Shown: positions 1 through 64,000 of the stretch, one piece after another
How the letters are laid out: each line of letters opens with the position of its first letter
Position numbering within the stretch: position 1 is the first letter of the stretch
DNA from: Candidatus Rifleibacteriota bacterium
GTDB taxonomy: Bacteria > Muiribacteriota > Ozemobacteria > Ozemobacterales > Ozemobacteraceae
Assembly (NCBI GenBank): GCA_012517355.1
Contig: JAAYVD010000081.1
Location: 1-64,000, forward strand
Direction of reading: 5' to 3'
Length of the DNA stretch: 64,000 nucleotides
Notes under the pieces: generated by a model
The model's input: the letters and a program-made list of their open reading frames with translations, nothing else
Told to the model about the DNA's origin: nothing
Database searches by the model: none
Position numbers and translations under genes: made by a program

Positions 1-338
1 CCGCCACCCTGGCCGCCAGCGCTCCGTCCGGCCCGCCGGCCCCCCCGGCCACCCCCGGGGAAGGCCCGGCCCCCCGCCCCGCCGCCGCGCCGCCGGCGCT
101 CGCCGCCATCGCGGCCGCCCTCGAGCGCGACCTTCCCGACGGCCCCGCCCTGGTCCGCGACCTGCGCCAGGCCCTGACCGAGGTCGTCGACACCGACCGG
201 CAGATCCAGGCCGTCCTCGAGACCTCGCGCGCCGCCCTCGACGGCGAAATCAAAAAGATCCGCCGCGGGGCGAATCTCCTGAAGGGCTACCTGCAGCCCG
301 ACGATACCGGGAGCTGCTTCATCGATAAGGTGAAGTGA
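1..338 (+). CDS. 3' end of an unidentified protein
   Basis: Only the C-terminal part (about 111 codons, reading from base 3) lies in the window. It starts with an Ala/Pro-rich linker. A helical stretch with regularly spaced charged and hydrophobic residues follows, and the protein ends in TGSCFIDKVK before TGA at 336-338. A long helix followed by a short conserved-looking basic tail (KKIRRGANLLKGYLQP) is reminiscent of FlgN-type flagellar chaperones, but this is resemblance only. The missing N-terminus prevents a firm assignment. It points towards ybaB, which is on the other strand. Confidence 0.55.
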   Translation, partial: ATLAASAPSGPPAPPATPGEGPAPRPAAAPPALAAIAAALERDLPDGPALVRDLRQALTEVVDTDRQIQAVLETSRAALDGEIKKIRRGANLLKGYLQPDDTGSCFIDKVK

Positions 339-742
339 CCGCTGCCGCCGCTACGGGTGGGAGCCCCCCCCCGCGGCGGCAACCGTGAACGGGCGGTGAT
401 ACGCCGGATCCTCCGTTGGTCGCCAGCGCGCCAGCGAAACAGCCGTGACCCGCCGTCGGCCTCGGCGCCAGCGGATGAGGGCCGACCTCGTGGCGGCCGG
501 CCCCGCGACATGGCGCGAAGCGCGCGTTGCGCACCGCCCTCCGTGCCGGTACTGGGAGCAGGCCGATCTCTCGGGCCGATCAGATTACGGTCCAGATCTC
601 GCTCCTGCCGGTGCTGGAGGGCCTGAACCCCCCGACCGACACGACCCCGGAAGGGCCTCTTTGCCGCCACGGATGACGGCGCGAAACGCCGGCTTGGCGC
701 ATCGCAAAGGGGCCGTTGCCGTCGACGACGGCCACCCCGTCT
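339..742. other. Gene-free interval between convergent genes
   Basis: These 404 bases separate the 3' ends of two convergent genes. Open frames exist on both strands, but they are proline/arginine-rich and look like composition artefacts. The right part holds the 83-bp hairpin repeat at 632-714, followed at 718-732 by a 15-bp palindrome (GCCGTCG-A-CGACGGC). A stretch at about 511-535 (GGCGCGAAGCGCGCG and onwards) resembles the inner hairpin of the repeat and may be a decayed second copy. I see no terminator with a T-run. Confidence 0.6.
632..714 (+). repeat. Dispersed 83-bp hairpin repeat, copy A
   Basis: This segment aligns without gaps to 63277-63359 at 71 of 83 positions. The shared core runs from CCGACCGACACGA to GCAAAGGGGCC. 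The outer arms GGCCTCTTTGC and GCAAAGGGGCC pair with one non-canonical position, and an imperfect inner hairpin lies between them. It sits just downstream of the ybaB stop codon. It could be a REP/MITE-like element or a structured RNA segment. Confidence 0.75.
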
Positions 743-1066
743 TCAGAACATGCCGGGGATGTTCATCCCTCCGGTGATCTGCGACATCTCCGACTGCACC
801 ATCTCCTGCGACTTCTTCAGACCGGCGTTGACCGCCGACATGACCAGCTCCTGCAGGGTCTCCACGTCCTCGGGATCGACCGCTTCGGGGTTGATCTTGA
901 TCGACAGCAGCTCCTGGCCGCCGTTGAACACCACGGTGACCATGCCGCCGCCCACCGAGGTCTCGACGGTCTTGGTCTTCAGCTCCTCCTGGGCCTTCTG
1001 GATCCTTTCCTGCATCTTCTGGGCCTGCTTCATCAGACCCTGCATGTTGGGACCGCCTTTGAACAT
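743..1066 (-). CDS. ybaB: YbaB/EbfC nucleoid-associated protein
   Basis: This is a 107-residue small DNA-binding protein of the YbaB/EbfC family, a homodimer thought to bind the nucleoid. The N-terminal helix (MQGLMKQAQKMQERIQKAQEEL), the central GGGMVTVVFNGGQELLSIKI strand region and the C-terminal helix with KSQEMVQSEM are typical, and so is the length. The ATG at 1066 has AAGGAG 8 bases upstream. In many genomes ybaB lies between dnaX and recR; neither is seen here. It follows the giant surface-protein gene on the same strand but has its own likely promoter at 1109-1137. Confidence 0.95.
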   Translation of the reverse strand: MFKGGPNMQGLMKQAQKMQERIQKAQEELKTKTVETSVGGGMVTVVFNGGQELLSIKINPEAVDPEDVETLQELVMSAVNAGLKKSQEMVQSEMSQITGGMNIPGMF

Positions 1067-1108
1067 GGCTGCTGCTCCTTGTCTGGATGTGGGGTGGGGA
1101 GATGCGCC

Positions 1109-1137
1109 ATGATAGCACCCTCACCGCAAAACCGCAA
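1109..1137 (-). promoter_or_regulatory. Likely ybaB promoter
   Basis: TTGCGG, a 17-base spacer and TATCAT read on the minus strand. The -10 box is about 42 bases upstream of the ybaB start. The -35 box overlaps the last codons of the upstream giant gene, so ybaB can be transcribed separately. Confidence 0.55.
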
Positions 1138-4100
1138 ACTTGCCCCGGACCTTCTTCCGCTTCACCTCGTGCTCCGTCTGTGCCTGCGGACGCAGCTCGA
1201 AGAGGTAGACCCCGTTCGCCAGACGCCGCGGCAGCCGCCAGGGAAACCGGTTCTCGCCCTCCCGGCCGTGGATCGTGGCCTCGTGCACCTCGTCCCCGGC
1301 CATGTCGTAGATGGTCAGATCGACGTCGGCGGGGAAGGTCAGCCAGAAGCTGAACGTCACCGTGTCGCCCCGCACCGGGCTCGGCCAGGCGATCGCGTGC
1401 TCGACCCGCGTTTCCGGCAGATACCGCACCCGGAGCTGGACCGACGGGTCGGCCACCGAGGTGAAGGTGAGCCAGTCGCCCGCGGAGGCCCGCAGCATCG
1501 GCGTGCCGGTGGCCACGGTCAGGTTGCCGAGGGCGAGGATGCCCCGGAACTGCCCGGTGTGGGGCCCGGATTCCAGCAACCCGACCTCCACCCCGGCCGG
1601 ATCGGTGTCGCTGGTGACCAGGACCCGCGTGGAATCGGGAAACACCCAGTTCCCGTCCTCGGCGGTGACCTGGATGAAGGCCCGGCCCTGGGCCAGGTCG
1701 CCCTCGATGCCCTCGACGAAATGCGCATCCCGGAACAGGGCGATGCCCCTGATCGCGGTGGGCGGGGTGTCGCCGGTGGTCCGGTAATGGAAAGTCCGTT
1801 TCCGCTCGGTCAGCCGCGGGCTGCTCAGTTCCACCCGTTCGCCCGGCACCAGCGGCACGAGATGCCCGGGCGGGCTGCGGGTGGGCTCCAGCCGCAGGCG
1901 GCACTGGAAGCGACGGGTGGGGGAGGCCGCCCCCGCCAGCGCCAGCACCCGCGGCGTGGTGGCGTTGAGCTGGGTCACCACGGTGAGCCCGGGGGTGACG
2001 GCGGGGTCCCAGGGGCCGGAGGCGGTCGCCTCGACCCAGATCTCGGGAACCCCGACCACCAGCCCGAGGATGGGGCGGGCGAAGGCGGCGTCCTCGTAGA
2101 GCAGGATGCCGTCCGAACCCACCACCGCGAACGTGAAGGTCGGCACCAGCACCGGCTGGCCCAAAAGGTCGGTGAGGCCTGCCAGCGAGACCGTGGCCGT
2201 GGCCCCGGGAGGCAGGCTGCCGGTGGTCTCCCACTGCAGGACCGTCGCGGCCTCTCCCGTGGTGAGGAACCGCACCGGAACCGGGTTGCCCCCGGCCGTG
2301 ACGGCCAGGGCCCCGGCCGCCCCGCCGACGGCGAGGAGGCGGGAGAAACTGGCGGTGATGACCGGTGACTCGCCGACCTCGGTGGCCCCGGACGCGGGAC
2401 TGGTGCCGGTCAGGGCGGGGAGGCTGGCGATGGTGAACGGCACGGCCGGCCGGCTGAAGAACTCGAGGACGGCCTGGCCGGTGGTGCCGCGCTGGTCGGG
2501 CAGGGTGGACTGGCCCTGGAAGGTCCCGCCCAGGGTGGCGACCTCGGACAGGACCACGTCCTGGGCGCTGCCGCCCACCGTCAGGACCGTCCGGCGGCTT
2601 TCCGGCCGGGTCAGGAACAGGTCGGTGGTCGTGGCGACCAGGAGCAGGTCGCCGGGGATCGCCTCGCCCAGCGCCGAGACCCGCTGGCCCCCCCGCGGCG
2701 GCAGGCCGCAGTACAGTTCGAGCGCCGCGGTGGCCGGCGAGCGCGTGGTGTAGGCGATCCGGGCGGTGACCGGCGCCACCCCGGATGTGCCAAACATCTG
2801 ATTGGTACAAATCGCGAAGAACTGGCTGCCGGTGGCCCAGGGGGCGACCGGGGCGACCTGCACCGTGCGGCCGTCGGGCGCCAGCGTGGGGGTGACGGCC
2901 AGCGGGGCGCCGCCGGCGTCCTGCACCACCACTCCCGAGGCCAGGGTGGCCGCGTCGATGGCCTGGTCGTACCGAAGGGACAACGGCTGGTCGAGGAACA
3001 GGCCGGTGGCGCCCGAGGCCGGGTCCAGCGCGGTCAGCACGGGGCGCGCGGCCACCGTCACGGTGATCACGAAGACCGGTTTCCCCTGTGACTGTACGGT
3101 GATCAGGGTGCCCACCGGCAGGGCGATGGGGAGCGACCCCCGGAACACGCCGGTCCCCTGACCCGTTTCGACGAGGGTGGTCTCGTTTCCGGGCAGGGAG
3201 CCGTCGGAGGAGATCACCTGGACCCGCGTCGTATCGATGGTCGAGAAGGACTGGTCCTTGGCCACCACCTCGAGATACAGGGTCCCGTCGGGGGCCACGT
3301 TCGCCGAAGGGGTGGTGAAGGTGCCGTCCCGGTAGTGCCGCAGGGAACTCACCTCGAGGGGCGGGGGCGGGGGCGGTTGGACGGCGAACCGGCTGACGAA
3401 CGGGGTGCCCAGCGGCCGCTGCCGCTCGTCACGCACGAAGGAGGCCACTCGCAGCTCGTATTCCCCGAGCAGGGTCATGATCGACCAGGGCCGGATGGTC
3501 ACCTGCCGCCGGTCGAGCGAGATGGTCAGGGTGGCCAGGGTCGGCGTGGTGGTGGCCGGGGAGGTCCGGATCAGGGTGAACCAGCCCTGCGGGTTGTCCG
3601 GCGACCAGGTGGCCACCAGCGGGTGGGAGAAGGTCCAGGCGGGCCAGGAGTCGGCCGGAACCCCCGCCGCCCCGTCGGCGGGCGTGACCGAGGTGACCGA
3701 AAACCCGGTCAGGGTCTGAAATGGCGTCACCAGGCCGGTCGCCAGCACCGGGGTGACCGTGAACCCGAGGCCGTCCCCGGTCGGGGCGGTGACCGTTCCC
3801 TCGAACACCCCGCCGCCCGTTTCCCCCAGCGTGAACGTGGTCGAGGCCTTCCCGTCCGACACGGCGACGGGGGTGGTGTCGAGCCGGCGGGTCCGCAGGT
3901 CGCGCCCGGTCAGCCGCAGCCAGAGGGTGCTGCCGGGGTCGACCACCGAACCGGGCGCGAGCACCGCCGTGCGGGCCGCGTCGCCGAAGACGGTGAAGGC
4001 GGAGAACGAAGCGGCCCGGGTCGTGAAGGAAGCCGTGAGCGCGGGCAGGTCGAGCCCATCGGTGTCCCGCAGGCCGGTCAGCCGCAGCTGGCAGGGGCTG

Positions 4101-7100
4101 CCCGTGGCCAGCGCCCCTTCCACGACGAGCGTGGTCGGCGCGGTCAGGGTGAAGCTGGCGGCCACCGCGCCGTCGCGGTCGGCCAGCCGGATGGACAGGG
4201 GGCCGAGCGAGGCCGGGTCGAGGGCCTTGGTGGTGCTCACCGAGAACAGGGTGTCGAGCGGCAGGTCGGACGATCCCGACGCCGGCGCCAGGCTCGCATA
4301 CTGCGGCCGGGCCAGGGTCCTGACCTGGGTCATCTTCGTGGGGTCGGTGACCGAGCGGATGGTCAGCACCGCCCCCTCCTCGGGAAACACGGTGAGCGGC
4401 CCGCGGAACCAGCCCGTGGCGAACCCGAACTCGACCAGGGTCGCCGAAGCCACCGTGGGGGCCGCGTCGGACACCATCTCGACCCCGGTGTAATCCACCG
4501 TCGGCACCGACAGGTCCACCCCCTCGATCTGCACGAAGATGGTCTGGCCGGGCGCCACCAGCGCGCCGGAGGCCAGGAACGCCCCATACGCCGGGTCGGT
4601 CGCCACCCGCACGGCGGTGATCGTCGTCGGGGGGATGGCCGTCGCCTGGGTCGTGAAGGGGTAGCGGAGCGGCGCGGGCAGGGGGTTGCCGGCGAGGTCG
4701 GTCACGTTGTCGACGGCGACGGTCAGCTGGGTGAGGTAGGGAAGGGGGGGCGCGGGAGTCAGGGTGAGGCGCAGGGTGGCCGGATCGAACGTCACGCTGG
4801 CGGCCACCGGCACCCCGCCGTTGAGGACCCGTACCGTGGAGGTGGTCACCGTCCCCGCGGCGAGCCGTTCGTCGGCGGTCAGCACCACGGGCGCATACAC
4901 CGAGACGTTGGTGGCCCCCGACGCGGGCGAGAGCGGCGTCAGGTGCGGCCAGGTGATCAGGAGCGACCGGCTGGCGGCTGGGGTGATGACCGACCGGGCC
5001 ACCCAGCGGAACTGGTCGGAAAGCCCGGCGAAGGTCGCCGAACCACGGTAGATCCCGGTCGACGGGCCCGTCTCGGTCAGGAAAACCGGCCCCCCGACCG
5101 ACAGCGAGGCAATCGTCCGGTCGACGGTCAGTGCCGAACCGTCCACGCCGGCCATCTCCAGCCAGACCGTCCCGGTGGCGGGAAAATCGGCATCGGCAGC
5201 CAGTTCCTCGAGGGGGTCGAACCCCGCGTCGGGGAACAGGGACACCCGGGAGATGCTGACCGGCGGCGTCTGGGAGGCCTGGGTGTCGAAGGTGAACGCG
5301 AATTCCCGATGGAGGGGGTTGCCCGTCGGGCCCCGCAGGCCCGTGGCGGCGTAGGGCCCGGCAACCCGGTAGGTGGCCCCCGGTTGCAGGGGGTCGTCGG
5401 GAACCAGGGTCACCAGCCGGTTTGCCGCATCCCAGGTGGTGGCATAGGGAACGGCCACCCCGCCGACCGTGAACTGCAGGCCCGCCGGCCCGATGGAAGC
5501 CTCGTCGAGGGGGGAACCGAACGCCACGTCGATCATCGCGTCCAGCCGGACCCCGGTGGCCCCGCTCGCCAGCGCCAGCCCGGCCGTCGTCTGCACCCGG
5601 CTGCCGGCCGGGACCCAGGCCGGGAACCGGACGGACAGCGTGGCTCCCGGGGCCCCCGCCCCCTCGGCGGTCCAGCTCAGGGTGCCCACCTCGGCGGGCG
5701 GCAGCGGCCCGGGGAAGCTGTAGACCGGCAGGGCCCCCAGCGTCAGGTCGCCGTAGTAGAACCCCCCGGAGTTCGAGGCGGTCTCGGCCATCGGGATGAT
5801 GACCGGCGAGCCGCCCCAGGAGAGGCGAAGGGTGGCCGTCGTGACGTCCCGCGTCTGGGTGGCGCCGTCGGTGCCCGAGATCTTCAGGTAGACGGCGGCG
5901 GTGGCCGGCACCGACTCCCCCGCCACGAAACCCTGCGAGCGCAGGGCGTCCCTGAACAGGACCAGCGAGGTGATGGTGGCCGGCGGCGTCGATCCCGGCT
6001 GGGTCTGGAAGATGGTCGAGTAGGTGGCGGGCGTGTTCGAAAAGGCGTTCCCCTTCAGGTCGGTGACTCCCGGGCCCACCTCCAGCGTGTAGATGGTGTC
6101 GGTGCGCAGGCCGCCGTCGGGAGCGTCGTTCGGGTCGATGGTGACGGTGGCCCCGGTCGTCGTCAAGGTGAACCCGGCCAGCGCCCCCCCCCTCAGCAGG
6201 CGGACGTTGGCGGGGGTGACCGAGCCGGCCAGCACCGCCTCCGAGAAGGTCACCAGCACCAGCCGGTCGATGGTCACGTCCGTCGACCCGGCGGCCGGGG
6301 TCTGCGCGAGAAGGGTCGGGGGAATGGAGTCGGCCGCCCGGAACCGGTAGGTCAGGGGCTTCAACTGCGGGTTCCCGTGCTGGTCGACGACCCCGGCCAC
6401 CTCGATCTCGTAGAGCCCCTCGCTGGTCAGGGTGGCGGCCGGGTCGAGCACGACCTGGCGCGCCGCCGCGTCGTAGGTGACGGTCACCGCGGCATCGACG
6501 GGGGCGCCGCCGGGCAGCAGGCGGAGGTGGGCCGAGGTGGCGGTCACCGTGCCGGGGGCCAGGGGTTCGTCGGCCTGCACCGTCAGGTTGGAGGCGACCG
6601 GCACGTCGATGCTGTCGGAAGCCGGGCTGCCCGGGGCCATCTGCGGGTAGGTGATGAACAGGGGGAAGCTGGCGGCCGGCGAGACCTTCGAGGCCACCAC
6701 GAGCGGCACCCGGTCTGGCCAGCCGGCGTAGGAAAACGAACCCGTGTAGATCCCGGTGGCGGAGGCGGTCTCGGTCAGAACCGCCGCGTTCCCGCCGGTG
6801 ATCGAGGCCACCGTCGAGTCGCGGGTCAGGGGTTCGCCGTCGGTGCCCTCCATGCGGATGTAGATCGTGCCGGTGGCGGGCCGGTCGGCGTCCTTCACGA
6901 GGGGCTGGGTGAACCCGGCATCGGCGTAGAGCGTCACCGAGGCGATCGCCACCGGGGAGGTCTGCGAGGCCTGGGTGGAGAAGTCGGCCGAGTAGGTGGC
7001 GGGGGTGTTGACGAAGGGGTTGCCGGCGAGGTCGACCACGCCGGTGCCGATCTCGACCGTGTAGGTGGCCTCCACCTGCAGGAGGCCTTCCGCCGAGTCG

Positions 7101-9373
7101 CTTGGATCGAGGGTCACCACGGTACCGGCCACCGAGGTCACGGAGTAGCCGACGGGCGTCGCCCCCCGCCGCAGACGCAGGGTGGAGGCGGTGATCGAGG
7201 CGGGGGCGACCGGCTCGGTGAAGGTCAGGACGATCGGGCTGTCGATCTTCGCCCCGACGGATCCCGAGGCCGGGCTCTGGGCAGTGAGGCCGGGGAAAGA
7301 GACCAGGAACGTGCTGATGACGGTGGGCGAGGCGGTCTCGTAGCGGAGCGTGTAACTGCCCCCCCAGGGCAGGCTGACGGTGGTCGTGCCATGGAAGGCG
7401 GTGGTCGAGTTGGCGGGTTGGACGACGGGAAAGGTGGCCATCACCGCCCCGTTGCGATACCAGGTCAGGGAACCCACGTCGATGGTGTTGGGAGCCGGGT
7501 CGACGGCGGTCACCGCGAAGTGGAGGGTTGCGCTGGCGTTGATTTCGGAGCCGTCGGCGATCTGGTCGGTGCGGGCGGGGTCGCGGCAGGCCCGCAGGGT
7601 CTGCACCTCGCTGGCCAGGACGCCCGACTGAGCCTTCTGCGTCGTGAAGGTGAGGGTGGCGGGCCCCCAGAGCTGGGTTCCGGCCGGGGTGGTGATGCCG
7701 CTGGCGATGGCCACGCGGTAGACGGTGCTGGGCTGCAGGTCCGCCCCCAGCCGGAAGGTCAGGGTGCGGGCGGTGGAGGCCTGCATGGCGATGGCCAGCG
7801 GGGTCTCGGCGGGGTCGAGGAGCCGGATCTGGTGCGCGGGGGTGGTCCCCGCCCAGCCGATGCCGGGCTCGCGGCCGATGTCCAGGTCGAACGCCAGGGT
7901 CAGGTCGGTGCCGGAACTGGCGATGAGGTCCGACGCGCCCGCGATGGGCACCTGCCCGCCGGCTGCGTTGGCCGCCGGGGCGCGGCAACTGGGGGTGGCC
8001 AGCTCGGGGAAGGTCGCCTCGACCGTCACCGACGTCCCGGGGAAGGGAGGCCCTTGCAGGTGGATCTCCTTGCTGGCAGCTTTCCAGGAAGCGGTGGCGG
8101 GGAAGGCCAGGGGCCGGTAGTAGAAATCGAAGGTCTGGAACGATTTGAGGGTGACCAGGCCGGCGAAGGTGTTGCCATTGGCCTGGAACGGAAAACAGGT
8201 GGCCGGGCCCCAGTCGCCGAAATCTCCGGGAAGCGTGCTGAAGGCACCCCTCAGGAGGACCTCCCGGACTTTGCCCGGGCTCCCGTCTTCCGTGATCCCG
8301 CCAAAGGTTTCGAAGTTCGGAAGCCCGGTCACCTCGAAGCCGGGCGCGGCCCCCCACAGCCAGGTCATGGTACTCACCATCGTGAGCGGCCCGGTGGGCG
8401 GCCCGAACACTCCTCCCGTGAATTCCCGGACGAAGTACTTCCCGTTCCCCAGGCCCGTCCCATCCAGGTAGGTGAGGAAGACCTTCCTGGTTCGCGGGTT
8501 CTGGGCGATGGACAGGGGCCCCTGCAAAGGGCTGACGGCATGGGTGACCGCATTGAAAACGGAGGGGGCGCCCGCGACGGGGGCTTCGAAGGTGACGACC
8601 TTCAGAAGATTGGTGGGTGTGGTGTAATACGCGACGGCGATGAACTCCTGGGAGCCATCCCTGAGGAGGGTTGCAGAAACCCCGTAACTGGATTGGGCGT
8701 CGGAATCGGGGAGCGAGAACTCCCCGTGGGAGGTCCCCGGGGTGCCGTTGAAGTAGAACCCCCGCACCCGGGAACCGCTGACCCAGAACAGGTACCCCTG
8801 GGAGTTGCTGATGACCAGGGCGTGAGGGGCGTTGTTGGCCGCAGTGGAAGTAGCCAGAAAGCTGGTCTGGGGACCGAACAGGAACGCCCCGAAATCTGGA
8901 AACACGTGGACCCTGAGGAGGTTGCCTCCCAACTCGACGCGCGACAGGATGAACCCGCCGTGCAGGCCGGTCATGGCCGTCGTCGAAGCGACCTGCCGCA
9001 CCTGGATCGATTCCTCGGTGGTCACTCCGGCGCCCGAAGAGCTGATGGGGCCAACCCAGGGCCTGTGGAGGAAGGCGTCCTCCCAGGGGGGGAAGTCGGA
9101 GGTGTACTGGCGGACGGGGGAAAAACTCTCCGGGGTACCGGAGGCGTCGAACGTCACACGGTCGATGAAGACCTGCCGGCCGGCGAATCCAGGGGAGTCG
9201 AAAAACGAGAAGGAGGCGACCAGGGGGTTGGTCGAGGATGTGGCCAGGGTTACTGGGACATCCCCAGACAGGGGAAGGGGAAGGGAAAAAATCCCCAGCG
9301 CGAGGAAAATGGTCAGGGAAAAAATCCCCACCATCCGCGTCGGGGTGTTTGCAGAAACGGCTGGAACCCTCAT
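1121..9373 (-). CDS. Giant secreted protein with alternating Ig-like modules and a FlgD/sorting-type C-terminal domain
   Basis: A 2750-residue protein. An N-terminal hydrophobic segment (MVGIFSLTIFLALGIFSLPLPLSG) is a signal peptide; translation may begin at the ATG at 9373 or at the internal ATG at 9334. Residues of about 40-470 are not recognised. From about 475 onwards roughly ten Big_5/SbsA-type Ig-like domains recur, each opening with a variant of SPASGATDV and later E..L..GTV. They alternate with about nine copies of another module that opens with a variant of ITSVTLFxDA and ends near ETGxxTGxFRG. The last 95 residues (PSPVRGDTVTFSF, DLTIYDMAGDEV, NGVYLFEL, GKFAVLR) look like a FlgD-type Ig fold or C-terminal sorting domain. 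It is likely an exported cell-surface or matrix protein. No enzyme motif was seen. Confidence 0.85.
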   Translation of the reverse strand: MRVPAVSANTPTRMVGIFSLTIFLALGIFSLPLPLSGDVPVTLATSSTNPLVASFSFFDSPGFAGRQVFIDRVTFDASGTPESFSPVRQYTSDFPPWEDAFLHRPWVGPISSSGAGVTTEESIQVRQVASTTAMTGLHGGFILSRVELGGNLLRVHVFPDFGAFLFGPQTSFLATSTAANNAPHALVISNSQGYLFWVSGSRVRGFYFNGTPGTSHGEFSLPDSDAQSSYGVSATLLRDGSQEFIAVAYYTTPTNLLKVVTFEAPVAGAPSVFNAVTHAVSPLQGPLSIAQNPRTRKVFLTYLDGTGLGNGKYFVREFTGGVFGPPTGPLTMVSTMTWLWGAAPGFEVTGLPNFETFGGITEDGSPGKVREVLLRGAFSTLPGDFGDWGPATCFPFQANGNTFAGLVTLKSFQTFDFYYRPLAFPATASWKAASKEIHLQGPPFPGTSVTVEATFPELATPSCRAPAANAAGGQVPIAGASDLIASSGTDLTLAFDLDIGREPGIGWAGTTPAHQIRLLDPAETPLAIAMQASTARTLTFRLGADLQPSTVYRVAIASGITTPAGTQLWGPATLTFTTQKAQSGVLASEVQTLRACRDPARTDQIADGSEINASATLHFAVTAVDPAPNTIDVGSLTWYRNGAVMATFPVVQPANSTTAFHGTTTVSLPWGGSYTLRYETASPTVISTFLVSFPGLTAQSPASGSVGAKIDSPIVLTFTEPVAPASITASTLRLRRGATPVGYSVTSVAGTVVTLDPSDSAEGLLQVEATYTVEIGTGVVDLAGNPFVNTPATYSADFSTQASQTSPVAIASVTLYADAGFTQPLVKDADRPATGTIYIRMEGTDGEPLTRDSTVASITGGNAAVLTETASATGIYTGSFSYAGWPDRVPLVVASKVSPAASFPLFITYPQMAPGSPASDSIDVPVASNLTVQADEPLAPGTVTATSAHLRLLPGGAPVDAAVTVTYDAAARQVVLDPAATLTSEGLYEIEVAGVVDQHGNPQLKPLTYRFRAADSIPPTLLAQTPAAGSTDVTIDRLVLVTFSEAVLAGSVTPANVRLLRGGALAGFTLTTTGATVTIDPNDAPDGGLRTDTIYTLEVGPGVTDLKGNAFSNTPATYSTIFQTQPGSTPPATITSLVLFRDALRSQGFVAGESVPATAAVYLKISGTDGATQTRDVTTATLRLSWGGSPVIIPMAETASNSGGFYYGDLTLGALPVYSFPGPLPPAEVGTLSWTAEGAGAPGATLSVRFPAWVPAGSRVQTTAGLALASGATGVRLDAMIDVAFGSPLDEASIGPAGLQFTVGGVAVPYATTWDAANRLVTLVPDDPLQPGATYRVAGPYAATGLRGPTGNPLHREFAFTFDTQASQTPPVSISRVSLFPDAGFDPLEELAADADFPATGTVWLEMAGVDGSALTVDRTIASLSVGGPVFLTETGPSTGIYRGSATFAGLSDQFRWVARSVITPAASRSLLITWPHLTPLSPASGATNVSVYAPVVLTADERLAAGTVTTSTVRVLNGGVPVAASVTFDPATLRLTLTPAPPLPYLTQLTVAVDNVTDLAGNPLPAPLRYPFTTQATAIPPTTITAVRVATDPAYGAFLASGALVAPGQTIFVQIEGVDLSVPTVDYTGVEMVSDAAPTVASATLVEFGFATGWFRGPLTVFPEEGAVLTIRSVTDPTKMTQVRTLARPQYASLAPASGSSDLPLDTLFSVSTTKALDPASLGPLSIRLADRDGAVAASFTLTAPTTLVVEGALATGSPCQLRLTGLRDTDGLDLPALTASFTTRAASFSAFTVFGDAARTAVLAPGSVVDPGSTLWLRLTGRDLRTRRLDTTPVAVSDGKASTTFTLGETGGGVFEGTVTAPTGDGLGFTVTPVLATGLVTPFQTLTGFSVTSVTPADGAAGVPADSWPAWTFSHPLVATWSPDNPQGWFTLIRTSPATTTPTLATLTISLDRRQVTIRPWSIMTLLGEYELRVASFVRDERQRPLGTPFVSRFAVQPPPPPPLEVSSLRHYRDGTFTTPSANVAPDGTLYLEVVAKDQSFSTIDTTRVQVISSDGSLPGNETTLVETGQGTGVFRGSLPIALPVGTLITVQSQGKPVFVITVTVAARPVLTALDPASGATGLFLDQPLSLRYDQAIDAATLASGVVVQDAGGAPLAVTPTLAPDGRTVQVAPVAPWATGSQFFAICTNQMFGTSGVAPVTARIAYTTRSPATAALELYCGLPPRGGQRVSALGEAIPGDLLLVATTTDLFLTRPESRRTVLTVGGSAQDVVLSEVATLGGTFQGQSTLPDQRGTTGQAVLEFFSRPAVPFTIASLPALTGTSPASGATEVGESPVITASFSRLLAVGGAAGALAVTAGGNPVPVRFLTTGEAATVLQWETTGSLPPGATATVSLAGLTDLLGQPVLVPTFTFAVVGSDGILLYEDAAFARPILGLVVGVPEIWVEATASGPWDPAVTPGLTVVTQLNATTPRVLALAGAASPTRRFQCRLRLEPTRSPPGHLVPLVPGERVELSSPRLTERKRTFHYRTTGDTPPTAIRGIALFRDAHFVEGIEGDLAQGRAFIQVTAEDGNWVFPDSTRVLVTSDTDPAGVEVGLLESGPHTGQFRGILALGNLTVATGTPMLRASAGDWLTFTSVADPSVQLRVRYLPETRVEHAIAWPSPVRGDTVTFSFWLTFPADVDLTIYDMAGDEVHEATIHGREGENRFPWRLPRRLANGVYLFELRPQAQTEHEVKRKKVRGKFAVLR

Positions 9374-9393
9374 CTGGTGCTCGTTTTAAAGCA

Positions 9394-9417
9394 ACCCACC
9401 AACGGCTGGGGGTGGGT
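9394..9417. promoter_or_regulatory. Inverted repeat between divergent surface-protein genes
   Basis: ACCCACC and GGTGGGT are separated by 10 bases, between the divergent starts at 9373 and 9478. The position would suit an operator or a 5' leader hairpin affecting either gene. I found no convincing paired -35/-10 boxes in this 104-base interval. Confidence 0.3.
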
Positions 9418-9477
9418 ACGGAAGTTGCGTTTATTCGGGTGGAACATCATTTTGAGTCGACCCGGGGAGGGCGAGAC

Positions 9478-10890
9478 ATGATGAACACTAGCAAAAATGC
9501 GGTCCTGCTGGCAACCCTGGCCGTGTTGCCGTTCCTCGTCGGCTGCTTTGGCACCGTCGGCGGTAGCAATCCCATGGCGGCGGCTCCCACCGCCCTGGAG
9601 GACGGGGTCGTCATGGCCGAAAGCGAGGCTGCGGAACTCCTGGCCTGCAAGGTGCTGGGAAAGACCTCCACCAATTCCTCCGGCTCCTCTTCGAAGCGGT
9701 TCTCGTATGCCCAGCCCCCGCATTCCATCGTCCATGCCGTCTCCAAGAAGTTCGCGCACCTGTGTGGCGCCCTGAAGGTCCGGTTCACCGGTTCCAATGC
9801 GGAGAACATCTTCCTGACCCTCGAGGATATGAAAATCCGCGGCTCGACCGGGCGCGCCTGGTCCGTCCCCCTCCCTCCCACCGAAATCGATCTCAAGGCT
9901 GCCAGCACCTTGTCCCAGCTCCTGGCCGACCTGGAACTCCCCTCCGGGACCTATACCTACCTGGAATTCAAGGTGAAAACCGCCCGCGTCGTCTTCTCCG
10001 GCAAGTCCTATCCCCTCAAGGTTCCCTCCAACCGTATCCGGTTCCTCGGCAAGTTCTCCATCCAGGATGGCTACGATACCGTGTTGACCATCAAGTTCTT
10101 CCACAAACTGTTGGAAGTGAGAGGTTGGCGTTGGCATGAGAAGACCTACGTCCTCACCCCGATCGTCCGGATTTCCTCCACCCTCGTTCCCCGGGTCGCT
10201 GCAGTGACCACGGGTGACCTCTCCGGATCCGTTCTCGACTATGTGAAGAAGACCCCTCTGGCGGGCGTCCAGGTCGTGTTGGGCCAGAAGACCGCCACCA
10301 CCGGTGCCGACGGGACCTTCAGTTTCACCGAACTGGCGACCGGAACCCATTCCCTCTCCCTCACCCATCCCGATTACCTGGACAAGTCCTTCGAGGTGGA
10401 AGTGGTCGCTGGCCAGGAGGCCACCGTGGTCGCCGAGATGAACCCCGCCGTGATCACGAGCTCGGTCGCCAACACCGGTTGGTTCTCGCTCCGGTATCCT
10501 CTGGCGGATGCCCAGGGTCAGTATGGGGAGGTCGCCCTGGAAACCCCGGTGAGCATCGACTTCGTCAGTCTCGCCTTCACCAAGGTCACCCTGGCCTTCG
10601 ACAGTGATTACCACTCCGCCGGGGCCGGCCGGTTCAACACCTACCTCAGCTCCTCCCAGCAGGTCCAGATCATCACCAACCTCGGCGGCTGGTGGGTCGG
10701 CAACAACGCCCTCCTGGGCAGCCTCCTCGGCGAATTCTACGCCACCAACCCCACGCCCTCCCACTACGAGGTCGACGTGACCGAATACGTCCGGAGCAAC
10801 CCCAGCACGATGTACTACATGGCGGCCCGCAACCTCGCTGTGGCCGACATCCGGTTGTCCAACATCCAGATGACCATCAACTACCGGTAA
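9478..10890 (+). CDS. Lipoprotein with DUF4382-like and carboxypeptidase-regulatory-like domains
   Basis: A 470-residue lipoprotein. The start is the ATG at 9478 after a GGGGAGGGCGAG ribosome-binding site. LLATLAVLPFLVGC gives a clear lipobox with Cys near residue 22. Residues of about 95-235 resemble DUF4382: secondary-structure-rich text that speaks of a fixed vector of potential and ends in a DTVLTIKFFHKL strand. Residues of about 240-325 (GSVLDYVKKTPLAGVQVVLG, TGADGTFSFTELATGTHSLSLTHPDY) are a carboxypeptidase-regulatory-like beta-sandwich. The C-terminal 140 residues end in YEVDVTEYVRSNP and could be a further beta-sandwich. It is divergent from the giant Ig-like protein, so both may be surface components. 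Confidence 0.85.
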   Translation: MMNTSKNAVLLATLAVLPFLVGCFGTVGGSNPMAAAPTALEDGVVMAESEAAELLACKVLGKTSTNSSGSSSKRFSYAQPPHSIVHAVSKKFAHLCGALKVRFTGSNAENIFLTLEDMKIRGSTGRAWSVPLPPTEIDLKAASTLSQLLADLELPSGTYTYLEFKVKTARVVFSGKSYPLKVPSNRIRFLGKFSIQDGYDTVLTIKFFHKLLEVRGWRWHEKTYVLTPIVRISSTLVPRVAAVTTGDLSGSVLDYVKKTPLAGVQVVLGQKTATTGADGTFSFTELATGTHSLSLTHPDYLDKSFEVEVVAGQEATVVAEMNPAVITSSVANTGWFSLRYPLADAQGQYGEVALETPVSIDFVSLAFTKVTLAFDSDYHSAGAGRFNTYLSSSQQVQIITNLGGWWVGNNALLGSLLGEFYATNPTPSHYEVDVTEYVRSNPSTMYYMAARNLAVADIRLSNIQMTINYR

Positions 10891-10939
10891 ACGGGTTCTC
10901 TGACCTGGTTTCCAGGTCCTAAACATCCCAATTGCTTTC

Positions 10940-10961
10940 CCCGGCAGGTGCCGGGTTTTTT
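10940..10961 (+). terminator. Intrinsic terminator after the lipoprotein gene
   Basis: CCCGGC, loop AGGT, GCCGGG, then six T. It lies 50 bases past the lipoprotein stop and just beyond the 3' end of mraY on the opposite strand. The T-run is only on the plus-strand side. Confidence 0.85.
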
Positions 10962-10970
10962 GTTGTACGC

Positions 10971-12068
10971 CTACCCCAGGAGAAGGCGGCCGGCGAACAG
11001 GCCCAGACCCGCCAGCGCCAGGGCCGCGCCGACGATCCAGAACCGGGTCACCACCTTCTCCTCCGCCCACCCGCACAGCTCGAAGTGATGGTGGATGGGG
11101 CTCATGCGGAAGATGCGCTGGCCCTTCGTCCATTTGAAATAGGACACCTGCATGACCACCGACAGGGCCTCGACGACGAAGAGGCCGCCGATGACCACCG
11201 CGAGCAGCTCGGTGCGCGTGCAGACGGCCAGCGCCGCCACCGCGCCCCCCAGGCCCATCGAGCCGGTGTCGCCCATGAACACCTGCGCCGGGTGGGCATT
11301 GTACCAGAGGAACCCGAGGCACCCCCCGAAGAGGGCGGCGCCCATGGCCGCCAGTTCCCCCGCTCCGGGAATGTACGCCACACCGGCAGCCCGCGACAGG
11401 ACCGCCTGTCCGGTCACGACGGCGATGATGGCGAAGGGAACCAGGCTGATGGCCACCGACCCGGCGGCCAGGCCGTCCAGGCCGTCGTTGAGGTTGACCG
11501 CGTTGGTGAAGGCGACGACCACGAACGTGATGAAGGGAAGATACAGGATCCCCAGGTCGAGGAACCCCCACCGCGGCACCTGGATGAAGCTGTTGGCCAG
11601 CAGCAGGGTTCCCCCGCCCTGGGCCGCGGGAAGGGGCAGTTCCGACGGGACCCCCGGGAAGTAGCGCAACCCCACCGCGGCCACCAGCCCGCAGACGATC
11701 TGCCCGGCCAGCTTCTGGCGCGGGGTCAGGCCGAGCGAGCGGGCCTTGATGACCTTGGTGAGGTCGTCCATCATGCCCAGGCCGGCCATGCCGAGGCAGA
11801 GCACCAGGCCCAGGCACACGTACAGGTTGAGGCCGGCGAACAGCAGGGTGGCCAGCACCGCCGGCGCCAGGAAGATCACCCCGCCCATGGTGGGAATCCC
11901 GGCCTTCTTGCGGTGTTCCTGCACCCCCTCCTCCCGGATCGTCTGGCCGATCTGCCGCTCCTTCAGGGCGTCGATGACGCGGGGGCCGATGATCAGCGCC
12001 AGGACGAAGGAGGTGACCGCGGAAAGGACGATTCGGACCGCCAGGGCGGGGAAGAGGGAACTGAGCAT
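10971..12068 (-). CDS. mraY: Phospho-N-acetylmuramoyl-pentapeptide transferase MraY
   Basis: A 365-residue polytopic membrane enzyme that transfers phospho-MurNAc-pentapeptide to undecaprenyl phosphate to make lipid I. Family signatures are GIPTMGGVIFL, MDDLTKV with the paired Asp, NLNDGLDGLA, FMGDTGSMGLGG and the cytoplasmic SPIHHHFEL loop. The ATG at 12068 has AGGAGG directly upstream; a longer in-frame extension lacks family similarity. It is the last gene of the leftward wall cluster, 20 bases after murF. murD, ftsW and murG do not follow, so the cluster is cut short here. Confidence 0.97.
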   Translation of the reverse strand: MLSSLFPALAVRIVLSAVTSFVLALIIGPRVIDALKERQIGQTIREEGVQEHRKKAGIPTMGGVIFLAPAVLATLLFAGLNLYVCLGLVLCLGMAGLGMMDDLTKVIKARSLGLTPRQKLAGQIVCGLVAAVGLRYFPGVPSELPLPAAQGGGTLLLANSFIQVPRWGFLDLGILYLPFITFVVVAFTNAVNLNDGLDGLAAGSVAISLVPFAIIAVVTGQAVLSRAAGVAYIPGAGELAAMGAALFGGCLGFLWYNAHPAQVFMGDTGSMGLGGAVAALAVCTRTELLAVVIGGLFVVEALSVVMQVSYFKWTKGQRIFRMSPIHHHFELCGWAEEKVVTRFWIVGAALALAGLGLFAGRLLLG

Positions 12069-12088
12069 GGAGCCTCCTGGGCCGGATG

Positions 12089-13480
12089 TCAGTGCAGGTC
12101 GAGCGGAAGGGTCGGGAAGACCACCCGGGAGATGGCTTCGAAGTGCATCCCGCGGCTGGCTTTCAACAGGACGATGCTGCCGGGGGCCAGCAGGCCGGGA
12201 AGCAGTTTCGCCGCCGCGCCGGTGTCGGGGCAATGGTGGACGGCCGTGGCGGCCATTCCCCCGGCCATCGCCCCCTCGGCGAGGAAGCGGGCGTCGGTGC
12301 CGACCGCGACCAGTCCGTCGAGGCCCGCCCGGGCCACGGCTTCCCCCACCTGCCGGTGGAAGGCGGCCGACTGGTCTCCCAGTTCCTTCATGTCACCGAG
12401 GACGGCGAGGCGACGGCCGGGGCAGCCGCGCAGGAACTCCACCGCCTCGAGCATGGAGGCGGGGTTGGCGTTGTAGCAGTCGAGGATGACCCGCACCCCG
12501 CCCACCTCGTGCGATTCCATGCGGGCCCCCACCGGCTGGAAGGAGGCGAGCCGCTGCAAGCCGGTGGCGAGCGGGTGGCCGCGGGCGGCGAACATGGCCA
12601 GGGCGGCCAGGGCGTTCATGGCGTTGTGGCGGCCCAGCAGGCCCAGGGTGAGACGGCCCTCCCGGCCCTGCCAGGACACGCGGCAGGTGGTGCCGGCCGG
12701 GCCGGTCTCCAGGTCGTCGCCCCGCAGGTCGCAGCCGGGGCCGAACCCGAAGGTGACGAGGAGGGCTTTGGTGGCCTGCCGGAACACCGGCAGGAACGGG
12801 CTCTCCCCGTCGACGACGGCGAAGGAGCGGTCGGGGAGGCCCTCGAGGATCTCGGCCTTGGCCCGGGCGATGTTTTCCAGGCTGCCGAGGTTGCCGATGT
12901 GGGCCGGGCCGACGTTGGTGACGAGGGCGGCGTCGGGGCGGGCGATGCCGGCCAGGAAGCGGATCTCGCCGGCGTGGTTCATGCCCATCTCGATGATGGC
13001 GGTGCGCGCGGTGGCCGGCAGCCGCACCAGGTTGAGGGGCAGGCCGATGTGGTTGTTGAGGTTGCCTGGCGTGGCCCAGGTTTCCGACTCGCCGGCGAAC
13101 AGGTGGCGGAGCATCTCCTTGGTCGTCGTCTTGCCGTTGCTGCCGGTCACCCCCAGGAAGAAGGCCGGGTGCCGGGCGCGCTGGAAGCGGGCCAGGTCCT
13201 GCAGGGCGGCCAGCGGGTCGGCCACCTCGAGGCAGCCGCAGGTCGCCGAAGCCAGGGCCTCGGCCGGGAAGCGGCTGCCGATCAGGGTTCCGGCCTGCTT
13301 CTGGAGGGCCTGGGGCAGGAACTCGTGGCCGTCGAACCGTTCCCCGGTGATGGCGAAGAACGCCTCGCCGGGCGCGAGCGTGCGGGTGTCGATGGAAAAA
13401 CCGGCGGGGTCGCGGCGGACGGCGTTGCGCCAGGTGCCGCGGGTGCCCATCTCCAGGTCGCGGGCGGTCCAGTCAGGCAT
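12089..13480 (-). CDS. murF: UDP-MurNAc-tripeptide:D-Ala-D-Ala ligase MurF
   Basis: A 463-residue cytoplasmic Mur ligase that adds D-Ala-D-Ala to the UDP-MurNAc tripeptide using ATP. The P-loop GVTGSNGKTTTKEM, the central NHAGEIRFLAGIARPDAALVTNVGPAH region and the C-terminal DCYNANPASM motif are all present, and the length is normal. Its ATG overlaps the end of murE by 8 bases, indicating translational coupling. Confidence 0.96.
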   Translation of the reverse strand: MPDWTARDLEMGTRGTWRNAVRRDPAGFSIDTRTLAPGEAFFAITGERFDGHEFLPQALQKQAGTLIGSRFPAEALASATCGCLEVADPLAALQDLARFQRARHPAFFLGVTGSNGKTTTKEMLRHLFAGESETWATPGNLNNHIGLPLNLVRLPATARTAIIEMGMNHAGEIRFLAGIARPDAALVTNVGPAHIGNLGSLENIARAKAEILEGLPDRSFAVVDGESPFLPVFRQATKALLVTFGFGPGCDLRGDDLETGPAGTTCRVSWQGREGRLTLGLLGRHNAMNALAALAMFAARGHPLATGLQRLASFQPVGARMESHEVGGVRVILDCYNANPASMLEAVEFLRGCPGRRLAVLGDMKELGDQSAAFHRQVGEAVARAGLDGLVAVGTDARFLAEGAMAGGMAATAVHHCPDTGAAAKLLPGLLAPGSIVLLKASRGMHFEAISRVVFPTLPLDLH

Positions 13481-14960
13481 GGGTGGCGGCCTCCAGGCAG
13501 TGGCGGGCGACCTCGCGGTCGTCGAAGGGGACGGTGCGGTCGGCGAAGGTCTGGCCGGTCTCGTGCCCCTTGCCGGCGATCAGGACGAGGTCGCCGGGCC
13601 GGGCCAGGGAGAGGGCCAGTTCGATCGCCTTGTGGCGGTCGGGCTCGACGTGGACGGCGCCCTTGTCGGCGGCGGGAACGGCGGCGATGCCGGCGACGAT
13701 CTGGGCGATGATGTCTTCCGGCTGTTCCTGGCGGGGGTTGTCGGAGGTGACCACCGTCACGTCGGACAGGGTGGCGGCCAGTCGTCCCATCACCGGGCGC
13801 TTCTCGTGCGAGCGGTTGCCGCCGCAGCCGAAGACCGTGATCAGCCGGCAGCGGGCCATCGGCCGGGCGGCCCGCAGCACGTTCTCGAGGGCGGCGGGGG
13901 AATGGGCGTAATCGACGATCACGGTCAGGTCGCGGGTGTTGGGGATCGACTCGAATCGGCCGGGGACGGTTCCCACGGCGGCCAGGCCGGCGGCGACCGC
14001 CGTCCAGTCCGCGCCCACGGCGTGGCCGAGGGCGGCCGCCATCAGGGCGTTGGCCACGTTGAACCCGCCGACGAGGGGGAGCTCGAGCGGCACACGCTGG
14101 CCGAGGGCGACGAGGTCGAACGCCTGGCCGGTGGCGGTGCGGGTCAGCCGCGCCGCATGGAAATCGGCGCGGGTGTCGGTCAGGCTGAGGGTCTGGAACC
14201 GGACCCCGGCATGCCGGCAGTCCTCGACGAGGCGACGGCCGTACTCGTCGTCGACGGCGATGATGGCGGGCCGGCCCCGGGGCAGCAGGTCGAGGAACAG
14301 GCGCCGTTTCGCCTGGAAGTAGTCCTCCATGGTCGGGTGGAACTCGGTGTGTTCGAGCGAGAGGTTGGAGAACCCGGCGGCGGCGAAGGTCAGATCCTCG
14401 ACGCGCCAGGTCTTCAGGGCGTGCGAGCTGACCTCCATGACCCCGGCGGTGACGCCCTTGTCGAGCGCCGCGGCCATCAGCGAGACCAGTTCCAGGCTTT
14501 CGGGGGTGGTGTTGCGGGCGGGCAGGCGGGAGAAGCCGAGGTCGTATTCGACGGTGCCGAACCGGAAGGCGGTGCCGAACTTCCGCGCCAGGATGGCCTG
14601 GACGAGGTAGGTGGTGGTCGTCTTGCCCTTGGTGCCGGTGATTCCCACCAGGGTGAGGCGCGAACTGGGGTCCCCGTGGAAGGCCCGGGCGATCTCGGAC
14701 AGGGCCTGGCGGGCGTCGGGCACCCGGATGGCGGGTACCGTCAGGCCGGCCAGGTCGCCCTGGGTGACCACCGCGGCCGCGCCCCGGCCGACGGCGTCGG
14801 CCAGGAAGGCGGCGCCGTCGTGGGTCTGGCCGGGCATGGCGACGAACAGGCAGCCGGGGCCCGCCTGGCGCGAGTCGTAAACCACGCTCTGGATCGGGGT
14901 GTCCTGGTTGCCGATGGTGGCGAGCACGGAACGCGGGTGGAGGTGGCGGAGGGAAGGCAT
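13473..14960 (-). CDS. murE: UDP-MurNAc-L-Ala-D-Glu:meso-diaminopimelate ligase MurE
   Basis: About 495 residues. It adds the third amino acid of the wall peptide in the cytoplasm. GITGTKGKTTTTYL is the ATP-binding loop. DNPRQEQPEDI matches the DNPR signature of diaminopimelate-adding MurE, so a meso-DAP wall is inferred. I chose the ATG at 14960 (MPSLRHL); a TTG four codons upstream at 14972 is possible, but neither has a strong ribosome-binding site. It overlaps murF by 8 bases and lies 75 bases after ftsI. Confidence 0.95.
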   Translation of the reverse strand: MPSLRHLHPRSVLATIGNQDTPIQSVVYDSRQAGPGCLFVAMPGQTHDGAAFLADAVGRGAAAVVTQGDLAGLTVPAIRVPDARQALSEIARAFHGDPSSRLTLVGITGTKGKTTTTYLVQAILARKFGTAFRFGTVEYDLGFSRLPARNTTPESLELVSLMAAALDKGVTAGVMEVSSHALKTWRVEDLTFAAAGFSNLSLEHTEFHPTMEDYFQAKRRLFLDLLPRGRPAIIAVDDEYGRRLVEDCRHAGVRFQTLSLTDTRADFHAARLTRTATGQAFDLVALGQRVPLELPLVGGFNVANALMAAALGHAVGADWTAVAAGLAAVGTVPGRFESIPNTRDLTVIVDYAHSPAALENVLRAARPMARCRLITVFGCGGNRSHEKRPVMGRLAATLSDVTVVTSDNPRQEQPEDIIAQIVAGIAAVPAADKGAVHVEPDRHKAIELALSLARPGDLVLIAGKGHETGQTFADRTVPFDDREVARHCLEAATHA

Positions 14961-15035
14961 CGGTTCATCCAAGGAAGGTGGAATGGCCGCCCGGACGGGA
15001 AGCCGGGGGGGGCGAAAAGCGCGGTGGGGGCCGGG

Positions 15036-17177
15036 TCATGGGATGGTGCCGGTGGGCTGGGGGGAGAACCGGATCACCAGGTGGTCGCAACCGGCCAGGG
15101 GGGTGCCGGGGGGGGGCGTCTGGCCGATCGCCAGGCCGCTTCCCTCGAACTGGCCTTTCAGGCCGAGGCGTTTCAGGCCGGCGGCCACGTCGCGCAGGGT
15201 CATGCCCCGGAAATCGGGAAGGGTCGGCCCGGCGGCGGCCGGGGGGCCGTTCCAGGCGGGGGCGACCGGCCCGGAGGCCGGGGTGGATCCGGTGGGGGTT
15301 GCGGAGCTGGCGGGGCGGGCCCCGGGCGCCGGGGCGACGGCAGACGGGGTCGGGGTCGGCGTGTCGGCGGCGTTGGCGACGGGGAGGGCGGAAGCGGCCA
15401 CCAGGTTGAGGAACGAGACCTCGCGGGCGGGGCTTCCCGTCTCACCCGAGGCCGCCATGGCCGCCGGTCCCTGGCCGGAGTGCTTGTCGGGCGGAACCTT
15501 GAGATACTTGAGGATCCGGTCGAGGATGCGGGCGAAATAGGGGGCGGCGACCTTGCCCCCGAACAGGGTGCGGTCGTCGCCCCTGGGTTCGTTGGCGGCC
15601 ACGAACAGCACGATGCGGGGTTCGTTCACCGGGGCCAGGCCGATGAAGGAGGTGTTGACCTTGTCCCAGAAATACCCTCCCTTGGGGTTGGCCTTCTGGG
15701 CGGTGCTGGTCTTGCCGCCCACGGTGTACTCCTGGAGGGCGGCCAGGCTGCCGGTGCCGCCCTCGACCACGCCCATCAGCATGCGGCGCAGGCGGTAGGC
15801 GACGGCGGGCGGGAAGACCCGGCGGATGGGCTGGGGCTGGGGTTCGTCCTTGATGTCGCCGGCGTGCGAGACGAGCTTCTTGACCAGGCGGGGCTGCATC
15901 AGCCAGCCGCCGTTGGCGATGGCGGAGTAGGCGCGGGCCAGCTGCAACCCGGTGACGGCGATTTCCTGGCCGATGCACAGCGAGGCGGCCGAGAACCCCG
16001 ACCACCTCGAGGGGGGCAGGAAGATGCCGGAACTTTCGGCCGGCACCTCGAGGCCGGTGGGTTCGCCGAACCCGAGGTTCTTGTACATCCGGTACAGGTC
16101 CTGGGGTTCGATCATCTGCGACAACTGGACCATCGTCGCGTTGCAGGATTCGGCGATGGCCTTGTCCATGTCGACCAGGCCGTGGGCCCCGTGGCACTTG
16201 ACGCGGCGGGTCCCGATCTCGCCGAAGCCACGGCAGTAGAAACGGGTGTCGCTGCGGACCTTCCCTTCCATCAGGGCGACCGCGGTGGGGAAGATCTTCA
16301 TGCAGGAACCCGGCTCGAAGATATCGACGGCGGGGCGGTTGCGGTGACTGTCGGGGGGCGATTCCGCGAACTGGTTCAGGTCGTAGGTGGGCAGGCAGGC
16401 CAGGCCCAGGATCTCGCCGGTGGCGGGGTCCATGGCGATCGCGGTGGCGTCGATCGGCTGGTATTTCTCGACCATCGCCGCCAGCTCGGTCTCGAGGATG
16501 TGCTGGATGAAGGAATCGATGGTCAGGACCATGTTGTTGCCCCCCATCGGCGGCTGCACGATGCGCATGCGGGCGGGCCCGTCCTCGCCGTAGCTGACGT
16601 CCTCCTGGACCGCGAGGCCGGCGTAGCCGCGCAGGGTCTTGTCGAAGGACAGTTCCAACCCCTCCAGGCCGTGGCCGTCGGTGCCGCAGAACCCGATCAG
16701 GTTGGCGGCCAGCGAGTTCTGGGGGTAGAACCGGCGATAGTTCTCCTCGAGGCTGACCCCGGGGAGGTTGAGGGCCATGACCTTCTGGGCCAGGCCCCGT
16801 TCCAGCTTCTGGATGATGGGGATGTAGCCCTTGCGATTGGCGACCTTCTCCAGGATCTGCGCCCGGGACATGGGCAGCACCGTGGACAGCAGGTTGGCGG
16901 TCTCGCCCATGTTCTTCACCTCGCGGGTGAACACGAAGACCGAGTAGGTTTCCACCGAGATGGCCAGTTCGAGGCCATTGCGGTCGGTGATGGTGCCGCG
17001 CTTCATTTCGAGGGTGCGCTGGGACTGGTGGTTGCGCTCGGAGCGCCGGATCCACTGCTCGTATTGGAAGACCTGCAATTGGACGAGCCGGCCCATGTAG
17101 AGCACGAGGAGGGTGGCCATGGCCCCGAACAGGACCAGGGTGCGGACGGCGCGCGGGCGGAGGACGACGGGTTTCAC
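15036..17177 (-). CDS. ftsI: Septal peptidoglycan transpeptidase FtsI (class B PBP) with PASTA domain
   Basis: 713 residues. It is a bitopic membrane protein that crosslinks septal peptidoglycan. There is one TM segment at about 13-32, a PBP dimer domain (about 55-200) and a transpeptidase domain with Ser291-x-x-Lys294 (EPGSCMK), Ser344-x-Asn346 (ESCNAT) and Lys489-Thr-Ser (GGKTSTAQ). An Ala/Pro/Thr linker of about 80 residues leads to one C-terminal PASTA domain (PDFRGMTLRDVAAGLKRLGL). A PASTA domain here is more usual in SpoVD/Pbp2x-type proteins than in proteobacterial FtsI. The start codon is GTG, overlapping the rsmH stop as GTGA. Confidence 0.95.
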   Translation of the reverse strand: MKPVVLRPRAVRTLVLFGAMATLLVLYMGRLVQLQVFQYEQWIRRSERNHQSQRTLEMKRGTITDRNGLELAISVETYSVFVFTREVKNMGETANLLSTVLPMSRAQILEKVANRKGYIPIIQKLERGLAQKVMALNLPGVSLEENYRRFYPQNSLAANLIGFCGTDGHGLEGLELSFDKTLRGYAGLAVQEDVSYGEDGPARMRIVQPPMGGNNMVLTIDSFIQHILETELAAMVEKYQPIDATAIAMDPATGEILGLACLPTYDLNQFAESPPDSHRNRPAVDIFEPGSCMKIFPTAVALMEGKVRSDTRFYCRGFGEIGTRRVKCHGAHGLVDMDKAIAESCNATMVQLSQMIEPQDLYRMYKNLGFGEPTGLEVPAESSGIFLPPSRWSGFSAASLCIGQEIAVTGLQLARAYSAIANGGWLMQPRLVKKLVSHAGDIKDEPQPQPIRRVFPPAVAYRLRRMLMGVVEGGTGSLAALQEYTVGGKTSTAQKANPKGGYFWDKVNTSFIGLAPVNEPRIVLFVAANEPRGDDRTLFGGKVAAPYFARILDRILKYLKVPPDKHSGQGPAAMAASGETGSPAREVSFLNLVAASALPVANAADTPTPTPSAVAPAPGARPASSATPTGSTPASGPVAPAWNGPPAAAGPTLPDFRGMTLRDVAAGLKRLGLKGQFEGSGLAIGQTPPPGTPLAGCDHLVIRFSPQPTGTIP

Positions 17178-18142
17178 GGCCGGCTTTCTCCCGGGGCGAG
17201 GCGGCGGGCCGCGCGCAGCTTGGCGGAGCGGGCCCGCGGATTGGCGACGATCTCGGCGTCGTCGGCGACGACCGGCTTGCGGGTGAGGATCTCGAGGAGC
17301 GGCCGCTGGCCGCAGGTGCAGACGGGGAACTGCGGGGGACAGCGGCAGCCGCGGGCGGCGGCGGCGAAGGCGGTCTTGACCAGGCGGTCCTCGAGGGAAT
17401 GGAAGGAGATCACCGCGAGGCGGCCGTGGGGCGCCAGGCGTCCGATGGCGGCCGAGAGGGTGGCCTCCAGTTCCCCGAGTTCGTCATTGACGGCGATGCG
17501 CAGGGCCTGGAACACCCGGGTGGCCGGGTGGACCCGGGAGGTGGCGCGCAGGGCGGCGGGGACCGCCCCTTCGACGACGGCGGCCAGGTCGGCGGTGGTG
17601 GCGAAGGGGGCCGACTCGCGGCGGCGGGCGATGGCCCGGGCGATGCGGCGGGAGAACCGTTCCTCGCCCAGTTCCCCGAACAGGCGGACCAGGTCGCCTT
17701 CGGGCCGGGTGTTCACCAGGTCGGCTGCCGTCTCGCCGCCCAGGGAGCGGTCCATGCGCATGTCGAGGGGGCCGGGGCGGGAAAAGGCGAACCCGCGTTC
17801 CGGTTCCCCGAGCTGGTATGAGGAGACGCCCAGGTCGAGGAGGATGCCGTCGACGGTGGAGACGCCCAGCCGGTCGAGAACCTCGGGCAGGCGGGAAAAC
17901 CGCTCGTGGACGAGGGTGATGCGGGGGTCGAGCGGCTCGCGGCGCGACCATTCGAGGATCTCGCCGTCGCGGTCGAGGCCGATGACCTGCCGGATGCCGG
18001 GGTGGCGGGCGAGGAGGGCGCGGGTATGGCCGCCCAGACCGAAGGTGCCATCGACGAAGATCCGGCCGTCGGGAGGAAACCCGTGGGCGAGGAACGGTTC
18101 CACGAGGACCGGGAGATGGCGGGGGTCGGTGGGGACGGTCAT
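17174..18142 (-). CDS. rsmH: 16S rRNA m4C1402 methyltransferase RsmH (MraW)
   Basis: 322 residues. It N4-methylates C1402 of 16S rRNA using S-adenosylmethionine. It starts HLPVLVEPFL and has the SAM-binding region FVDGTFGLGGHTRALL, the conserved GILLDLGVSSYQL and FSRPGPLDMRMD stretches, and AVISFHSLEDRLVK near the end. The ATG at 18142 overlaps the ftsL stop as ATGA with GAGGAA just upstream. It lies downstream of ftsL, the reverse of the usual order. Confidence 0.97.
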   Translation of the reverse strand: MTVPTDPRHLPVLVEPFLAHGFPPDGRIFVDGTFGLGGHTRALLARHPGIRQVIGLDRDGEILEWSRREPLDPRITLVHERFSRLPEVLDRLGVSTVDGILLDLGVSSYQLGEPERGFAFSRPGPLDMRMDRSLGGETAADLVNTRPEGDLVRLFGELGEERFSRRIARAIARRRESAPFATTADLAAVVEGAVPAALRATSRVHPATRVFQALRIAVNDELGELEATLSAAIGRLAPHGRLAVISFHSLEDRLVKTAFAAAARGCRCPPQFPVCTCGQRPLLEILTRKPVVADDAEIVANPRARSAKLRAARRLAPGESRP

Positions 18143-18519
18143 TTCCTCAGGAAGATGTCGGGCATGGGCAGGTAGCACAGTTTCTGGGGCACGACCATGC
18201 CCAGTTCGGAGCGTGCCACCTTCTCGATGCGCGACAGGGACTGGAGTTTCGAGATCTCGGCCCGCAGCACGTCGTTGTTGGTTTCGAGGGATTCGATCGA
18301 CCGGGACATCCCGGCCAGGCGGAACTTGACCTCGACCATCTTGGTCGACTGCCAGACGTAGACGGTGAACATCATGCTCAGCAGCAGGATGGCGGTCAGA
18401 TACAGGCGGACGAGGCGCCGACGGTTGGCGGTCTGGCTGCCGGGGCCCTCGGGGCGGGCGGGGTGCCGGGGCGGCGGCTCGCGCGGGGTGGCGAACTCGA
18501 GATTCCGGGGGCGTCGCAT
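18139..18519 (-). CDS. ftsL: Cell-division protein FtsL
   Basis: About 126 residues. This is a bitopic divisome protein that works with FtsB/DivIC. A basic, Pro-rich cytoplasmic tail leads to one TM segment (LVRLYLTAILLLSMMFTVYVW, about 36-56). An extracytoplasmic coiled coil follows (ESLETNNDVLRAEISKLQSLSRIEKVAR), then the typical SELGMVVP. I prefer the ATG at 18519; a TTG at 18528 is closer to AAGGAAG and is possible. It is the first gene of the cluster, upstream of rsmH. No mraZ was found before it. Confidence 0.88.
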   Translation of the reverse strand: MRRPRNLEFATPREPPPRHPARPEGPGSQTANRRRLVRLYLTAILLLSMMFTVYVWQSTKMVEVKFRLAGMSRSIESLETNNDVLRAEISKLQSLSRIEKVARSELGMVVPQKLCYLPMPDIFLRK

Positions 18520-18653
18520 GGGACTCAACCGCTTCCTTTTCCTTCCACCGTGGATTCTGAACCAGGAATGGTATCGGCTGCCGGCCGGGTTTTGTTGAGG
18601 ACTTTTCGGCGGACCCCTCCGCCGTACGAGAGGAAAACCCGCGGTACATGCGA

Positions 18654-18679
18654 GGGGAGAAACCCGCAGGTTTCTCCCC
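18654..18679 (-). terminator. Strong hairpin after the C11 peptidase gene
   Basis: GGGGAGAAACC, loop CGCA, GGTTTCTCCCC: an 11-bp perfect stem, 19 bases past the peptidase stop and upstream of ftsL. No immediate T-run follows on the minus strand, so it may terminate weakly or protect RNA ends. A second 6-bp hairpin (GGCGGA/TCCGCC) lies at 18608-18623. Confidence 0.5.
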
Positions 18680-18697
18680 TGATGGACCCCGGTCGGG

Positions 18698-21397
18698 TTA
18701 CCGCGGAATCACCGTACCATGCTGCCGGTTGAATTCCAAGAGGGAACGGATGTTTTTTTCGAAACCCTGGATGCTTTGGCGGGGAGCCTCGGGCAGGCCT
18801 TCGATGGTCTCGATGATCTGCCGGCCGTAGGCGGGATCGGTTTCCATCCGCTGCTTGATCGAACGGGTGAGGCGGTTCTCGATGCTGGACAGCAGGTCGA
18901 TGGTTTCCTCCTGTTCGCGCGAGGTGCGCGGCTGGCGGGCGGCGCGGCGGTGGGAGGCCCCGGCCAGGTCGCGGACCTGGGCATCGACCGACGGGGTCAT
19001 GAACTTCTGGATGTCGGCGAAGATGGCCTGGCGCTGGGATGCCGCATTGATGGCTTCGAGGCCGAAGGCGAAGAACATCAGGCGGTAGCCGTCGTTGACC
19101 GCGACCGCCGCGGCCCCGGAGGATTTGATGCCCCGGGAGAGCGAGCCGGGCTTGAGGTCGGGGCCGTTCATCTCGCTGTCGTTGGCGATGTCGCGGGCCC
19201 CCTCGTTGTATTTCATCAGCACCTTCGCCCCGGACTGGGCGTCGATCTCGTCGGGCCACTTCTGGTTGTTGGCGCCGTCCCCGCCGTAGATCTGGAACGT
19301 GCCGTCTTTGGCGAAGCCGCCGGTGCCCGACACGACGTGCACGTTGATGTCGTCCTGGACGAAGGAGATGCGGCAGAGGTTCTTGGCGAAGGCATTCTCG
19401 CGGAGGGTGAAGGCGAGATCCTGGCCGCTGAGCACCGCCCTGCCGCCCGCTTTCAGGAACCCCGACAGGGCGTCGAGTTCGGAGGCGGTCAACTGCTGCT
19501 GGTCGGAAGAGTCCTGGACGGAGATGAAGACCCAGCCGTCGAGATACCGCTTGAGAACCTCGGGTTTCAGGTCGCCGTCGAGCATGCGGTCCCAGATGTC
19601 GAACTTGACCTTCGCCTCCTGGAACATGGCCTGCAGCACCGGGCTGGCCGGGGAGAACCCGTCGGTCAGGACCAGCAGCACGTGCCCGGAACTCGCGAAG
19701 GGGGCCTTCACGAAGAAGGTGGTGCGGTAGGTGGAGGGGGGGGCGCCGGTTCCCGCCAGGGTGAACTGGACGGTCACCTCGGAATTTTCGGGTGCCTGGG
19801 GGCTGACCGTGAAGGAGAAGGCCTCGACCACGGTTTCCTTGCCGGGGGCGGGAGTGGTCGCCAGGGTGGTGCCGAAGGTCTTGCGGTCGAGCAGGTCGCT
19901 GGCGGTCTTGCCGGTCAGGGTCGTCTGGGCGGCGGCCTTCTTGCCGAAATTCCTGACCTTGAGACGGACCTTGACCTCTTCGCCGGCGGCGATGCGGCCG
20001 TCCTGGTTGGCGTCGACCAGGATCACTTCCATGATCTTGAGGTAGGGAAGGGTCGGGGCTTCGAATTCCTCGAGGAACTTGTACCAGCCGCCTTCACTGG
20101 CGAACCCGAGAGCCGCATACCGCTTCTTGTAGGCCCGGAACCCGGATCGTTCGGGGAAGAAGATCGACACGCCGCGGGCTTCCTTGTACTTTTCGCCGGT
20201 GAAGGCGTTGCGGGCCACGAACCCGGGGGAGTCGGCGGTGCCCATCAGGGCCTTGTACGTTTCGTTGCAGGCGCTCTTGACCTCGGCCCGGCTGGACCGC
20301 GCCGCCAGCAGTTTCAGGAAGTGGCCGAGGTCGAGGTAGTCCTTGTAGACGTATTTGAGGGCTTCGTCGCGGGCCTGTTCGATCCGGTCGATCTCGGCGA
20401 TGTCCTTCTTGATCGCGGCGGCGAACTGGTTGAGGGACTGGGTGAATTCCTTCGTCTTGGCCAGGTCGAGCAGCGAGAGGGTCACGGCCACGTTGCCCTG
20501 GCTGCCCATCTGGTAGGATTCCTTGTAGGTGGAGACGACGATCTCGCCGAGTTTCCGGCCGTCCATGGCCGGTTTGGCGGCCAACGCGGAGATGATGGCG
20601 TCATACGGCCACCCGCGTTCCGGCTCCAGGTCGGTCGAGCCGACCTGGAAGAGGGCGGAGGGAGCCACCGCATGGGCGACCTCGACCATCTGCATGAGGC
20701 AGGCGTCGAACCCGAGCAGGTCGATGGGTTGGCCCAGGGTCTCGGCGACCTTGGCCAGGGTGGTCTGGAGGGTGGGGATGTCCATCGAGGTGCCGGAGGT
20801 GTTGTCGTAGGAGATGTTGTAGGAGATGTTCGACAGGGCGTCGGCCAACCCGGCGGACGGGAGAGGGACGGGAACCTCGTCGACCGAGGCGTAGACGTCG
20901 GGGGAGATTTCCTTCCACCCGGTCCCGTGGTTCCAGAGGATGAGGGCGTAACGCTCGGCGGGGGCCGTCGCCTTGCACCATTGCACGAAATCGATCAGGG
21001 CCTGGGGGTCGGCGGTGTCGACCTCGCCGAGATCCTGGGCGACGGGGGAGGTCACCTTCTTGGGGTCGGCATCCTTTTTGATGACGAACCGCTTGGTGGA
21101 AGGCCACTTCCAATCGCTTCCCTGGGAGTATTTGCCGATGCGGTCGACCTCGACGAGGATGGCCACGTCCTTGGTGGAACCGATGGTTTCCATCTCGTTG
21201 ATGTCGGTCTCGGTGCCCCCCTCGAGATTGTTGTCGGCGGCCATGAAGACCATGAACGTCCACTTCCGCTTGGCGGCAGGCGGGTCGTCGCGACGGGGAG
21301 GGCGCGTCGCGGCCTCCACGACGAGGGTACCAAGGAAGGCGAACAGGCAGACCATGATCGCGAGCTGCGACAGGGAACGATGGGTGTTGCTGGACAT
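18698..21397 (-). CDS. Secreted clostripain-family (C11) cysteine peptidase
   Basis: 899 residues. A signal peptide is evident (SLSQLAIMVCLFAFLGTLVVEAA). The C11 catalytic domain begins at KRKWTFMVFMAADNNLE. The predicted catalytic His157 lies in ILWNHGTGW and Cys233 in DLLGFDACLMQMVEVA, as in clostripain, which cleaves after basic residues. Residues of about 455-560 form a CARDB-like beta domain preceded by DANQDGRIAAGEEV. The region after about 570 (HVLLVLTDGFSPAS) resembles a class I amidotransferase-like flavodoxin fold. I chose the ATG at 21397 because it precedes the signal peptide and follows AAAGGGGGG; longer in-frame extensions are purine-rich intergenic sequence. A near-consensus promoter lies at 21440-21469. 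Confidence 0.93.
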   Translation of the reverse strand: MSSNTHRSLSQLAIMVCLFAFLGTLVVEAATRPPRRDDPPAAKRKWTFMVFMAADNNLEGGTETDINEMETIGSTKDVAILVEVDRIGKYSQGSDWKWPSTKRFVIKKDADPKKVTSPVAQDLGEVDTADPQALIDFVQWCKATAPAERYALILWNHGTGWKEISPDVYASVDEVPVPLPSAGLADALSNISYNISYDNTSGTSMDIPTLQTTLAKVAETLGQPIDLLGFDACLMQMVEVAHAVAPSALFQVGSTDLEPERGWPYDAIISALAAKPAMDGRKLGEIVVSTYKESYQMGSQGNVAVTLSLLDLAKTKEFTQSLNQFAAAIKKDIAEIDRIEQARDEALKYVYKDYLDLGHFLKLLAARSSRAEVKSACNETYKALMGTADSPGFVARNAFTGEKYKEARGVSIFFPERSGFRAYKKRYAALGFASEGGWYKFLEEFEAPTLPYLKIMEVILVDANQDGRIAAGEEVKVRLKVRNFGKKAAAQTTLTGKTASDLLDRKTFGTTLATTPAPGKETVVEAFSFTVSPQAPENSEVTVQFTLAGTGAPPSTYRTTFFVKAPFASSGHVLLVLTDGFSPASPVLQAMFQEAKVKFDIWDRMLDGDLKPEVLKRYLDGWVFISVQDSSDQQQLTASELDALSGFLKAGGRAVLSGQDLAFTLRENAFAKNLCRISFVQDDINVHVVSGTGGFAKDGTFQIYGGDGANNQKWPDEIDAQSGAKVLMKYNEGARDIANDSEMNGPDLKPGSLSRGIKSSGAAAVAVNDGYRLMFFAFGLEAINAASQRQAIFADIQKFMTPSVDAQVRDLAGASHRRAARQPRTSREQEETIDLLSSIENRLTRSIKQRMETDPAYGRQIIETIEGLPEAPRQSIQGFEKNIRSLLEFNRQHGTVIPR

Positions 21398-21439
21398 GCG
21401 GTGGCCCCCCTTTGGGCATCGAATCGGCGACATTTTCAA

Positions 21440-21469
21440 ATTATACCGGCCAGCAGGAGGGGGTGTCAA
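21440..21469 (-). promoter_or_regulatory. Consensus sigma-70 promoter of the C11 peptidase gene
   Basis: TTGACA, an 18-base spacer and TATAAT, both perfect hexamers, on the minus strand. The predicted 5' leader is about 36 bases. Confidence 0.85.
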
Positions 21470-21614
21470 CGCAGGGGGGAGGGATGGGGGAATGGCGAGG
21501 GGGAAAATGGGATTGGGTGACGGGGAAATGCGGGAAGGGGCCAAATCTCGGGACGGGCAGGCGGGGTATTCCTGTCCCGACCCGGGAACGTCGGTCGCCC
21601 GCCGGAGTTCCCTC

Positions 21615-21654
21615 CCAGGGACAGGGCCCTTCCAACCCCGGGAATCGTCCCTGG
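21615..21654. promoter_or_regulatory. Inverted repeat upstream of the small Tudor-like gene
   Basis: CCAGGGAC and GTCCCTGG are separated by 24 bases and end 4 bases before the -35 box of the next promoter. The interval 21470-21614 is purine-rich and otherwise shows no gene. An operator for an activator or repressor is possible. Confidence 0.3.
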
Positions 21655-21658
21655 TTCG

Positions 21659-21687
21659 TTGACAGATACGGCTCTTTGTGGTACAGT
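21659..21687 (+). promoter_or_regulatory. Sigma-70 promoter of the small Tudor-like gene
   Basis: TTGACA, a 17-base spacer and TACAGT. The gene start at 21723 follows about 29 bases after the expected start of transcription. Confidence 0.8.
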
Positions 21688-21722
21688 GAGCCAACTGTCC
21701 GAACGCCACAGGAGGAAGATTC

Positions 21723-21995
21723 ATGGCGCGCGCCAAAACCGTCAAGAAGGCCGATACCAAGCCGGCCGAGCCCGTTTCCAAGAAAAAGGAACCCAAGGAA
21801 AAGTCCGCCCAGGGTGCTCCCCGCGATTACGCCCAAGGGGAAACCTACGAAGAAGGCGAGATGATCTACCACAAGGTGTGGGACGACGTCGGTGAGATCC
21901 TGGAAGTGGGTACCACCGAAGACGGCATCCGGAAGATGAAGGTCCATTTCGAGAAGGTCGGGGTCAAGAACCTGCGCATGGGCCAGGTGGGCTGA
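21723..21995 (+). CDS. Small protein with basic tail and Tudor/SH3-like domain
   Basis: 90 residues. The first 35 are Lys/Ala/Pro-rich and probably disordered (KKADTKPAEPVSKKKEPKEK). The rest (YEEGEMIYHKVWDDVGEILEVGTTEDGIRKMKVHFEKVGVKNLRM) has the pattern of a small beta-barrel similar to the C-terminal Tudor-like domain of UvrD/PcrA or CarD-like modules. RNA polymerase or nucleic-acid binding is an inference. AGGAGG lies 8 bases before the ATG. It has its own promoter and terminator, so it is monocistronic. Confidence 0.85.
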   Translation: MARAKTVKKADTKPAEPVSKKKEPKEKSAQGAPRDYAQGETYEEGEMIYHKVWDDVGEILEVGTTEDGIRKMKVHFEKVGVKNLRMGQVG

Positions 21996-22046
21996 CCACC
22001 GAACCAGCTCCGCGGTGTCCGCCGTCCGGGTGGGCACCGATTGCAC

Positions 22047-22082
22047 AAAGCCCCCGCGGAACGGCAGATTCCCGGGGGCTTT
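22047..22082 (+). terminator. Terminator after the small Tudor-like gene
   Basis: AAAGCCCCCG pairs perfectly with CGGGGGCTTT across a 16-base loop. The stem itself carries the A and T tracts, so it could act in both directions. Confidence 0.7.
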
Positions 22083-22156
22083 GCCTTACCCCGCCGTTCC
22101 CTGCCTGTTCCCACACGTATCCTGCCTGCTCTCACCTGATTCCCGCAATTCCTGCC

Positions 22157-22185
22157 TTGCTTTGCCGTGGGGGGTGCGGTAGACT
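22157..22185 (+). promoter_or_regulatory. Likely typA promoter
   Basis: TTGCTT, a 17-base spacer and TAGACT. The typA GTG follows 44 bases after the -10 box. Confidence 0.6.
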
Positions 22186-22229
22186 GAGCGCCCCTCGTCA
22201 TCCTTCCAGTCGTTCCCAGGAGGCCCTTC

Positions 22230-24053
22230 GTGAGTGTTTCATCCTTTCAGGCCCGGTATCTGCCGGCTCAGATCCGCAACGTGGCGATCATCGCCCACGT
22301 CGATCACGGCAAGACCACCCTGGTCGACGGGATGATCCGGCAGTCAGGCCTGTTCCGGGAGAACCAGCAGATCGCCGAGCGGTTCCTCGACAGCAACGAT
22401 CTCGAGCGCGAGCGCGGCATCACCATTTTGGCCAAGAACATGTCGCTCGAGTACAAGGGCACCAAGATCAACCTGATCGATACCCCGGGGCACGTCGATT
22501 TCGGGGGTGAGGTCGAACGGGTGCTGCAGATGGCCAACGGGTGCCTGCTGGTGGTCGACGCCTTCGAGGGCCCCATGCCGCAGACCCGGTTCGTCCTGAA
22601 GAAAGCCCTGGCCGCAGGGCTCAAGCCGATCGTCGTCATCAACAAGATCGATCGGCCCGACGCCCGGCCGCTCGAGGTGGTCGATGAGGTGCTCGACCTG
22701 CTGATCGATGTGGGCGCCGGCGACGAAGCCCTCGACTATCCCATGCTGTTCGCCTCGGGGCGGCACGGGTTCGCCTGCCTGAAACTGGAGGACCCGCACG
22801 ACAGCATCCTTCCCCTGCTCGACGCCATCATCGATCACGTGCCCCCGCCGCCCGGGACCATCGAAGGCCCCGGCAAGATGCTGGTGACCAGTCTCGATTA
22901 CAACGACTACGTCGGCCGCATCGCGGTGGGACGGGTGTTCCAGGGGGTCCTGAAGGCCAAGGACCCGGTCTTCCTGGTGCGGGAAGGGAAGCCCTCCCGA
23001 CCCGGCAAGATCGCCCAGGTGTTCACCTACCAGGGCATCCGTCGCACCGAGACCCCCGAGGTCGGGGCGGGCGATGTCACGGCCCTGGCCGGGCTGACCG
23101 ACGTCGCCATCGGCGACACCATTTCGATCGAGGACGGGGCACCCCTGGCCGTCATCCCCATCGACCAGCCGGTCCTCTCGATGCTGTTCGCCCCCAACCA
23201 GAGCCCGCTGGCCGGCCGGGAAGGCCGGTTCCTGACCGCCCGGCAGATCCAGGCGCGGTTGTACAAGGAACTCGAGACCAACGTGGCGATGCGGATCGAG
23301 CCGACCGCCACTCCCGAGACGGTGAAGGTTTCCGGGCGCGGCGAGCTGCATCTGGGTATCCTGCTCGAAACGATGCGCCGCGAGGGATACGAGCTGCAGG
23401 TTTCCCGCCCGCAGGCCATCCTGCTCGAAGGCGAGGGCGGACAGGTGCTCGAGCCCATCGAGGAACTGACCATCGACCTGCCCGAATCGTATGTCGGCCC
23501 GGTGATGGAAGTGCTCGGGCCCCGCCGGGCCCTGCTGGAAAACACCAAGAAGCTTCCCGACAATGCCATCCGGCTGCTGTTCAGCGCTCCTGCGCGTGGC
23601 CTGCTGGGGTTCCGGTCGGCCCTGCTGACCATCACCAACGGTACCGGGGTGATGAACCAGTGCTTCAAGGGCTACGAACCCTTCCGGGGCGAGATCCCGG
23701 GGCGCCGCAACGGGGTCATGGTGGCCATGGAAGCCGGCACCACCACCCAGTACGCGATCGAGATGCTGGTCGATCGCGGCACGCTGTTCGTCGGGCCCGG
23801 GGAACCGGTCTACGTCGGCCTGGTCGTGGGCGAACGCCCGATCCCCAACGACATGTACGTGAACATCGCCCGGTTGAAGCACCTGACCAACATCCGCAGT
23901 TCCACCAAGGAGGAACTCGAGCACATCGCCCCGCCGCGCCGGTTGACCCTCGACCAGGCGTTGGAATACGTGGCCGATGACGAGTGGCTCGAGATCACCC
24001 CTTCGGCCGTGCGGCTGCGCAAGCGCGAGGTCACCTACAAGCGTCGCGGCTGA
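22230..24053 (+). CDS. typA: Ribosome-associated GTPase TypA/BipA
   Basis: 607 residues, the usual length. A translational GTPase with roles in ribosome assembly and stress. G1 is AHVDHGKTT, switch I ends in RERGITI, G3 is DTPGHVDF, G4 is NKID and the later EF-G-like domains end in the TypA-specific KKLPDNAIRL, PSAVRLRKR region. The start is GTG at 22230 with CAGGAGG 6 bases upstream. It is flanked by its own promoter and a terminator at 24109-24132. Confidence 0.97.
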   Translation: MSVSSFQARYLPAQIRNVAIIAHVDHGKTTLVDGMIRQSGLFRENQQIAERFLDSNDLERERGITILAKNMSLEYKGTKINLIDTPGHVDFGGEVERVLQMANGCLLVVDAFEGPMPQTRFVLKKALAAGLKPIVVINKIDRPDARPLEVVDEVLDLLIDVGAGDEALDYPMLFASGRHGFACLKLEDPHDSILPLLDAIIDHVPPPPGTIEGPGKMLVTSLDYNDYVGRIAVGRVFQGVLKAKDPVFLVREGKPSRPGKIAQVFTYQGIRRTETPEVGAGDVTALAGLTDVAIGDTISIEDGAPLAVIPIDQPVLSMLFAPNQSPLAGREGRFLTARQIQARLYKELETNVAMRIEPTATPETVKVSGRGELHLGILLETMRREGYELQVSRPQAILLEGEGGQVLEPIEELTIDLPESYVGPVMEVLGPRRALLENTKKLPDNAIRLLFSAPARGLLGFRSALLTITNGTGVMNQCFKGYEPFRGEIPGRRNGVMVAMEAGTTTQYAIEMLVDRGTLFVGPGEPVYVGLVVGERPIPNDMYVNIARLKHLTNIRSSTKEELEHIAPPRRLTLDQALEYVADDEWLEITPSAVRLRKREVTYKRRG

Positions 24054-24108
24054 ACCCGGCGCCGCCGCGGGCCACCCCCACCGGGAAACGGCCCTTCCCG
24101 CCCGGCCC

Positions 24109-24132
24109 GGGCCGGTGATGATCGGCCCTTTT
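24109..24132 (+). terminator. Terminator after typA
   Basis: GGGCCG, an 8-base loop, CGGCCC, then TTTT. It lies 56 bases past the typA stop. Confidence 0.65.
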
Positions 24133-24256
24133 CCCGCCCGCCCCGACCTGATGCCGGAGCCCATGGCCGTCGTCCATCCGGCCGGAGCGGCGGTCCCGTC
24201 CGGGCAGGTTCGGGAAGTGACCTGATCTGCCGATAGTCCTACGGGAGGACACTCAC

Positions 24257-26533
24257 TTGGCAGGTGGAAGCGATCTCCGGAGCCGCGGGCTGTGGCTCCT
24301 GAAACCCTGTACGAGGCGGCTCATCGGCTTCCTCGGGAACCAGGATGCCCACATCCGCGGCGAGGGGGCCAAGGCCCTCGGGCACATCGGTGATCCCGAG
24401 GCGGTGGCCCCCCTCATCGAAGCGCTGATGAAGGAAAAGCAGGACGAGCAGGTACCGCTCGCCCTGGCCGAAATGGGCGATCCCGCCGCCCTGGCCCCGC
24501 TGATCGAGGCGTTCAACCAGGCTGACCGCGAGGTACGGCCCAACATCTGCGCGGCCCTGGGGTCGTTCAAGAATCCCAAGGCGGTGGCCTGCCTGATCAC
24601 CGGCCTGGCCGACCCGGACCCCAACGTGCGGTTCCACAGCATCGCCGCGCTGGGCCAACAGCGCGATCCGGCGGGGGTCTCCCACCTGCTCGGCTGCCTG
24701 GGCGAGTCCAACGAGTGGATCTTCCTGTCGGTGGTGGAAGCCCTGTCGCGCATCGGCGACCATCGGGCCACCAACCCCTTTGTCGCCTTCTACCTGAAGG
24801 AGGGCAACGAACGCAAGCGGGCGGCCATCATCACCGCCCTGGGCTTCCTGAAAGACCTGACCTCGGTGCCGACCCTGACCAAGGCCCTGCGCGACGCCGA
24901 CGACCGCGTCAAGGCGAATGCCATCGAGAGCCTGCGCCGGCTCGACCTGCCCAGGGACAAGATCCTGAACCTGATCCAGCCTTTCCTCAAGCATCCCAAC
25001 AACCGCGTCCGGGGCAACACCATCGTGACGGTGGCCGACCTGAAACTGGTCGACCTGAAGCCCATCATCGAGCCGATGCGGGACGACCCCGACAAGTGGG
25101 TCCGGGCCACGTTGGGATACGTGCTGTCCACCATCGAGTACCCGCAGGCGCTGTCGCTGATCGTCGAACTGCTGAAGGACGAGGACGGCGACGTGAAGAA
25201 GAATGCCGCGCGGGCCCTGGCGGCGCGGGCGACCGACCGCCAGACCGACGTGCTGATCGGCCTGCTGGACGACCCGACCCCGTTCGTGCGGCTCCAGGCG
25301 GTGCAGACGCTCGGCAAGATCCGGGCGGTGGCGGCGGTGACCACCCTGGGCCGCATCTTCGAGACGGAGCGGAACTTCAAGATCCGGTCGGCCATCATCA
25401 CGACCCTCGGGATGATCGGCGACCAGGCGGCGGTGCCGTTGCTGCAGGGCGCGCTGAAGGACCGCGACTCGCGGGTGCGCGCCAACGCCGTCGAGTCGCT
25501 GGAATCGATCCTGGGCGAGGCGGCCGGCCTGATGCTGCGGCCCCTGCTCGCCGACCCGGACAACCGGACCCGGTCGAACACCGCCAAGGCCCTGTTCCGC
25601 ATCGGCGACGTGGGGGTGCTGGGCGACCTCGAAAAGATGCTCCAGGACAAGGAAGGCGGCACCCGGATCTCGGCCGCCTATGCCCTGGGACAGATCGGCC
25701 TGGCGTTGAAGGAACTCGAGGTCTCGCCCCTGCTTCAGCCCCTCAAGTCGTCGCTGACCGCGGTCAAGGTGCAGACCCCGACGATGCCGGCGGCCGGGAA
25801 GGTCGCGACACCGGGCGTGGGCACTGCGACGCCCGCCGGCGCTGCCGCCGAGGGGCGGAAACCGGCCGGCAAGGAAGCCATGCGCGAAGCCTTTCTCGCC
25901 CATTACAATGCCGGGCGGTTCAAGGAGGCCCTCGACGGGGCAACGGCCTACGTGACCCAGTTCCCCTTCGACCTGATGGCCAACTTCTTTCTGGGCAACC
26001 TGAACTTCCAGTTGAGCCGGTTCGAGGCCGCCATCGACGCGTTCAAGAAGGTGGTGGAGATGGACCCGTTCCATGTCCAGGCCTACAGCAACATGGGCAT
26101 CGCCTGCTTCCGGACCGGCCGGATGCAGGAGGCGGTCCACTACTTCAAGCAGGCGCTGAAGATCCAGCCCGACCTGTCCGCCATCCGGTTCAACCTGGCC
26201 AACCTGCTGCTGAAGGAAAGCAAGTGGGAGGAGGCCATCGCCCAGTATGAAGAGGGACGCCGGTACCAGAAGGCCCCCGCCCGTGTCCTGGCCAACCTGG
26301 GGTTCGCCTACCAGAAGACCGGGCAGTACGAGAAGGCGGTGACCAGCTACGAATCGTCGGTGGCCGCCGACCCCCGTGACCCCGGGGTCTACTACAACTG
26401 GGCGCTCATCCTGATCCGGCAGGGCCGGAAGGACCAGGCGGTGGACGTCGTCCAGTCCGCGTTGCAGGCGGTCCCTCCCGGAGCCGCCGGCCTGAAGTCC
26501 CTGCGGGAACTGCTGGAACGTCTGCAGGCGTGA
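24257..26533 (+). CDS. HEAT-repeat and TPR protein
   Basis: 758 residues with no signal peptide or TM segment, so probably cytoplasmic. Residues of about 20-490 contain a long series of HEAT/PBS-lyase-like repeats (IRGEGAKALGHIGDPEAVAPLIEAL and variants). An Ala/Pro/Thr linker (about 495-535) leads to about six TPRs (AYSNMGIACFRTGRMQEAVHYFKQAL). Such proteins are scaffolds for protein interaction; no enzyme motif is seen. The start is TTG at 24257, chosen because GGGAGG is 9 bases upstream. A weak promoter-like TTCGGG-17-GATAGT lies at 24209-24237. It ends 31 bases before the first cyclase, so it may assist that signalling system. Confidence 0.88.
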   Translation: MAGGSDLRSRGLWLLKPCTRRLIGFLGNQDAHIRGEGAKALGHIGDPEAVAPLIEALMKEKQDEQVPLALAEMGDPAALAPLIEAFNQADREVRPNICAALGSFKNPKAVACLITGLADPDPNVRFHSIAALGQQRDPAGVSHLLGCLGESNEWIFLSVVEALSRIGDHRATNPFVAFYLKEGNERKRAAIITALGFLKDLTSVPTLTKALRDADDRVKANAIESLRRLDLPRDKILNLIQPFLKHPNNRVRGNTIVTVADLKLVDLKPIIEPMRDDPDKWVRATLGYVLSTIEYPQALSLIVELLKDEDGDVKKNAARALAARATDRQTDVLIGLLDDPTPFVRLQAVQTLGKIRAVAAVTTLGRIFETERNFKIRSAIITTLGMIGDQAAVPLLQGALKDRDSRVRANAVESLESILGEAAGLMLRPLLADPDNRTRSNTAKALFRIGDVGVLGDLEKMLQDKEGGTRISAAYALGQIGLALKELEVSPLLQPLKSSLTAVKVQTPTMPAAGKVATPGVGTATPAGAAAEGRKPAGKEAMREAFLAHYNAGRFKEALDGATAYVTQFPFDLMANFFLGNLNFQLSRFEAAIDAFKKVVEMDPFHVQAYSNMGIACFRTGRMQEAVHYFKQALKIQPDLSAIRFNLANLLLKESKWEEAIAQYEEGRRYQKAPARVLANLGFAYQKTGQYEKAVTSYESSVAADPRDPGVYYNWALILIRQGRKDQAVDVVQSALQAVPPGAAGLKSLRELLERLQA

Positions 26534-26558
26534 CCATCGCCCCCCCGCGGGGTAGAAT
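26530..26558 (+). promoter_or_regulatory. Possible leaderless promoter of the cyclase pair
   Basis: GTGACC, a 17-base spacer and TAGAAT. The -10 box ends 6 bases before the ATG at 26565, so transcription would start at or beside the start codon. No ribosome-binding site is visible there. Confidence 0.5.
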
Positions 26559-26564
26559 GGGCCG

Positions 26565-29531
26565 ATGACCCCTGCGGCCGCCTCTCGTGATCCGGAGCGC
26601 CCGCCTTCTCTGGCGGCGGGAGGATCCTGGTTCGCGCGCCTGGGCCTGTGGGTGGGGCTGTTCGTGGTCATCGTCCTGGTCCCGGGACTGGTGCTGCACG
26701 CATGGCTGGAAACCACCCGTCTGGCCCTGGAAGCCGCCGGTGGGGAGCAGGACCGCCGGCGGGTGGACAGCCTCCTGAGCGCCTTCGACCAGGCGTTGAC
26801 GCCGGCGGGGCAGATCCAGACCTTCCTGGAACGGTTCGGCCGCGCCCGGCTCCGGCGGGTTCCCACTCCGACCCGGGCGGCGCGGTGGGAGGGGTTCCTG
26901 CGGCAGGAATGCCGTTGGCCGGCGGCGACCCGGCTGTTCTGGTTCGACGGGGCCGGCCGCCCGGTCGTGCCGCGCGGCTCCACCCCGCCGGCCGGGCAGA
27001 GGATGTGGCAGACGTTGTTTTCGAGCCTGGGTGGCTCCCGGCCCCTGACACCGAGGGAAGCCGCCGATCAGGCCCGGTTGCTGCGGCTGGAATTCGGCCC
27101 GTTCGCCACCCTGGAATTGCTGCAGGAAGGGAAGAGGAAGGTGGTCGAGGTCCTGCATCGCGGGGCCCAGTCCTACCTCCGGGTCCTGCTGTGCGGCACG
27201 GCGGCCGGCCCCCGCGGCGGGGTCCTGGTCATCCTGCCCAAGACCGCCCTGCCGGATGACTGGCATGTGCGGGCTGCGGTCCGGCGTTTCGCCGGGCGGG
27301 GGAGGATGGTGGGGGCGCTCCGGCGGTCGACCGACCGGCAGGTCGGGCATCCGCACCTGGCCCCCGGGTTGCTGCGGGGGATGGCCCAGCGGCTGATCAC
27401 GGCCAGTTCGGGATACCGGGAGTCGGGCAGCGGCAGGCTGTGGACGGCGCGGTTCAGCCGGGCCGATGTCGATCTCATCCTGGTGGGCGGGGTCGATCAC
27501 CGGACCGGGGACTGGTGGCAGGGGGTGGAACGGATCCGGCTCCTGCAACGGGCCCTGGTCATGGGGGGCGGCCTGCTGGGCCTGGTGTTCCTGGGCCTGG
27601 GAGGAGGCTGGTGGCGGTTCGATCCCGGCCTGAGCTACAAGTTCCTGCTGGGGGTCTTTTTGCTGACCGTCCTGCCCCTCGGATCGACGGTCACGGTCGG
27701 AGTGCAGCGGCTGGTGCAGGTCCGCCAGGCCCAGACGGCGTTTCTGGATGGGGCTCTGGAGCGGCCGCTCGAAGATCTCGAACAGGCGGTGTCCAATGGC
27801 TACGGGGAACTGGAAGCCCGGTTGCAGAAGTTTTTCGAAACCCCAGAAACCCGTTTCCCTGGAGCCTCCGAGCGTTTCGATGCGCTGTCGGCGCGCTGGC
27901 GCGACTGGGGGGTCATCTGGGTGGTGGCGGTGCCGTCCCTGGAGGCGGGGGGGGGGCCTGGCTACCAGACGTTCTTCGGAGCCCCCATCAGCCGCAAGAG
28001 CCAGGAATTCTTCAATTCCCTGACCCTGTCCCTCCTCGAGGCCATCCGGTTCCGGGTCTCCCCGCAAGCGCTGCCGGGGAAGCCCACCGCCGAGACCCAG
28101 GCGGTCATCGAATCGCTGCAGAACGACGAACCACGCCTGATGACGTTTTTCAACTGCCTGGGCCCTTTCTCGGTCGGGGGTCGGGACTGGTTCACCTTCC
28201 GGGGATTGGTGGAAGAGCCTGGGGGCGGCTGGAACGGCTATTACGGCCTGACCATCGACCAGCAGACCTGCCAGAATTTCCTGCTGCGGCGGGCTTTGCG
28301 GGCGGGCCGGGCCCCGGGCCGCGTGGTCCGGGTGGCCCGGGCGGGCGGGGTGGGCACCGGTCACCGCGTCTGGGACCGGCTCCTGAAAAGGGCCGAGCTG
28401 CGGCAAGGGCCGGTCCGGGTCCGGCTGTCCACCCATCACGGCGAGGTCGTGGGGTTGGCCCGGCCGCTGCGGATCAGGAACATCATCGGCGCGGTGATGG
28501 TGCGGGCCGACAGCGGGCCGCCCCTGGCCCTCTGGTTCTGGGGCATCCTGCTGGTGGTGGTGGCCTGGGCGGTGATGGGCATGGCCATCTACGTGCGGAT
28601 CCTGCGGATCACCCTCCTGGACCCGCTGCTGGCGCTGACCGAAGCGGTCGACCGGCTGGAGGGAGGGGATTACGGAACCCGCCTCGGGGCGGAGCAGGAG
28701 GACGAACTGGGCACCCTGGGCCGCCGGTTCAACGACCTGGTGATCGGGTTGGGCGAGAAGGTCCGCATGGGGGCCTTCCTGCGGGAAGACCTGGTGGCGC
28801 AGGCCGGCGACCAGGCGGGGGCGGTGGCCCTGCGCCGGCAGACGGGGGTGGTCTGTTTCGCCGGGGTGCGGCGCTTCTCCGACCTGGAGGCGACCTTGGC
28901 CCCAGAGATGGCGCTGGCGATCATGAGCGAGTTCCTGGGCCTTTGTGAGGAGACCATGCACCGGCACGGGGGGAAGATCGACAAGTTCATCGGGGACACC
29001 GCGATGGCCGTGTTCCTCGCCGCGCCGGCGGCAGGATCGCCGGAGGGAGAGGCCCCTGTCGATGCGGGAACCGGGCGCGGCGCGCCGCCTTCCGCGGCGG
29101 CAGAGGGGAGTGGCCACCTTCGTGGCGGTCAGTACCCGGCCGGCGGCCGTCCGGTGGAGGAGGCCGCCCTCGCGGCGGCTTCCGAACTGGCCTCCCGGCT
29201 GGAAAGCTGGCGGGCATCCTGGGGGGAGAAGGGCGTGGCGGTGGCCGGTTTCGGGATCGGCATGGCCAAGGGTCCGGTCCTGGCCGGGGGGATCGGGTCG
29301 CAACACCGGCGGCTCGATTTCACGATCATCGGGGACACGGTGAACCTGGCGGCCCGCCTGGAGAAGCTGGCCGGGACCGGCGGGCGCCCACCCATCCTGG
29401 CCTGCGACGAGGGGATGGCCGCTGACCTGGCGGGCCTGCGCAAGCTGACCGTCGACGTGGAGGAGGTCAGGGGCCGGCAGGGGAGGATCAGGGTCTTCAC
29501 TCCCGCCCGCTCCCCGGGAGGGTCGGCATGA
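26565..29531 (+). CDS. Membrane class III nucleotide cyclase homologue, C2-like (lacks the first metal Asp)
   Basis: 988 residues. TM segments lie at about 25-46, 328-348, 358-380 and 654-677, leaving two large extracytoplasmic regions (about 47-327 and 381-653). A HAMP-like linker (about 678-735) and a class III cyclase domain (about 755-985) follow. The first metal-binding Asp is missing: residues 765-771 read FAGVRRF where active enzymes have FADIRGF. The rest of the site is intact: Lys807, Asp811 (FIGDTAMAVF), Thr920, and Asn927 and Arg931 (GDTVNLAARLE). A Gly/Ala-rich insertion of about 45 residues interrupts the domain. Alone it should be inactive or weak. The stop overlaps the next gene as ATGA, and the partner has the complementary defect. 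Confidence 0.9.
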   Translation: MTPAAASRDPERPPSLAAGGSWFARLGLWVGLFVVIVLVPGLVLHAWLETTRLALEAAGGEQDRRRVDSLLSAFDQALTPAGQIQTFLERFGRARLRRVPTPTRAARWEGFLRQECRWPAATRLFWFDGAGRPVVPRGSTPPAGQRMWQTLFSSLGGSRPLTPREAADQARLLRLEFGPFATLELLQEGKRKVVEVLHRGAQSYLRVLLCGTAAGPRGGVLVILPKTALPDDWHVRAAVRRFAGRGRMVGALRRSTDRQVGHPHLAPGLLRGMAQRLITASSGYRESGSGRLWTARFSRADVDLILVGGVDHRTGDWWQGVERIRLLQRALVMGGGLLGLVFLGLGGGWWRFDPGLSYKFLLGVFLLTVLPLGSTVTVGVQRLVQVRQAQTAFLDGALERPLEDLEQAVSNGYGELEARLQKFFETPETRFPGASERFDALSARWRDWGVIWVVAVPSLEAGGGPGYQTFFGAPISRKSQEFFNSLTLSLLEAIRFRVSPQALPGKPTAETQAVIESLQNDEPRLMTFFNCLGPFSVGGRDWFTFRGLVEEPGGGWNGYYGLTIDQQTCQNFLLRRALRAGRAPGRVVRVARAGGVGTGHRVWDRLLKRAELRQGPVRVRLSTHHGEVVGLARPLRIRNIIGAVMVRADSGPPLALWFWGILLVVVAWAVMGMAIYVRILRITLLDPLLALTEAVDRLEGGDYGTRLGAEQEDELGTLGRRFNDLVIGLGEKVRMGAFLREDLVAQAGDQAGAVALRRQTGVVCFAGVRRFSDLEATLAPEMALAIMSEFLGLCEETMHRHGGKIDKFIGDTAMAVFLAAPAAGSPEGEAPVDAGTGRGAPPSAAAEGSGHLRGGQYPAGGRPVEEAALAAASELASRLESWRASWGEKGVAVAGFGIGMAKGPVLAGGIGSQHRRLDFTIIGDTVNLAARLEKLAGTGGRPPILACDEGMAADLAGLRKLTVDVEEVRGRQGRIRVFTPARSPGGSA

Positions 29532-32413
29532 GATCGGGAGAAAGGGGCGTCGTCCAGCCCGGGGCCCGGGCGTGGCAAGGGGGGCGGTTCCTGCTGGTGG
29601 GCGGGTTCGGCGTGCTCCTGGCCGGGCTGTTGTGGGCCTACGGCGCGGCCTCCCACGAAGCCGCCCTGGAGCTCGCGGAGGCGGAGGTCCGGCGGTTCCT
29701 GCCGGTCCTGCGGGACCTGGTGACCGGGCCCGGCCTCGCCGAGGGAGTGTTCCTGGAGGTCATCGATGGGATGGAGGGGCCCCTGGCCGGCTGGCAGGCG
29801 AAGGAGATGGAGACCCGCTTCCTCGACAGGGGTGGAGGGCTCGGGGCCTTCCTGGTGGCGGGACCGGACGGCCGGGAGTGGAACCAGTGGGGGTTCTCGT
29901 CGGCCACCCGGGAGGTTCTGACCCATTTCGTCCTGAAGTGGGCGGTCCGGGAGAACCTGTCTTCCCGCCTGCCCGCCCCGATCCGGAACCGCGTGGTCCG
30001 GGGCATCCTGGCGCCGGCGTGGATGGATAGAAATCCGCTGCACCGCCTGCTGGGACCCCGAGCGGATTGGACGGAGGTTTTCGAGATCGACGAGAACGGG
30101 GAACCGGGGTTCCTGCTGGTCCACCTGGTGATGCGGCCCGCCTGCCCCGATCTGACGGCGGCCAAACTCGACACGGTGATGCCCAAGCCTCGTGGCGATC
30201 CACTCTGTACCGGGATCGTGGCCGCCTTCCTCCCGCGACGCTGCCTGGACGACGGCTTCCGACGCGGGTTCCTCAACCGGTTCCGGCACCGGTCGCTGTC
30301 TGCCTGCTGGTGTGGCCCAGCCGGAGAACTCCGGCAGGCACCGCTTCCCCCGGGGGTCGGGGCCGCCGTCGAGGTCCGGGCCGGAGGGTTGGCCCAGGGC
30401 ATGGTGCGCTGGCCGGAAGGGGTGGCCGGGTACTGGTTCGATCCCCGGACGCCGGAGGACGTGGTGGTGGTCGTGCGACAGGTGGCGGGCCCCTGGCGGA
30501 CGTGGGTGCGGGCCGCCGTCTGGTGCGGCCTCCTGGGTGCTCTCGGGTTGCTGTGGCAGGGGGTCGGACTGGCCTGGAGCGGGGCGGAGGGGTGGAGCCA
30601 ACCGCTGGGGTGGAAGGTGGCGGAGTTGTTCGGCGGGGCCTCGCTGATGCCCGGCCTGGCGTTCCTTCTCATCCTGCTCACCCCCGAGCCCTGGCACCGG
30701 CAGGAAATCCCACCGACGGTCCTTCGCCTCCTGGAAAGTCGCCTCCAGGCGAGCGAGGAACAACAGTGCCGGTTCCAGAGCGACGTCTGGCAGACCATCG
30801 CTCCCGCTCAGCTCGACCGCCTCTGGCGGGATCTTGTGACCGGGCGGCAGACCGTGGCGGGCTGGATGGCAGGGACGGGGTCGGCCACCATCCAGCTGAT
30901 CTCCGTGGAGGGCCGGGACAGACCGTTCGGGACGGTTATCAGCCGCCGCGATCGGGGTGGAAAGGAACGGGGAGACCTGTTCCGGGCCATCGCCCAGACC
31001 TTTCGCGGCATGGTCGGCCTGCCCCCGATGGGCAAACGGGGGGATGCCGGCCGGATGCAGGGGGAACTGTTGCTCTCCAACCTGGGCGACATGTTCGGCC
31101 AGCAGGTCATCAACGCCTGGTTCACGGTGAGCGACCAGTTGTTCAGCCTTTCCTATTTCAACCAGCCCACCTGGAACGTCTTCCACCTGTTTCTCGACAC
31201 GCGTCGCCAGGTGGAGGGGTTCGCCCACCTCATTCCGGACCGCGTGCTGATCCAGCGGCAACCCGTCCTGAGCCAGGTGCTGGACTTCGACCCGGGCCGG
31301 GAGTTCCTGCCCCCGGTGTCCTTCGCCACCTCCCAGGTCGGACATACTTCCTTCTATCCCGAACGGGTGGCCCGTCTTCCGCTCCTGCGGCCGATCCTTC
31401 GCCGGCTGCTGAGTGAAGGGGGGAGCCAGATCCTGGTCTACTCGTACGGTGGGAAGGAATACGCCTGCCTGGCCAGGCTCCTGGACAACACCGACCACGT
31501 CGGGCTGGCCGTCCTGCCCCTGGATGGGGTGCCGGGGCCGGCGGCGGCCGGGGGGGCCTGGGGCGCGGGAATCCTGTATCCGCTGCTGGTGCTGGTGACC
31601 GTGGCGCTGCTGTTCCGGCGGTTCTACCTCGGCCCGGTGGCGGAACTGTCGGCCGGGGTCGGGGCCATCGCCGCCGGCCGTTTCGACGTCCGCCTCGCCC
31701 CGGTCACCGGTGACGAGATCGGGCGGCTGTGCCAGAGTTTCAACCGGATGGCGGAGGGGCTTCAGGAGAGGGAGTTCCTCGGCCGGTTCCTGTCGGACCT
31801 GACGCGGGAGGCGGTCAGGCAGGGCGAGGCCGCCACGGCCGTCCGGTCGCGGGCCAGCATCCTGTTCTCGGACATCCGGGGCTTCACCGGGCTGTCCGAG
31901 CGGGTGGCTCCGGAGCGCCTGGCCGCCGGCCTGAACGCGCATTTCACCGCGATGGAGACGCTCATCGAGCAGGAGGGCGGGGTGATCGACAAGTTCATCG
32001 GCGACGCCCTGATGGCGGTCTTCCTGCCCGCCCACGGCCGGGAGGATCCGGCGCGGCGGGCGGTGCGGGCCGGCCTGGCCATGGTCGAGACCGCCCGGCA
32101 GCGGCACGATCCCACGTTGCCCCTGGTGATCGGGGTCGGGGTCGGCACGGGGGAGGTGTTGATGGGAACGGTCGGTCGTCCGGACGGCCGTCGCGACTTC
32201 ACGGTGGTCGGGCCCACCGTGCGGCTGGCCGCCCTGATGGAGAAGCGCAGCAAGCAGGCCGCCGTTTCGCCGGTCATCGCCTGCCCGGCCACGCTCGAAC
32301 GGTTGGGAGGGGGCTGGCCGGGCCACCGTCTGCCCGACGTGCGGGGGGAACCCAAGGCCTATGAGATCCGCCGGCCCCGGCAGGGACGTGAGGCCCGCCC
32401 CCCTCTGTCCTGA
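29528..32413 (+). CDS. Membrane class III nucleotide cyclase homologue, C1-like (lacks transition-state Asn/Arg)
   Basis: 961 residues with the same plan as its neighbour: TM at about 20-40, 324-350, 367-386 and 679-700, two large extracytoplasmic regions, HAMP (about 700-755) and a class III cyclase domain (about 770-960). Both metal-binding Asp are present: Asp782 in FSDIRGFTG and Asp826 in FIGDALMAVF, with Lys822. The segment normally reading GDTVNLAAR is GPTVRLAAL, so the transition-state Asn and Arg are Arg899 and Leu903. This protein can supply the metals but not the other half of an active site. Its ATG overlaps the stop of the previous gene. The paralogous topology suggests an old duplication followed by division of labour. 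Confidence 0.9.
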   Translation: MRSGERGVVQPGARAWQGGRFLLVGGFGVLLAGLLWAYGAASHEAALELAEAEVRRFLPVLRDLVTGPGLAEGVFLEVIDGMEGPLAGWQAKEMETRFLDRGGGLGAFLVAGPDGREWNQWGFSSATREVLTHFVLKWAVRENLSSRLPAPIRNRVVRGILAPAWMDRNPLHRLLGPRADWTEVFEIDENGEPGFLLVHLVMRPACPDLTAAKLDTVMPKPRGDPLCTGIVAAFLPRRCLDDGFRRGFLNRFRHRSLSACWCGPAGELRQAPLPPGVGAAVEVRAGGLAQGMVRWPEGVAGYWFDPRTPEDVVVVVRQVAGPWRTWVRAAVWCGLLGALGLLWQGVGLAWSGAEGWSQPLGWKVAELFGGASLMPGLAFLLILLTPEPWHRQEIPPTVLRLLESRLQASEEQQCRFQSDVWQTIAPAQLDRLWRDLVTGRQTVAGWMAGTGSATIQLISVEGRDRPFGTVISRRDRGGKERGDLFRAIAQTFRGMVGLPPMGKRGDAGRMQGELLLSNLGDMFGQQVINAWFTVSDQLFSLSYFNQPTWNVFHLFLDTRRQVEGFAHLIPDRVLIQRQPVLSQVLDFDPGREFLPPVSFATSQVGHTSFYPERVARLPLLRPILRRLLSEGGSQILVYSYGGKEYACLARLLDNTDHVGLAVLPLDGVPGPAAAGGAWGAGILYPLLVLVTVALLFRRFYLGPVAELSAGVGAIAAGRFDVRLAPVTGDEIGRLCQSFNRMAEGLQEREFLGRFLSDLTREAVRQGEAATAVRSRASILFSDIRGFTGLSERVAPERLAAGLNAHFTAMETLIEQEGGVIDKFIGDALMAVFLPAHGREDPARRAVRAGLAMVETARQRHDPTLPLVIGVGVGTGEVLMGTVGRPDGRRDFTVVGPTVRLAALMEKRSKQAAVSPVIACPATLERLGGGWPGHRLPDVRGEPKAYEIRRPRQGREARPPLS

Positions 32414-32452
32414 ACGGCGGGGAAGTGGTACCGGGCGACCGGATCCCCGAAG

Positions 32453-32488
32453 GGCCCTTTGCGGTGCGCGAAACACCAGGTTCGCGCC
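32453..32488 (-). repeat. Partial copy of the hairpin repeat, inverted
   Basis: GGCCC and TTTGCGGTGCGCGAAACACC onwards match the reverse complement of the right half of the 83-bp repeat; over the 31 bases from TTTGC, 25 agree with the copy at 63277-63359. The inner hairpin is kept (GCGCGAA/TTCGCGC), while the left half of the element is absent. It lies between the cyclase pair and the convergent small membrane protein gene. Confidence 0.5.
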
Positions 32489-32536
32489 CGGTGCGGGCCG
32501 GCCGGCGGGGCGGGCGGGGAAGGCCCCGGTTCCCCT

Positions 32537-32749
32537 TCAGTCGGGGGACTTCCCGCTGATCGCCCGGGCCACCCCGACCCCGGAACTGAAGGCCATGCTG
32601 ACCGAGAGAACGAGCCCCACCAGGACGGTGAGGGGAATGGGGATCAGCCGCTCGAAGTTCAGGACCACGAAGCAGGAAGCCGCCGCGCAGCCCAAAAAGA
32701 CCATCCACCCGACGACCAGGCCCATGATCACCGCGATGACATCTCTCAT
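32537..32749 (-). CDS. Small two-helix membrane protein
   Basis: 70 residues with two hydrophobic segments (VIAVIMGLVVGWMVFLGCAAASCFVVL and IPLTVLVGLVLSVSMAFSSGVGV) joined by a short polar loop. No family is recognised. It looks genuine because the ORF is uniformly hydrophobic in this frame and a TACAAT -10 box lies 7 bases before the ATG. It lies downstream of znuB on the same strand but has its own start signal. The function is unknown. Confidence 0.6.
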   Translation of the reverse strand: MRDVIAVIMGLVVGWMVFLGCAAASCFVVLNFERLIPIPLTVLVGLVLSVSMAFSSGVGVARAISGKSPD

Positions 32750-32756
32750 GGATCCG

Positions 32757-32762
32757 ATTGTA
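32757..32762 (-). promoter_or_regulatory. -10 box (TACAAT) of the small membrane protein gene
   Basis: TACAAT is separated from the ATG at 32749 by 7 bases, so transcription would begin at the start codon. No convincing -35 box was found at 16-18 bases. Confidence 0.5.
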
Positions 32763-32804
32763 GCACGGGCGGGCCAGACGGGGCGAGGTCGGGGAGGATC
32801 CGGT

Positions 32805-33647
32805 TCAGGTGCGCCGGAAGAAGGTGAGGCCGAAGCCGGCGGTCGCCCACAGGATGATGGCGGCGCCGGGGGCGGCGTCGAACCGCAGGGAGGTGGCCAG
32901 ACCCGCCAGGGAGGCGAACAGCGACAGGGCGATGGTGAGCCAGACCTGGCCGCGGATCGTGGTGGCCAAGCGGCGGGCGGTCGTGGCGGGGATGACCAGC
33001 AGGGCGGTCACCAGCAGGATGCCGACCACCTTGATGGCGAACCCGACCAGCAGGGCGAGGGCGGCCGCGAAGGCGGTTTCGAGGGCCGCCGCGCGCACCC
33101 CCGCCGAGCGGGCCAGGTGGTCGTGCAGGCTGACGAACAGGAGGTGGTTGAACCAGCGCAGCAGGAAAGCCACCTCGGCGATCGAGAGGATGACGATCCA
33201 GAGCAGGTCGCGGTCGGTGAGGGCGAGGATGTCCCCGTACAGGAAGCCGGGGAGCACCCGGGCCAGTTCCTTGCGGGCGCTGATGATGGCGAGGCCGAGG
33301 GCGATGGTGGCGGAAAACAGCACGCCGAGGGTCGTGTCCATCGCCAGGTCGGCCTGCCGGCGGATCCGGACGGCCAGCATGCCGATGCCGACGCCGAACG
33401 CCAGGACGGACACCCAGGGGTCGATGCCCAGCAGGAGGCCGAGGGCGATGCCGGTGAAGGCGGAATGGGAGACCGCATCGGAGAAGAAGGCCATGCGGAA
33501 CTGGACGACCAGCACTCCGAGCAGGGCGCAGACCACCGACAGGCAGGCGGCCGCGACGACGGCCCGTTGCATGAAGGCCAGCTGCAGAAAATCGAAGGGC
33601 AGCCAGGCCAGCCACCCGTAGAGGGCGTGCAGGAGCGTCTCAGTCAT
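32805..33647 (-). CDS. znuB: Zinc/manganese ABC transporter permease (ABC-3 family)
   Basis: 280 residues with 7-8 hydrophobic segments. It forms the membrane channel of a zinc- or manganese-type importer. ABC-3 signatures are FRMAFFSDAVSHSAFTGIALG near the N-terminus, DTTLGVLFSATIALGL in the middle and VGILLVTALLVIPATTAR, the ATPase contact. The ATG at 33647 overlaps the end of the ATPase gene by 8 bases. It is the last transporter gene of the iorA-to-znuB operon. Confidence 0.93.
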   Translation of the reverse strand: MTETLLHALYGWLAWLPFDFLQLAFMQRAVVAAACLSVVCALLGVLVVQFRMAFFSDAVSHSAFTGIALGLLLGIDPWVSVLAFGVGIGMLAVRIRRQADLAMDTTLGVLFSATIALGLAIISARKELARVLPGFLYGDILALTDRDLLWIVILSIAEVAFLLRWFNHLLFVSLHDHLARSAGVRAAALETAFAAALALLVGFAIKVVGILLVTALLVIPATTARRLATTIRGQVWLTIALSLFASLAGLATSLRFDAAPGAAIILWATAGFGLTFFRRT

Positions 33648-34446
33648 GGGATGGAGGGTTCGGATGGGATGGGGAAGGCGGGTGATGGTGCGTGCACCGG
33701 TGTTCGGGCCGCCGGGGGGTGTGCTGGTAGAGACCGGCGTGCTGGCCGAAGAGGTCCTGCAGGTGGGCGGAAGTCAGCACCTCTGGCGTCGGACCGTGGC
33801 AGGACACCGTGCGGTTGAGGCAGAGCACCTGCGCGGCATGCCGGGTCACCACCGACAGGTCGTGGCTGACCATCAGGACGGTGAGCTGCCGGTCGAGGGC
33901 CAGGTCCTCGAGGATGTCGCAGAACAGGTGGCCGCCGGCCACGTCGACCCCTGAGACCGGCTCGTCGAGCAGGATGACCTCGGGTTCGCGGTGGAGGGCC
34001 GCGGCCAGCATCACCCGCTGCAGCTCGCCGCCCGAGAGCTTGCCGAGGGGCCGGTCGAGCAGATGGCGGGCCTCGAGGCGGTCGAGGGCGGTGGCGGCCC
34101 CCTCCCGAGCCTCGGCGGAGATGCCCAGCCAGACGGGCATCACCTGGGTGTCCAGGCTGAGGAATTCGAGGACCGACAGGGCGGCCTGCCGGTCGATGTT
34201 CAGGTTCTGGGGGACGTAGCCGAGGCGGGGCGGGACCATCCGTCCGTCGGGATCGAGGAACTCGATCCGGCCACGGGCGGGAAGCAGGCCGAGGATGGCC
34301 TGCAGCAGGGTGGTCTTTCCCGCTCCGTTGGGGCCGATGACCGCCGTGGTCTTGCCGCGTTCGATGTCGGCGGTGATCCGTTCGAGGATGGGGACGCCGC
34401 CGAGGGTGACCGACACGTCGGTCAGCCGGAGGGCCGGGGCGGTCAT
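33640..34446 (-). CDS. znuC: Zinc/manganese ABC transporter ATPase with His-rich tail
   Basis: 268 residues. Walker A is GPNGAGKTT, the signature is LSGGELQRV, Walker B is EVILLDEP and the switch His lies in VSHDLS. The C-terminal 25 residues are His/Pro-rich (HRCTHHHPPSPSHPNPPSHD), a likely metal-binding tail not needed for ATPase function. This supports zinc or a related metal as substrate. The ATG overlaps, as ATGA, the stop of a short ORF that bridges it to znuA. Confidence 0.94.
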   Translation of the reverse strand: MTAPALRLTDVSVTLGGVPILERITADIERGKTTAVIGPNGAGKTTLLQAILGLLPARGRIEFLDPDGRMVPPRLGYVPQNLNIDRQAALSVLEFLSLDTQVMPVWLGISAEAREGAATALDRLEARHLLDRPLGKLSGGELQRVMLAAALHREPEVILLDEPVSGVDVAGGHLFCDILEDLALDRQLTVLMVSHDLSVVTRHAAQVLCLNRTVSCHGPTPEVLTSAHLQDLFGQHAGLYQHTPRRPEHRCTHHHPPSPSHPNPPSHD

Positions 34447-34658
34447 GGGGGGAAGGCCTTTCGGGCCCGGCCCGGCCCGGGGGGCGGGACGGCGTGGCCG
34501 GTGGCGTGGCCGCCGCGCAGGCGAGGGGGATGGCGACCGGCGGGAAGGCCGGTGGCGCGGCCCGGGCGGGGTGGCCGCGGGTCGGCGACGGCCCCGGCGG
34601 AGCCTGCGGGCGGGGCGGGGCGGGCCGACCGGTTCGGGGGCTCCGGGTCCCGGCTCAT
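34443..34658 (-). CDS. Possible 71-residue Pro/Arg-rich protein between znuA and znuC
   Basis: This frame begins with an ATG overlapping the znuA stop (ATGA) and ends with a stop overlapping the znuC ATG (ATGA). It therefore fills the 208-base gap exactly. The product is Pro/Arg/Gly/Ala-rich with three His (RHPPRLRGGHATGHAV) and is probably disordered. No family is recognised. The fit at both ends suggests a real coupled gene, or at least a translated bridge, but the low-complexity composition could be chance in G+C-rich DNA. Confidence 0.4.
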   Translation of the reverse strand: MSRDPEPPNRSARPAPPAGSAGAVADPRPPRPGRATGLPAGRHPPRLRGGHATGHAVPPPGPGRARKAFPP

Positions 34659-35632
34659 CGGGAGCCGGCCTGGGGGAAGCAGGCTGACAGCCGGGCCAGA
34701 TCGTCGGCGAGGGTGGTCAGCACGAAGCCGGCGGGGAGGGGGTCGGGGCCGAGGGCCAGGGTGTCGAGGGCGACGAGGGGCAGGCCGGCCTCCCGGGCCA
34801 GGGTCTGCGCGGCCGGGCTGGGTTCCTGCGAATCGGCCAGGATGGCGACGGGGCGTTGTTCCCGGATGATCCGCATCAGGTCGATCATCTCCCGCGCCGA
34901 GAGGGCGGCGGTATCGCCGGTGGCCAAGCGGCCGACGACGCGCAGGCGCAGGTCCCGGGCGAGGTATTCGAGCGAATCGTGGGCGAGCAGGACGGGCGTC
35001 CCCGTCCAGCGCTGGGCGGCCTCGGTCCAGGCGGCGGTCTGGGAGGCGAGCCCGGCGAGGAGGCGGGCGGCGTTGTCGTCCAGGGCGGCCTGGTGCGCGG
35101 GAAACAGGGTGCGGAGGCGGTGCCCGAGGGTGGCGGCGAGATGGGCCAGGCCGGTGGGGGTGGTGAAGACGTGGGCGTTGGGCGGGTTCCCGGCCTCGCC
35201 CAGCAGGTCGGGGAATCCCTCGCCGGCCAGGACGACCGGCAGGGAGGCGGTGGTGGCCAGGCGGTCGAGGAAGGGCTCGAACCCAAGCCCGAGGCAGAAG
35301 AGGGCCCGGGCCTGGGAGAGTTTCTGCAGGTCGGCGGGAGTCAGGGAATAGTGGTGGGGGCAGCCGAGGGCGGCCGGCAACAGGAGGTCGGCCCGGATCG
35401 GGGTTCCCGCGATGAGGTCCCGGGTCAGCGCGTGGATGGGGAAGACGCTGCACAGGATGCGGTCGGGTGGCGCGGGGTCGGCGGCACCGGCCAGGGCGGC
35501 GGCGGCGAGGATCGCCCCAACCGTCAGGAGAAGAGCCCGTCGGGCGGCCTGTCTTCCCGGGAATCGGCGGGCGGTGTGGTTCCTTGCCCCCCTCGTCCCG
35601 GCTGGCGGAAGGTTGGTCACTGGGCGTTCCAT
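34655..35632 (-). CDS. znuA: Zinc/manganese ABC transporter substrate-binding protein
   Basis: About 325 residues of the cluster A-I metal-binding family. A signal segment (ALLLTVGAILAAAALAGAA) directs it to the periplasm. Predicted metal ligands are His in GCPHHYSL, His in NAHVFTTP, His in LLAHDSLEYLA and Asp in VALDTLAL, matching the His-His-His-Asp/Glu set of the family. The long acidic/His-rich loop of classical ZnuA is absent, so manganese is possible too. The start could be the ATG at 35632 or the GTG at 35620; the latter overlaps the iorB stop as GTGA. Confidence 0.9.
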   Translation of the reverse strand: MERPVTNLPPAGTRGARNHTARRFPGRQAARRALLLTVGAILAAAALAGAADPAPPDRILCSVFPIHALTRDLIAGTPIRADLLLPAALGCPHHYSLTPADLQKLSQARALFCLGLGFEPFLDRLATTASLPVVLAGEGFPDLLGEAGNPPNAHVFTTPTGLAHLAATLGHRLRTLFPAHQAALDDNAARLLAGLASQTAAWTEAAQRWTGTPVLLAHDSLEYLARDLRLRVVGRLATGDTAALSAREMIDLMRIIREQRPVAILADSQEPSPAAQTLAREAGLPLVALDTLALGPDPLPAGFVLTTLADDLARLSACFPQAGSR

Positions 35633-36192
35633 CCCCGTTCGAAGGCCTTCAGATTGAGGTCGAGGAGTTTGGCGGGAATGCGTTCGCGCAGGCCGGCATC
35701 CCAGGTCTCGCGCTTGATGCCGGGCAGGCGGCGGGCCAGGACGCCCAGCAGAACGACGTTGACGCATTTGGGGTTGCCCAGTTCCTTCGCCATGTCGAGG
35801 GCGGGAACCGCCTGGACCTGGGCGGGGAGCTTTTCGAGAAGGGCGAAGACATCGGCGGGGTAGACCGAGGAGCCGGCCGAGACCGACATGGGCAGGATGC
35901 GCTGGCGGTTGACCAGGACCAGGCCCTTCGGCTTGAGGAGTTCCGACCAGCGCAGGGCCTCGAGCTCCTCGAACGACAGCAGGATGTCGGCCTCGCCCTT
36001 CCGGATGAGGGGGGAATGGATGGCCGGGCCGAACCGCACGTGGCTGACCACGCTGCCGCCGCGCTGGGCCATGCCGTGGACCTCGGACTTCTTGACGTCG
36101 AAGCCCTCGCGCATGGCGCACTCGGCCAGGAGGTTGCTGGCCAGCAGGGTTCCCTGGCCGCCGACACCGCACAGCAGGATATTGGTGATCAT
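35617..36192 (-). CDS. iorB: Indolepyruvate ferredoxin oxidoreductase beta subunit
   Basis: 191 residues. It is the gamma-domain subunit of the thiamine-dependent 2-oxoacid:ferredoxin oxidoreductase that converts aryl pyruvates to aryl-acyl-CoA. CGVGGQGTLLASNLLAECA, EVHGMAQRGGSVVSHVRFG and LLSFEELEALRW are characteristic. The ATG at 36192 overlaps the iorA stop as ATGA. The gene also overlaps the znuA start, tying the oxidoreductase and transporter into one operon. Confidence 0.95.
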   Translation of the reverse strand: MITNILLCGVGGQGTLLASNLLAECAMREGFDVKKSEVHGMAQRGGSVVSHVRFGPAIHSPLIRKGEADILLSFEELEALRWSELLKPKGLVLVNRQRILPMSVSAGSSVYPADVFALLEKLPAQVQAVPALDMAKELGNPKCVNVVLLGVLARRLPGIKRETWDAGLRERIPAKLLDLNLKAFERGWNAQ

Positions 36193-37976
36193 CGCTTGCC
36201 TCCCTTGTCCTGGGTGATGGCCCCGGGCCGGCAGACGCTGGCGCAGACGCCGCAATGGACGCACAGGGTCGCGTTGATGACGGTCTTGCCGTCGGTGGGA
36301 TCGCGTTCGATGGCCGGGCAGCCGACCTTCCAGCACTGGCCGCATTTCACGCACCTGGCGCGGTCGATCGACACGACGTGCTTTTCGGGCTTGTACCCCT
36401 TGAGCAGGAAGCAGGGCCGCTTCGTGATGATGACGGTGGGCTCGGGGGCGGCCAGGCACTCCTTGAGTTCGGTCTCGAGGGCTTTGAGGTCGAACGGATC
36501 GACCACGCGCACCCGTTTCACGCCGGCGGCCTCGCAGATCCTGACCAGGTCGAGGACCGGGGCGGGCTTCCCTTTCAGGGTGTAGCCGCTGGCGGGGTTC
36601 TGCTGGTGCCCGGTCATGGCGGTGATCGAGTTGTCGAGGACGATGGTGAGGTGGCGGCCCTGGTTGTAGACGGTGTCGATGAGGCCGGTGATGCCCGAGT
36701 GCATGAACGTCGACTCGCCGAGCACGGCGACCAGCTTGCCGTGGACCTTGTCGCCCATCGCCTTGCCGATGCCCAGCGCGTTGGTGATGGAAGCGCCCAT
36801 GCAGATGATGCTGTGCATGGCGTTGTGGGGGGCGAGGGCGCCGAGGCTGTAGCAGCCGATGTCGCCGGTGACGTGCAGGTCGAGCTTGCGCAGCAGGAAG
36901 AAGACGCCGCGGTGCGGGCAGCCCGGGCAGAGGACCGGCGGCCGCACCGGGATCTCGACGGCCGGCATGGTGACGGTGGCGGGCGGGGTCGTTTTCGTGA
37001 ACTCGGGGAGGGAGGCGGCCAGGATGTCGGGGTTCAGCTCGCCGCAGACGGGGATGCGGTCCTTGCCGAGGCAGGCGATGCCGAGGGCGCGCACCTTCTC
37101 CTCGAGGAAGGGGTCGTTCTCCTCGATCACGACGAGGGTCTTGACCGTCCTGGCGAAGTCCCGTACCAGGCGGGCGGGGAAGGGGTTGGTGAAGCCGAGC
37201 TTGAGGAAGGTGGCGTGGGGGAACACCTCGCGGGCGTGGGCGTAGCTGATGCCGCTGGTGATGATGCCCAGGGCGGGATCGCCCTTTTCGACGCGGTTCC
37301 AGGGACAGGAGCAGCCCCACTCCTCGAGGGCCTTCATCCGTTCCTCGACCTTGACGTGCAGCTTGCGGGCGTTGGCCGGCAGCACGCAGTATTTGGCCAT
37401 GTTGCGCTCGAGCTCGCGGGCGGGGGCCTCCTGGCGGGGGCCGAGGGTGACGATGCCCTCGGAATGCGAGATGCGGGTGGTGGTGCGCAGCATCACCGGG
37501 GCGTCATACTGCTCGGACAGCAGGAAGGCGGCGGCAGTCATGTCCTTCGCCTCCTGGCTGGAACTGGGCTCGAACAGGGGGGTCTTGGCCATGCGGGCGT
37601 AGAACCGGTTGTCCTGCTCGTTCTGCGAGCTGTGCATGCCCGGGTCGTCGGCGGTGACGATGACAAACCCGCCGTTGACGCCCGTGTAGGCCGCGGTGAA
37701 AAAGGGGTCGGCGGCGACGTTGAGGCCGACGTGCTTCTGGGCGCACAGCGAGCGGGCTCCGCCGTAGCAGGCGCCCAGGGCGGTCTCCAGGGCGGTCTTT
37801 TCGTTGACGGCCCACTGGGCGTCGATCTCGGCGTAGGTGCCGCAGTATTCGAGGATCTCGGTGGACGGGGTTCCCGGGTAGGCGGCGGCGAACCGGACGC
37901 CGGCCTCCCAGGCCCCGCGCGCGATGGCCGCATTTCCCGACAGAACGGCCTTCTGGGGCATTTCTCTGGCTTCCAT
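36189..37976 (-). CDS. iorA: Indolepyruvate ferredoxin oxidoreductase alpha subunit
   Basis: 595 residues. It carries the pyrimidine and thiamine-pyrophosphate domains (AAAYPGTPSTEIL, NEKTALETALGA, CPGCPHRGVFFLL, TFMHSGITGL) and a C-terminal pair of 4Fe-4S clusters (CVKCGQCWKVGC and CVHCGVCASVC). With iorB it oxidises aromatic 2-oxoacids and reduces ferredoxin, an anaerobic route of aromatic amino-acid breakdown or synthesis. The ATG at 37976 has AGGAAG upstream; a second ATG five codons later is possible. A -10-like TATACT lies at 38010-38015. Confidence 0.96.
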   Translation of the reverse strand: MEAREMPQKAVLSGNAAIARGAWEAGVRFAAAYPGTPSTEILEYCGTYAEIDAQWAVNEKTALETALGACYGGARSLCAQKHVGLNVAADPFFTAAYTGVNGGFVIVTADDPGMHSSQNEQDNRFYARMAKTPLFEPSSSQEAKDMTAAAFLLSEQYDAPVMLRTTTRISHSEGIVTLGPRQEAPARELERNMAKYCVLPANARKLHVKVEERMKALEEWGCSCPWNRVEKGDPALGIITSGISYAHAREVFPHATFLKLGFTNPFPARLVRDFARTVKTLVVIEENDPFLEEKVRALGIACLGKDRIPVCGELNPDILAASLPEFTKTTPPATVTMPAVEIPVRPPVLCPGCPHRGVFFLLRKLDLHVTGDIGCYSLGALAPHNAMHSIICMGASITNALGIGKAMGDKVHGKLVAVLGESTFMHSGITGLIDTVYNQGRHLTIVLDNSITAMTGHQQNPASGYTLKGKPAPVLDLVRICEAAGVKRVRVVDPFDLKALETELKECLAAPEPTVIITKRPCFLLKGYKPEKHVVSIDRARCVKCGQCWKVGCPAIERDPTDGKTVINATLCVHCGVCASVCRPGAITQDKGGKR

Positions 37977-38009
37977 GACGGCTTCCTTTCCTGGTGTTCG
38001 GACGGGGCG

Positions 38010-38015
38010 AGTATA
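38010..38015 (-). promoter_or_regulatory. Likely -10 box of the iorA operon
   Basis: TATACT on the minus strand, 33 bases upstream of the iorA start. No good -35 box is seen at 17 bases, so activation by a regulator is possible. Confidence 0.45.
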
Positions 38016-38060
38016 CCACAGGGGACCTGGGAGATGGGGAGGCCGCCGTGGGGCGCCGGG

Positions 38061-38089
38061 TTGAGAACGGGCGGGGGCTGGGTTACCAT
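38061..38089 (+). promoter_or_regulatory. Promoter of the epimerase gene
   Basis: TTGAGA, a 17-base spacer and TACCAT, ending 30 bases before the ATG at 38120. Confidence 0.65.
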
Positions 38090-38119
38090 CAAGGCCATCC
38101 CACCTGTCGAGGTCCGCGC

Positions 38120-39136
38120 ATGAACGTCCTGGTCACCGGCGCCGCCGGGTTCATCGGCTTCCACCTTTCCCAGGCCCTGCTGCGGCGGGGCGACACCGTG
38201 GTCGGTCTGGACAACCTGAACGACTACTACGAGGTGACCCTGAAGCAGGCCCGCCTGGCCATTCTCGAAAAGACCCCCGGCTTCCGGTTCGTGCGGGCCG
38301 ACCTGGCCGACCGCGCCGCCATGGCCGACCTGTTCCGGCAGCACCGGTTCGATCGGGTGGTGAACCTCGCCGCCCAGGCCGGCGTCCGCTACAGCCTGAC
38401 CAACCCGCATGCCTACGTCGACGCCAACCTCGTCGGGTTCGTGAACGTGCTCGAGGGCTGTCGCCATGCCCAGGTCCCCCACCTGACCTACGCCAGTTCG
38501 AGCTCGGTCTACGGGGCCAACACCGTGATGCCGTTCTCGGTGCATCACAACGTCGATCACCCCGTTTCCCTCTACGCGGCCACCAAGAAGGCCAACGAAC
38601 TGATGGCGCACACCTACGCGCATCTGTATGGCCTGCCGGTCACGGGGCTGCGGTTTTTCACCGTCTACGGCCCCTGGGGAAGGCCCGACATGGCCCTGTT
38701 CCTGTTCACCAGGGCCATCCTCTCGGGGCAGCCGATCCAGGTCTTCAACGAGGGGAGGATGCAGCGCGATTTCACCTACATCGACGACATCGTCGAAGGG
38801 GTGGTGCGGGTCACCGACCGCATTCCCGAGGGGAACCCCGCCTGGTCGGGCGACCAGCCCGATCCGGCCAGCAGCCGGGCCCCCTACCGGGTCTACAACA
38901 TCGGCAACCACCAGCCGGCCGAACTCCTGCGGTTCATCGAAATCCTCGAGGAGAAGCTGGGGCGGAAGGCGCAGAAGACCTTCCTGCCCATGCAGCCGGG
39001 CGACGTTCCCGCCACCTACGCCGACGTCGACGATCTGCGGCGCGACGTGGGCTTCGCCCCGGCCACCCCGCTCGAGGTGGGCATCGAACGCTTCGTGGCC
39101 TGGTATCGCGACTACTACCGGGTGCCGGCGGAGTAG
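38120..39136 (+). CDS. NAD-dependent epimerase, UDP-glucuronate 4-epimerase type
   Basis: 338 residues of the extended short-chain dehydrogenase family. [20 protein letters not shown] binds NAD. Catalysis uses the SSSSVYG segment and Tyr/Lys in [26 protein letters not shown] after the second strand and [17 protein letters not shown] are typical of UDP-glucuronate 4-epimerases, which make UDP-galacturonate for polysaccharides. The ATG at 38120 has GAGG 7 bases upstream; the in-frame extension to 37994 crosses the promoter and is rejected. It is a single gene, with no polysaccharide cluster beside it. Confidence 0.92.
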
Positions 39137-39321
39137 TCCTGCGTCAGACCTGACGGCGGGGGCACCGCACGGGAAAGGGGCCGCCGCCGGTCAACGCGGA
39201 TGGACGGGGCTGAGGATGGTTAGGATTTCGCGTTTCCGCGATGCTCTGTGGAAAGGGAACGGTCCGTTCCACCCGTCGGGCCTTGATCCCATTTTCCACC
39301 ATCCCGTGGACTCGGAGCGGC
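39137..39321. other. Interval between convergent genes with palindromes
   Basis: It separates the epimerase and GAF-sensor genes. A 14-base hairpin CGTCAG-AC-CTGACG lies at 39142-39155, just past the epimerase stop. A 15-bp odd palindrome GGAACGG-T-CCGTTCC lies at 39256-39270. No T-run terminator is visible. Confidence 0.5.
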
Positions 39322-41760
39322 TCAGGCGGTGAGGTTGGCCTTGTAGAAGTTTTCCCACAACTCCTTCTCCTCGTTGAGGACGAAGAGGCCGAGGCTTTCG
39401 GCAGCCAGTTTGGCGGCGACATCCACGATGCCCAGGAGGCCGGGGTCGGCATTGGGAACCTGCATGAACAGGACGCCCACCAGGCGCTGGCCCTGGTTGA
39501 GGGGATACCCGAGGAGGGTGACCCCTTCGGAGGCTTCCTTGATGACCGCCTTGTGGGCGGGGTTGGCCCGGAGCGTCTTGAGGACCTTCTCCTCGAGGGG
39601 ACGCATGGCCAGTGGCCGGGTGGCGTCGATGCGGGCGAGGGGTTGGGCGGTGCCGTCGTTGTGCAGGCGGAGGATGATGCCGTCGACGGCGCCGCAGATG
39701 CGTCCAAGGGCGCGCAGGTATTTCTGATACGGTTGGTCGCTCTGGTCCGGGGTGATGCGGGAGAGTTCGAGGAACCCCTCGATCTGGGTTTCGAGGCTCT
39801 TGATGGTGTGGGTGAGGGTCTGTTGCTGGACCTCGAGGTTGCGGGTGGCGATGGCGTTCTTGAGCGCGATGGCGGTGTGGGAGAGGTAGTAGGTCAGCAT
39901 GCTGATCATCTTTTCGGGGCTCTCTTCCTGGCCGTAGCGCTCGAGCATCATCATGCCCAGGACCTCCTTGCCGTGCCGGACCGGAATGTAGGCCACGAGT
40001 CGCTGGACGGGCCCGCTCGAGATGGTCATGGCGGCCGACTTGTCGGGATGGACCTCGGCCTTGATGACCACCGGCTGCCCCTCGTTGAGGACCGGTTCGA
40101 GGACCTTGGGGTTCTTGCGGGGGAGGTCGAGCAGGCGGGGGGAAGCCTTGCGGGTGTCGAGAATCTCGGTCAGCCGGGTGGGGGCTGCGGGGCTGCGGAA
40201 GATGTGCAGGCAGGTGTGGTCGAGCTTGAACAGGGTCTTGGTGCGGCGCTCGATGAGGGCGGCCAGGGCGTCGAGCTGGGTGCTGTTCTTGAGCAGTTCG
40301 ATGACCTCCTCGAGGATGACCTGCTTGTAGCCGATGTCAGCGGCCAGCGCGTCATTGGACGATTTGAGGCCGGCGTTCTCCTGCTGCAGACTCGCGACCT
40401 GGGTTTCCAGGCCGCCATTGACGGATTCCAGCCTCTTGATGGTCTGGGTGAGGGTCTGGATCTCGACCGACCGCTCCGAGGCGAGCTTGAGGGTCTTCAT
40501 CAGTTGCTGGTTGGCTTCCTTCCCTTCCAGGGAGGTCTTTTCGAGCTCGATCTGGGCGGTGTCCAGCGAGTGCTTGAGCTCCTCGACCCGCTCCTGGTGG
40601 AACAGGGGTTCGGTGATGTCGTCGACCATCAGGAGGATCAGGGGGCGTTTTTCGGAGTCGGGCAGGGGAATCAGCCGGCAGGACAAGGTGTGGGTGGTGC
40701 CTTCCCCGGCCTGGAACTTGATCCGCTCGATCTCGCGGGGCCGGCCCCCGGTGAGGACCGACTGGATCACATACCCCATGCCGTACTGCTTGAAGGCGGG
40801 AACGGTCTCGAGAATGTTCTTCCCGAGGAGGTTTCCTGGGATCATGGCGACCCGGCCGCGTTTGTATTTGAGGACGGTGCCCTGGCCGTCGAGCATGAAC
40901 CAGGCGGCCTGGACGTGCTCGGCGACATTGACCTGGGCGACGGCCTCGCGGCGGTTCTTGTCCAGCAACTGGTTCAGGAAGAAGATCCGTTCCTTGAAGA
41001 TCGAGGTCAGGCTGTGCGAGAGGTAGGCCGTCCCGAGCAGCGCCACGAACATGGTGAAGAAACTGGAGATCGCCCATTCAGGAGAGTTGCTGAGGTCGCC
41101 GATCTGGGGGCCGTAGAACTTGATGTGGGTCAGGAGGCGGGCGTTGATGAGGAGGCAGAGGGCGAGGTAGGTGGCGGCCGCCAGCATGGCGTAGGCCCCG
41201 CCGGTGTAGAACCCCATCACGGCGCCGGCGACGATGACCGGGATCACGGAGAGGAAGATGAGGGGGCTTTCGGCGGATCCCGTGAAACGCACCAGCAGGG
41301 TGAGCATGAGGATGTCCATGATCACCTGGGTGTGCATGATGTTGTCGAGGGACAGGAGGTTGAAGCGAACCCCCCGGAGGGATTCGAGCAGGAACAGATA
41401 CAAAGCCCCGGTGATCTTCAAGGCGGCCCGGGGCAGGCCGAACATCGACCGGATCCCGTTTTCCCGCAGCCTTCCCGAGAACTGGCTGATGAGCGACAGC
41501 AGATACCGCTTCAGGACCTGTGTTCCGCGGCGCAGCACGAGCTGCCGCGAGAGCAGGGCGATGTGGACCGTGAAGAAGACGTTGAGCACGGCCAGCACGC
41601 AGCACAGGACGTAGATCGGGGTGATCTGGAAGCTCATCCGGAAAACGTGGGTGGCCAACAGGCTGAAGCCGAACAGGATGGGAATGGCGGCCCAGCGCAA
41701 AGCCACCAGGCCTTGCGCGATCTGCAGTTCCCGGAGTCCCGAGCGGTTGGGTTGTTCCAT
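39322..41760 (-). CDS. Membrane PAS/GAF sensor protein without an output domain
   Basis: About 812 residues. The first 260 contain several hydrophobic segments (LVALRWAAIPILFGFSLLATHVF, ITPIYVLCCVLAVLNVFF and others) resembling histidine-kinase membrane sensors. A PAS-like domain (about 270-390) is followed by a long coiled coil (about 390-490) and two GAF-like domains (about 480-650 and 670-805). No kinase, cyclase, GGDEF or phosphatase domain follows. It may regulate a partner protein or be an adaptor. The ATG at 41760 has GGAGG 7 bases upstream. Confidence 0.85.
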   Translation of the reverse strand: MEQPNRSGLRELQIAQGLVALRWAAIPILFGFSLLATHVFRMSFQITPIYVLCCVLAVLNVFFTVHIALLSRQLVLRRGTQVLKRYLLSLISQFSGRLRENGIRSMFGLPRAALKITGALYLFLLESLRGVRFNLLSLDNIMHTQVIMDILMLTLLVRFTGSAESPLIFLSVIPVIVAGAVMGFYTGGAYAMLAAATYLALCLLINARLLTHIKFYGPQIGDLSNSPEWAISSFFTMFVALLGTAYLSHSLTSIFKERIFFLNQLLDKNRREAVAQVNVAEHVQAAWFMLDGQGTVLKYKRGRVAMIPGNLLGKNILETVPAFKQYGMGYVIQSVLTGGRPREIERIKFQAGEGTTHTLSCRLIPLPDSEKRPLILLMVDDITEPLFHQERVEELKHSLDTAQIELEKTSLEGKEANQQLMKTLKLASERSVEIQTLTQTIKRLESVNGGLETQVASLQQENAGLKSSNDALAADIGYKQVILEEVIELLKNSTQLDALAALIERRTKTLFKLDHTCLHIFRSPAAPTRLTEILDTRKASPRLLDLPRKNPKVLEPVLNEGQPVVIKAEVHPDKSAAMTISSGPVQRLVAYIPVRHGKEVLGMMMLERYGQEESPEKMISMLTYYLSHTAIALKNAIATRNLEVQQQTLTHTIKSLETQIEGFLELSRITPDQSDQPYQKYLRALGRICGAVDGIILRLHNDGTAQPLARIDATRPLAMRPLEEKVLKTLRANPAHKAVIKEASEGVTLLGYPLNQGQRLVGVLFMQVPNADPGLLGIVDVAAKLAAESLGLFVLNEEKELWENFYKANLTA

Positions 41761-42328
41761 GGGGTTCCTCCCGAGTCGCTGAAACAAACGATGGTTCAGT
41801 CTGGCTATCGGCATCTTCAGGACGAATCCGAAGGGACCGGAAGGGGGGGGGGAGATTCTCGAGAGTTGTCAGGAACCTCCACGCTGGAGGGAAATTGGGG
41901 AAGGAGGCGCCAGGGGAAGAGCCGAAGATGGTCAGACCCCCATGGGCGGCCCGAATGGTGAGACCCCAACAGGTTGCCAGAAACCTCGAGAACGCAGGGG
42001 AAACGGGGAAGGTGGGGAAGAGGCGAAGGGGGTCAGGACATCCGGCGGGGGAACGGGTCCGAGGTTTGGAGGTGAGGGGGAAAAGACCGAGCCTCTGCGG
42101 TGGGTCAAAAGACGAAAGGGTCAGGATGTTCGAGGTGGTGAGGGGAGGGGAAAACCGAACATCCGCCACCTGGCAACAGGGAAGGAGTTGGAAAGGGGGA
42201 GGCGGCATAGAGGAAGAAGGGGAAGAGCGATGGCAGGGGGGGAGATGGGGAGGAGGACGTTCTCGAGCGGCGTGTCGGAGCCACCAGAGGCCAGGGGGCG
42301 GTCCTCGGAGGGCGGACTGGCGGAAGGG
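41761..42328. other. Purine-biased intergenic region with degenerate repeats
   Basis: 568 bases without a supportable gene. From about 41840 to 42270 the plus strand is strongly G/A-rich. Two imperfect direct repeats start near 41866 and 41972 with GTTGYCAGRAACCTC, each followed by GGGGAA-rich text and a GTCAG motif; a third, weaker GTCAGGATGTT lies near 42120. This could be an R-loop- or triplex-prone tract, a decayed gene or an untranslated leader of the sensor gene. Confidence 0.5.
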
Positions 42329-43933
42329 TCAGAACAGGCGGGAGACCGATTCCAGGCTTTCGGGGGGGATGTCGTCGAGCAGCAGGCGGGCCACCAGGCG
42401 GGCCAGGCCGCTGCCGGTGGCGGTCTGGATGGTCCAGCGGCCGCGCAGAGCCCCGGGGGGGGCGGCGGGGAGATCGAGGATGGAGCGGAGAGAGTCGAGA
42501 TCGAGGATGCGCGGGGCGGGCGCGGGGGCTGGGCGTTGCGGCCAGCCCTGCTGCAACAGGCCGAACAGTTCGAAGGGGCGGCAGGAGCCGACGGCCACGA
42601 CGGCGATGTCCAGGCCGGGGAACTCGTCGGGCGGCGGGGTGGTGCCGTCCAGTTTGAGGGCGGCGGTCAGGAGGGACCGGGCCAAAGACAGCGAGTAGGT
42701 CAGGCCGGGCCGCCGGACGCTCCAGCGCCAGAGGAACAAGCCCTGCGGCGTGGTCTCGTGGGTCGAGCCCGACAGTTCCGGGGCGGCCACCTGGTCGATG
42801 CTGCGGGCCAGGCGGGCCAGCACCGACGCCTTGCCCCGGAGGGCGATGCTCACCTCCAGCGTGTCGGAAGGGGCCGGTCCGCTGAGGGCGGCGAGCCGGG
42901 GCCGGGAGTCGAGCCGGGCTGTGAACCGGTGCTGGAGGGGATTCGGCAGGCAGACCAGGCGTTCGATCCGGTCGGGCCGGCGGAAGGCGAACCGCTCCTG
43001 GGTGAACTCCCCGATGCCCATGTGGTCGAACCAGGCTTCGAGGAAGGAGCCCTTTTCGAGGTCCAGCAGCTCGTTCTGGTGCACCCGGACGCACTGGGCG
43101 GCGAAGCCGGTCCAGGCCGCGCTCGAGGCGGGGTCGTCGGTCAGCCGCAGGAAGTCGGCGGCCAGGGCGTCCCGTTCCCACAGGGAATCGATGGGCCCGG
43201 TGGCGACCAGGGCCAGGACGACGGCCTGGGGGAGGGTCCAGAGGTCGAAGGAGAGGCTGCCGCGGGCGCCGGGCAGGCGGACGAACCGCTCGCCGAGGAA
43301 CCGGGCGGACACGATGTCTTCGGGGGTCGGTTCGTTCCAGAGGGCGAGATGGATGACCCGGGGTTCCAGGTTGGGGCAGACCAGGTCGGCCGAGGGGGTG
43401 GCGGGGCTGGTGGGGGCGGGGAGGGCGAGAGAAGGCAGGAGTTCGCCCAGCTTCTTGCGCGCGCCCTGGAGGGAGGGGTTGAGCCAGAGGGTGACGCGGG
43501 GGGTGGCGGGGGTGGTCTGGGGCAGGAGGTGGCGGCAGTACTGGAGGGTGCCGTCCACCCAGGTGGCGGGGCGGGAGGGGAAGCGCGTGGCGGCGAGGCG
43601 GAAGGAGAGGTGCTTGCACAGCACGGTGGCGATCTCCTCGGCTTCGGCGGGGGGCATCGGCAGGAACAGGCCGAGCTGCAGGGTGGTCGGGGTTTCCAGG
43701 GTCCGCCAGGTGGCCCCCCGCGACAGGAGGAACCGGCCGAGGGACGGGTCGGTGGCGGTGGCAAGGCCGTCCTCGAGCAGGCTGCGCAGGTCGGGGGCCA
43801 GGGAACCGCCCTCGCGGGAGGGCAGTTCGAAAGTCAGGACGCAGACCGACAGGTCGCCGGAGGTCTGCAGGGCGGAGACCGGAACGGCCACTGCCACGAG
43901 GAACAGCCAGGCCAGCACGAGGCGTCGGATCAC
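42329..43933 (-). CDS. Secreted protein of unknown function
   Basis: 534 residues. A signal peptide is present (LVLAWLFLVAVAVPVSA). The remainder is a mixed alpha/beta sequence with two apparently similar halves and no recognised family. An M16-peptidase-like fold came to mind from its length and alternating strands and helices, but no HxxEH or equivalent metal motif exists. The start is GTG at 43933 with AGGAGG 11 bases upstream. A near-consensus promoter lies at 43982-44010. Confidence 0.8.
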   Translation of the reverse strand: MIRRLVLAWLFLVAVAVPVSALQTSGDLSVCVLTFELPSREGGSLAPDLRSLLEDGLATATDPSLGRFLLSRGATWRTLETPTTLQLGLFLPMPPAEAEEIATVLCKHLSFRLAATRFPSRPATWVDGTLQYCRHLLPQTTPATPRVTLWLNPSLQGARKKLGELLPSLALPAPTSPATPSADLVCPNLEPRVIHLALWNEPTPEDIVSARFLGERFVRLPGARGSLSFDLWTLPQAVVLALVATGPIDSLWERDALAADFLRLTDDPASSAAWTGFAAQCVRVHQNELLDLEKGSFLEAWFDHMGIGEFTQERFAFRRPDRIERLVCLPNPLQHRFTARLDSRPRLAALSGPAPSDTLEVSIALRGKASVLARLARSIDQVAAPELSGSTHETTPQGLFLWRWSVRRPGLTYSLSLARSLLTAALKLDGTTPPPDEFPGLDIAVVAVGSCRPFELFGLLQQGWPQRPAPAPAPRILDLDSLRSILDLPAAPPGALRGRWTIQTATGSGLARLVARLLLDDIPPESLESVSRLF

Positions 43934-43981
43934 GATGGGAAGGGCCTCCTGGAAAGCGATGTCGGGAAGGGCCTCGTTCCG

Positions 43982-44010
43982 ATTATAGGTTCCCCTGCGG
44001 TGGGGGTCAA
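43982..44010 (-). promoter_or_regulatory. Promoter of the secreted-protein gene
   Basis: TTGACC, a 17-base spacer and TATAAT on the minus strand, about 49 bases before the GTG start. Confidence 0.8.
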
Positions 44011-44051
44011 CCGGCCGGATTCCCGGGAAACATGGGGCCGGCGGGGCCCGG

Positions 44052-45602
44052 TCAGTCGAGCACCTGGTGGACGACGTCGAGGACGGTGCCGTCGCGCCAC
44101 TCGATGATGGCGACGGGGCGGTCGCCCAGGCGGGGCTGGTCGGGAACCCCGGTCAGGGCGTGCGTTTCCTGCATGAGCTGCGGCAGGGTGACGAGGGGGA
44201 TGCGGCTGCCTTTGAGTCGGTCGAGGAGGTCGGGGCGGCGGGGGTTGATGGCGATGCCGCGCTCGGTGACCACGACGTCGATGACCTCGCCGGGGGTGGA
44301 GACGGTGGTGACCTTCTCGCGGATGATGGGCATGCGCTTTCGGAAGGAGGGGGCGGTGATGATGCAGCAGGTCGAGCCGGCGGCGGCGTCGGAATGGCCG
44401 CCGATGCCGTGCAGCAGCAGGCCGTCGCTGTGGGTGTTGACGTTGACGTTGAAATCGAGGTCGATCTCGGTGGCGCCGAGGATGGCGACGTCGAGCTGGT
44501 TGGCCAGGCACCCCTTGGCGTGCTGGTTGTACGAGGTGTGGGGGGTGGACTCGACGTGGCGCACGTTGTCGCGGCAGGACTCGACGGCGGCGAGGTCGAA
44601 ACTCTGCAGGTCGATGATGGCGCCGAGCTGCCCTTCCTTCAGCATGTCGACGAGGATCTTGTTGGCCCCGCCGTGGGCGAAGCTGGCCTTGATCCCTTTC
44701 TTCCGCATGCGTTCGGCCAGGAAGGCGTTGGCGGCCAGGGAGATGCCGCCGGCACCGGCCTGGAAGGAGAAGCCCTCCTTCATGATGCCGCTCTCCTCGA
44801 TGAACTGGGCGGTATACTCGGCGATCAGGAGCTGGGTGGGCGATTTGGTCAGGCGGGTGGTGCCCGAAACGATCTGGGTGGGGTCGCCGATGGTCTCGAC
44901 GGGCAGCACGTAATCGACATTGCCGCCCTGGATCGACCAGGGGAGGCAGGGGTAGGGGACCAGGTTGTCGGTGAGCAGGACCACCTGGTCGGCCCAGAGC
45001 GAATCGGGAAGGGCGTAGCACATCGGGCCGCAGGCGCTCTTGCCGTGAACCCCGTTGGCGTTGCCGGTAGGGTCGGCGGTCGGGGCGGCGATGAACGCGA
45101 TGTCGATGTGCAGGTCGCCGTCCTGGATGGCGCGGTAGCGGCCCCCGTGGGAACGCAGCACCGCGGGTTTCTTCATCAGGCCCTTGGAGCAGGCCACCCC
45201 CACCTGCCCGTTCATCGAGCCCTCGACGTGGGAAATGACCCCGCTCTTGATCAGGTCGACCAGCAGGTCATGGACGGGGAACAGGGCGGAGGGGGCCACC
45301 ACCAGGTCCTTCAGTCCGCGGGCGGCGAGGCGGGTCATCACCTCGTTGACCACGCGGTCGCCGTTGCGGAGGTGGTGATGGAAGGAGATGGTCATGCCGG
45401 AGCGGGGCTGGAGGCGGTCCAGCAGTTCGTCCCAGGCGGGGATCACCTTGTCGATCGGGCCGCGATGGGGGGTGGTGGCGATCCGGCGGCCGGCGACGTT
45501 CCCTTCCACCTTGCCGGAAAAAGCGCCCTGGAAGGGTTTCAGGGGGCGCCCGTCGAGATGCGTGGGAATCCTGCGTCCGATGCTGTTGTGGGTCCAGTCC
45601 AT
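44052..45602 (-). CDS. citF: Citrate lyase alpha subunit (citrate:ACP transferase)
   Basis: 516 residues, the usual CitF length. In citrate lyase CitF exchanges acetyl-ACP for citryl-ACP. SFHHHLRNGDRVVNEVM, SHVEGSMNGQVGVACSKG, RSHGGRYRAIQDG, EGFSFQAGAGGISLA and GGHSDAAAGS are family-typical. No citD (ACP), citE (lyase) or citC/G/X is nearby, so either the other subunits lie elsewhere or the protein is a stand-alone CoA- or ACP-transferase. The ATG at 45602 follows GGAGGGGAACACC. Confidence 0.93.
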   Translation of the reverse strand: MDWTHNSIGRRIPTHLDGRPLKPFQGAFSGKVEGNVAGRRIATTPHRGPIDKVIPAWDELLDRLQPRSGMTISFHHHLRNGDRVVNEVMTRLAARGLKDLVVAPSALFPVHDLLVDLIKSGVISHVEGSMNGQVGVACSKGLMKKPAVLRSHGGRYRAIQDGDLHIDIAFIAAPTADPTGNANGVHGKSACGPMCYALPDSLWADQVVLLTDNLVPYPCLPWSIQGGNVDYVLPVETIGDPTQIVSGTTRLTKSPTQLLIAEYTAQFIEESGIMKEGFSFQAGAGGISLAANAFLAERMRKKGIKASFAHGGANKILVDMLKEGQLGAIIDLQSFDLAAVESCRDNVRHVESTPHTSYNQHAKGCLANQLDVAILGATEIDLDFNVNVNTHSDGLLLHGIGGHSDAAAGSTCCIITAPSFRKRMPIIREKVTTVSTPGEVIDVVVTERGIAINPRRPDLLDRLKGSRIPLVTLPQLMQETHALTGVPDQPRLGDRPVAIIEWRDGTVLDVVHQVLD

Positions 45603-45692
45603 GGTGTTCCCCTCCCGCTCTGGTCGTGGTGATGGTTCCGCCCGAACTTACCATGAACCGGGAGGCAAGGCAACCCGGGGGCCACGGCCGGT

Positions 45693-45721
45693 TTGGCGGG
45701 GCGTGGGAAATGTGCTACCCT
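45693..45721 (+). promoter_or_regulatory. Promoter of the kinase-coaE-moaB operon
   Basis: TTGGCG, a 17-base spacer and TACCCT, ending 27 bases before the kinase ATG at 45749. Confidence 0.6.
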
Positions 45722-45748
45722 GAGCCGTCCCGCGAAGAACGGAAACCC

Positions 45749-47773
45749 ATGGACAAGCCGCCCAAGACCCCGAGCCTCTCCTCACCCGCCGAGCCCAGCC
45801 TGGTGGCCGAGATCGGCCAGGCCATTGCGCATCTCAGCCCGGACCGGGCCGTCCTGCTGCTGATCGAACGGGCCCTCGCCGCCACCCAGGCCCGCGGGGC
45901 CCTGCTCCTGCTGCCCCACGAGAAGTTGCGGGAGATGGTGCCGGTTTTCGAGAACCTGCCGGGCGAAGGGCAACGCCCCACCTGGGGCAACCGGTTGCTC
46001 GAGGCCCTCTACCAGGTGTTCCTGGACGGCCTCACCTGCTTCTGGGACCGGGAAATGGTGGGCAAGCACGGGTTCCAATGCCCCTGCCCGGACGGGGCCA
46101 TCGCCCTGGTGATGCCCGTCAAACTGGCCGGTCGGGCCGTGGCCATGTTGTTCATCTTCCGGTGCACCCAGTCGGGAACCTTCACCGCAGATCACCAGAA
46201 CCTGCTCGAGGGGTTGACCCCGTTCATGGGCACTCTGGTCGAGAACTACCGGCTGCATTCCGAGATGATCCACAAGAACTCCCGCCTGTCCGCCCTCTAC
46301 GAGATCTCCCAGCGGGCCGAGTCCCTGATCGACCTGCGCGACGTCTACGATGCCCTGGGGCGGGTGGTCCACAGTTTCATCGATTTCGACGCCTACATGC
46401 TGCACCTGCTGGCCGACGACGGGAAGACCCTGGAGGCGCGGAAGGACTCGGCCACCGGCGGTTTCCCGCACCGGTTGATCCTGGGGGAGGGTCTGATCGG
46501 CCAGGCCGCCCAGGCCATGAAGCCGCACCTGACCTACACCAAGGAGTTCAATTCGGTGCTCATCCTCCCCATCGTGGTGTCGGGCAAGCTGCTCGGCGTG
46601 GTGACGATCGCCAGCCGGAAGCCCTACGCCTACCGGGACGAGGACATCATCGGCCTCCGGATCATCACCACCCAGATCGGCTCGGTCGACCAGCTGTTCA
46701 AGGACCTGGTGCGGTTGCGCGGGTTCACCGCCCACATCCTCGAGAGCATGAACTCCGGCGTGCTGATCTTCGACAATGACGGCCGGGTGTCGCTGGCCAA
46801 CCCCGAGATGACCAAGCTCCTGGCCCAGCCCCTCCCCGTGGGCTGGAGCCCCCAGGTCCCCAGCCCGTCCATTCCAGGCCCGCTGAGCGAACTGATCCGC
46901 GACATCCTCGAGCGCAAGGTGTCCCAGGAGAACGTCCGCATCCGGCTCGAGGAGTCCCACCCCCCAAAAACCCTCGAGGTGACCGCCTTCCCGTTCCGGG
47001 ACGAAAACGGCATGATGCTCGGAACCGCCTTCTTCCTGAAGGACATCACCCAGATCATCCGCCTGGAGGACCAGCTGAAGCGGGCCGACCGGCTGTCGGC
47101 CCTGGGCGTGCTGGCCGCCGGCATCGCCCACGAGATCCGCAACCCCTTGACCGGCATCAAGATGATCGTCCAGCTGCAGATGTCCGACCTGCCCCCCGGC
47201 GATCCGCGCCGGGAGCCGGTCGAAATCATCCAGCGCGAAATCGACCGGCTCGAACGCATCATCGTCAACCTGCTCGATTTCGCCCGGCCGAGCAAGCCCA
47301 AGGCTGTCCAGGTCAACCTGGCCGAGGTGCTGGATGCCTGCCTGTTGCTGCTGCACAACCAGACCAAAAAGGCCGGGGTCCACCTGGAACGGGAGTTCCC
47401 CGCCGATCTGCCGACCCTGATCGGGGATCCCGACCAGTTGAAACAGGTGTTCTTGAACATCCTGACCAACGCCATCCAGGCCTCCCAGGCCGGCGGGCTG
47501 CTCCGGGTCCGGCTGGAACCGCGGCCCGGCTGGGTGGCCGCCGCGATCCAGGACACCGGGCCGGGCATTCCCCAGGAGCGGCTGCGGGCCATCTTCGATC
47601 CCTTCATGACCACGAAGGAGGAAGGGACCGGCCTGGGGCTCCCCCTGGCCCAGCGCATCGTCGACGAGCACGGGGGCCGGATCGAGGTCGACAGCGTCCT
47701 GGGCAGCGGTTCCACCTTCACCGTCGTCCTGCCGCTACGGACCGAGGCGGAACCGGAGGCCACCCATGCCTGA
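45749..47773 (+). CDS. Cytoplasmic sensor histidine kinase with two GAF domains and a PAS domain
   Basis: 674 residues with no TM segment. GAF-like domains lie at about 20-175 and 185-340, a PAS domain at about 345-440, HisKA with phospho-acceptor His461 (AGIAHEIRNPLTG) and a HATPase_c domain (NILTNAIQAS, DTGPGIP, GTGLGLPLA) to the end. NtrB-like sequence around the His suggests a partner of the NtrC class, not present here. The ATG at 45749 follows a weak ACGGAA. The 3' end overlaps coaE by 8 bases. Confidence 0.93.
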   Translation: MDKPPKTPSLSSPAEPSLVAEIGQAIAHLSPDRAVLLLIERALAATQARGALLLLPHEKLREMVPVFENLPGEGQRPTWGNRLLEALYQVFLDGLTCFWDREMVGKHGFQCPCPDGAIALVMPVKLAGRAVAMLFIFRCTQSGTFTADHQNLLEGLTPFMGTLVENYRLHSEMIHKNSRLSALYEISQRAESLIDLRDVYDALGRVVHSFIDFDAYMLHLLADDGKTLEARKDSATGGFPHRLILGEGLIGQAAQAMKPHLTYTKEFNSVLILPIVVSGKLLGVVTIASRKPYAYRDEDIIGLRIITTQIGSVDQLFKDLVRLRGFTAHILESMNSGVLIFDNDGRVSLANPEMTKLLAQPLPVGWSPQVPSPSIPGPLSELIRDILERKVSQENVRIRLEESHPPKTLEVTAFPFRDENGMMLGTAFFLKDITQIIRLEDQLKRADRLSALGVLAAGIAHEIRNPLTGIKMIVQLQMSDLPPGDPRREPVEIIQREIDRLERIIVNLLDFARPSKPKAVQVNLAEVLDACLLLLHNQTKKAGVHLEREFPADLPTLIGDPDQLKQVFLNILTNAIQASQAGGLLRVRLEPRPGWVAAAIQDTGPGIPQERLRAIFDPFMTTKEEGTGLGLPLAQRIVDEHGGRIEVDSVLGSGSTFTVVLPLRTEAEPEATHA

Positions 47774-48425
47774 CCCCACCTCTCCCATCCTCGGCATCAC
47801 CGGCCCCATCGGGTCGGGCAAGACCACGGTGGCCGGCCTGTTCGCGGCCCACGGCTACCTCAACCTGGAAGTCGACCACGTGGGACACGAGGTGCTGGCC
47901 CGCCAGGACATCCGGGACCGCGTCCTGGCCGCCTTCGGCCCCGGCGTCGGGGACGGCCTGGGCGGGATCAACCGCCGGGAACTGGGGCGGCTGGTGTTCG
48001 CCTCGACCGCGGACCGGGACCGCCTCAACGCCATCATGCATCCGCCCATGGTGGCCGAGGTGGAGCGGCGGGTGCGTGAGCACCGGGCCGCCACCGGCCA
48101 GGGGGTGATCATCAACGCCGCCCTTCTCTACGCGATGAAACTCGACCGTTTGTGCCGATGGATCATCTATGTGCAGGCCCCTTCCGAGATCCGGCTCGAC
48201 CGCATCGTCACAACCCGCGGTCTGCCCGTCGACCGGGCCCGTACCCGCCTGGCGGCCCAGGATCCGGAGCCGCAGGGGGATCCCCGCGTGATCTTCTGCG
48301 CCAACGACGGATCGCTCGCGGACCTGGCCCGGTGGGTGGACGCCACCCAGGCCCGGTTGCTCGGCATCGCCCCGGAGGGCGGACCGCTTCCGCCCGACGG
48401 GCACCGCACGGAGAGAACAGCATGA
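47766..48425 (+). CDS. coaE: Dephospho-CoA kinase
   Basis: 219 residues. It phosphorylates the ribose 3'-OH of dephospho-CoA, the last step of CoA synthesis. The P-loop is GITGPIGSGKTTVA; EVDHVGHEVL and INRRELGRLVFAS follow as expected, with HPPMVAEVERRV and VQAPSEIRLDRI. It overlaps the kinase gene by 8 bases, and its stop overlaps the next start as ATGA. Confidence 0.94.
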   Translation: MPDPTSPILGITGPIGSGKTTVAGLFAAHGYLNLEVDHVGHEVLARQDIRDRVLAAFGPGVGDGLGGINRRELGRLVFASTADRDRLNAIMHPPMVAEVERRVREHRAATGQGVIINAALLYAMKLDRLCRWIIYVQAPSEIRLDRIVTTRGLPVDRARTRLAAQDPEPQGDPRVIFCANDGSLADLARWVDATQARLLGIAPEGGPLPPDGHRTERTA

Positions 48426-49267
48426 CCCTTCCCGCCCACCCCCCCTTCCCCGCGGATGACGGCCGCGACGCCCACACCTGCGGCGCGTTTGACAACGGCC
48501 CCCTGGCCGCCCTGGTCGATGATCTCGCCCGTCACGATCCCTTGCCGCATTGCGGCCTGTCCCACCTGATGGACGGGCTCTTCCTCGTTCCCGTCACTTC
48601 CCGGGGCGGGAACGGGAAAGCCGTCTTTCATGTCGAGGAAACCGGCCTGCTGCGCCTTTTCACCTCTGAAACCACCTTCCGACAGGCGTTTCCCACCCCC
48701 CCTGACCACATCCTCGTTCCTCTCCGGGCCTTGCTGGGGGAGGGCGCGCTCCAGGCCGGCGGTCGGCCGATCACGCGGATCGAGATCGTCCGGGCAGCCG
48801 GCCGGCCGGTGGTGATCGGGATGGACCTGATCGCCAAGATCGGGCACCTGGCGGCCGGGCCGCACGGGCCGCTCGTCGGAGCCTCCAGGGAGTCGTCGGC
48901 GACGGACGGCACCGCCGGGGGGTCGGTCGACATCCCGGCCGGGGAGACCCTGGTCATTTCGCCCCCCGACCCGCCCGTCCCGCAGGAGTTCCTCGAACAC
49001 CTGCGGCAGGTTTTCGGCCCCGCTTCCGAGGTGGCCGCCGTCTACCTGTTCGACACCGCCTTCGGCGGGGCCGAGACCAGCCTGATCATCGGGGTCCTGC
49101 CGGCCCCCGGCCGGTCACGGGAAGAGATCGACCGTCTGTGGCCGGCGGCCATCGCCGGGGTGGAAGGCAGCCTTCACGACCGGGCCTGCCTCGACTTCCT
49201 GATCCTGGACGACCCGGAACTGGTCGAGGTGGTCACCACCACCGTCGACCCCCTGCCGATCCGGTGA
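48422..49267 (+). CDS. SseB-family protein
   Basis: 281 residues. The N-terminal half (LFLVPVTSRGGNGKAVFHVEETGLLRLFTSETTFRQAFP) resembles the SseB N-terminal domain, and IPAGETLVISPPDPPVPQEFLEHLRQVF onwards resembles its C-terminal domain. The molecular role of SseB proteins is not well defined; E. coli SseB is linked to serine sensitivity. The ATG at 48422 overlaps the coaE stop, and the stop overlaps the next ATG as TGATG. Confidence 0.75.
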   Translation: MTLPAHPPFPADDGRDAHTCGAFDNGPLAALVDDLARHDPLPHCGLSHLMDGLFLVPVTSRGGNGKAVFHVEETGLLRLFTSETTFRQAFPTPPDHILVPLRALLGEGALQAGGRPITRIEIVRAAGRPVVIGMDLIAKIGHLAAGPHGPLVGASRESSATDGTAGGSVDIPAGETLVISPPDPPVPQEFLEHLRQVFGPASEVAAVYLFDTAFGGAETSLIIGVLPAPGRSREEIDRLWPAAIAGVEGSLHDRACLDFLILDDPELVEVVTTTVDPLPIR

Positions 49268-50529
49268 TGACCGCCGCGACCGGGGGCCGTCGCCCGCCGA
49301 TGAAGATCCTGCTGGCCGGGAGCCCTGGGGCCAACATCGGGGCTTTCCACCAGGCTCTTCAGGGGTTCGGGTTCGAGGTGGTGGTGACCACCACCCCGGC
49401 GGCCACCCTCACGGCGTTCCATGTCCAGCGTCCCCCCGTCGTGATTCTGCACGCCGATCTGGCGGCTCGGGCAGGCCAGGACCTGGGCCACCGGCTGCGC
49501 GAGGCCGCCGCCGACCAGCCCTGCTTCATGGTCCTGCTGCACGAGGGGGAGGAGGCGGAATCGGTCGGGGAGGCGGTGCTGAGCCTGTTCGACGACGTCC
49601 TGTGCCGGCCCTGGAAGACCATCGAACTACGGGCCCGCCTGCGGACCTGGGAACGGGTGGTCCGTCTGCAGGCCGACCTGCAGGCCGGACTCGACCGGCT
49701 GGCGGCCGCCAACACCCTGATCCTGCGGGCCAACGACCAGATGAAGAAGGATCTCTACGCCGTGGCGAAGATCCAGACCTCGTTGTTGCCGGCCACCCTG
49801 CCGGTGCTCGAGGGTGCGGAGTTCGCCTGGGCGTACCGGCCCCGCTCCGAACTGGCCGGGGACGGCCTGAACGTGTTCCGGCTCGACGAGCACCACGTGG
49901 CCTGCTACATCCTGGACGTGTCCGGGCAGGGCACCTCGGCCGCCCTGTTGTCGGTCTCCCTCAGCCGGCTCCTGTCGCCCTTTCCGGCCCAGTCCGCCCT
50001 CCTGAAGGAATTGGCGGCAACCCCTCCGGGGTACCTCCTGCGATCTCCCGCCGCCGTGCTGGGAGACCTCAACCGCGACTTTCCGCTCGATCTGGCGACG
50101 AAAGAGTTCTTCACGATCCTGTACGGCATCCTCGACCTGCGCAACGGTCTCTTCACCTACGCCTCGGCGGGGCATCCCCGTCCGGTGGTGGTGTCGGGGC
50201 GGGGCCGGTGCCGGTTGGTCCCCGCCGGTGGCTTTCCGATCGGGTTCGTCGAGGGGGCGGCCTTCGAGGCCAGGAAACTGCGTCTACAGGCGGGGGACCG
50301 GCTGTTTTTGTTTTCGGACGGCCTCCCCGACGCCATGGATGCCGACCGGGTCCCGTTCTCCCGGGAGGGCATGCTGAGGGCCATGAAAGCCGTGGCCGGC
50401 CTTCCCCTCAAGCAGGGCGTCGACCGGGTCCTGGCCGCGGCGGAGGGATGGTGCGGTCCGGGGGGATTTCACGACGACGTGTCGTTGCTGGCACTCGAAT
50501 TCAGGGGACCGGCCGCCCCGCGCGGCTGA
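49267..50529 (+). CDS. PP2C-type (SpoIIE/RsbU-like) phosphatase with degenerate receiver domain
   Basis: 420 residues. Residues of about 10-125 have the length and spacing of a response-regulator receiver, including the final CRPWKTIELRARLRTW helix. The acidic pocket is absent and the expected phosphoryl Asp is out of place (VVILHADLAAR), so it is probably not phosphorylated in the normal way. A helix leads to a SpoIIE-type phosphatase domain (LLPATLPVLEGAEFAWAYRP, LDVSGQGTSAALLSVSLSRLL, YASAGHPRPVVV, FSDGLPDAMDA, FHDDVSLLAL). Such enzymes usually dephosphorylate an anti-sigma-factor antagonist, none of which is encoded nearby. Confidence 0.9.
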   Translation: MTAATGGRRPPMKILLAGSPGANIGAFHQALQGFGFEVVVTTTPAATLTAFHVQRPPVVILHADLAARAGQDLGHRLREAAADQPCFMVLLHEGEEAESVGEAVLSLFDDVLCRPWKTIELRARLRTWERVVRLQADLQAGLDRLAAANTLILRANDQMKKDLYAVAKIQTSLLPATLPVLEGAEFAWAYRPRSELAGDGLNVFRLDEHHVACYILDVSGQGTSAALLSVSLSRLLSPFPAQSALLKELAATPPGYLLRSPAAVLGDLNRDFPLDLATKEFFTILYGILDLRNGLFTYASAGHPRPVVVSGRGRCRLVPAGGFPIGFVEGAAFEARKLRLQAGDRLFLFSDGLPDAMDADRVPFSREGMLRAMKAVAGLPLKQGVDRVLAAAEGWCGPGGFHDDVSLLALEFRGPAAPRG

Positions 50530-50550
50530 AGGTCGCGAGAGGGGGACCGC

Positions 50551-51051
50551 ATGTCACACCGGGAACACGAAGCTGAGGCCCCGCGGGTGCTGTCGTTGGG
50601 GGTGTTGACCCTTTCCGACACCCGTGACGAGACCACCGACAAGTCGGGGGCGCTGCTGCAGGATCTCTTCCGGCAGGCGGGCCACCAGGTCGTCCGCTAT
50701 GCCGTCATCCGGGAGGACCCCGCCACGATCGAGGCCACCCTGCGGGACTGGCTGGCCGCGCCTTTGGACGCCATCGTGACCAACGGCGGTACGGGCCTGA
50801 CCTCGCGCGACGGCACCATCGAGGTGGCCCGCCGCCTGATGCAGAAGGAACTCGACGGGTTCGGGGAACTGTTCCGTCTGGTCTCCTATCACCAGATCGG
50901 CCCGGCGGCGATGCTGAGCCGGGCCACCGCCGGCCTTGCCGCGGGGCGCATCCTGATCTGCCTGCCCGGCTCGACGAAGGCGGTCCGGCTGGCGGTCACC
51001 CGGCTGATCCTGCCGCAGATCGGCCACATGATCCGCGAAGCCCGCCGCTGA
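50551..51051 (+). CDS. moaB: Molybdenum cofactor protein MoaB/MogA family
   Basis: 166 residues. The family adenylates molybdopterin or assists metal insertion. SLGVLTLSDTRDETTDKSG, DAIVTNGGTGLTSRDGT and GRILICLPGSTKAVRLAV are signature segments. The ATG at 50551 has GAGAGGGGGA upstream, 21 bases after the phosphatase gene. No other molybdenum-cofactor gene is present here. It is the last gene of the operon. Confidence 0.93.
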   Translation: MSHREHEAEAPRVLSLGVLTLSDTRDETTDKSGALLQDLFRQAGHQVVRYAVIREDPATIEATLRDWLAAPLDAIVTNGGTGLTSRDGTIEVARRLMQKELDGFGELFRLVSYHQIGPAAMLSRATAGLAAGRILICLPGSTKAVRLAVTRLILPQIGHMIREARR

Positions 51052-51093
51052 AGGGTCTTCCCATCGGCCCGCGCGCTGGTCAGAGGCGCTCCG

Positions 51094-51125
51094 CAAAGGG
51101 AAACCCGCCCGGCAGGCCGGGCGGG
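51094..51125 (-). terminator. Terminator between convergent moaB and the ATPase gene
   Basis: CCCGCCCGG, a short loop and CCGGGCGGG form a very stable stem at 51104-51125. On the minus strand it is followed by TTTCCCTTTG, so it should terminate the ATPase gene; moaB transcripts would also pass through it. Confidence 0.6.
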
Positions 51126-51163
51126 CGGGGTGCGGAGAGGGACGGTGGGCGGGTCGCCGGCGG

Positions 51164-52384
51164 TCAGCCGCCGAACAGGTTTCCCAGCCAGGTCTTTTTG
51201 GTGTCCTTGGCGAACTTCTTGCCGGTCAAGAACTCCATGATGCGGACCATGCCGGCGGCGTAGTCGCAGGAGGCATCCTGTTCGAAGACGGTCTTCTGGT
51301 GCTCGATCAGCTCGGAGATCTGCTTCCAGCTGTCCTTGAGGGTGAAGTCGGCCTTGCGTTTCATCGCCGTCTCGATTTCCTCGAGGGAACGTGAATACTG
51401 GGCGCCCTCGCGGTTGAGGACGAGCTTGATCTTGTCGGGCGGGTATTTCAGGTTCTCCATGACCTTCAGGCACTGGTGCATGCTCTTGATGTGGTTCATG
51501 TTGGGCAGCATCAGCAGGAAGATGGCGTCGGCCATGTCCATGGCGTTGATGGTGAGGTCCTGGAAGAAGGAGTGGGTGTCGAGGATGATGTAGTCGAAGT
51601 GCTTGCGGGCGAGCTCGACGAAGGCTCGCAGATGGCTCGAGTTGATCATTTCCGACTGCTCGGGCTTCTTGGGGGCGGCCAGCACGGAAAACCCCGATTT
51701 GTGATCGACGAGGTACTCCTTGAGCACCTCGGGCTTGTCGGTGGGGTTCTCGACGAGGTCGGCGATGGTGCGCTTGGGGTGCAGGTCGAGCATGAAGGCG
51801 AGGTCGCCGAACTGCAGGTCGAGGTCGACGAGCAGGGCCTTGGCCTGCCCCATCTTGGCGAGGCCGGCGGCCAGGTTGGCGGCGAACACGCTCTTGCCCG
51901 CCCCGCTCTTGGGGCTGAAGGCCACCACCAGTTTGCCCAGCTTGGTCTCGGCGGGGGTCTCGGGGGCCGCGGCGCGGAACCGGCTCGACAGGGCCGTCAT
52001 GATGCGGAGGGCGATGAAAGAATTGAGCCGCAGCATCATGTCGAAATCACCCTTGGCGATGACCATGACCGTGGAATCGACGGCGGTGCGCAGGGTGGCG
52101 TTGCGGGGCGCGCCGCCGACCAGGGCCATCTCGCCGAAGAAGCTGTCCTTGTCAGTATGGGAGAGGGTCTTGATCACCTTTTCGGCGTCGCCGTCCTTCT
52201 TCAGGACCTCGACCTTGCCTTCCTTGAGGAGGTAGAAGGCGTCACCGATGTCCCCTTCCTTGAACAGCACGGTGCCTTTGGGGCAGAAGCGCTCCTTGGT
52301 GACCTGGCTGACCTTGCTCAGATCGGAGTCTTCCAGTCCTTCGAACAATGCGATCTTCTTCAATATGTCGAGAATACGAATCAC
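51164..52384 (-). CDS. Cyclic-nucleotide-binding domain fused to a MinD/CpaE-type ATPase
   Basis: 406 residues. Residues 1-135 are a cyclic-nucleotide-binding domain whose phosphate-binding cassette (FFGEMALVGGAPRNATLRT) keeps the Glu and Arg that bind the cyclic phosphate. Residues of about 150-400 are a MinD-type P-loop ATPase with deviant Walker A (SPKSGAGKSVFAANLA), LLVDLDLQFGDLAFMLDL and DYIILDTHSFF; its closest style is CpaE/TadZ. cAMP or cGMP binding could control ATPase localisation. The start is GTG at 52384 because an in-frame TGA lies three codons upstream. A TATACT -10 box is at 52418-52423. Confidence 0.92.
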   Translation of the reverse strand: MIRILDILKKIALFEGLEDSDLSKVSQVTKERFCPKGTVLFKEGDIGDAFYLLKEGKVEVLKKDGDAEKVIKTLSHTDKDSFFGEMALVGGAPRNATLRTAVDSTVMVIAKGDFDMMLRLNSFIALRIMTALSSRFRAAAPETPAETKLGKLVVAFSPKSGAGKSVFAANLAAGLAKMGQAKALLVDLDLQFGDLAFMLDLHPKRTIADLVENPTDKPEVLKEYLVDHKSGFSVLAAPKKPEQSEMINSSHLRAFVELARKHFDYIILDTHSFFQDLTINAMDMADAIFLLMLPNMNHIKSMHQCLKVMENLKYPPDKIKLVLNREGAQYSRSLEEIETAMKRKADFTLKDSWKQISELIEHQKTVFEQDASCDYAAGMVRIMEFLTGKKFAKDTKKTWLGNLFGG

Positions 52385-52417
52385 TCCCTCTCAGAAAGAT
52401 TTGCCGCTACGGGGCAG

Positions 52418-52423
52418 AGTATA
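52418..52423 (-). promoter_or_regulatory. -10 box of the cyclic-nucleotide-binding ATPase gene
   Basis: TATACT on the minus strand, 33 bases upstream of the GTG start. The -35 region is G/C-rich without a match, so an activator may be needed. Confidence 0.5.
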
Positions 52424-52475
52424 GCACACCAGGGAGCCGGTCGGGCTCCCGAAGGTTGACCGGGGACGCGGCGGT

Positions 52476-52913
52476 TCATTTCCTCAGGGCGGCGGGAGGC
52501 TGTTCACCACCCGGGCCGGAGGCAGGGGTCGCGGGCAGCGGCGGCGCCGGCGGGGTCTCCCCTGGGTCGGCGGGCAGGCCCATCACCTTCTGATACAGCT
52601 TCTCGAGGGTCTCCATGTTGAGGACCTTCTCCCAGACCGATTCGGGGCCCTTCATGGAAATGAGTTTCACTTCCTTGGGATTGACCGCGATGAAGGCCAC
52701 CGGCTCGATGGTGGCGCCGCCGCCGGACCCGCCGCCGAAGCCTACGGAGTCCTTCTTGCCCTCGCCGCCGCCGGCGCCGAACCCGAAGGAGACCTTGGTC
52801 ACGGGGATGATGGTCCAGTTCTGGACCGTGTGGGGTTCGCCGATCACCGTCTTGGAGTTGATGGCGACCTGGAGCTCGGAAAGAACCGTCTTGATCAGGG
52901 AATCGATACCCAT
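52476..52913 (-). CDS. gerW: GerW/YtfJ-family protein
   Basis: 145 residues. The family is named for a Bacillus spore protein needed for germination but also occurs in non-spore-formers. VIGEPHTVQNWTIIPVTKVSFGFGAGGGEG and GGGATIEPVAFIAVNPKEVKLI are the family core. The last 35 residues are Pro/Ala-rich. The ATG at 52913 has GAGGAGG 10 bases upstream. The DUF2953 partner lies upstream on the same strand, as in Bacillus ytfI-ytfJ, but a terminator lies between them here. Confidence 0.92.
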   Translation of the reverse strand: MGIDSLIKTVLSELQVAINSKTVIGEPHTVQNWTIIPVTKVSFGFGAGGGEGKKDSVGFGGGSGGGATIEPVAFIAVNPKEVKLISMKGPESVWEKVLNMETLEKLYQKVMGLPADPGETPPAPPLPATPASGPGGEQPPAALRK

Positions 52914-52976
52914 CCTGGGGAACCTCCTCGAGATTGGGAGTTCATCTTACCAAAGAACCGGGCGGAAGGGAATGAC

Positions 52977-52998
52977 AAAAAGAGCCTCCGGCAGGAGG
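52977..52998 (-). terminator. Terminator between the DUF2953 gene and gerW
   Basis: Read on the minus strand: CCTCC, a short loop, GGAGG, CTC, then TTTTT. It separates gerW from the upstream gene, and a weak TAAGAT box at 52944-52949 could start gerW transcription. Confidence 0.55.
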
Positions 52999-53120
52999 AT
53001 CGTCGGGAACCATGCCGAAGCACGGGTGAACACCGATCAGCCCGGTTCGGAGGAAGCCACCGGAACGGCCTTGCCCGGAACCCGGACGGCCAACCGGTGG
53101 CAGCGCCGGCATCAACACGG

Positions 53121-54509
53121 TCACGAGGGGTCTCCGACCGGGCCGGGGCCGCTGGCGGGCCCGGCCGATGGGCCCGGCGCCGACCCACCGGGTGGGACCC
53201 CCTTGTCCTTGGGCGTGTCGGGGTCGGCCGCCTGGCCGTCGTGGGCGGTTTTGCGTTGGCGGTACCAGGTCCACAGGTCCCAGGCGGCGGACCAGACCTC
53301 GCGGTCGAGGACGAAGGCGAGGGCAGCGTAGCCGATCCGCCAGGGATGGATGCCGAGGTCGGTCTGGACCCGCCCCCCCACCGCAGCCCCCGTGAAGACC
53401 GGCTGGAAATCGAGATCGACCCGGGGCGGGAAGAACATCCCCGCGGTCTGGTAGTAGAGGCCGGTGAACACCCCCGTCAGGTGCGGTTCGGGGAAGCCGA
53501 CGCGCAGGGTGCCGGTGGTGCCGCGGTGGGAGAAGGTGCCGCGGGAGTTTTCCCAGGCGCGCCAGAAGATGGGTGAGGCCCGCCGCCAGACGAGGCGCAC
53601 CTGCCGCAGGCGGTGCCGGGTCTGACGGAACATCTGGCGGCCGCGTTGCCGGGCGGCGCGGAGGGCTTTCTGCAGCCGTTCGACGAAGCCTTCCGGCCCG
53701 GTTCCGGCCGGTTCCCGGTCGGGGGAGCCCGGCCCTCCGGCGCCGGTCCCGCCGGTCGAGGGGGGCCGGGGCGGGGTGCCGGCCGCGGCGGTCTCCGAGG
53801 CCGGGCCGGGGTCCAGCGGTATGGGGGCGGGATCCGACGCGCGGCTGACCGCAGGGGCGGGGCGGGTGGCCTCGGACGTTTCGGGCATCCCTGCAGGCCT
53901 TCGGGCCGGGGCTATGGGCGGTGCTGCCGGGGAGGGACCATCGGCCCTGGGACGGGCGGGCGGGAGCGGTTCCGCGGCCGTGGAGAGGAGCTCGTCGGGC
54001 CGGTGCGGGGCCGGGGTTGCTCCGGGGCCACGGGAAGGGGGCGTCGGCTCCGGGGTGGAGGCGGGGGTCATCCTCGGCGATTCGGCCGGAGCGGCTCCGA
54101 CGCTGGGGCCCCCGGGGCCCCCGGTGCCGGTGGGGGGCGGTGGGGCGGTGCGGAAGGGGGGAAGATCGTCGGGGGGCGGCCGTTCCGGCCGTTCCGGCCG
54201 GCCGGCCCGGTCCGGCCACCGTTTCAGGATCCGCCGCCAGGGGCCGCATTCCAGCACCAGCAGCCGGTGCCGGCGGGTGGCCACCGCGCCGAGGCGGAGG
54301 CTGCCGAAGAGGTGGGAGATCCAGCATTCCCCGCGCTGCGAGGCACGCCCGGCGCGCAGCCGGAGCCGGATGAACACGGGATGGAGGGCGAAGAACAGGC
54401 CGACCGCGAGGGCGGCCAGGGTTCCCCAGACCAGGGTGAACTTCAGCGCGGCCCAGAGGCCGCCCACCACCCAAGCGAGGCTTCCGCCCAGCCAGTTCAG
54501 CCAGTCCAT
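53121..54509 (-). CDS. DUF2953-like membrane protein with long disordered insert
   Basis: 462 residues. An N-terminal TM segment (WVVGGLWAALKFTLVWGTLAALAVGLFFAL) leads to a strand-rich start (LRLRAGRASQRGECWISHLFGSLRLG). A Pro/Ala-rich insert of about 170 residues follows. The C-terminal part (GTTGTLRVGFPEPHLTGVFTGLYYQTAGMFFPPRVDLDFQPVF) has the DUF2953 pattern seen in YtfI, the usual neighbour of GerW. The insert is unusual for the family. It follows the lipid-kinase gene by 16 bases. Confidence 0.75.
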   Translation of the reverse strand: MDWLNWLGGSLAWVVGGLWAALKFTLVWGTLAALAVGLFFALHPVFIRLRLRAGRASQRGECWISHLFGSLRLGAVATRRHRLLVLECGPWRRILKRWPDRAGRPERPERPPPDDLPPFRTAPPPPTGTGGPGGPSVGAAPAESPRMTPASTPEPTPPSRGPGATPAPHRPDELLSTAAEPLPPARPRADGPSPAAPPIAPARRPAGMPETSEATRPAPAVSRASDPAPIPLDPGPASETAAAGTPPRPPSTGGTGAGGPGSPDREPAGTGPEGFVERLQKALRAARQRGRQMFRQTRHRLRQVRLVWRRASPIFWRAWENSRGTFSHRGTTGTLRVGFPEPHLTGVFTGLYYQTAGMFFPPRVDLDFQPVFTGAAVGGRVQTDLGIHPWRIGYAALAFVLDREVWSAAWDLWTWYRQRKTAHDGQAADPDTPKDKGVPPGGSAPGPSAGPASGPGPVGDPS

Positions 54510-54525
54510 GGCGTTTCCGGCGGGA

Positions 54526-55398
54526 TCATGGCGTCACCATGGCCAGGCTGGCCGGCTCGACGCAGATCTGCAGCTCGGCGGCGGGCGGCAGGACCTCGCC
54601 GTCGAGCTGGAACCGCACGGGGCGCGGCGGCTGCAGGCGAAACTGGCGCCCACGCAGCCGCCAGGCCACGTCGGAGCCGACGCCCCGCCGGGTCCAGGCG
54701 CCCCACAGGCCCTTCAACAGGTATGGGACGGTCATCCTCCGGAACAGGACCAGGTCGAGCTGCCCGTCGTCCGGCCGGGCATCGGCAGCGAAGAACAGGC
54801 CCCCGCCATACCGCCGGAGATTGGCCACCAGGGCGAACGAGCCGGTCACGGCCGGCCGGCCGTCGACCTCGACCCGCAGGGCGGGGAAGTCGTAGCGAGG
54901 GTAGCGGCACAGCGATTCGAGGTGGTAGGCATACTGGCCGAGCCACTTCTTGGGCAGCGCGGGTACCGAGGAGGCCACGTGGGCGTCGAACTCGCAGCCG
55001 GCCACCATGAAAAACCGGCGACCGTTGCATCGCCCGGTGTCGAACCGGCGGACGGCGCCGGTCAGCAGGGTCTTGGCGGCCTCCCGGAGCTGGAGCGGGA
55101 TGCCCAGCTCACGGGCGATGACGTTGGCGGTGCCGGCGGGCAGCAGGCCGATCACCCCCTGGGGCGGCAGGCCGTTGAGCGCCTCGAAGAAGGTGCCGTC
55201 GCCGCCGACGGCGGTGACCAGGGTGTCGGGGTCGGTCCCGAGGTCGGCGGCCAGGCGGGTCGCCTCCCCAGGGCCGGTGGTCCAGATGAGGCGGGTATCG
55301 ACCGAGCGGGCCAGCAGGGCGGCGGCGTCCTCGACGGCAGGCCGGGTGACCGCGCGGGAGTTCGGGTTGACCAGCAGGACGATCCTACGCAGGGGCAT
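54526..55398 (-). CDS. Diacylglycerol/lipid kinase family protein
   Basis: 290 residues. LLVNPNSRAV, AVGGDGTFFEALNGL (nucleotide-binding GGDGT) and GLLPAGTANVIARELG place it in the DAGK catalytic-domain family (YegS/DgkB/BmrU). It would phosphorylate diacylglycerol or a related lipid at the membrane. The ATG at 55398 overlaps the preceding gene by 14 bases, so the metallo-beta-lactamase-fold, kinase and DUF2953 genes form one operon. Confidence 0.93.
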   Translation of the reverse strand: MPLRRIVLLVNPNSRAVTRPAVEDAAALLARSVDTRLIWTTGPGEATRLAADLGTDPDTLVTAVGGDGTFFEALNGLPPQGVIGLLPAGTANVIARELGIPLQLREAAKTLLTGAVRRFDTGRCNGRRFFMVAGCEFDAHVASSVPALPKKWLGQYAYHLESLCRYPRYDFPALRVEVDGRPAVTGSFALVANLRRYGGGLFFAADARPDDGQLDLVLFRRMTVPYLLKGLWGAWTRRGVGSDVAWRLRGRQFRLQPPRPVRFQLDGEVLPPAAELQICVEPASLAMVTP

Positions 55399-56251
55399 CG
55401 CAGGCAACCGTCGTGGGATGCTCGAGGGAACCGGTGAGCCGGCGGAAAGCGGGGCGGGGGTCGTGGCTGAAGACGACCAGGACGTCCTGGCCGAGGGCCT
55501 TGCCCAGGAGATTCCGGCGGGCGGCCAGCGTCTCGAGGGGAAACTGGTCGTAGGAGGTCTTCCACGACAGCCCGAGGTGGAACGGGGTCGGGCAGATGTC
55601 GCCGGGGAAGAACAGGACGTCCTGGCCGTCGGTGATCCGCACCATCTGGTGGTGGCGGGTGTGGCCGCCGGTGACCTGCAAGAACACCCCCGGCAGGGGG
55701 CGCTGGTTGCCGCGGAGCCGGACGAGCCGGCCCGACTCGAGGAGGGGCAGGAAATCGGCGAACCGGTAGGCGTTGGCTTCCCCGTCGGGGGGGGCGCAGG
55801 CGTCCTGCCATTCCCCTTCCTGCACCAGGAAGGCGGCGCGGGGAAAGGCGGGAAGGACTTCCTGCCGGTCGTCGGAAAAGACGGTCGCGCCGCCGGCGTG
55901 GTCGGTATGGAGGTGGGTGAAGATGACGTGGGTGACATCGGCGGGGGTCAGGCCGAGCGGGGCCAGGCGTTCGGCCCAGGGGCGGGGGTGGCCGGCCCCG
56001 CGGACTTCCCGTTGCCTTTCGGTGAGGCGGGTGCCGACGCCGGTGTCGACCAGGGCGAGGAAATCGGGCCCCTTGACGAGGAGCTGGTTGACGCCGAGGG
56101 TGACGCGGTTGCGGTCGTCGGGGGGGAGTTTCTGCGCCCAGGCGGAGCGGGGAATGATGCCGAACACCGATCCCCCGTCCCATTTGAGGTGATCTCCGGA
56201 CAGGAGGTAGACGTCGTAGGAGCCGATGCGGATGTGGGAATTCTGGGTCAT
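55385..56251 (-). CDS. Metallo-beta-lactamase-fold hydrolase
   Basis: 288 residues. The metal motif THLHTDHAGG and later His in GGHTRHHQM, Asp in FPGDICPT and His in VFSHDP fit the binuclear MBL fold. The closest style is the quorum-quenching lactonase/YtnP group, but the substrate cannot be told from sequence. The ATG at 56251 (MTQNSHIRI) is preferred; the longer extension is Arg-rich and crosses the promoter at 56291-56319. Confidence 0.9.
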   Translation of the reverse strand: MTQNSHIRIGSYDVYLLSGDHLKWDGGSVFGIIPRSAWAQKLPPDDRNRVTLGVNQLLVKGPDFLALVDTGVGTRLTERQREVRGAGHPRPWAERLAPLGLTPADVTHVIFTHLHTDHAGGATVFSDDRQEVLPAFPRAAFLVQEGEWQDACAPPDGEANAYRFADFLPLLESGRLVRLRGNQRPLPGVFLQVTGGHTRHHQMVRITDGQDVLFFPGDICPTPFHLGLSWKTSYDQFPLETLAARRNLLGKALGQDVLVVFSHDPRPAFRRLTGSLEHPTTVACDAPA

Positions 56252-56290
56252 GGCAGAGAGGCGCCGACGGTTTCGGCGGCGGTCACGGCG

Positions 56291-56319
56291 ATTATGCCAC
56301 AAATCGGGGCTGCTGACCA
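56291..56319 (-). promoter_or_regulatory. Promoter of the MBL-lipid-kinase-DUF2953 operon
   Basis: TGGTCA, a 17-base spacer and CATAAT on the minus strand, about 40 bases before the ATG at 56251. The rest of 56320-56510 shows no gene. Confidence 0.55.
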
Positions 56320-56512
56320 CCACGCCGCGGTCCCGGGACCCATGAGGCATCCCGGCCGCCGGGTGCGGCGAAGCCGCAATTCTCACGATGGGCTCTGGAG
56401 CGGTTTTCCGGGCAACTTCGGTCTGACTTGTCGATGGGGCCGATGCCTGCTTAACTCCCTGTTCATCAGAAGAGCTTCGGAACGATGAGTGAGAATTCCT
56501 GGCGGCGGAGGG

Positions 56513-56561
56513 GCGGGGTTGGCAGTGGGCGCGGGGGTGGAGCGGGGTTGGCAGTGGGCGC
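56513..56561 (+). repeat. Tandem 29-bp duplication over the -35 region
   Basis: GCGGGGTTGGCAGTGGGCGC occurs at 56513-56532 and again at 56542-56561, a period of 29 bases. Each copy carries TTGGCA, but only the second is spaced correctly to a -10 box. Confidence 0.8.
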
Positions 56562-56577
56562 TGGGGAGCGCTACAAT
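56548..56577 (+). promoter_or_regulatory. Promoter of the aldo/keto reductase gene
   Basis: TTGGCA, an 18-base spacer and TACAAT, ending 21 bases before the ATG at 56599. Confidence 0.7.
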
Positions 56578-56598
56578 GGGGCCCTGGAGGACCAGCGC

Positions 56599-57555
56599 AT
56601 GGAACGTCGTTTTCTTGGCCAGACCGGCATACCTGTCACTGCCCTCGGGGTGGGCACCCTGACCATGAGCCCCCTGCAGCGGGGTTTGTCGGCAGAAGAA
56701 GGCAGCCGGATCATCCTGGCCGCCCTGGAAGGAGGGGTCGGCTTCGTCGACACCGCCCAGTCCTACGGCTCCTACCCGCACGTGGCCCGCGCCCTGGCCG
56801 AATGGCGTGGCCCGCGGCCGACCATCGCCTCGAAATCGGCGGCGCGCACCGGGCCCGAGATGACCCGGGCGGTCGACGAGGCGCTGACCGCTCTCGGGGT
56901 CGGGACGATCGACGTCTTCTGCCTGCACGCGGTCAAGGACGCCGAGGACCTGCGGCAGCGGGAGGGGGCGGTCGAAGCCCTGCTCACCGCCCGCGCGGCG
57001 GGGAAGATCCGGGCGGTGGGGGCCAGTTCTCACTGGCTGGGCGCGTTGCGGGTGTTGGCCGATGACCGGCGGTTCGGGGTGCTGCACCCGATGGTCAACC
57101 GGCAGGGGTTCGGGATCATCGATGGCACGCTCGACGAGATGGTCGCCTTGCTGGCCCGGGGCCGGGCGGCGGGGCAGGGGGTGTATGCCATGAAGCCGAT
57201 GGGCGGGGGGCATCTGCGCGGCGAGGCGGCGGCCGCCCTGCGCTGGGTGTTCGACCAGCCGGTGGTCGATGCGGCGGCGGTGGGGATGACCAGCCTCGAC
57301 GAGGTGGCCATGAACCTGGCCGTGGCGCGGGGCGAGCCGGTCGATCCCGCGTTCGCGGCGCGGGTGGCGGGACAGCCCCGCCGCCTGTTCATCAACGGGG
57401 TGATCTGCCGCCGGTGCGGCCGGTGTGTCGAGGATTGCCCGCAGCAGGCGCTGACCCAGGTGGCGGGGGAACCGCCCCGGGTCGAGGCCGGCCGGTGCGT
57501 GCTGTGCGGCTATTGCGCGCCGCGGTGCCCCACCTTCGCCATCCGGGTCATCTGA
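56599..57555 (+). CDS. Aldo/keto reductase fused to a 2[4Fe-4S] ferredoxin domain
   Basis: 318 residues. The TIM-barrel part begins MERRFLGQTGIPVTALGVGT and keeps Asp/Tyr in FVDTAQSYG, Lys in TIASKSA and His in CLHAV. The C-terminal 55 residues carry two clusters, CRRCGRCVEDCP and CVLCGYCAPRCP. Such fusions are common in anaerobes, and electrons may come from ferredoxin instead of NADPH. The ATG at 56599 has GGAGGA upstream; the upstream in-frame extension crosses the promoter. Confidence 0.92.
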   Translation: MERRFLGQTGIPVTALGVGTLTMSPLQRGLSAEEGSRIILAALEGGVGFVDTAQSYGSYPHVARALAEWRGPRPTIASKSAARTGPEMTRAVDEALTALGVGTIDVFCLHAVKDAEDLRQREGAVEALLTARAAGKIRAVGASSHWLGALRVLADDRRFGVLHPMVNRQGFGIIDGTLDEMVALLARGRAAGQGVYAMKPMGGGHLRGEAAAALRWVFDQPVVDAAAVGMTSLDEVAMNLAVARGEPVDPAFAARVAGQPRRLFINGVICRRCGRCVEDCPQQALTQVAGEPPRVEAGRCVLCGYCAPRCPTFAIRVI

Positions 57556-57573
57556 CGGGCGGCCCGGGCGGGG

Positions 57574-58521
57574 TCAGTTCCCGGCCGATTCCTCCTCGAG
57601 GCGGAAGGAGACGTTGAGGGGGCCGATGGCGTAGGTGTCCTCCTTGACCACCGCGATCAGGGTCAGCTTGCGGCCCAGCGAGCGGACCTGGTTGACCATG
57701 TCGTAGAAGGACAGCATCGATTCTGAGGACAGGTCGCCGAACCGCCCGGTGAGAGGGTTGCCGATCATGCCGAGGCGCACGACCTCGTGGTTGATCTCGT
57801 CCATGAAGTCGCGCAACAGGCGGGCGATCTGCGGCCGGTCGAGGGTGCCGTCGATCTCGATGCTGGCGATCTCCTGGCCGGCCCGGAAGATGAGGTCGTT
57901 GGGCCGGACCAGGAACCGGACCTCGCCGAGAGCCTCGCCGATGCTGATGTTCTGCCCCGCCACCGCCCCCACCACCATGTCACCGCTGGCGCTGGCGATG
58001 AGTTCGGCCATCTTCGCCAGCTGGGGGCGGTTCTCGGTGAAGAAGACCCCCTCGTCCTTCACCCGCAGGCCGCGATCCCGGGCCCGCGAGGCGAGGTCGT
58101 CGACGTAGCGGTGCAGGTCCTCGAGGATGGCGGCGGCGGTCTGGCTGGCCGGGATGACGATCGCCGACAGCGGCTCGTCCTTGCGGAAGACGACCAGTTC
58201 CTCCTGCTTGACCCGCACCTGGTCCCGCAGGTCGATGATGTCCTTCTGGAGGCGCTCCCGCTCCTTGCCCAGCGTTTCCACATCGTGGGTGAGCTGTTGC
58301 ACCGAGAACAGGGCGATGCGCACGTCCTCGCTGATGATGGCGGCGACGGTCAGGGTCAGCAGGGTGATCAGCATGCCCGTGGAGATGGCGACCAGCAGCG
58401 CGGTCACCCGTGGCCGGAGGCCGAACAGGGTGAGGCGGCGCTTGCCGACCCAGGTGCCCAGCGCGTCGCCCAGGTAGGCGATGACGGCGCTGACGACCAG
58501 CAGGACGAGGATGTGGGTCAT
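57574..58521 (-). CDS. DUF3084 membrane protein
   Basis: 315 residues. Two hydrophobic segments at the start (ILVLLVVSAVIAYLGDALG and VTALLVAISTGMLITLLTLTVAAI) flank GKRRLTLFGLRPR. A coiled coil (QQLTHDVETLGKERERLQKDIIDLRDQVRVKQEEL) and a mixed alpha/beta domain follow. This matches DUF3084, whose role is unknown. It follows lptB by 40 bases on the same strand, which hints at an envelope role. Confidence 0.88.
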   Translation of the reverse strand: MTHILVLLVVSAVIAYLGDALGTWVGKRRLTLFGLRPRVTALLVAISTGMLITLLTLTVAAIISEDVRIALFSVQQLTHDVETLGKERERLQKDIIDLRDQVRVKQEELVVFRKDEPLSAIVIPASQTAAAILEDLHRYVDDLASRARDRGLRVKDEGVFFTENRPQLAKMAELIASASGDMVVGAVAGQNISIGEALGEVRFLVRPNDLIFRAGQEIASIEIDGTLDRPQIARLLRDFMDEINHEVVRLGMIGNPLTGRFGDLSSESMLSFYDMVNQVRSLGRKLTLIAVVKEDTYAIGPLNVSFRLEEESAGN

Positions 58522-58561
58522 GTCGCGGCAAGGCGCCGCCCGGCCGCCGGACCGGGGCGGG

Positions 58562-59470
58562 TCACAGGACGTCCTTCTCGATCTGGTCGAGCTGGAACCG
58601 GTCGCCCAGGTAGAACTTGCGGGCGGTCTCGTCGTGGGCGACGAACTCGGCGGTGCCCGAGACCAGGATGCGGCCGAGGTTCATGATGTAGGCGCGGTCG
58701 ACGATGGCGAGGGTCTCGCGCACGTTGTGGTCGGTGATCAGCAGGCCCAGTCCCTTGCGTTGCAGCTGCAGGATGATCGACTGGATGTCCCCCACGGCGA
58801 TCGGATCGACCCCGGCGAACGGCTCGTCGAGCAGGATGAAGCTGGGCTCGGCGGCCAGGGCGCGGGCGATCTCGACGCGCCGCCGCTCGCCGCCCGACAG
58901 GCTGAACCCCATGCTGTGCCGGATGCGGCCGATGTTGAGGTCGTCGAGCAGTTTCTCGAGCCGCTCCTTCTGCTCCCGCGGGGAGATGGGCAGGTTCTCG
59001 AGGATCAGCTCGATGTTCTGCTGCACGGTCAGCTTGCGGAAGACCGAGGCCTCCTGTGGCAGATAGCCGATGCCCATGCGGGCGCGCTGGTACATGGAGC
59101 GCTGGGCGATGTTGCGGTGGTTGAACCAGATGGTGCCGGTGTCGGGCTTGATCAGCCCGACGACCATGTAGAAGGTGGTGGTCTTGCCGGCCCCGTTCGG
59201 ACCGAGCAGGCCGACGATCTCGCCCTTGCGGATCTCGAGGGAGACGTGGTCGACGACCTTGCGTCCCGAGTAGGTCTTCGAGACGCCCTCCACCTTGATC
59301 TCGTCGCGGGCGCCAGGGGCGGCGGGCGGCATGGGGCCGGGAGCCGCCGACGGGGCGGGGCCGGAAGTGGGGGAAGGATCGGGGCCAGGGGTGGGGGAAG
59401 GGGCCGCGCCGGGGGGAAGGGGCGGCTCGTGGGCCGGGGGGGCTGGCGGGAGTGGGGTACCGGTCTTCAT
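58562..59470 (-). CDS. lptB: LPS export ABC transporter ATPase LptB with Pro-rich N-terminus
   Basis: 302 residues. It powers lipopolysaccharide extraction from the inner membrane with LptFG. Walker A is [10 protein letters not shown], the signature is [15 protein letters not shown] and Walker B is [35 protein letters not shown] is typical of LptB. The first 55 residues are Pro/Ala-rich and precede the usual start of the family near [13 protein letters not shown]; the true start may be further in. lptF and lptG are not in the window. Confidence 0.93.
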
Positions 59471-59483
59471 GGCTGGTGGCGGC

Positions 59484-60602
59484 TCATTCCGAACCGGCTT
59501 CGATCGGGGCGGGTTCTTGCCCCTCCCCGCCGACGGGGGTGTATTTGCCCGGCGGGAGACCGGCGGGAGGCTCGTCTCCGGAAGGTTCCTCGGGTTCGGC
59601 GAAGGCCTCCCCCTCGGAGGTCTCCCCGGCTTCGCCGGTTCCCCGGCCGGCTTTCCGCTTCCCTTCCTTGCCGCCGCCGGCCTCGTCGCCGCCGGCTTCC
59701 TCCCCTTCCGCGGTCTTCTTTTTCTTCTTCCGGTCCTTCTTGTCCTTGTCGTCGCCGGGGGCCTTGGCACCCTTGGGGTAGACGGTGGCGTGGACGTTGC
59801 CGACCGCGATCGTGCGGTCCTCGTTCGGGTAGTAGATGATCTTGTTGGCGTAGAGTTCCGACACCTGCTCCTCGGCGTTGGGAGCCTCGCGCGAGGTCTG
59901 GTAGGCGTGGGCGTGGCCGACGATGATCATCCGGTTCTCCTTGTCGAGGTAGATGGCCTTGTCGCCGGTGGCCCGCAGGGTCTTGGTGACGATCACCACG
60001 TTGTTGCGGGCGATCGCCTTGTCCTCCGCGGAGAACAGTTCCAGGGTCTCGCAGACGAGGTCGGAGATCGGCTCCTTCTCGTTCTCCTTCGCCTCCTCAT
60101 CGGTCTCCGCCTCGCGGTAGGGGACCTCGACGACGTGCACGTCGCCCTTGGCCAGGAAACGGTTTTCCTTGTTGAACCCCTCGACCTCGTTGCAGGTCAG
60201 GATGACCCGGGTCTTCTTCTTGGTCTTCGTGCCGTCCTCCTCGCGCGTCTCCCGTTCGACGATGCGCGTGAGGCGCGGGTTGCCCTTGGCCAGGATGCGG
60301 TCCTCCTTGACGTAGGCCTCGAGGTAGTCGGACGTGAGGACCGATCCGGGCTGGGTGACCTCGACGTTGTCGATGGCCTTGACCAGTTCGAGGGTGCGGT
60401 CGTAGATGCCGCGGTCGGCGATGAGGACGGTGTCCTTCTGGGTGGCCTTCAGGCCGCCCCGGGCCACGTAGACGTTGTTCTCGAAGGTCATCAGCCGGCT
60501 GGTGATCAGCATGTCGCCGGCCGTGATCGAGGTCAGGGCGGCGGCCGGCCCGGCCGCGAACAGGGCGGCCAGCACCAGGAACCAGACCATGGCGCGGGTC
60601 AT
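59484..60602 (-). CDS. lptA: LPS transport periplasmic bridge protein LptA with long charged tail
   Basis: 372 residues. A signal peptide ([18 protein letters not shown]) is followed by an OstA/LptA beta-jellyroll ([75 protein letters not shown]). It is about twice the E. coli length. The last 105 residues are Lys- then Glu/Gly-rich and low-complexity. The ATG at 60602 overlaps the lptC stop as ATGA. Confidence 0.88.
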
Positions 60603-61795
60603 GGCCTGCGCCCCGGCATGGGAATCCCCGTGGGGGCGCCCGCCGGCATGGACGCCACACCCCTGGTGCCGCCCACGGCCGTCGGCACGACCGGCGTGGC
60701 GCGGGGCGCCGGCAGGGGGATGCCGGTGGCGGTCGCCGGCCCCGCCGTGGTGGCGGGTCGGCGGGGGGTGGGGGCTGCGGGCAGCGGCGTCCGGGAGGCC
60801 GTGGCGGTCGCTGGGGTGGTGGCGGCCGGCGTCCGGGGATTGGGCGCGGGTCGGCGTGGCAAGGGAATGCCGGTGGCGGTGGCCATTGGGGCGGTGGTGG
60901 CTGGTGACACGGGGGGAAGGTCCGTGGCGGTGGGCACATCCGCCGGTGGTTTCCGGGTGCCTGGCCGGTCGGAGCCGGGGCGCCTGGGCAGAGGAATGCC
61001 TGTGGCGGTGGCCAGGGGTGGGGTTCCGGCCGGGGAGCCGTCGGAAATCGTGCCCGGTTGGGTGGCCGGGCTGACGGTGGCGCCGGGCTGGCCAGCGTCC
61101 TCGGGGGCGTTGGCCGGGATCTCGAGGAAATGGCCGTCCTGGCCGGGGGGGCCGGTGACTTCGGCCGGAGCGTCGGCGGCGCCCATGCCGGCCATGCCGT
61201 CCTGCGCGGCCGCGGCCGGGGCGGCGGCCGACCGCGAGGCGGCGGCGGTCTCCGAGGCCGAGGGCCAGATGCGGATGAGGACGTCGCGTTCCAGGGAGCC
61301 GGTCCGGTCCTGGGTGTTGTAGCGGAACTCGCGTCCGGTGATGATCATGTCGTCCTTCCAGATGGTGACGGGCATGGAAGTATACAACTCTTTCCGGGAA
61401 AAGAAATAGCGCAGTTCCTCGGAGCGCATCCGCTGGCCGTCGGAGGAGCGCATCCGGACGTCGCCCCAGAACCGGGCTTCGAAGGGGGTCTTGAACGCCC
61501 ATGAGGCGACCAGCTGGCCGGTGCGGGTGGCCACCTCCTTGTCGAAGAACAGGGTTCGCACCCGGCTGGCGTTCATGTTGTTCTGGGAATCGTCCATGTC
61601 CACCACATCGGCATACATGCGGGCGTGTTCGAACCCCTGGTCGAGTTCGCTGAAGTGGACGTCGGTGAGTTTCATGCGGGCCTTCTGATACTTGGACTGG
61701 ACGTCCTTTTCCAGGTCGTCGTCCTTCAGGATGATGATCAAAAAGACCATCAGCACGAGGAACCAGAACCACCCCTTGGTGTAGAAGTCCCTCAC
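60599..61795 (-). CDS. lptC: LPS export protein LptC with repetitive Pro-rich tail
   Basis: 398 residues. One N-terminal TM segment (GWFWFLVLMVFLIIILKDDD) leads to an LptC-like beta domain (about 40-180: KLTDVHFSELDQGFEHARMYADVV, GDVRMRSSDGQRMRSEELRYFFSRKELYT, GREFRYNTQDRTGSLERDV). The remaining 215 residues are Pro/Ala/Thr-rich with TATGIPLPRRP-like units repeated about five times. The start is GTG at 61795, overlapping the acyltransferase stop as GTGA. The domain is weakly conserved, but the location between lpxL and lptA supports it. Confidence 0.82.
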   Translation of the reverse strand: MRDFYTKGWFWFLVLMVFLIIILKDDDLEKDVQSKYQKARMKLTDVHFSELDQGFEHARMYADVVDMDDSQNNMNASRVRTLFFDKEVATRTGQLVASWAFKTPFEARFWGDVRMRSSDGQRMRSEELRYFFSRKELYTSMPVTIWKDDMIITGREFRYNTQDRTGSLERDVLIRIWPSASETAAASRSAAAPAAAAQDGMAGMGAADAPAEVTGPPGQDGHFLEIPANAPEDAGQPGATVSPATQPGTISDGSPAGTPPLATATGIPLPRRPGSDRPGTRKPPADVPTATDLPPVSPATTAPMATATGIPLPRRPAPNPRTPAATTPATATASRTPLPAAPTPRRPATTAGPATATGIPLPAPRATPVVPTAVGGTRGVASMPAGAPTGIPMPGRRP

Positions 61796-62721
61796 GCGGC
61801 CCTCCCCAGGTGGGCGAAGGCATACCGCTCGTGGAACCAGACCCAGAGATCTGGCCGCCGGCGGATGGCCTCCTCATAACACGCGGCATACTTGCGGACC
61901 CGGTCGGTCATCGATTCGCCGCGTTCCCAGGCAACCGGTTCCCCGACCCGGACGACGTGGGAACCGTCGGGCTGGCGTTCGCCGAACACGGGGATCAAAG
62001 GGGCGTTGCCGCGCACCGACAGGATGACGGGCGTCGGATAGAAGGAGGCGTCGCGGCCGAAGAACGGCACCCGGTAGCCGCGTTCGCGCGCGTCGAGGTC
62101 GCTGACGATGCCGACCGTCAGTCCCTGGTGGAGGATTTTGAGGGATTCGCTGAGGTTGTTGGCCATCAACACCTTGACGCCGCGTCGCTGGCGGAACCCG
62201 TTCATGAACTCGGTCATCTGGTTGATGGCCTGCGGGCGGGCGATGACGTGCAGGGGGACGCCGGCGCGGACCAGGGAGTAGGCGGTGAGTTCCCAGTTGC
62301 CGAAATGGCCCGACAGGATGATCGACCCCCGCCCCTCCTGCCGGGCCCGTTCGAGGATCGCTGTTCCTTCGAGCCGGACGTAGTCGGGGCGGGCGGCGAG
62401 GAGCTTTTCGTAGAACATGATCTCGAGGAGGTTCATCACCTGGTTGACGGCCATGCCCCGCAGGATCTCCTCGCGTCGGCCGGCAAACTCGGCGGGCAGC
62501 AGTTCGGCGGCGCGGCGAGCCTCGCGGTGGAAGACGAGGGGGAAGACCTTCAGCAGGAGCCGGCGCAGCCGGGGAATGGCGGTCACGGGCTGGCGTTGGA
62601 TCCAGGTGGAGAGACAGGCCACCAGATGGAACCGGGCCCGGCGGCGGAGGTCCTTCCAGCGGTCGGCCAGGGGGCGGGCGGGGGCGGCGCCCTCAGTCGA
62701 GGTAGGTGGCGATGAGGTCAT
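61792..62721 (-). CDS. lpxL: Lipid A acyltransferase, LpxL/HtrB family
   Basis: 309 residues. It transfers a secondary acyl chain to lipid A precursors at the inner membrane. The catalytic motif is SGHFGNWEL (HxxxxE-type), with GIVSDLDARERGYRVPFFGR and LWVWFHERYA later. The ATG at 62721 lies 29 bases inside the end of kdsC. A second ATG downstream is possible, since the first 20 residues are Pro/Ser-rich. Confidence 0.92.
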   Translation of the reverse strand: MTSSPPTSTEGAAPARPLADRWKDLRRRARFHLVACLSTWIQRQPVTAIPRLRRLLLKVFPLVFHREARRAAELLPAEFAGRREEILRGMAVNQVMNLLEIMFYEKLLAARPDYVRLEGTAILERARQEGRGSIILSGHFGNWELTAYSLVRAGVPLHVIARPQAINQMTEFMNGFRQRRGVKVLMANNLSESLKILHQGLTVGIVSDLDARERGYRVPFFGRDASFYPTPVILSVRGNAPLIPVFGERQPDGSHVVRVGEPVAWERGESMTDRVRKYAACYEEAIRRRPDLWVWFHERYAFAHLGRAA

Positions 62722-63223
62722 CCAGGCGGTTCTGGGCGGACAGGATGAGGTCGACGGCCTCCCGGACGGCGCCGTGGCCGCCGGGGGTCTGCAACCGGTG
62801 GTCGGCGTGGGCGATGACGGTGGGATGCGCGTCGCCGGGGCAGAGGAACAGGCCTGCCTCGTGACGGACGGGCAGGTCGATCAGGTCGTCCCCCACGAAG
62901 GCGACCTCCTCGCGGCGGAGGCCGCGCCCGTCGCGGATCGCGCGGACGGTGGCCCGCTTGTCGTGGGCGCTCTGGTGGACCTCCTCGAACTTCAGTTCCT
63001 GGGCACGGCGGGCGACGGCCTCGGAGAACCGGGCGGTGACGACGCCGCAGGCCAGGCCCGCGCGGTGCCACAGGGCGATGCCCATGCCGTCGCGGGTCGA
63101 GAAGGCCTTCAGTTCGAAGCGGCCGTTGCCCAGGACGATGCCGCCGTCGGTGAGGACGCCGTCGCAATCGAAGAGCAGCAGTTTGATGGGCCGACAGGCC
63201 CCGTTCAGATCGATGGGGGACAT
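62693..63223 (-). CDS. kdsC: KDO-8-phosphate phosphatase KdsC
   Basis: 176 residues of the HAD superfamily. It removes the phosphate from KDO-8-phosphate. LLFDCDGVLTDGG holds the nucleophile and acid Asp; RDGMGIALWHRAGL, GVVTARFSEAV and VAFVGDDLIDLPV are KdsC-typical. The ATG at 63223 lies 7 bases after a TATAAA -10 box, so the message may be leaderless. It is the first gene of the leftward LPS operon. Confidence 0.94.
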   Translation of the reverse strand: MSPIDLNGACRPIKLLLFDCDGVLTDGGIVLGNGRFELKAFSTRDGMGIALWHRAGLACGVVTARFSEAVARRAQELKFEEVHQSAHDKRATVRAIRDGRGLRREEVAFVGDDLIDLPVRHEAGLFLCPGDAHPTVIAHADHRLQTPGGHGAVREAVDLILSAQNRLDDLIATYLD

Positions 63224-63230
63224 GCGCCTG

Positions 63231-63259
63231 TTTATACCAGAATCCGGCGACCGGTGCAA
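63231..63259 (-). promoter_or_regulatory. Promoter of the LPS operon, possibly leaderless
   Basis: TTGCAC, a 17-base spacer and TATAAA on the minus strand. The -10 box ends 7 bases before the kdsC ATG. Confidence 0.7.
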
Positions 63260-63276
63260 AAAGCCGCGCCTCGGAT

Positions 63277-63359
63277 CCGACCGACACGATGTCGGAAGTG
63301 CCCCTTTGCCGCCATGGAGGGCGGCGCGAAACGCCTGTTTCGCGCATTGCAAAGGGGCC
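63277..63359 (+). repeat. Dispersed 83-bp hairpin repeat, copy B
   Basis: It matches copy A at 632-714 without gaps at 71 of 83 positions. It can form three stems: CCGACA/TGTCGG at the left, outer GCCCCTTTGC/GCAAAGGGGC (63300-63309 with 63349-63358), and inner GCGCGAAAC/GTTTCGCGC (63324-63332 with 63337-63345). It lies between the divergent promoters of kdsC and the WecA-type gene, about 17 bases from one -35 box and 9 from the other. Confidence 0.8.
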
Positions 63360-63368
63360 ATCCGGGCG

Positions 63369-63398
63369 TTGTGGCGGCGGGGCGGAATCTGGTATATT
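63369..63398 (+). promoter_or_regulatory. Likely promoter of the WecA-type gene
   Basis: TTGTGG, an 18-base spacer and TATATT, ending 24 bases before the ATG at 63423. Confidence 0.5.
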
Positions 63399-63422
63399 GC
63401 GCTTCCCTTGACTCGACTATTC

Positions 63423-64000
63423 ATGCCATTCCTGCTGGCGTGGGTGGGGGGGCTGCTCCTGGTGCCGCTGGTACGCAAGATCGCTCTGCGGCTGGGCCTG
63501 GTCGACCGCCCCGACACGCGCAAGATCCATGCACGGCCGATCCCGCGGATCGGCGGTCTGGCCATGTACGTCGCCAGCCTGGTAGGGGCGCTGCCCTTCC
63601 TGGTGGCCGATGCCCGCACCACCGGCGTGATGCTGGCGGGCACCTTCATCTTCCTGGTCGGGTTCCTCGACGACCTGCTCGACCTGCCGCCGCGGGTGAA
63701 GCTGGCCGGGCAGATCATCGCCTGCCTGATCCTGTTCGGGTTCCAGGTGCGTATCGAGTTCGTCACCGACTTCATCGCCGGCCAGGGCCTGGTCGCCCTG
63801 GGCCTGCTCACCTATCCTCTCACCCTGCTGTGGATCATCGGCCTGACCAACACCGTGAACCTGATCGACGGGGTCGACGGGCTGGCGGGTGGCATCGTCT
63901 TCATCGCCCTGGCCACCCTGCTGGCGGTGCGGGTGATCATCCCCTCCGCCCAGGACGCCACGTCGATCGCCAACGTCATGGTGTTCTGCTCGGCCCTGAT
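63423..64000 (+). CDS. WecA/TagO-type undecaprenyl-phosphate sugar-1-phosphate transferase, 5' part
   Basis: 192 codons are in the window; the gene runs off the right end. Hydrophobic segments alternate with family motifs: DRPDTRKIHARPIPRIGG in the first cytoplasmic loop, the Asp-pair FLDDLLDLPPRVKL and NTVNLIDGVDGLAGG. It is related to MraY but has WecA-type loops. It would start O-antigen or another envelope polysaccharide by moving a GlcNAc-1-phosphate-like group to the lipid carrier. No clear ribosome-binding site precedes the ATG at 63423. Confidence 0.9.
   Translation, partial: MPFLLAWVGGLLLVPLVRKIALRLGLVDRPDTRKIHARPIPRIGGLAMYVASLVGALPFLVADARTTGVMLAGTFIFLVGFLDDLLDLPPRVKLAGQIIACLILFGFQVRIEFVTDFIAGQGLVALGLLTYPLTLLWIIGLTNTVNLIDGVDGLAGGIVFIALATLLAVRVIIPSAQDATSIANVMVFCSAL

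What the first reader, a model, noticed from the sequence alone, without database searches (positions are those of the whole stretch)
26565..32413. Two coupled membrane cyclases with complementary halves of one active site
The first protein has FAGVRRF at 765-771, so the first metal Asp is Gly, but it keeps Lys807, Thr920, Asn927 and Arg931. The second keeps both metal Asp (Asp782 and Asp826), but its Asn and Arg are Arg899 and Leu903 (GPTVRLAAL). Class III cyclases build their site at the dimer interface, with metals from one subunit and the Asn/Arg from the other. Together the two give one complete site, as in mammalian C1/C2. Both share the same four-TM plan with two large extracytoplasmic regions, and the genes overlap by ATGA. 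I infer a duplicated receptor that became an obligate heterodimer.
Basis: partly seen in the sequence, partly recalled or inferred. Interest (0 to 1): 0.85.

Follow-up and report, generated by a model that had tools for sequence, protein, structure and literature searches.

The report
Bacterial adenylyl cyclases split into complementary halves
Two neighbouring bacterial receptor enzymes each carry only half of the working parts needed to make the signal molecule cAMP, so they very probably work only as a mixed pair, as the two halves of animal adenylyl cyclases do, and this genome and its relatives carry dozens of such pairs, many already fused into one protein.

Summary
The window lies in a Candidatus Riflebacteria genome with 87 class III cyclase domains. 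In this genome 28 pairs of neighbouring domains (13 two-gene metal-first, 3 two-gene reversed including the window, 12 fused in one ~2,000-2,700-aa ORF) all show the same split. One partner ('A', C1-like) keeps both metal Asp but never both Asn and Arg. The other ('B', C2-like) keeps Lys/Thr/Asn/Arg but has lost a metal Asp. Random re-pairing never reproduces this (0/20,000). Unpaired cyclases are complete. Relatives repeat it: 115 of 119 neighbouring pairs are A/B and none has both members complete. The window pair's ortholog in another species has the same losses. A and B descend from one duplication, their trees mirror each other, and the two receptor halves are homologous end to end. A second pair in another family arose separately. 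Sampled cyclases of other phyla are complete. One review states that fused dimeric class III cyclases are unknown in bacteria; I found no report of one. Heterodimerisation, cAMP production and ligand remain untested. Verdict: new variant of a known kind, high interest.

The parts
26565..29531 (+). cyc1: B-type (C2-like) membrane cyclase, 988 aa; 4 TM, two ectodomains, HAMP, catalytic domain without the first metal Asp
29528..32413 (+). cyc2: A-type (C1-like) membrane cyclase, 961 aa; same plan; catalytic domain with both metal Asp but without Asn/Arg
29528..29531 (+). ATGA overlap of the cyc1 stop and cyc2 start (translational coupling likely)
   Evidence: read directly
28863..28865 (+). cyc1 Gly767 codon at the Me1 metal Asp position
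   Evidence: alignments
28983..28997 (+). cyc1 Lys807 (adenine-binding Lys) to Asp811 (Me2 metal Asp), both kept
29322..29357 (+). cyc1 Thr920, Asn927, Arg931: substrate and transition-state residues, all kept
31871..31873 (+). cyc2 Asp782, Me1 metal Asp, kept
31991..32005 (+). cyc2 Lys822 to Asp826 (Me2 metal Asp), kept
32222..32236 (+). cyc2 Arg899 (in place of Asn) to Leu903 (in place of Arg)
28611..28742 (+). HAMP domain of cyc1 (residues 683-726)
   Evidence: Pfam PF00672, E 3.5e-8
31628..31768 (+). HAMP domain of cyc2 (residues 701-747)
   Evidence: Pfam PF00672, E 2.2e-12
26697..27539 (+). cyc1 first predicted extracytoplasmic region (residues 45-325); no Pfam or PDB match
   Evidence: hydropathy
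27705..28544 (+). cyc1 second predicted extracytoplasmic region (residues 381-660); no Pfam or PDB match
   Evidence: hydropathy
24257..26533 (+). HEAT/TPR repeat protein 31 bp upstream of cyc1; same neighbour in species G002 (85% identity); possible operon member, link to the cyclases not shown

Best explanation
Cyc1 and cyc2 are the two subunits of one heterodimeric, receptor-linked class III adenylyl cyclase with a single working active site. Cyc2 gives the two metal Asp (782, 826); cyc1 gives Lys807/Thr920 (adenine recognition) and Asn927/Arg931 (transition state). The second, pseudo-symmetric site is dead: Gly767 on the cyc1 side, Arg899 and Leu903 on the cyc2 side. Each subunit brings its own pair of extracytoplasmic sensor regions, so the enzyme probably integrates two inputs across the HAMP domains before making cAMP. 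The pair belongs to a large Riflebacteria family made by one duplication of a complete homodimeric receptor cyclase, loss of opposite half-sites in the two copies, and many duplications of the pair as a unit; one order (metal half first) was also fused into single polypeptides with 4+4 TM helices. Shown: residue patterns, duplication, co-inheritance, fusion. Inferred: heterodimerisation, activity, ATP as substrate, two-input sensing.
For: 28/28 pairs of the genome are complementary: 27 counted, plus the fused C29 pair. Metals are intact in every A, Lys/Thr/Asn/Arg in every B, and the other site is broken in every pair; re-pairing 0/20,000. 119 neighbouring pairs in Riflebacteria: 115 A/B, 4 explained exceptions. 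Twelve fusions in this genome, 36 in the sample, with about 4+4 TM. A and B are separate clades (a wider tree without the catalytic columns agrees apart from a few rows). Mirror-tree r = 0.74, Mantel 0/5,000. The window pair's ortholog keeps the same losses. Receptor halves homologous. Unpaired cyclases complete. Control domains of other phyla keep metals, Asn and Arg: all except the two Riflebacteria domains among the 85 read, and 60/60 in Spirochaetota and Myxococcota.
Against: No biochemistry. The dimer was not modelled (the structure tool folds one chain). The L237 pair has a complete A, which could homodimerise. The C112 B-type domain has no partner in the 19 kb searched. Most B domains, cyc1 included, keep the second metal Asp, so weak one-metal activity is not formally excluded.
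Confidence: 0.86

Rival explanations
1. Promiscuous network: A and B halves pair across paralogs, so 28 A and 28 B subunits give a combinatorial set of receptors rather than 28 dedicated enzymes.
For: A domains share about 40% identity with each other and B domains about 37%, all in one cell; window-type pairs are not fused.
Against: Mirror trees (r 0.74), strict adjacency, ATGA coupling in the window and repeated fusion argue for dedicated partners. Not exclusive of the main explanation.
Confidence: 0.15
2. Both members are catalytically dead pseudo-cyclases that only sense or regulate; the losses are decay.
For: Each domain lacks at least one residue known to be essential.
Against: Decay would not spare one complete composite site in 27/27 pairs, with metals invariant in A and Lys/Thr/Asn/Arg invariant in B.
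Confidence: 0.04
3. Each member works as a homodimer with unusual chemistry (one metal in B; other residues for Asn/Arg in A).
For: B often keeps the second metal Asp; some A keep Arg or Asn singly; L237 A is complete.
Against: Does not explain why losses are always opposite within a pair or why unpaired cyclases are always complete. In known class III enzymes single loss of a metal Asp or of Arg abolishes activity (established knowledge, not tested here).
Confidence: 0.05
4. The pair is a heterodimeric cyclase but makes another product such as cGMP.
For: Specificity of bacterial class III cyclases is not fully predictable; Cya2, a guanylyl cyclase, is the best fold match of cyc2.
Against: Every B carries the Lys/Thr pair of CyaC-type adenylyl cyclases; 24 cyclic-nucleotide-binding domains in the genome fit cAMP but do not prove it.
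Confidence: 0.1

Closest known systems
Mammalian membrane adenylyl cyclases (ADCY1-9, C1/C2 pseudo-heterodimer)
   Same: Metal half (C1) and Lys/Asn/Arg half (C2) on two homologous domains, one live and one dead site; in the fused forms the same order (metal half first) and one polypeptide with two membrane parts.
   Different: 4-TM units with large ectodomains and HAMP instead of two 6-TM cassettes; Lys/Thr (class IIIb-like) instead of Lys/Asp (IIIa); bacterial; in the window two genes in reversed order.
Soluble guanylyl cyclase alpha/beta heterodimer and chytrid heterodimeric rhodopsin-cyclases
   Same: Heterodimer of two homologous subunits encoded by separate genes.
   Different: Eukaryotic; GTP-specific (sGC); unrelated sensor parts.
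CyaC / CyaB / Cya2 type bacterial class III cyclases
   Same: Catalytic fold, Lys/Thr pair, closest solved structures.
   Different: Homodimers in which each subunit carries all six residues and both sites are complete.
Rv1625c (Cya) of Mycobacterium tuberculosis
   Same: Membrane class III cyclase taken as a model of the mammalian enzyme's ancestor (PMC9433096, PMC9552081).
   Different: One complete gene that homodimerises; natural complementary partner not known.

Membership tests
Class III nucleotidyl cyclase (PF00211) | Catalytic domain match over the curated cut-off | tested here: met
   cyc1 28.2 bits, cyc2 71.1 bits against 21.9
Class III nucleotidyl cyclase (PF00211) | Six catalytic residues available at the dimer interface | tested here: met
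   Met only by the pair: neither subunit has all six
CyaC-type (class IIIb) adenylyl cyclase | Lys/Thr adenine pair | tested here: met
   Lys807/Thr920 in cyc1; Lys/Thr in all 27 B domains
CyaC-type homodimer | Each chain carries a full residue set | tested here: not met
Mammalian-type membrane adenylyl cyclase (class IIIa) | Complementary C1/C2 loss of half-sites | tested here: met
Mammalian-type membrane adenylyl cyclase (class IIIa) | Two 6-TM cassettes, Lys/Asp adenine pair, no HAMP | tested here: not met
   4-TM units, HAMP, Lys/Thr: works like one, is not a member
Heterodimeric cyclase | Physical A-B association and activity only together | not testable with these tools
   needs co-expression and assay
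Heterodimeric cyclase | Co-inheritance and fusion of the two subunits | tested here: met
   12 fusions in this genome, 36 in the sample; mirror trees

The most novel reading that the evidence does not exclude
A bacterial phylum has, independently of animals and at least twice within itself, evolved obligate heterodimeric and fused pseudo-heterodimeric adenylyl cyclases, and expanded them to about 28 dedicated two-input receptor enzymes in one cell. Surviving stages (complete single homologs, a half-converted pair, two-gene pairs, fusions, tandem arrays of fusions) record each step of the route inferred for mammalian adenylyl cyclases.
Probability: 0.6. Interest if true: 0.9.

Novelty: new variant of a known kind. 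Interest (0 to 1): 0.84.

Why it matters
[quoted passage not shown] This genome has 87 cyclase domains, 28 complementary pairs and 12 natural fusions, and its relatives keep intermediate stages. That makes the evolution and benefit of the animal C1/C2 design directly testable in a replicated natural experiment, and gives a set of unexplored two-input receptors with sensor regions unlike any known family.

Tried and rejected
A first genome-contig scan with cyc1 alone found nothing; the second, with the B alignment, leaves out near relatives but gave one named Riflebacteria record and an outgroup set. BLASTP between the receptor halves showed nothing (best E 0.24); only profile-profile comparison showed the homology. 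Pfam and PDB searches of the receptor part found no family. Simple decay was rejected because losses are always opposite. A signature driven by alignment of the catalytic columns was tested by dropping those columns: A and B still separate apart from a few rows. The chance that other phyla hold the same split was tested on 80 named loci and on the 60 best matches from 489 Spirochaetota and Myxococcota genomes: none outside Riflebacteria. The dimer itself was not modelled: the folding tool takes one chain, and sequences from the fetch from genomes are not on its list of admitted sources.

Full report
OBSERVATION. Cyc1 has Gly767 in place of the first metal Asp and keeps Asp811, Lys807, Thr920, Asn927 and Arg931. 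Cyc2 keeps Asp782, Asp826, Lys822 and Thr892 and has Arg899/Leu903 in place of Asn/Arg. Both are HAMP + Guanylate_cyc proteins. Both catalytic domains fold as class III cyclases in AlphaFold models (mean pLDDT 80 and 87), with CyaC, CyaB and Cya2 as nearest solved structures.

HOST. BipA from the window is 87% identical to a same-genus genome and 68% identical to G037, the genome of L151, 'Candidatus Riflebacteria bacterium isolate nDJH14bin3'; it is 64-62% identical to same-family genomes and 44-54% to the full-length BipA of named records of other phyla. G014, listed as 'same family', has a contig of the same length (208,667 bp) as L151's, and the matching stretch gives the same cyclase signatures, spacing and scores, so it is the same genome. 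The window is therefore from a Candidatus Riflebacteria genome, 7.1 Mb in 184 contigs.

THE GENOME IS FULL OF THE SAME PAIR. PF00211 finds 87 cyclase domains in this genome. Reading the six catalytic residues of all of them gives three kinds. Unpaired CyaC-like domains have all six (DD-KT-NR). Domains in pairs are either A (both metal Asp; Asn/Arg altered; Lys often Arg or Gln) or B (Lys, Thr, Asn, Arg kept; first metal Asp replaced by Gly, Ala, Ser, Thr, Asn, His, Glu, Gln or Arg; second Asp kept or Glu, once Gly). There are 28 pairs: 13 two-gene pairs in order A-B, 3 two-gene pairs in order B-A (window, C181, C85) and 12 fusions in one ORF (C7, C8, C16, C19, C29, C79, C88, C96, C98, C151, C152, C183). 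The B domain of C29 was missed by Pfam but found with a family profile. Over the 27 pairs scored together, the composite site A-metals + B-KTNR is complete in 27 and the reverse site in none; re-pairing the same domains at random never reached 27 in 20,000 trials. Distances among A domains correlate with those among their B partners (r = 0.74; Mantel 0/5,000). The best resolved fused proteins (for example C79 and C98) show a clean 4 TM - A - 4 TM - B plan; in others the simple hydropathy scan gives 6 to 9 segments.

RELATIVES. In Riflebacteria genomes sampled from the same family (loci L193-L243, L285-L290, L297-L300) tandem or fused pairs are again A/B and unpaired domains complete. Without filtering, 119 distinct neighbouring same-strand pairs were seen: 115 A/B and four others, namely one cut by the end of the fetched stretch, one A-A'-B triple, one unrelated neighbour, and L237, where B has lost the metal Asp but A is still complete. 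No pair had two complete members. In a few B domains the second metal Asp is lost instead of the first (DE or DN). The window pair belongs to a B-A subfamily found in G001, G002, G005, G007, G008, G010, G014 and G017; its ortholog in G002 has the same losses (GD-KT-NR and DD-KT-RL), about 47% and 54% identity, and the same HEAT/TPR neighbour upstream. Family f3 (G023, G030) also has B-A pairs, there with both metal Asp lost in most B. Families f2, f4, f5, f7 and f8 showed only complete domains in the loci read, which is a sample. The PF00211 count per genome is 8 to 63 in family f1 in a capped search and 9-25 in other families.

EVOLUTION. In the tree of this genome's domains A and B are each one clade beside the complete homologs C61 and C48; C48 is a complete single protein of similar length. 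In a wider tree without the six catalytic columns the bulk of A and of B stay apart, f3 pairs fall inside them, a few B rows (C112, L300) stray to complete domains, and the pair of G026 (family f6; KD-KT-NR + DD-KS-SR) forms its own A-B sister pair among complete domains: a second, independent origin, from one example. In a tree of 93 concatenated pairs gene order needs 3 and fusion 4 changes, so fusion probably happened more than once or was followed by fission. G015 carries about six fused cyclases head to tail. Profile-profile comparison aligns the receptor halves of the cyc1 and cyc2 families over 662 columns in register (probability 99.9, E 2e-32), so whole receptors were duplicated. These receptor parts match no Pfam family (beyond HAMP and cyclase) and no solved structure.

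CONTROLS. Of 85 cyclase domains read from 80 named loci across many phyla, all keep both metal Asp and the Asn/Arg pair except the two of the Riflebacteria record L151, which form an A-B pair. The 60 best matches to the B profile from 296 Spirochaetota and 193 Myxococcota genomes all keep both metal Asp and Asn/Arg.

MECHANISM. Class III sites use metals from one subunit and Lys, Thr/Asp, Asn and Arg from the other (established knowledge). The only complete site in the window pair is cyc2 metals with cyc1 KTNR. The most likely enzyme is a heterodimer with one live site that makes cAMP (Lys/Thr is the CyaC-type adenylyl pair) under control of two different receptors. Association, activity, product and ligands are not shown. 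The genome has 24 matches to the cyclic-nucleotide-binding family, one of them in this window, so receivers for a cyclic nucleotide exist.

KNOWN OR NEW. The logic is that of mammalian C1/C2, and the fused forms share the order metal half - Lys/Asn/Arg half. Membership in that family is not claimed: TM plan, HAMP and Lys/Thr differ. Searches of an open-access library found no bacterial natural heterodimeric or fused class III cyclase, and a 2022 review says a fused dimeric class III cyclase is unknown in bacteria and gives up to 30 isozymes per strain (PMC9552081). Subscription papers and preprints could not be searched. Limits: most genomes are draft assemblies without names here; counts depend on the loci fetched; pair membership was read from position and sequence only.

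Noticed in passing
G000 (own genome): 87 class III cyclase domains in one 7.1-Mb genome, far above the 'up to 30' isozymes quoted in the 2022 review (PMC9552081).
   Followed up: yes
L285, L286 (G015:C314:14000-51500): About six fused A-B cyclases of roughly 2,000 aa head to tail; similar arrays in G018:C22, G019:C150 and G003:C152.
   Followed up: partly
L301:6609-8797 (G026, family f6): A second, separately evolved complementary pair (KDKTNR + DDKSSR); its A and B are each other's nearest kin.
   Followed up: partly
L237:8611-11661 (G014:C116): Half-converted pair in the window subfamily: B has lost the first metal Asp (Gly) while A still has all six residues; possible intermediate or reversion.
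   Followed up: partly
L031 (G000:C20:8500-19700): Triple A-A'-B of three cyclase genes in a row.
   Followed up: no
L079:10275 (G000:C112) and L082:785 (G000:C41): A B-type domain without partner in the 19 kb searched (C112), and a B gene with one in-frame stop codon between two stretches of the same frame (C41; pseudogene or assembly error).
   Followed up: partly
window 51164-52384, - strand: Protein with a cyclic-nucleotide-binding domain followed by a MinD/ParA-like AAA domain: a possible cAMP receiver in the same window.
   Followed up: no
window 1121-9373, - strand: 2,750-aa protein with six Big_5 Ig-like domain matches, probably a surface protein.
   Followed up: no
window 12486-18329, + strand: 1,947-aa ORF without any Pfam match.
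   Followed up: no
window, cyc1 residues about 825-868: Low-complexity insert inside the cyc1 catalytic domain (pLDDT under 50 in the model); B domains of L235 and L237 also have a long insert there.
   Followed up: no

Follow-up and report, generated by a model that had tools for sequence, protein, structure and literature searches.

A cyclic-nucleotide-binding domain fused to a MinD-type ATPase in the Ozemobacteraceae: a candidate ligand-gated membrane switch

The window analysed here is a stretch of 64,000 nucleotides from a genome of 7.1 Mb (184 contigs, 96% completeness) that, among named organisms, is closest to Candidatus Ozemobacter sibiricus (83% across the best segment) and to other Riflebacteria. 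On its reverse strand, a single gene joins a cyclic-nucleotide-binding (CNB) domain to a MinD/CpaE-type ATPase domain (Table 1). The gene starts with GTG, with a GAGAGGGA stretch immediately 5′, and its product has two Pfam matches above their curated cut-offs, one to cNMP_binding (PF00027, 71.3 bits against 27.5) and one to AAA_31 (PF13614, residues 151-312, E 5.3e-12). The original prediction had described this fusion, together with an intact phosphate-binding cassette and the deviant Walker A lysine. All three hold, the cassette reading FFGEMALVGGAPRNAT and the Walker motif SPKSGAGKS. The GC content of 0.57/0.34/0.90 at codon positions 1/2/3, the full-length orthologues in many separate genomes and a dN/dS of about 0.20-0.23 against two close relatives (NG86) indicate that the fusion is not an artefact of assembly or reading frame, and purifying selection acts on the gene. 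An AlphaFold model of the protein (mean pLDDT 79.0, pTM 0.69) has two confident domains, with a linker (residues 131-145) and a tail (residues 393-405, the last 13) that are of low confidence or disordered. Residue numbering starts at residue 2 of the open frame and follows the orthologue alignments.

Table 1. Features of the fusion locus, in coordinates of the window
Feature	Position	Strand	Basis or detail
CNB-MinD fusion gene	51164..52384	(-)	406 aa; open frame, Pfam domains, orthologues
CNB domain, residues 31-118	52028..52291	(-)	PF00027, E 6.5e-20
Phosphate-binding cassette FGEMALVGGAPRNAT with G83, E84, R93	52094..52138	(-)	three residues invariant in 14/14 orthologues
MinD/CpaE-type ATPase domain, residues about 148-389	51215..51940	(-)	AAA_31; model aligns to 3ea0 and 3q9l
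Deviant Walker A KSGAGKS; K158 signature, K163 P-loop	51890..51910	(-)	both lysines invariant in 14/14 orthologues
Switch I D186-L-D188	51818..51826	(-)	D188 invariant in 14/14, aligned with the E. coli MinD D40 position
C-terminal tail KKTWLGNLFGG, putative MinD-like membrane-targeting sequence	51167..51199	(-)	7/11 identical to E. coli MinD
GerW/YtfJ-family gene, directly upstream of the fusion	52476..52913	(-)	PF09579, E 1.3e-21; gap 91 bp
Terminator-like hairpin after the fusion gene	51103..51126	(-)	10-pair stem

The GerW/YtfJ-family gene is probably co-transcribed with the fusion. It scores 72.7 bits against the spore-specific model TIGR02874, under the cut-off of 116.3. A PF09579 gene adjoins the fusion on the same strand in 14 of 15 distinct orthologous loci (the window and 13 of 14 others, with L123, the same locus as L037, counted once), the sole exception being that of genome G008. 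This is the most conserved clue to the partner of the fusion. GerW is found in 20 of 29 genomes, and in nine of these (e.g. G006, G011, G013 and G018) the fusion is not beside it, so GerW can do without it. The GerW/YtfJ family is named for spores and has, to our knowledge, no established function, and thus gives no pointer to the cargo of the fusion. The gerW gene of B. subtilis and B. megaterium is reported to be forespore-specific and dispensable for germination (PMC4366231). Downstream of the fusion, the genes are convergent and encode a MoCF_biosynth protein, a SpoIIE phosphatase, CoaE and a histidine kinase. Hairpins of the terminator-like kind number three in the stretch against a shuffle mean of 2.1. 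An assignment of the gene at 53121-54509 to YtfI/DUF2953 is not supported: neither its product nor two orthologues gave a Pfam match, and O. sibiricus gave one sub-threshold DUF2953 match (18.0 against 22).

The closest PDB sequence relatives of the CNB domain include domains of cAMP- and cGMP-dependent kinases, and structural matches of the modelled domain include PKG I and a Streptomyces regulator. The residue that follows R93 of the cassette is Asn in 13 of 14 orthologues and Ser in the remaining one. In kinase CNB domains, an Ala at this position is described as usual for cAMP-specific domains and a Ser or Thr for cGMP-specific ones (PMC6717892). Since Asn is neither usual class residue, a preference for cAMP or cGMP is not readable from the sequence. 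The bacterial CNB-EAL fusion Bd1971 is reported to be activated by both cAMP and cGMP (PMC6717892). In this cAMP-sensing phosphodiesterase of Bdellovibrio, the N-terminal CNB domain switches the enzyme (PMC6717892), as it would in the window protein, but the output is an EAL phosphodiesterase where the window protein has a MinD ATPase.

The ATPase domain satisfies the KxGxGK[ST] deviant Walker signature through K158 and K163. Its model superposes on the ParA-family ATPase 3ea0 (Z 28.5, 2.3 Å, 238 residues), E. coli MinD 3q9l (Z 26.9, 2.8 Å, 235 residues), FlhG/FleN (Z about 24-26) and 3fkq (Z 21.7), which we take to be the E. rectale TadZ; the Foldseek and VIA-align matches to MinD, FlhG and ParA folds cover residues 147-389. 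With MinD, the window protein shares the fold, the deviant Walker A, the Asp at the D40 position and a similar C-terminal tail. It differs from MinD by its extra CNB domain, by a score far below the MinD equivalog cut-off (NCBIfam TIGR01968, 63.1 bits against 212.9) and by its occurrence in a family without detectable MinC (18 genomes searched). Membrane binding is reported to trigger hydrolysis by MinD, which loses its activity when the P-loop Lys or D40 is changed (PMC13246001). FlhG/FleN is a comparable membrane-associated ATPase, but the genome has a separate FlhG-like gene, devoid of a CNB domain, in its flagellar cluster. The architecture resembles in plan that of CpaE/TadZ, which combines an N-terminal regulatory domain, a MinD-like ATPase with deviant Walker A and a C-terminal amphipathic tail (PMC13170226). 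In the window protein, however, the CNB domain stands where CpaE has its receiver, Response_reg giving no Pfam match anywhere in the protein, and the gene lies outside a tad locus. In the open-licence literature, to which the search was largely confined with subscription journals mostly outside it, no description of a CNB domain fused to a MinD-like protein or CpaE was found. Within that literature, the fusion would be a previously unfound variation on the CpaE/MinD theme.

The tail, which the original prediction had not mentioned, matches the E. coli MinD C-terminus KKGFLKRLFGG, and its F403 is invariant in all 14 orthologues. None of 184 other called genes of the genome exceeds 4/11 identity to the MinD tail (the set includes wrong-strand calls made by a crude gene caller in high-GC stretches, e.g. 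L011). Membrane-targeting sequences are described for MinD and FlhG (PMC10241942), and a C-terminal amphipathic helix for CpaE (PMC13170226). Comparable hydrophobic-basic ends occur in the FHA-MinD, REC-MinD and FlhG proteins and in most fusions that have no C-terminal extension. The helical hydrophobic moment was rejected as proof of a membrane tail, as it sets neither this tail nor the E. coli one apart: a fraction of 0.34 of the other 11-mers of the window protein reach the tail's score, and 0.31 in E. coli MinD. Given the resemblance but a non-discriminating moment, membrane binding by the tail is likely, not proven.

The aligned set comprises 14 orthologues, the 13 others being 46-82% identical to the window protein. 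Full-length orthologues were found in 10 of 28 other genomes, along with one contig-edge fragment. Among the matches listed, at least 18 of 24 Ozemobacteraceae genomes have an orthologue (two as fragments), and none of the 15 other genomes of the phylum has one at a comparable score. By its sequence distribution, the window fusion is conserved through the Ozemobacteraceae. It also belongs to a larger family. By Pfam, the source genome encodes eight further CNB-MinD fusions, four of them with C-terminal TPR repeats and one (C22:97516) with a weak match on the ATPase side (CbiA, 20.9 bits against 25.4), as well as an FHA-MinD, a REC-MinD in the Tad locus and the FlhG-like gene. Each of the eight has lost at least one ligand- or ATP-site residue. 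The P-loop Lys is replaced in C8 (Cys), C10 (Arg) and C22:97516 (Arg), and the signature Lys is lost in C69, C2, C71, C10 and both C22 genes. The cassette Arg is lost in C96 and C8, and the Asp at the D40 position in C96 and C22:121041. The window protein retains all of these residues, and the losses in all eight sisters mean that such full retention is not a given. Four CNB-MinD proteins with TPR arrays (L013:14303-17266, L014:7764-10010, L016:8799-12305 and L011:8681-10459) are all without the signature lysine.

Matches spanning both domains occur in at least 29 of 39 genomes of the phylum (92 of 150 rows, among the matches listed). Outside it, the phylum of G046 gave none in 16 genomes; with the best four candidates per genome scored, there were none in 368 genomes of the phylum of G044 and one in 392 of the phylum of G041. 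This single case, in G146, lies in a locus collinear with that of G028 over eight genes at 56-90% identity, which suggests that the G146 contig may be misplaced. A contig scan with six peptide patterns found full-length fusions in Riflebacteria only. Matches on Sinorhizobium plasmids (75% cover) were discarded as fusions, being by eye a REC-type CpaE joined to a TadE-like part. In a tree of the ATPase domains, the window group forms one clade (71/100); deep branches are weak and some are long. At least two changes occurred among the other CNB fusions, in an order that the tree does not support. The combination has multiplied in one little-known bacterial phylum, and through it a small messenger may decide the placement of cell machinery.

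One sister fusion has a distinctive setting. On contig C96 (L010:6032-11092), an FHA-MinD, a Ser/Thr kinase and a PP2C phosphatase face a CNB-MinD, and the same order recurs in all ten genomes checked (the source genome and L158-L166 in nine others), which were picked for the proximity of their two MinD genes among the matches listed. In all ten, the P-loop Lys of the CNB-MinD is intact, but Asn occupies the D40 position and the cassette Arg is missing; in the FHA-MinD, Leu or Ile replaces the P-loop Lys in all ten, and the Asp is retained in eight. From its residues, the cassette looks like a mixed pair, in which an ATP-binding subunit and a pseudo-ATPase subunit would be under phospho-control. 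The same contig encodes a short protein (L009:6594-7397) that joins a CNB to an MCP signalling domain and may be a soluble chemoreceptor for cyclic nucleotides.

ATPases of the MinD/ParA class position chromosomes, pili, flagella and division sites, usually under the direction of partner proteins. The reading favoured here, to which we give an even chance, is that the fusion is a ligand-gated, membrane-binding switch of the MinD type, with a CNB domain in the position of the CpaE receiver. In the presence of ATP, the ATPase domains would form a sandwich dimer, which the paired tails would hold on the inner membrane. Binding of a cyclic nucleotide to the N-terminal domain would then shift dimerization, membrane residence or contact with a partner. 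This reading is supported because the ligand- and ATP-site residues are invariant in 14/14 orthologues while the eight sister fusions are degenerate. It draws further support from the MinD-, FlhG-, FleN- and ParA-like fold of the ATPase, the 7/11 tail and the GerW adjacency at 14/15 loci, and it has reported precedents in the membrane-triggered hydrolysis of MinD (PMC13246001) and in Bd1971 (PMC6717892). It is weakened by the Asn after R93, by the loss of the cassette Arg in 10/10 sister proteins of the FHA cassette and by the non-discriminating hydrophobic moment. A built-in cyclic-nucleotide sensor would couple cell-wide signalling straight to spatial organization. The setting is a phylum rich in cyclases, in which the Ozemobacteraceae have no detectable MinC (18 genomes searched). 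A functional link would also offer the GerW/YtfJ family a partner that can be tested in organisms that form no spores. The division machinery is an improbable cargo, and for the window paralogue the Tad pilus is probably not the primary one either.

In the main rival reading, the CNB domain has ceased to sense cyclic nucleotides and serves as a dimerization or protein-docking module, as proposed for the CpaE receiver. The sister fusion beside the FHA-MinD is without the cassette Arg in every genome checked, yet its fold is kept by profile, so in this family a CNB domain can have a role that needs no ligand. The cassettes of paralogues C8 and C22:97516 are disrupted as well, and CpaE dimers are thought to touch through their REC domains (PMC13170226). 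For the sister protein, such a role seems likely. It fits the window group less well, where G83, E84 and R93 are strictly conserved and a mere scaffold would not need them; for the window protein itself, this explanation is plausible but on the unlikely side. A broader form of the favoured switch reading, offered tentatively and rather unlikely in its entirety, is that the Riflebacteria/Ozemobacteria have a lineage-specific toolkit of MinD-type membrane switches, in which cyclic-nucleotide or FHA sensors have taken the place of the CpaE-style receiver. The window protein would be its fully active ligand-gated member, with cAMP or cGMP setting the membrane residence of a MinD-type dimer and the positioning of a GerW-linked cargo, so that a cyclic mononucleotide would feed directly into a MinD-type positioning ATPase. 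Some sisters would pair a nucleotide-binding subunit with a pseudo-ATPase.

An additional CpaE, tying assembly of the Tad pilus to a second messenger, is an improbable identity for the window protein. The operon of G028 reads REC-MinD, CpaF-like T2SSE, TadB, TadC (T2SSF), DUF192 and CNB-MinD, and G146 repeats this order from TadB onward. A fusion and TadC occur together in 28 of 39 genomes of the phylum, against a fusion alone in one, TadC alone in three and neither in seven, with fusions counted among the matches listed (Fisher p 5.7e-5, a test that ignores kinship). In two of the genomes with neither, G021 and G026, a REC-MinD lies close to the end of a contig or on a short one, and the assembly may therefore have cut off their tad operons. 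Against a pilus role stand the absence of tad genes among the called genes of the window and from the relatives' loci that were read, the REC-MinD CpaE-like gene that the source genome's Tad locus already possesses, and the position of the G028 protein outside the window clade of the tree. The predicted control of a polarity or pilus ATPase by a cyclic nucleotide therefore fares unevenly: its general idea is supported, both sites being retained in 14/14 orthologous sequences, and its pilus part is mixed, with the G028 operon and the TadC co-occurrence on one side and a window gene with no Tad or type IV pilus genes beside it on the other.

The Tad REC-MinD proteins of the family have lost the catalytic Asp that the window fusion retains. 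At the P-loop position, they have Arg in 14 and Lys in 7 of the 21 family genomes read (by alignment, 21 of 24; L141 of G016, an FHA-MinD, was left out and G013 and G033 lie outside the set), scattered over genera. A heterodimer in which the window protein would pair with the Tad REC-MinD, combining an intact with a degenerate P-loop, was considered and dropped, given Lys in 7/21 REC-MinD proteins and invariably in the window group. The CNB-MinD proteins that end the tad operons of G028 (L117:2390-8805) and G146 (L116:1-3333) have Cys for the P-loop Lys, and the G028 operon also holds an intact REC-MinD.

It is very unlikely that the fusion stands in for the Min system and sets the position of the division septum. 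MinC_C is above its cut-off in none of the 18 family genomes searched (22.7 bits against 33.2 in the source genome), and no canonical MinD was recognized among the matches of the source genome. However, an orthologue of the fusion is missing in 6 of 24 family genomes among the matches listed, the score against the MinD equivalog is low, and the conserved neighbourhood has no recognized division genes. Elsewhere in the phylum, MinC_C exceeds its cut-off in 3 of 11 genomes, compared with 0 of 18 in the Ozemobacteraceae.

The original prediction also proposed that the fusion is the dedicated effector of a split class III cyclase pair (26565-32413), which is scarcely credible: the two do lie on one contig, about 18.8 kb apart (predicted at about 19 kb), and both cyclases match PF00211, but the link is unspecific with 79 such matches in the source genome, the pair and the fusion occupy separate transcription units on opposite strands, and the suggested co-occurrence fails, since among 28 other genomes cyclase 1 has a clear orthologue in G002 alone (49% identity), against ten plus one fragment for the fusion. 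By these comparisons, the pair and the fusion do not travel together, and no result connects them specifically. Most other long matches to cyclase 1 are at about 30% identity or below. Since class III cyclases are present in all 29 genomes searched (8 to 79 PF00211 matches each), the case that the original prediction named as refuting, fusions in genomes devoid of such cyclases, could not arise in this set. By eye, the two adjacent cyclases look complementary; the first is without what we take to be the usual first metal Asp and the second without the presumed Asn/Arg pair. The cyclase set of the source genome is very large, and several relatives have 43-64 matches.
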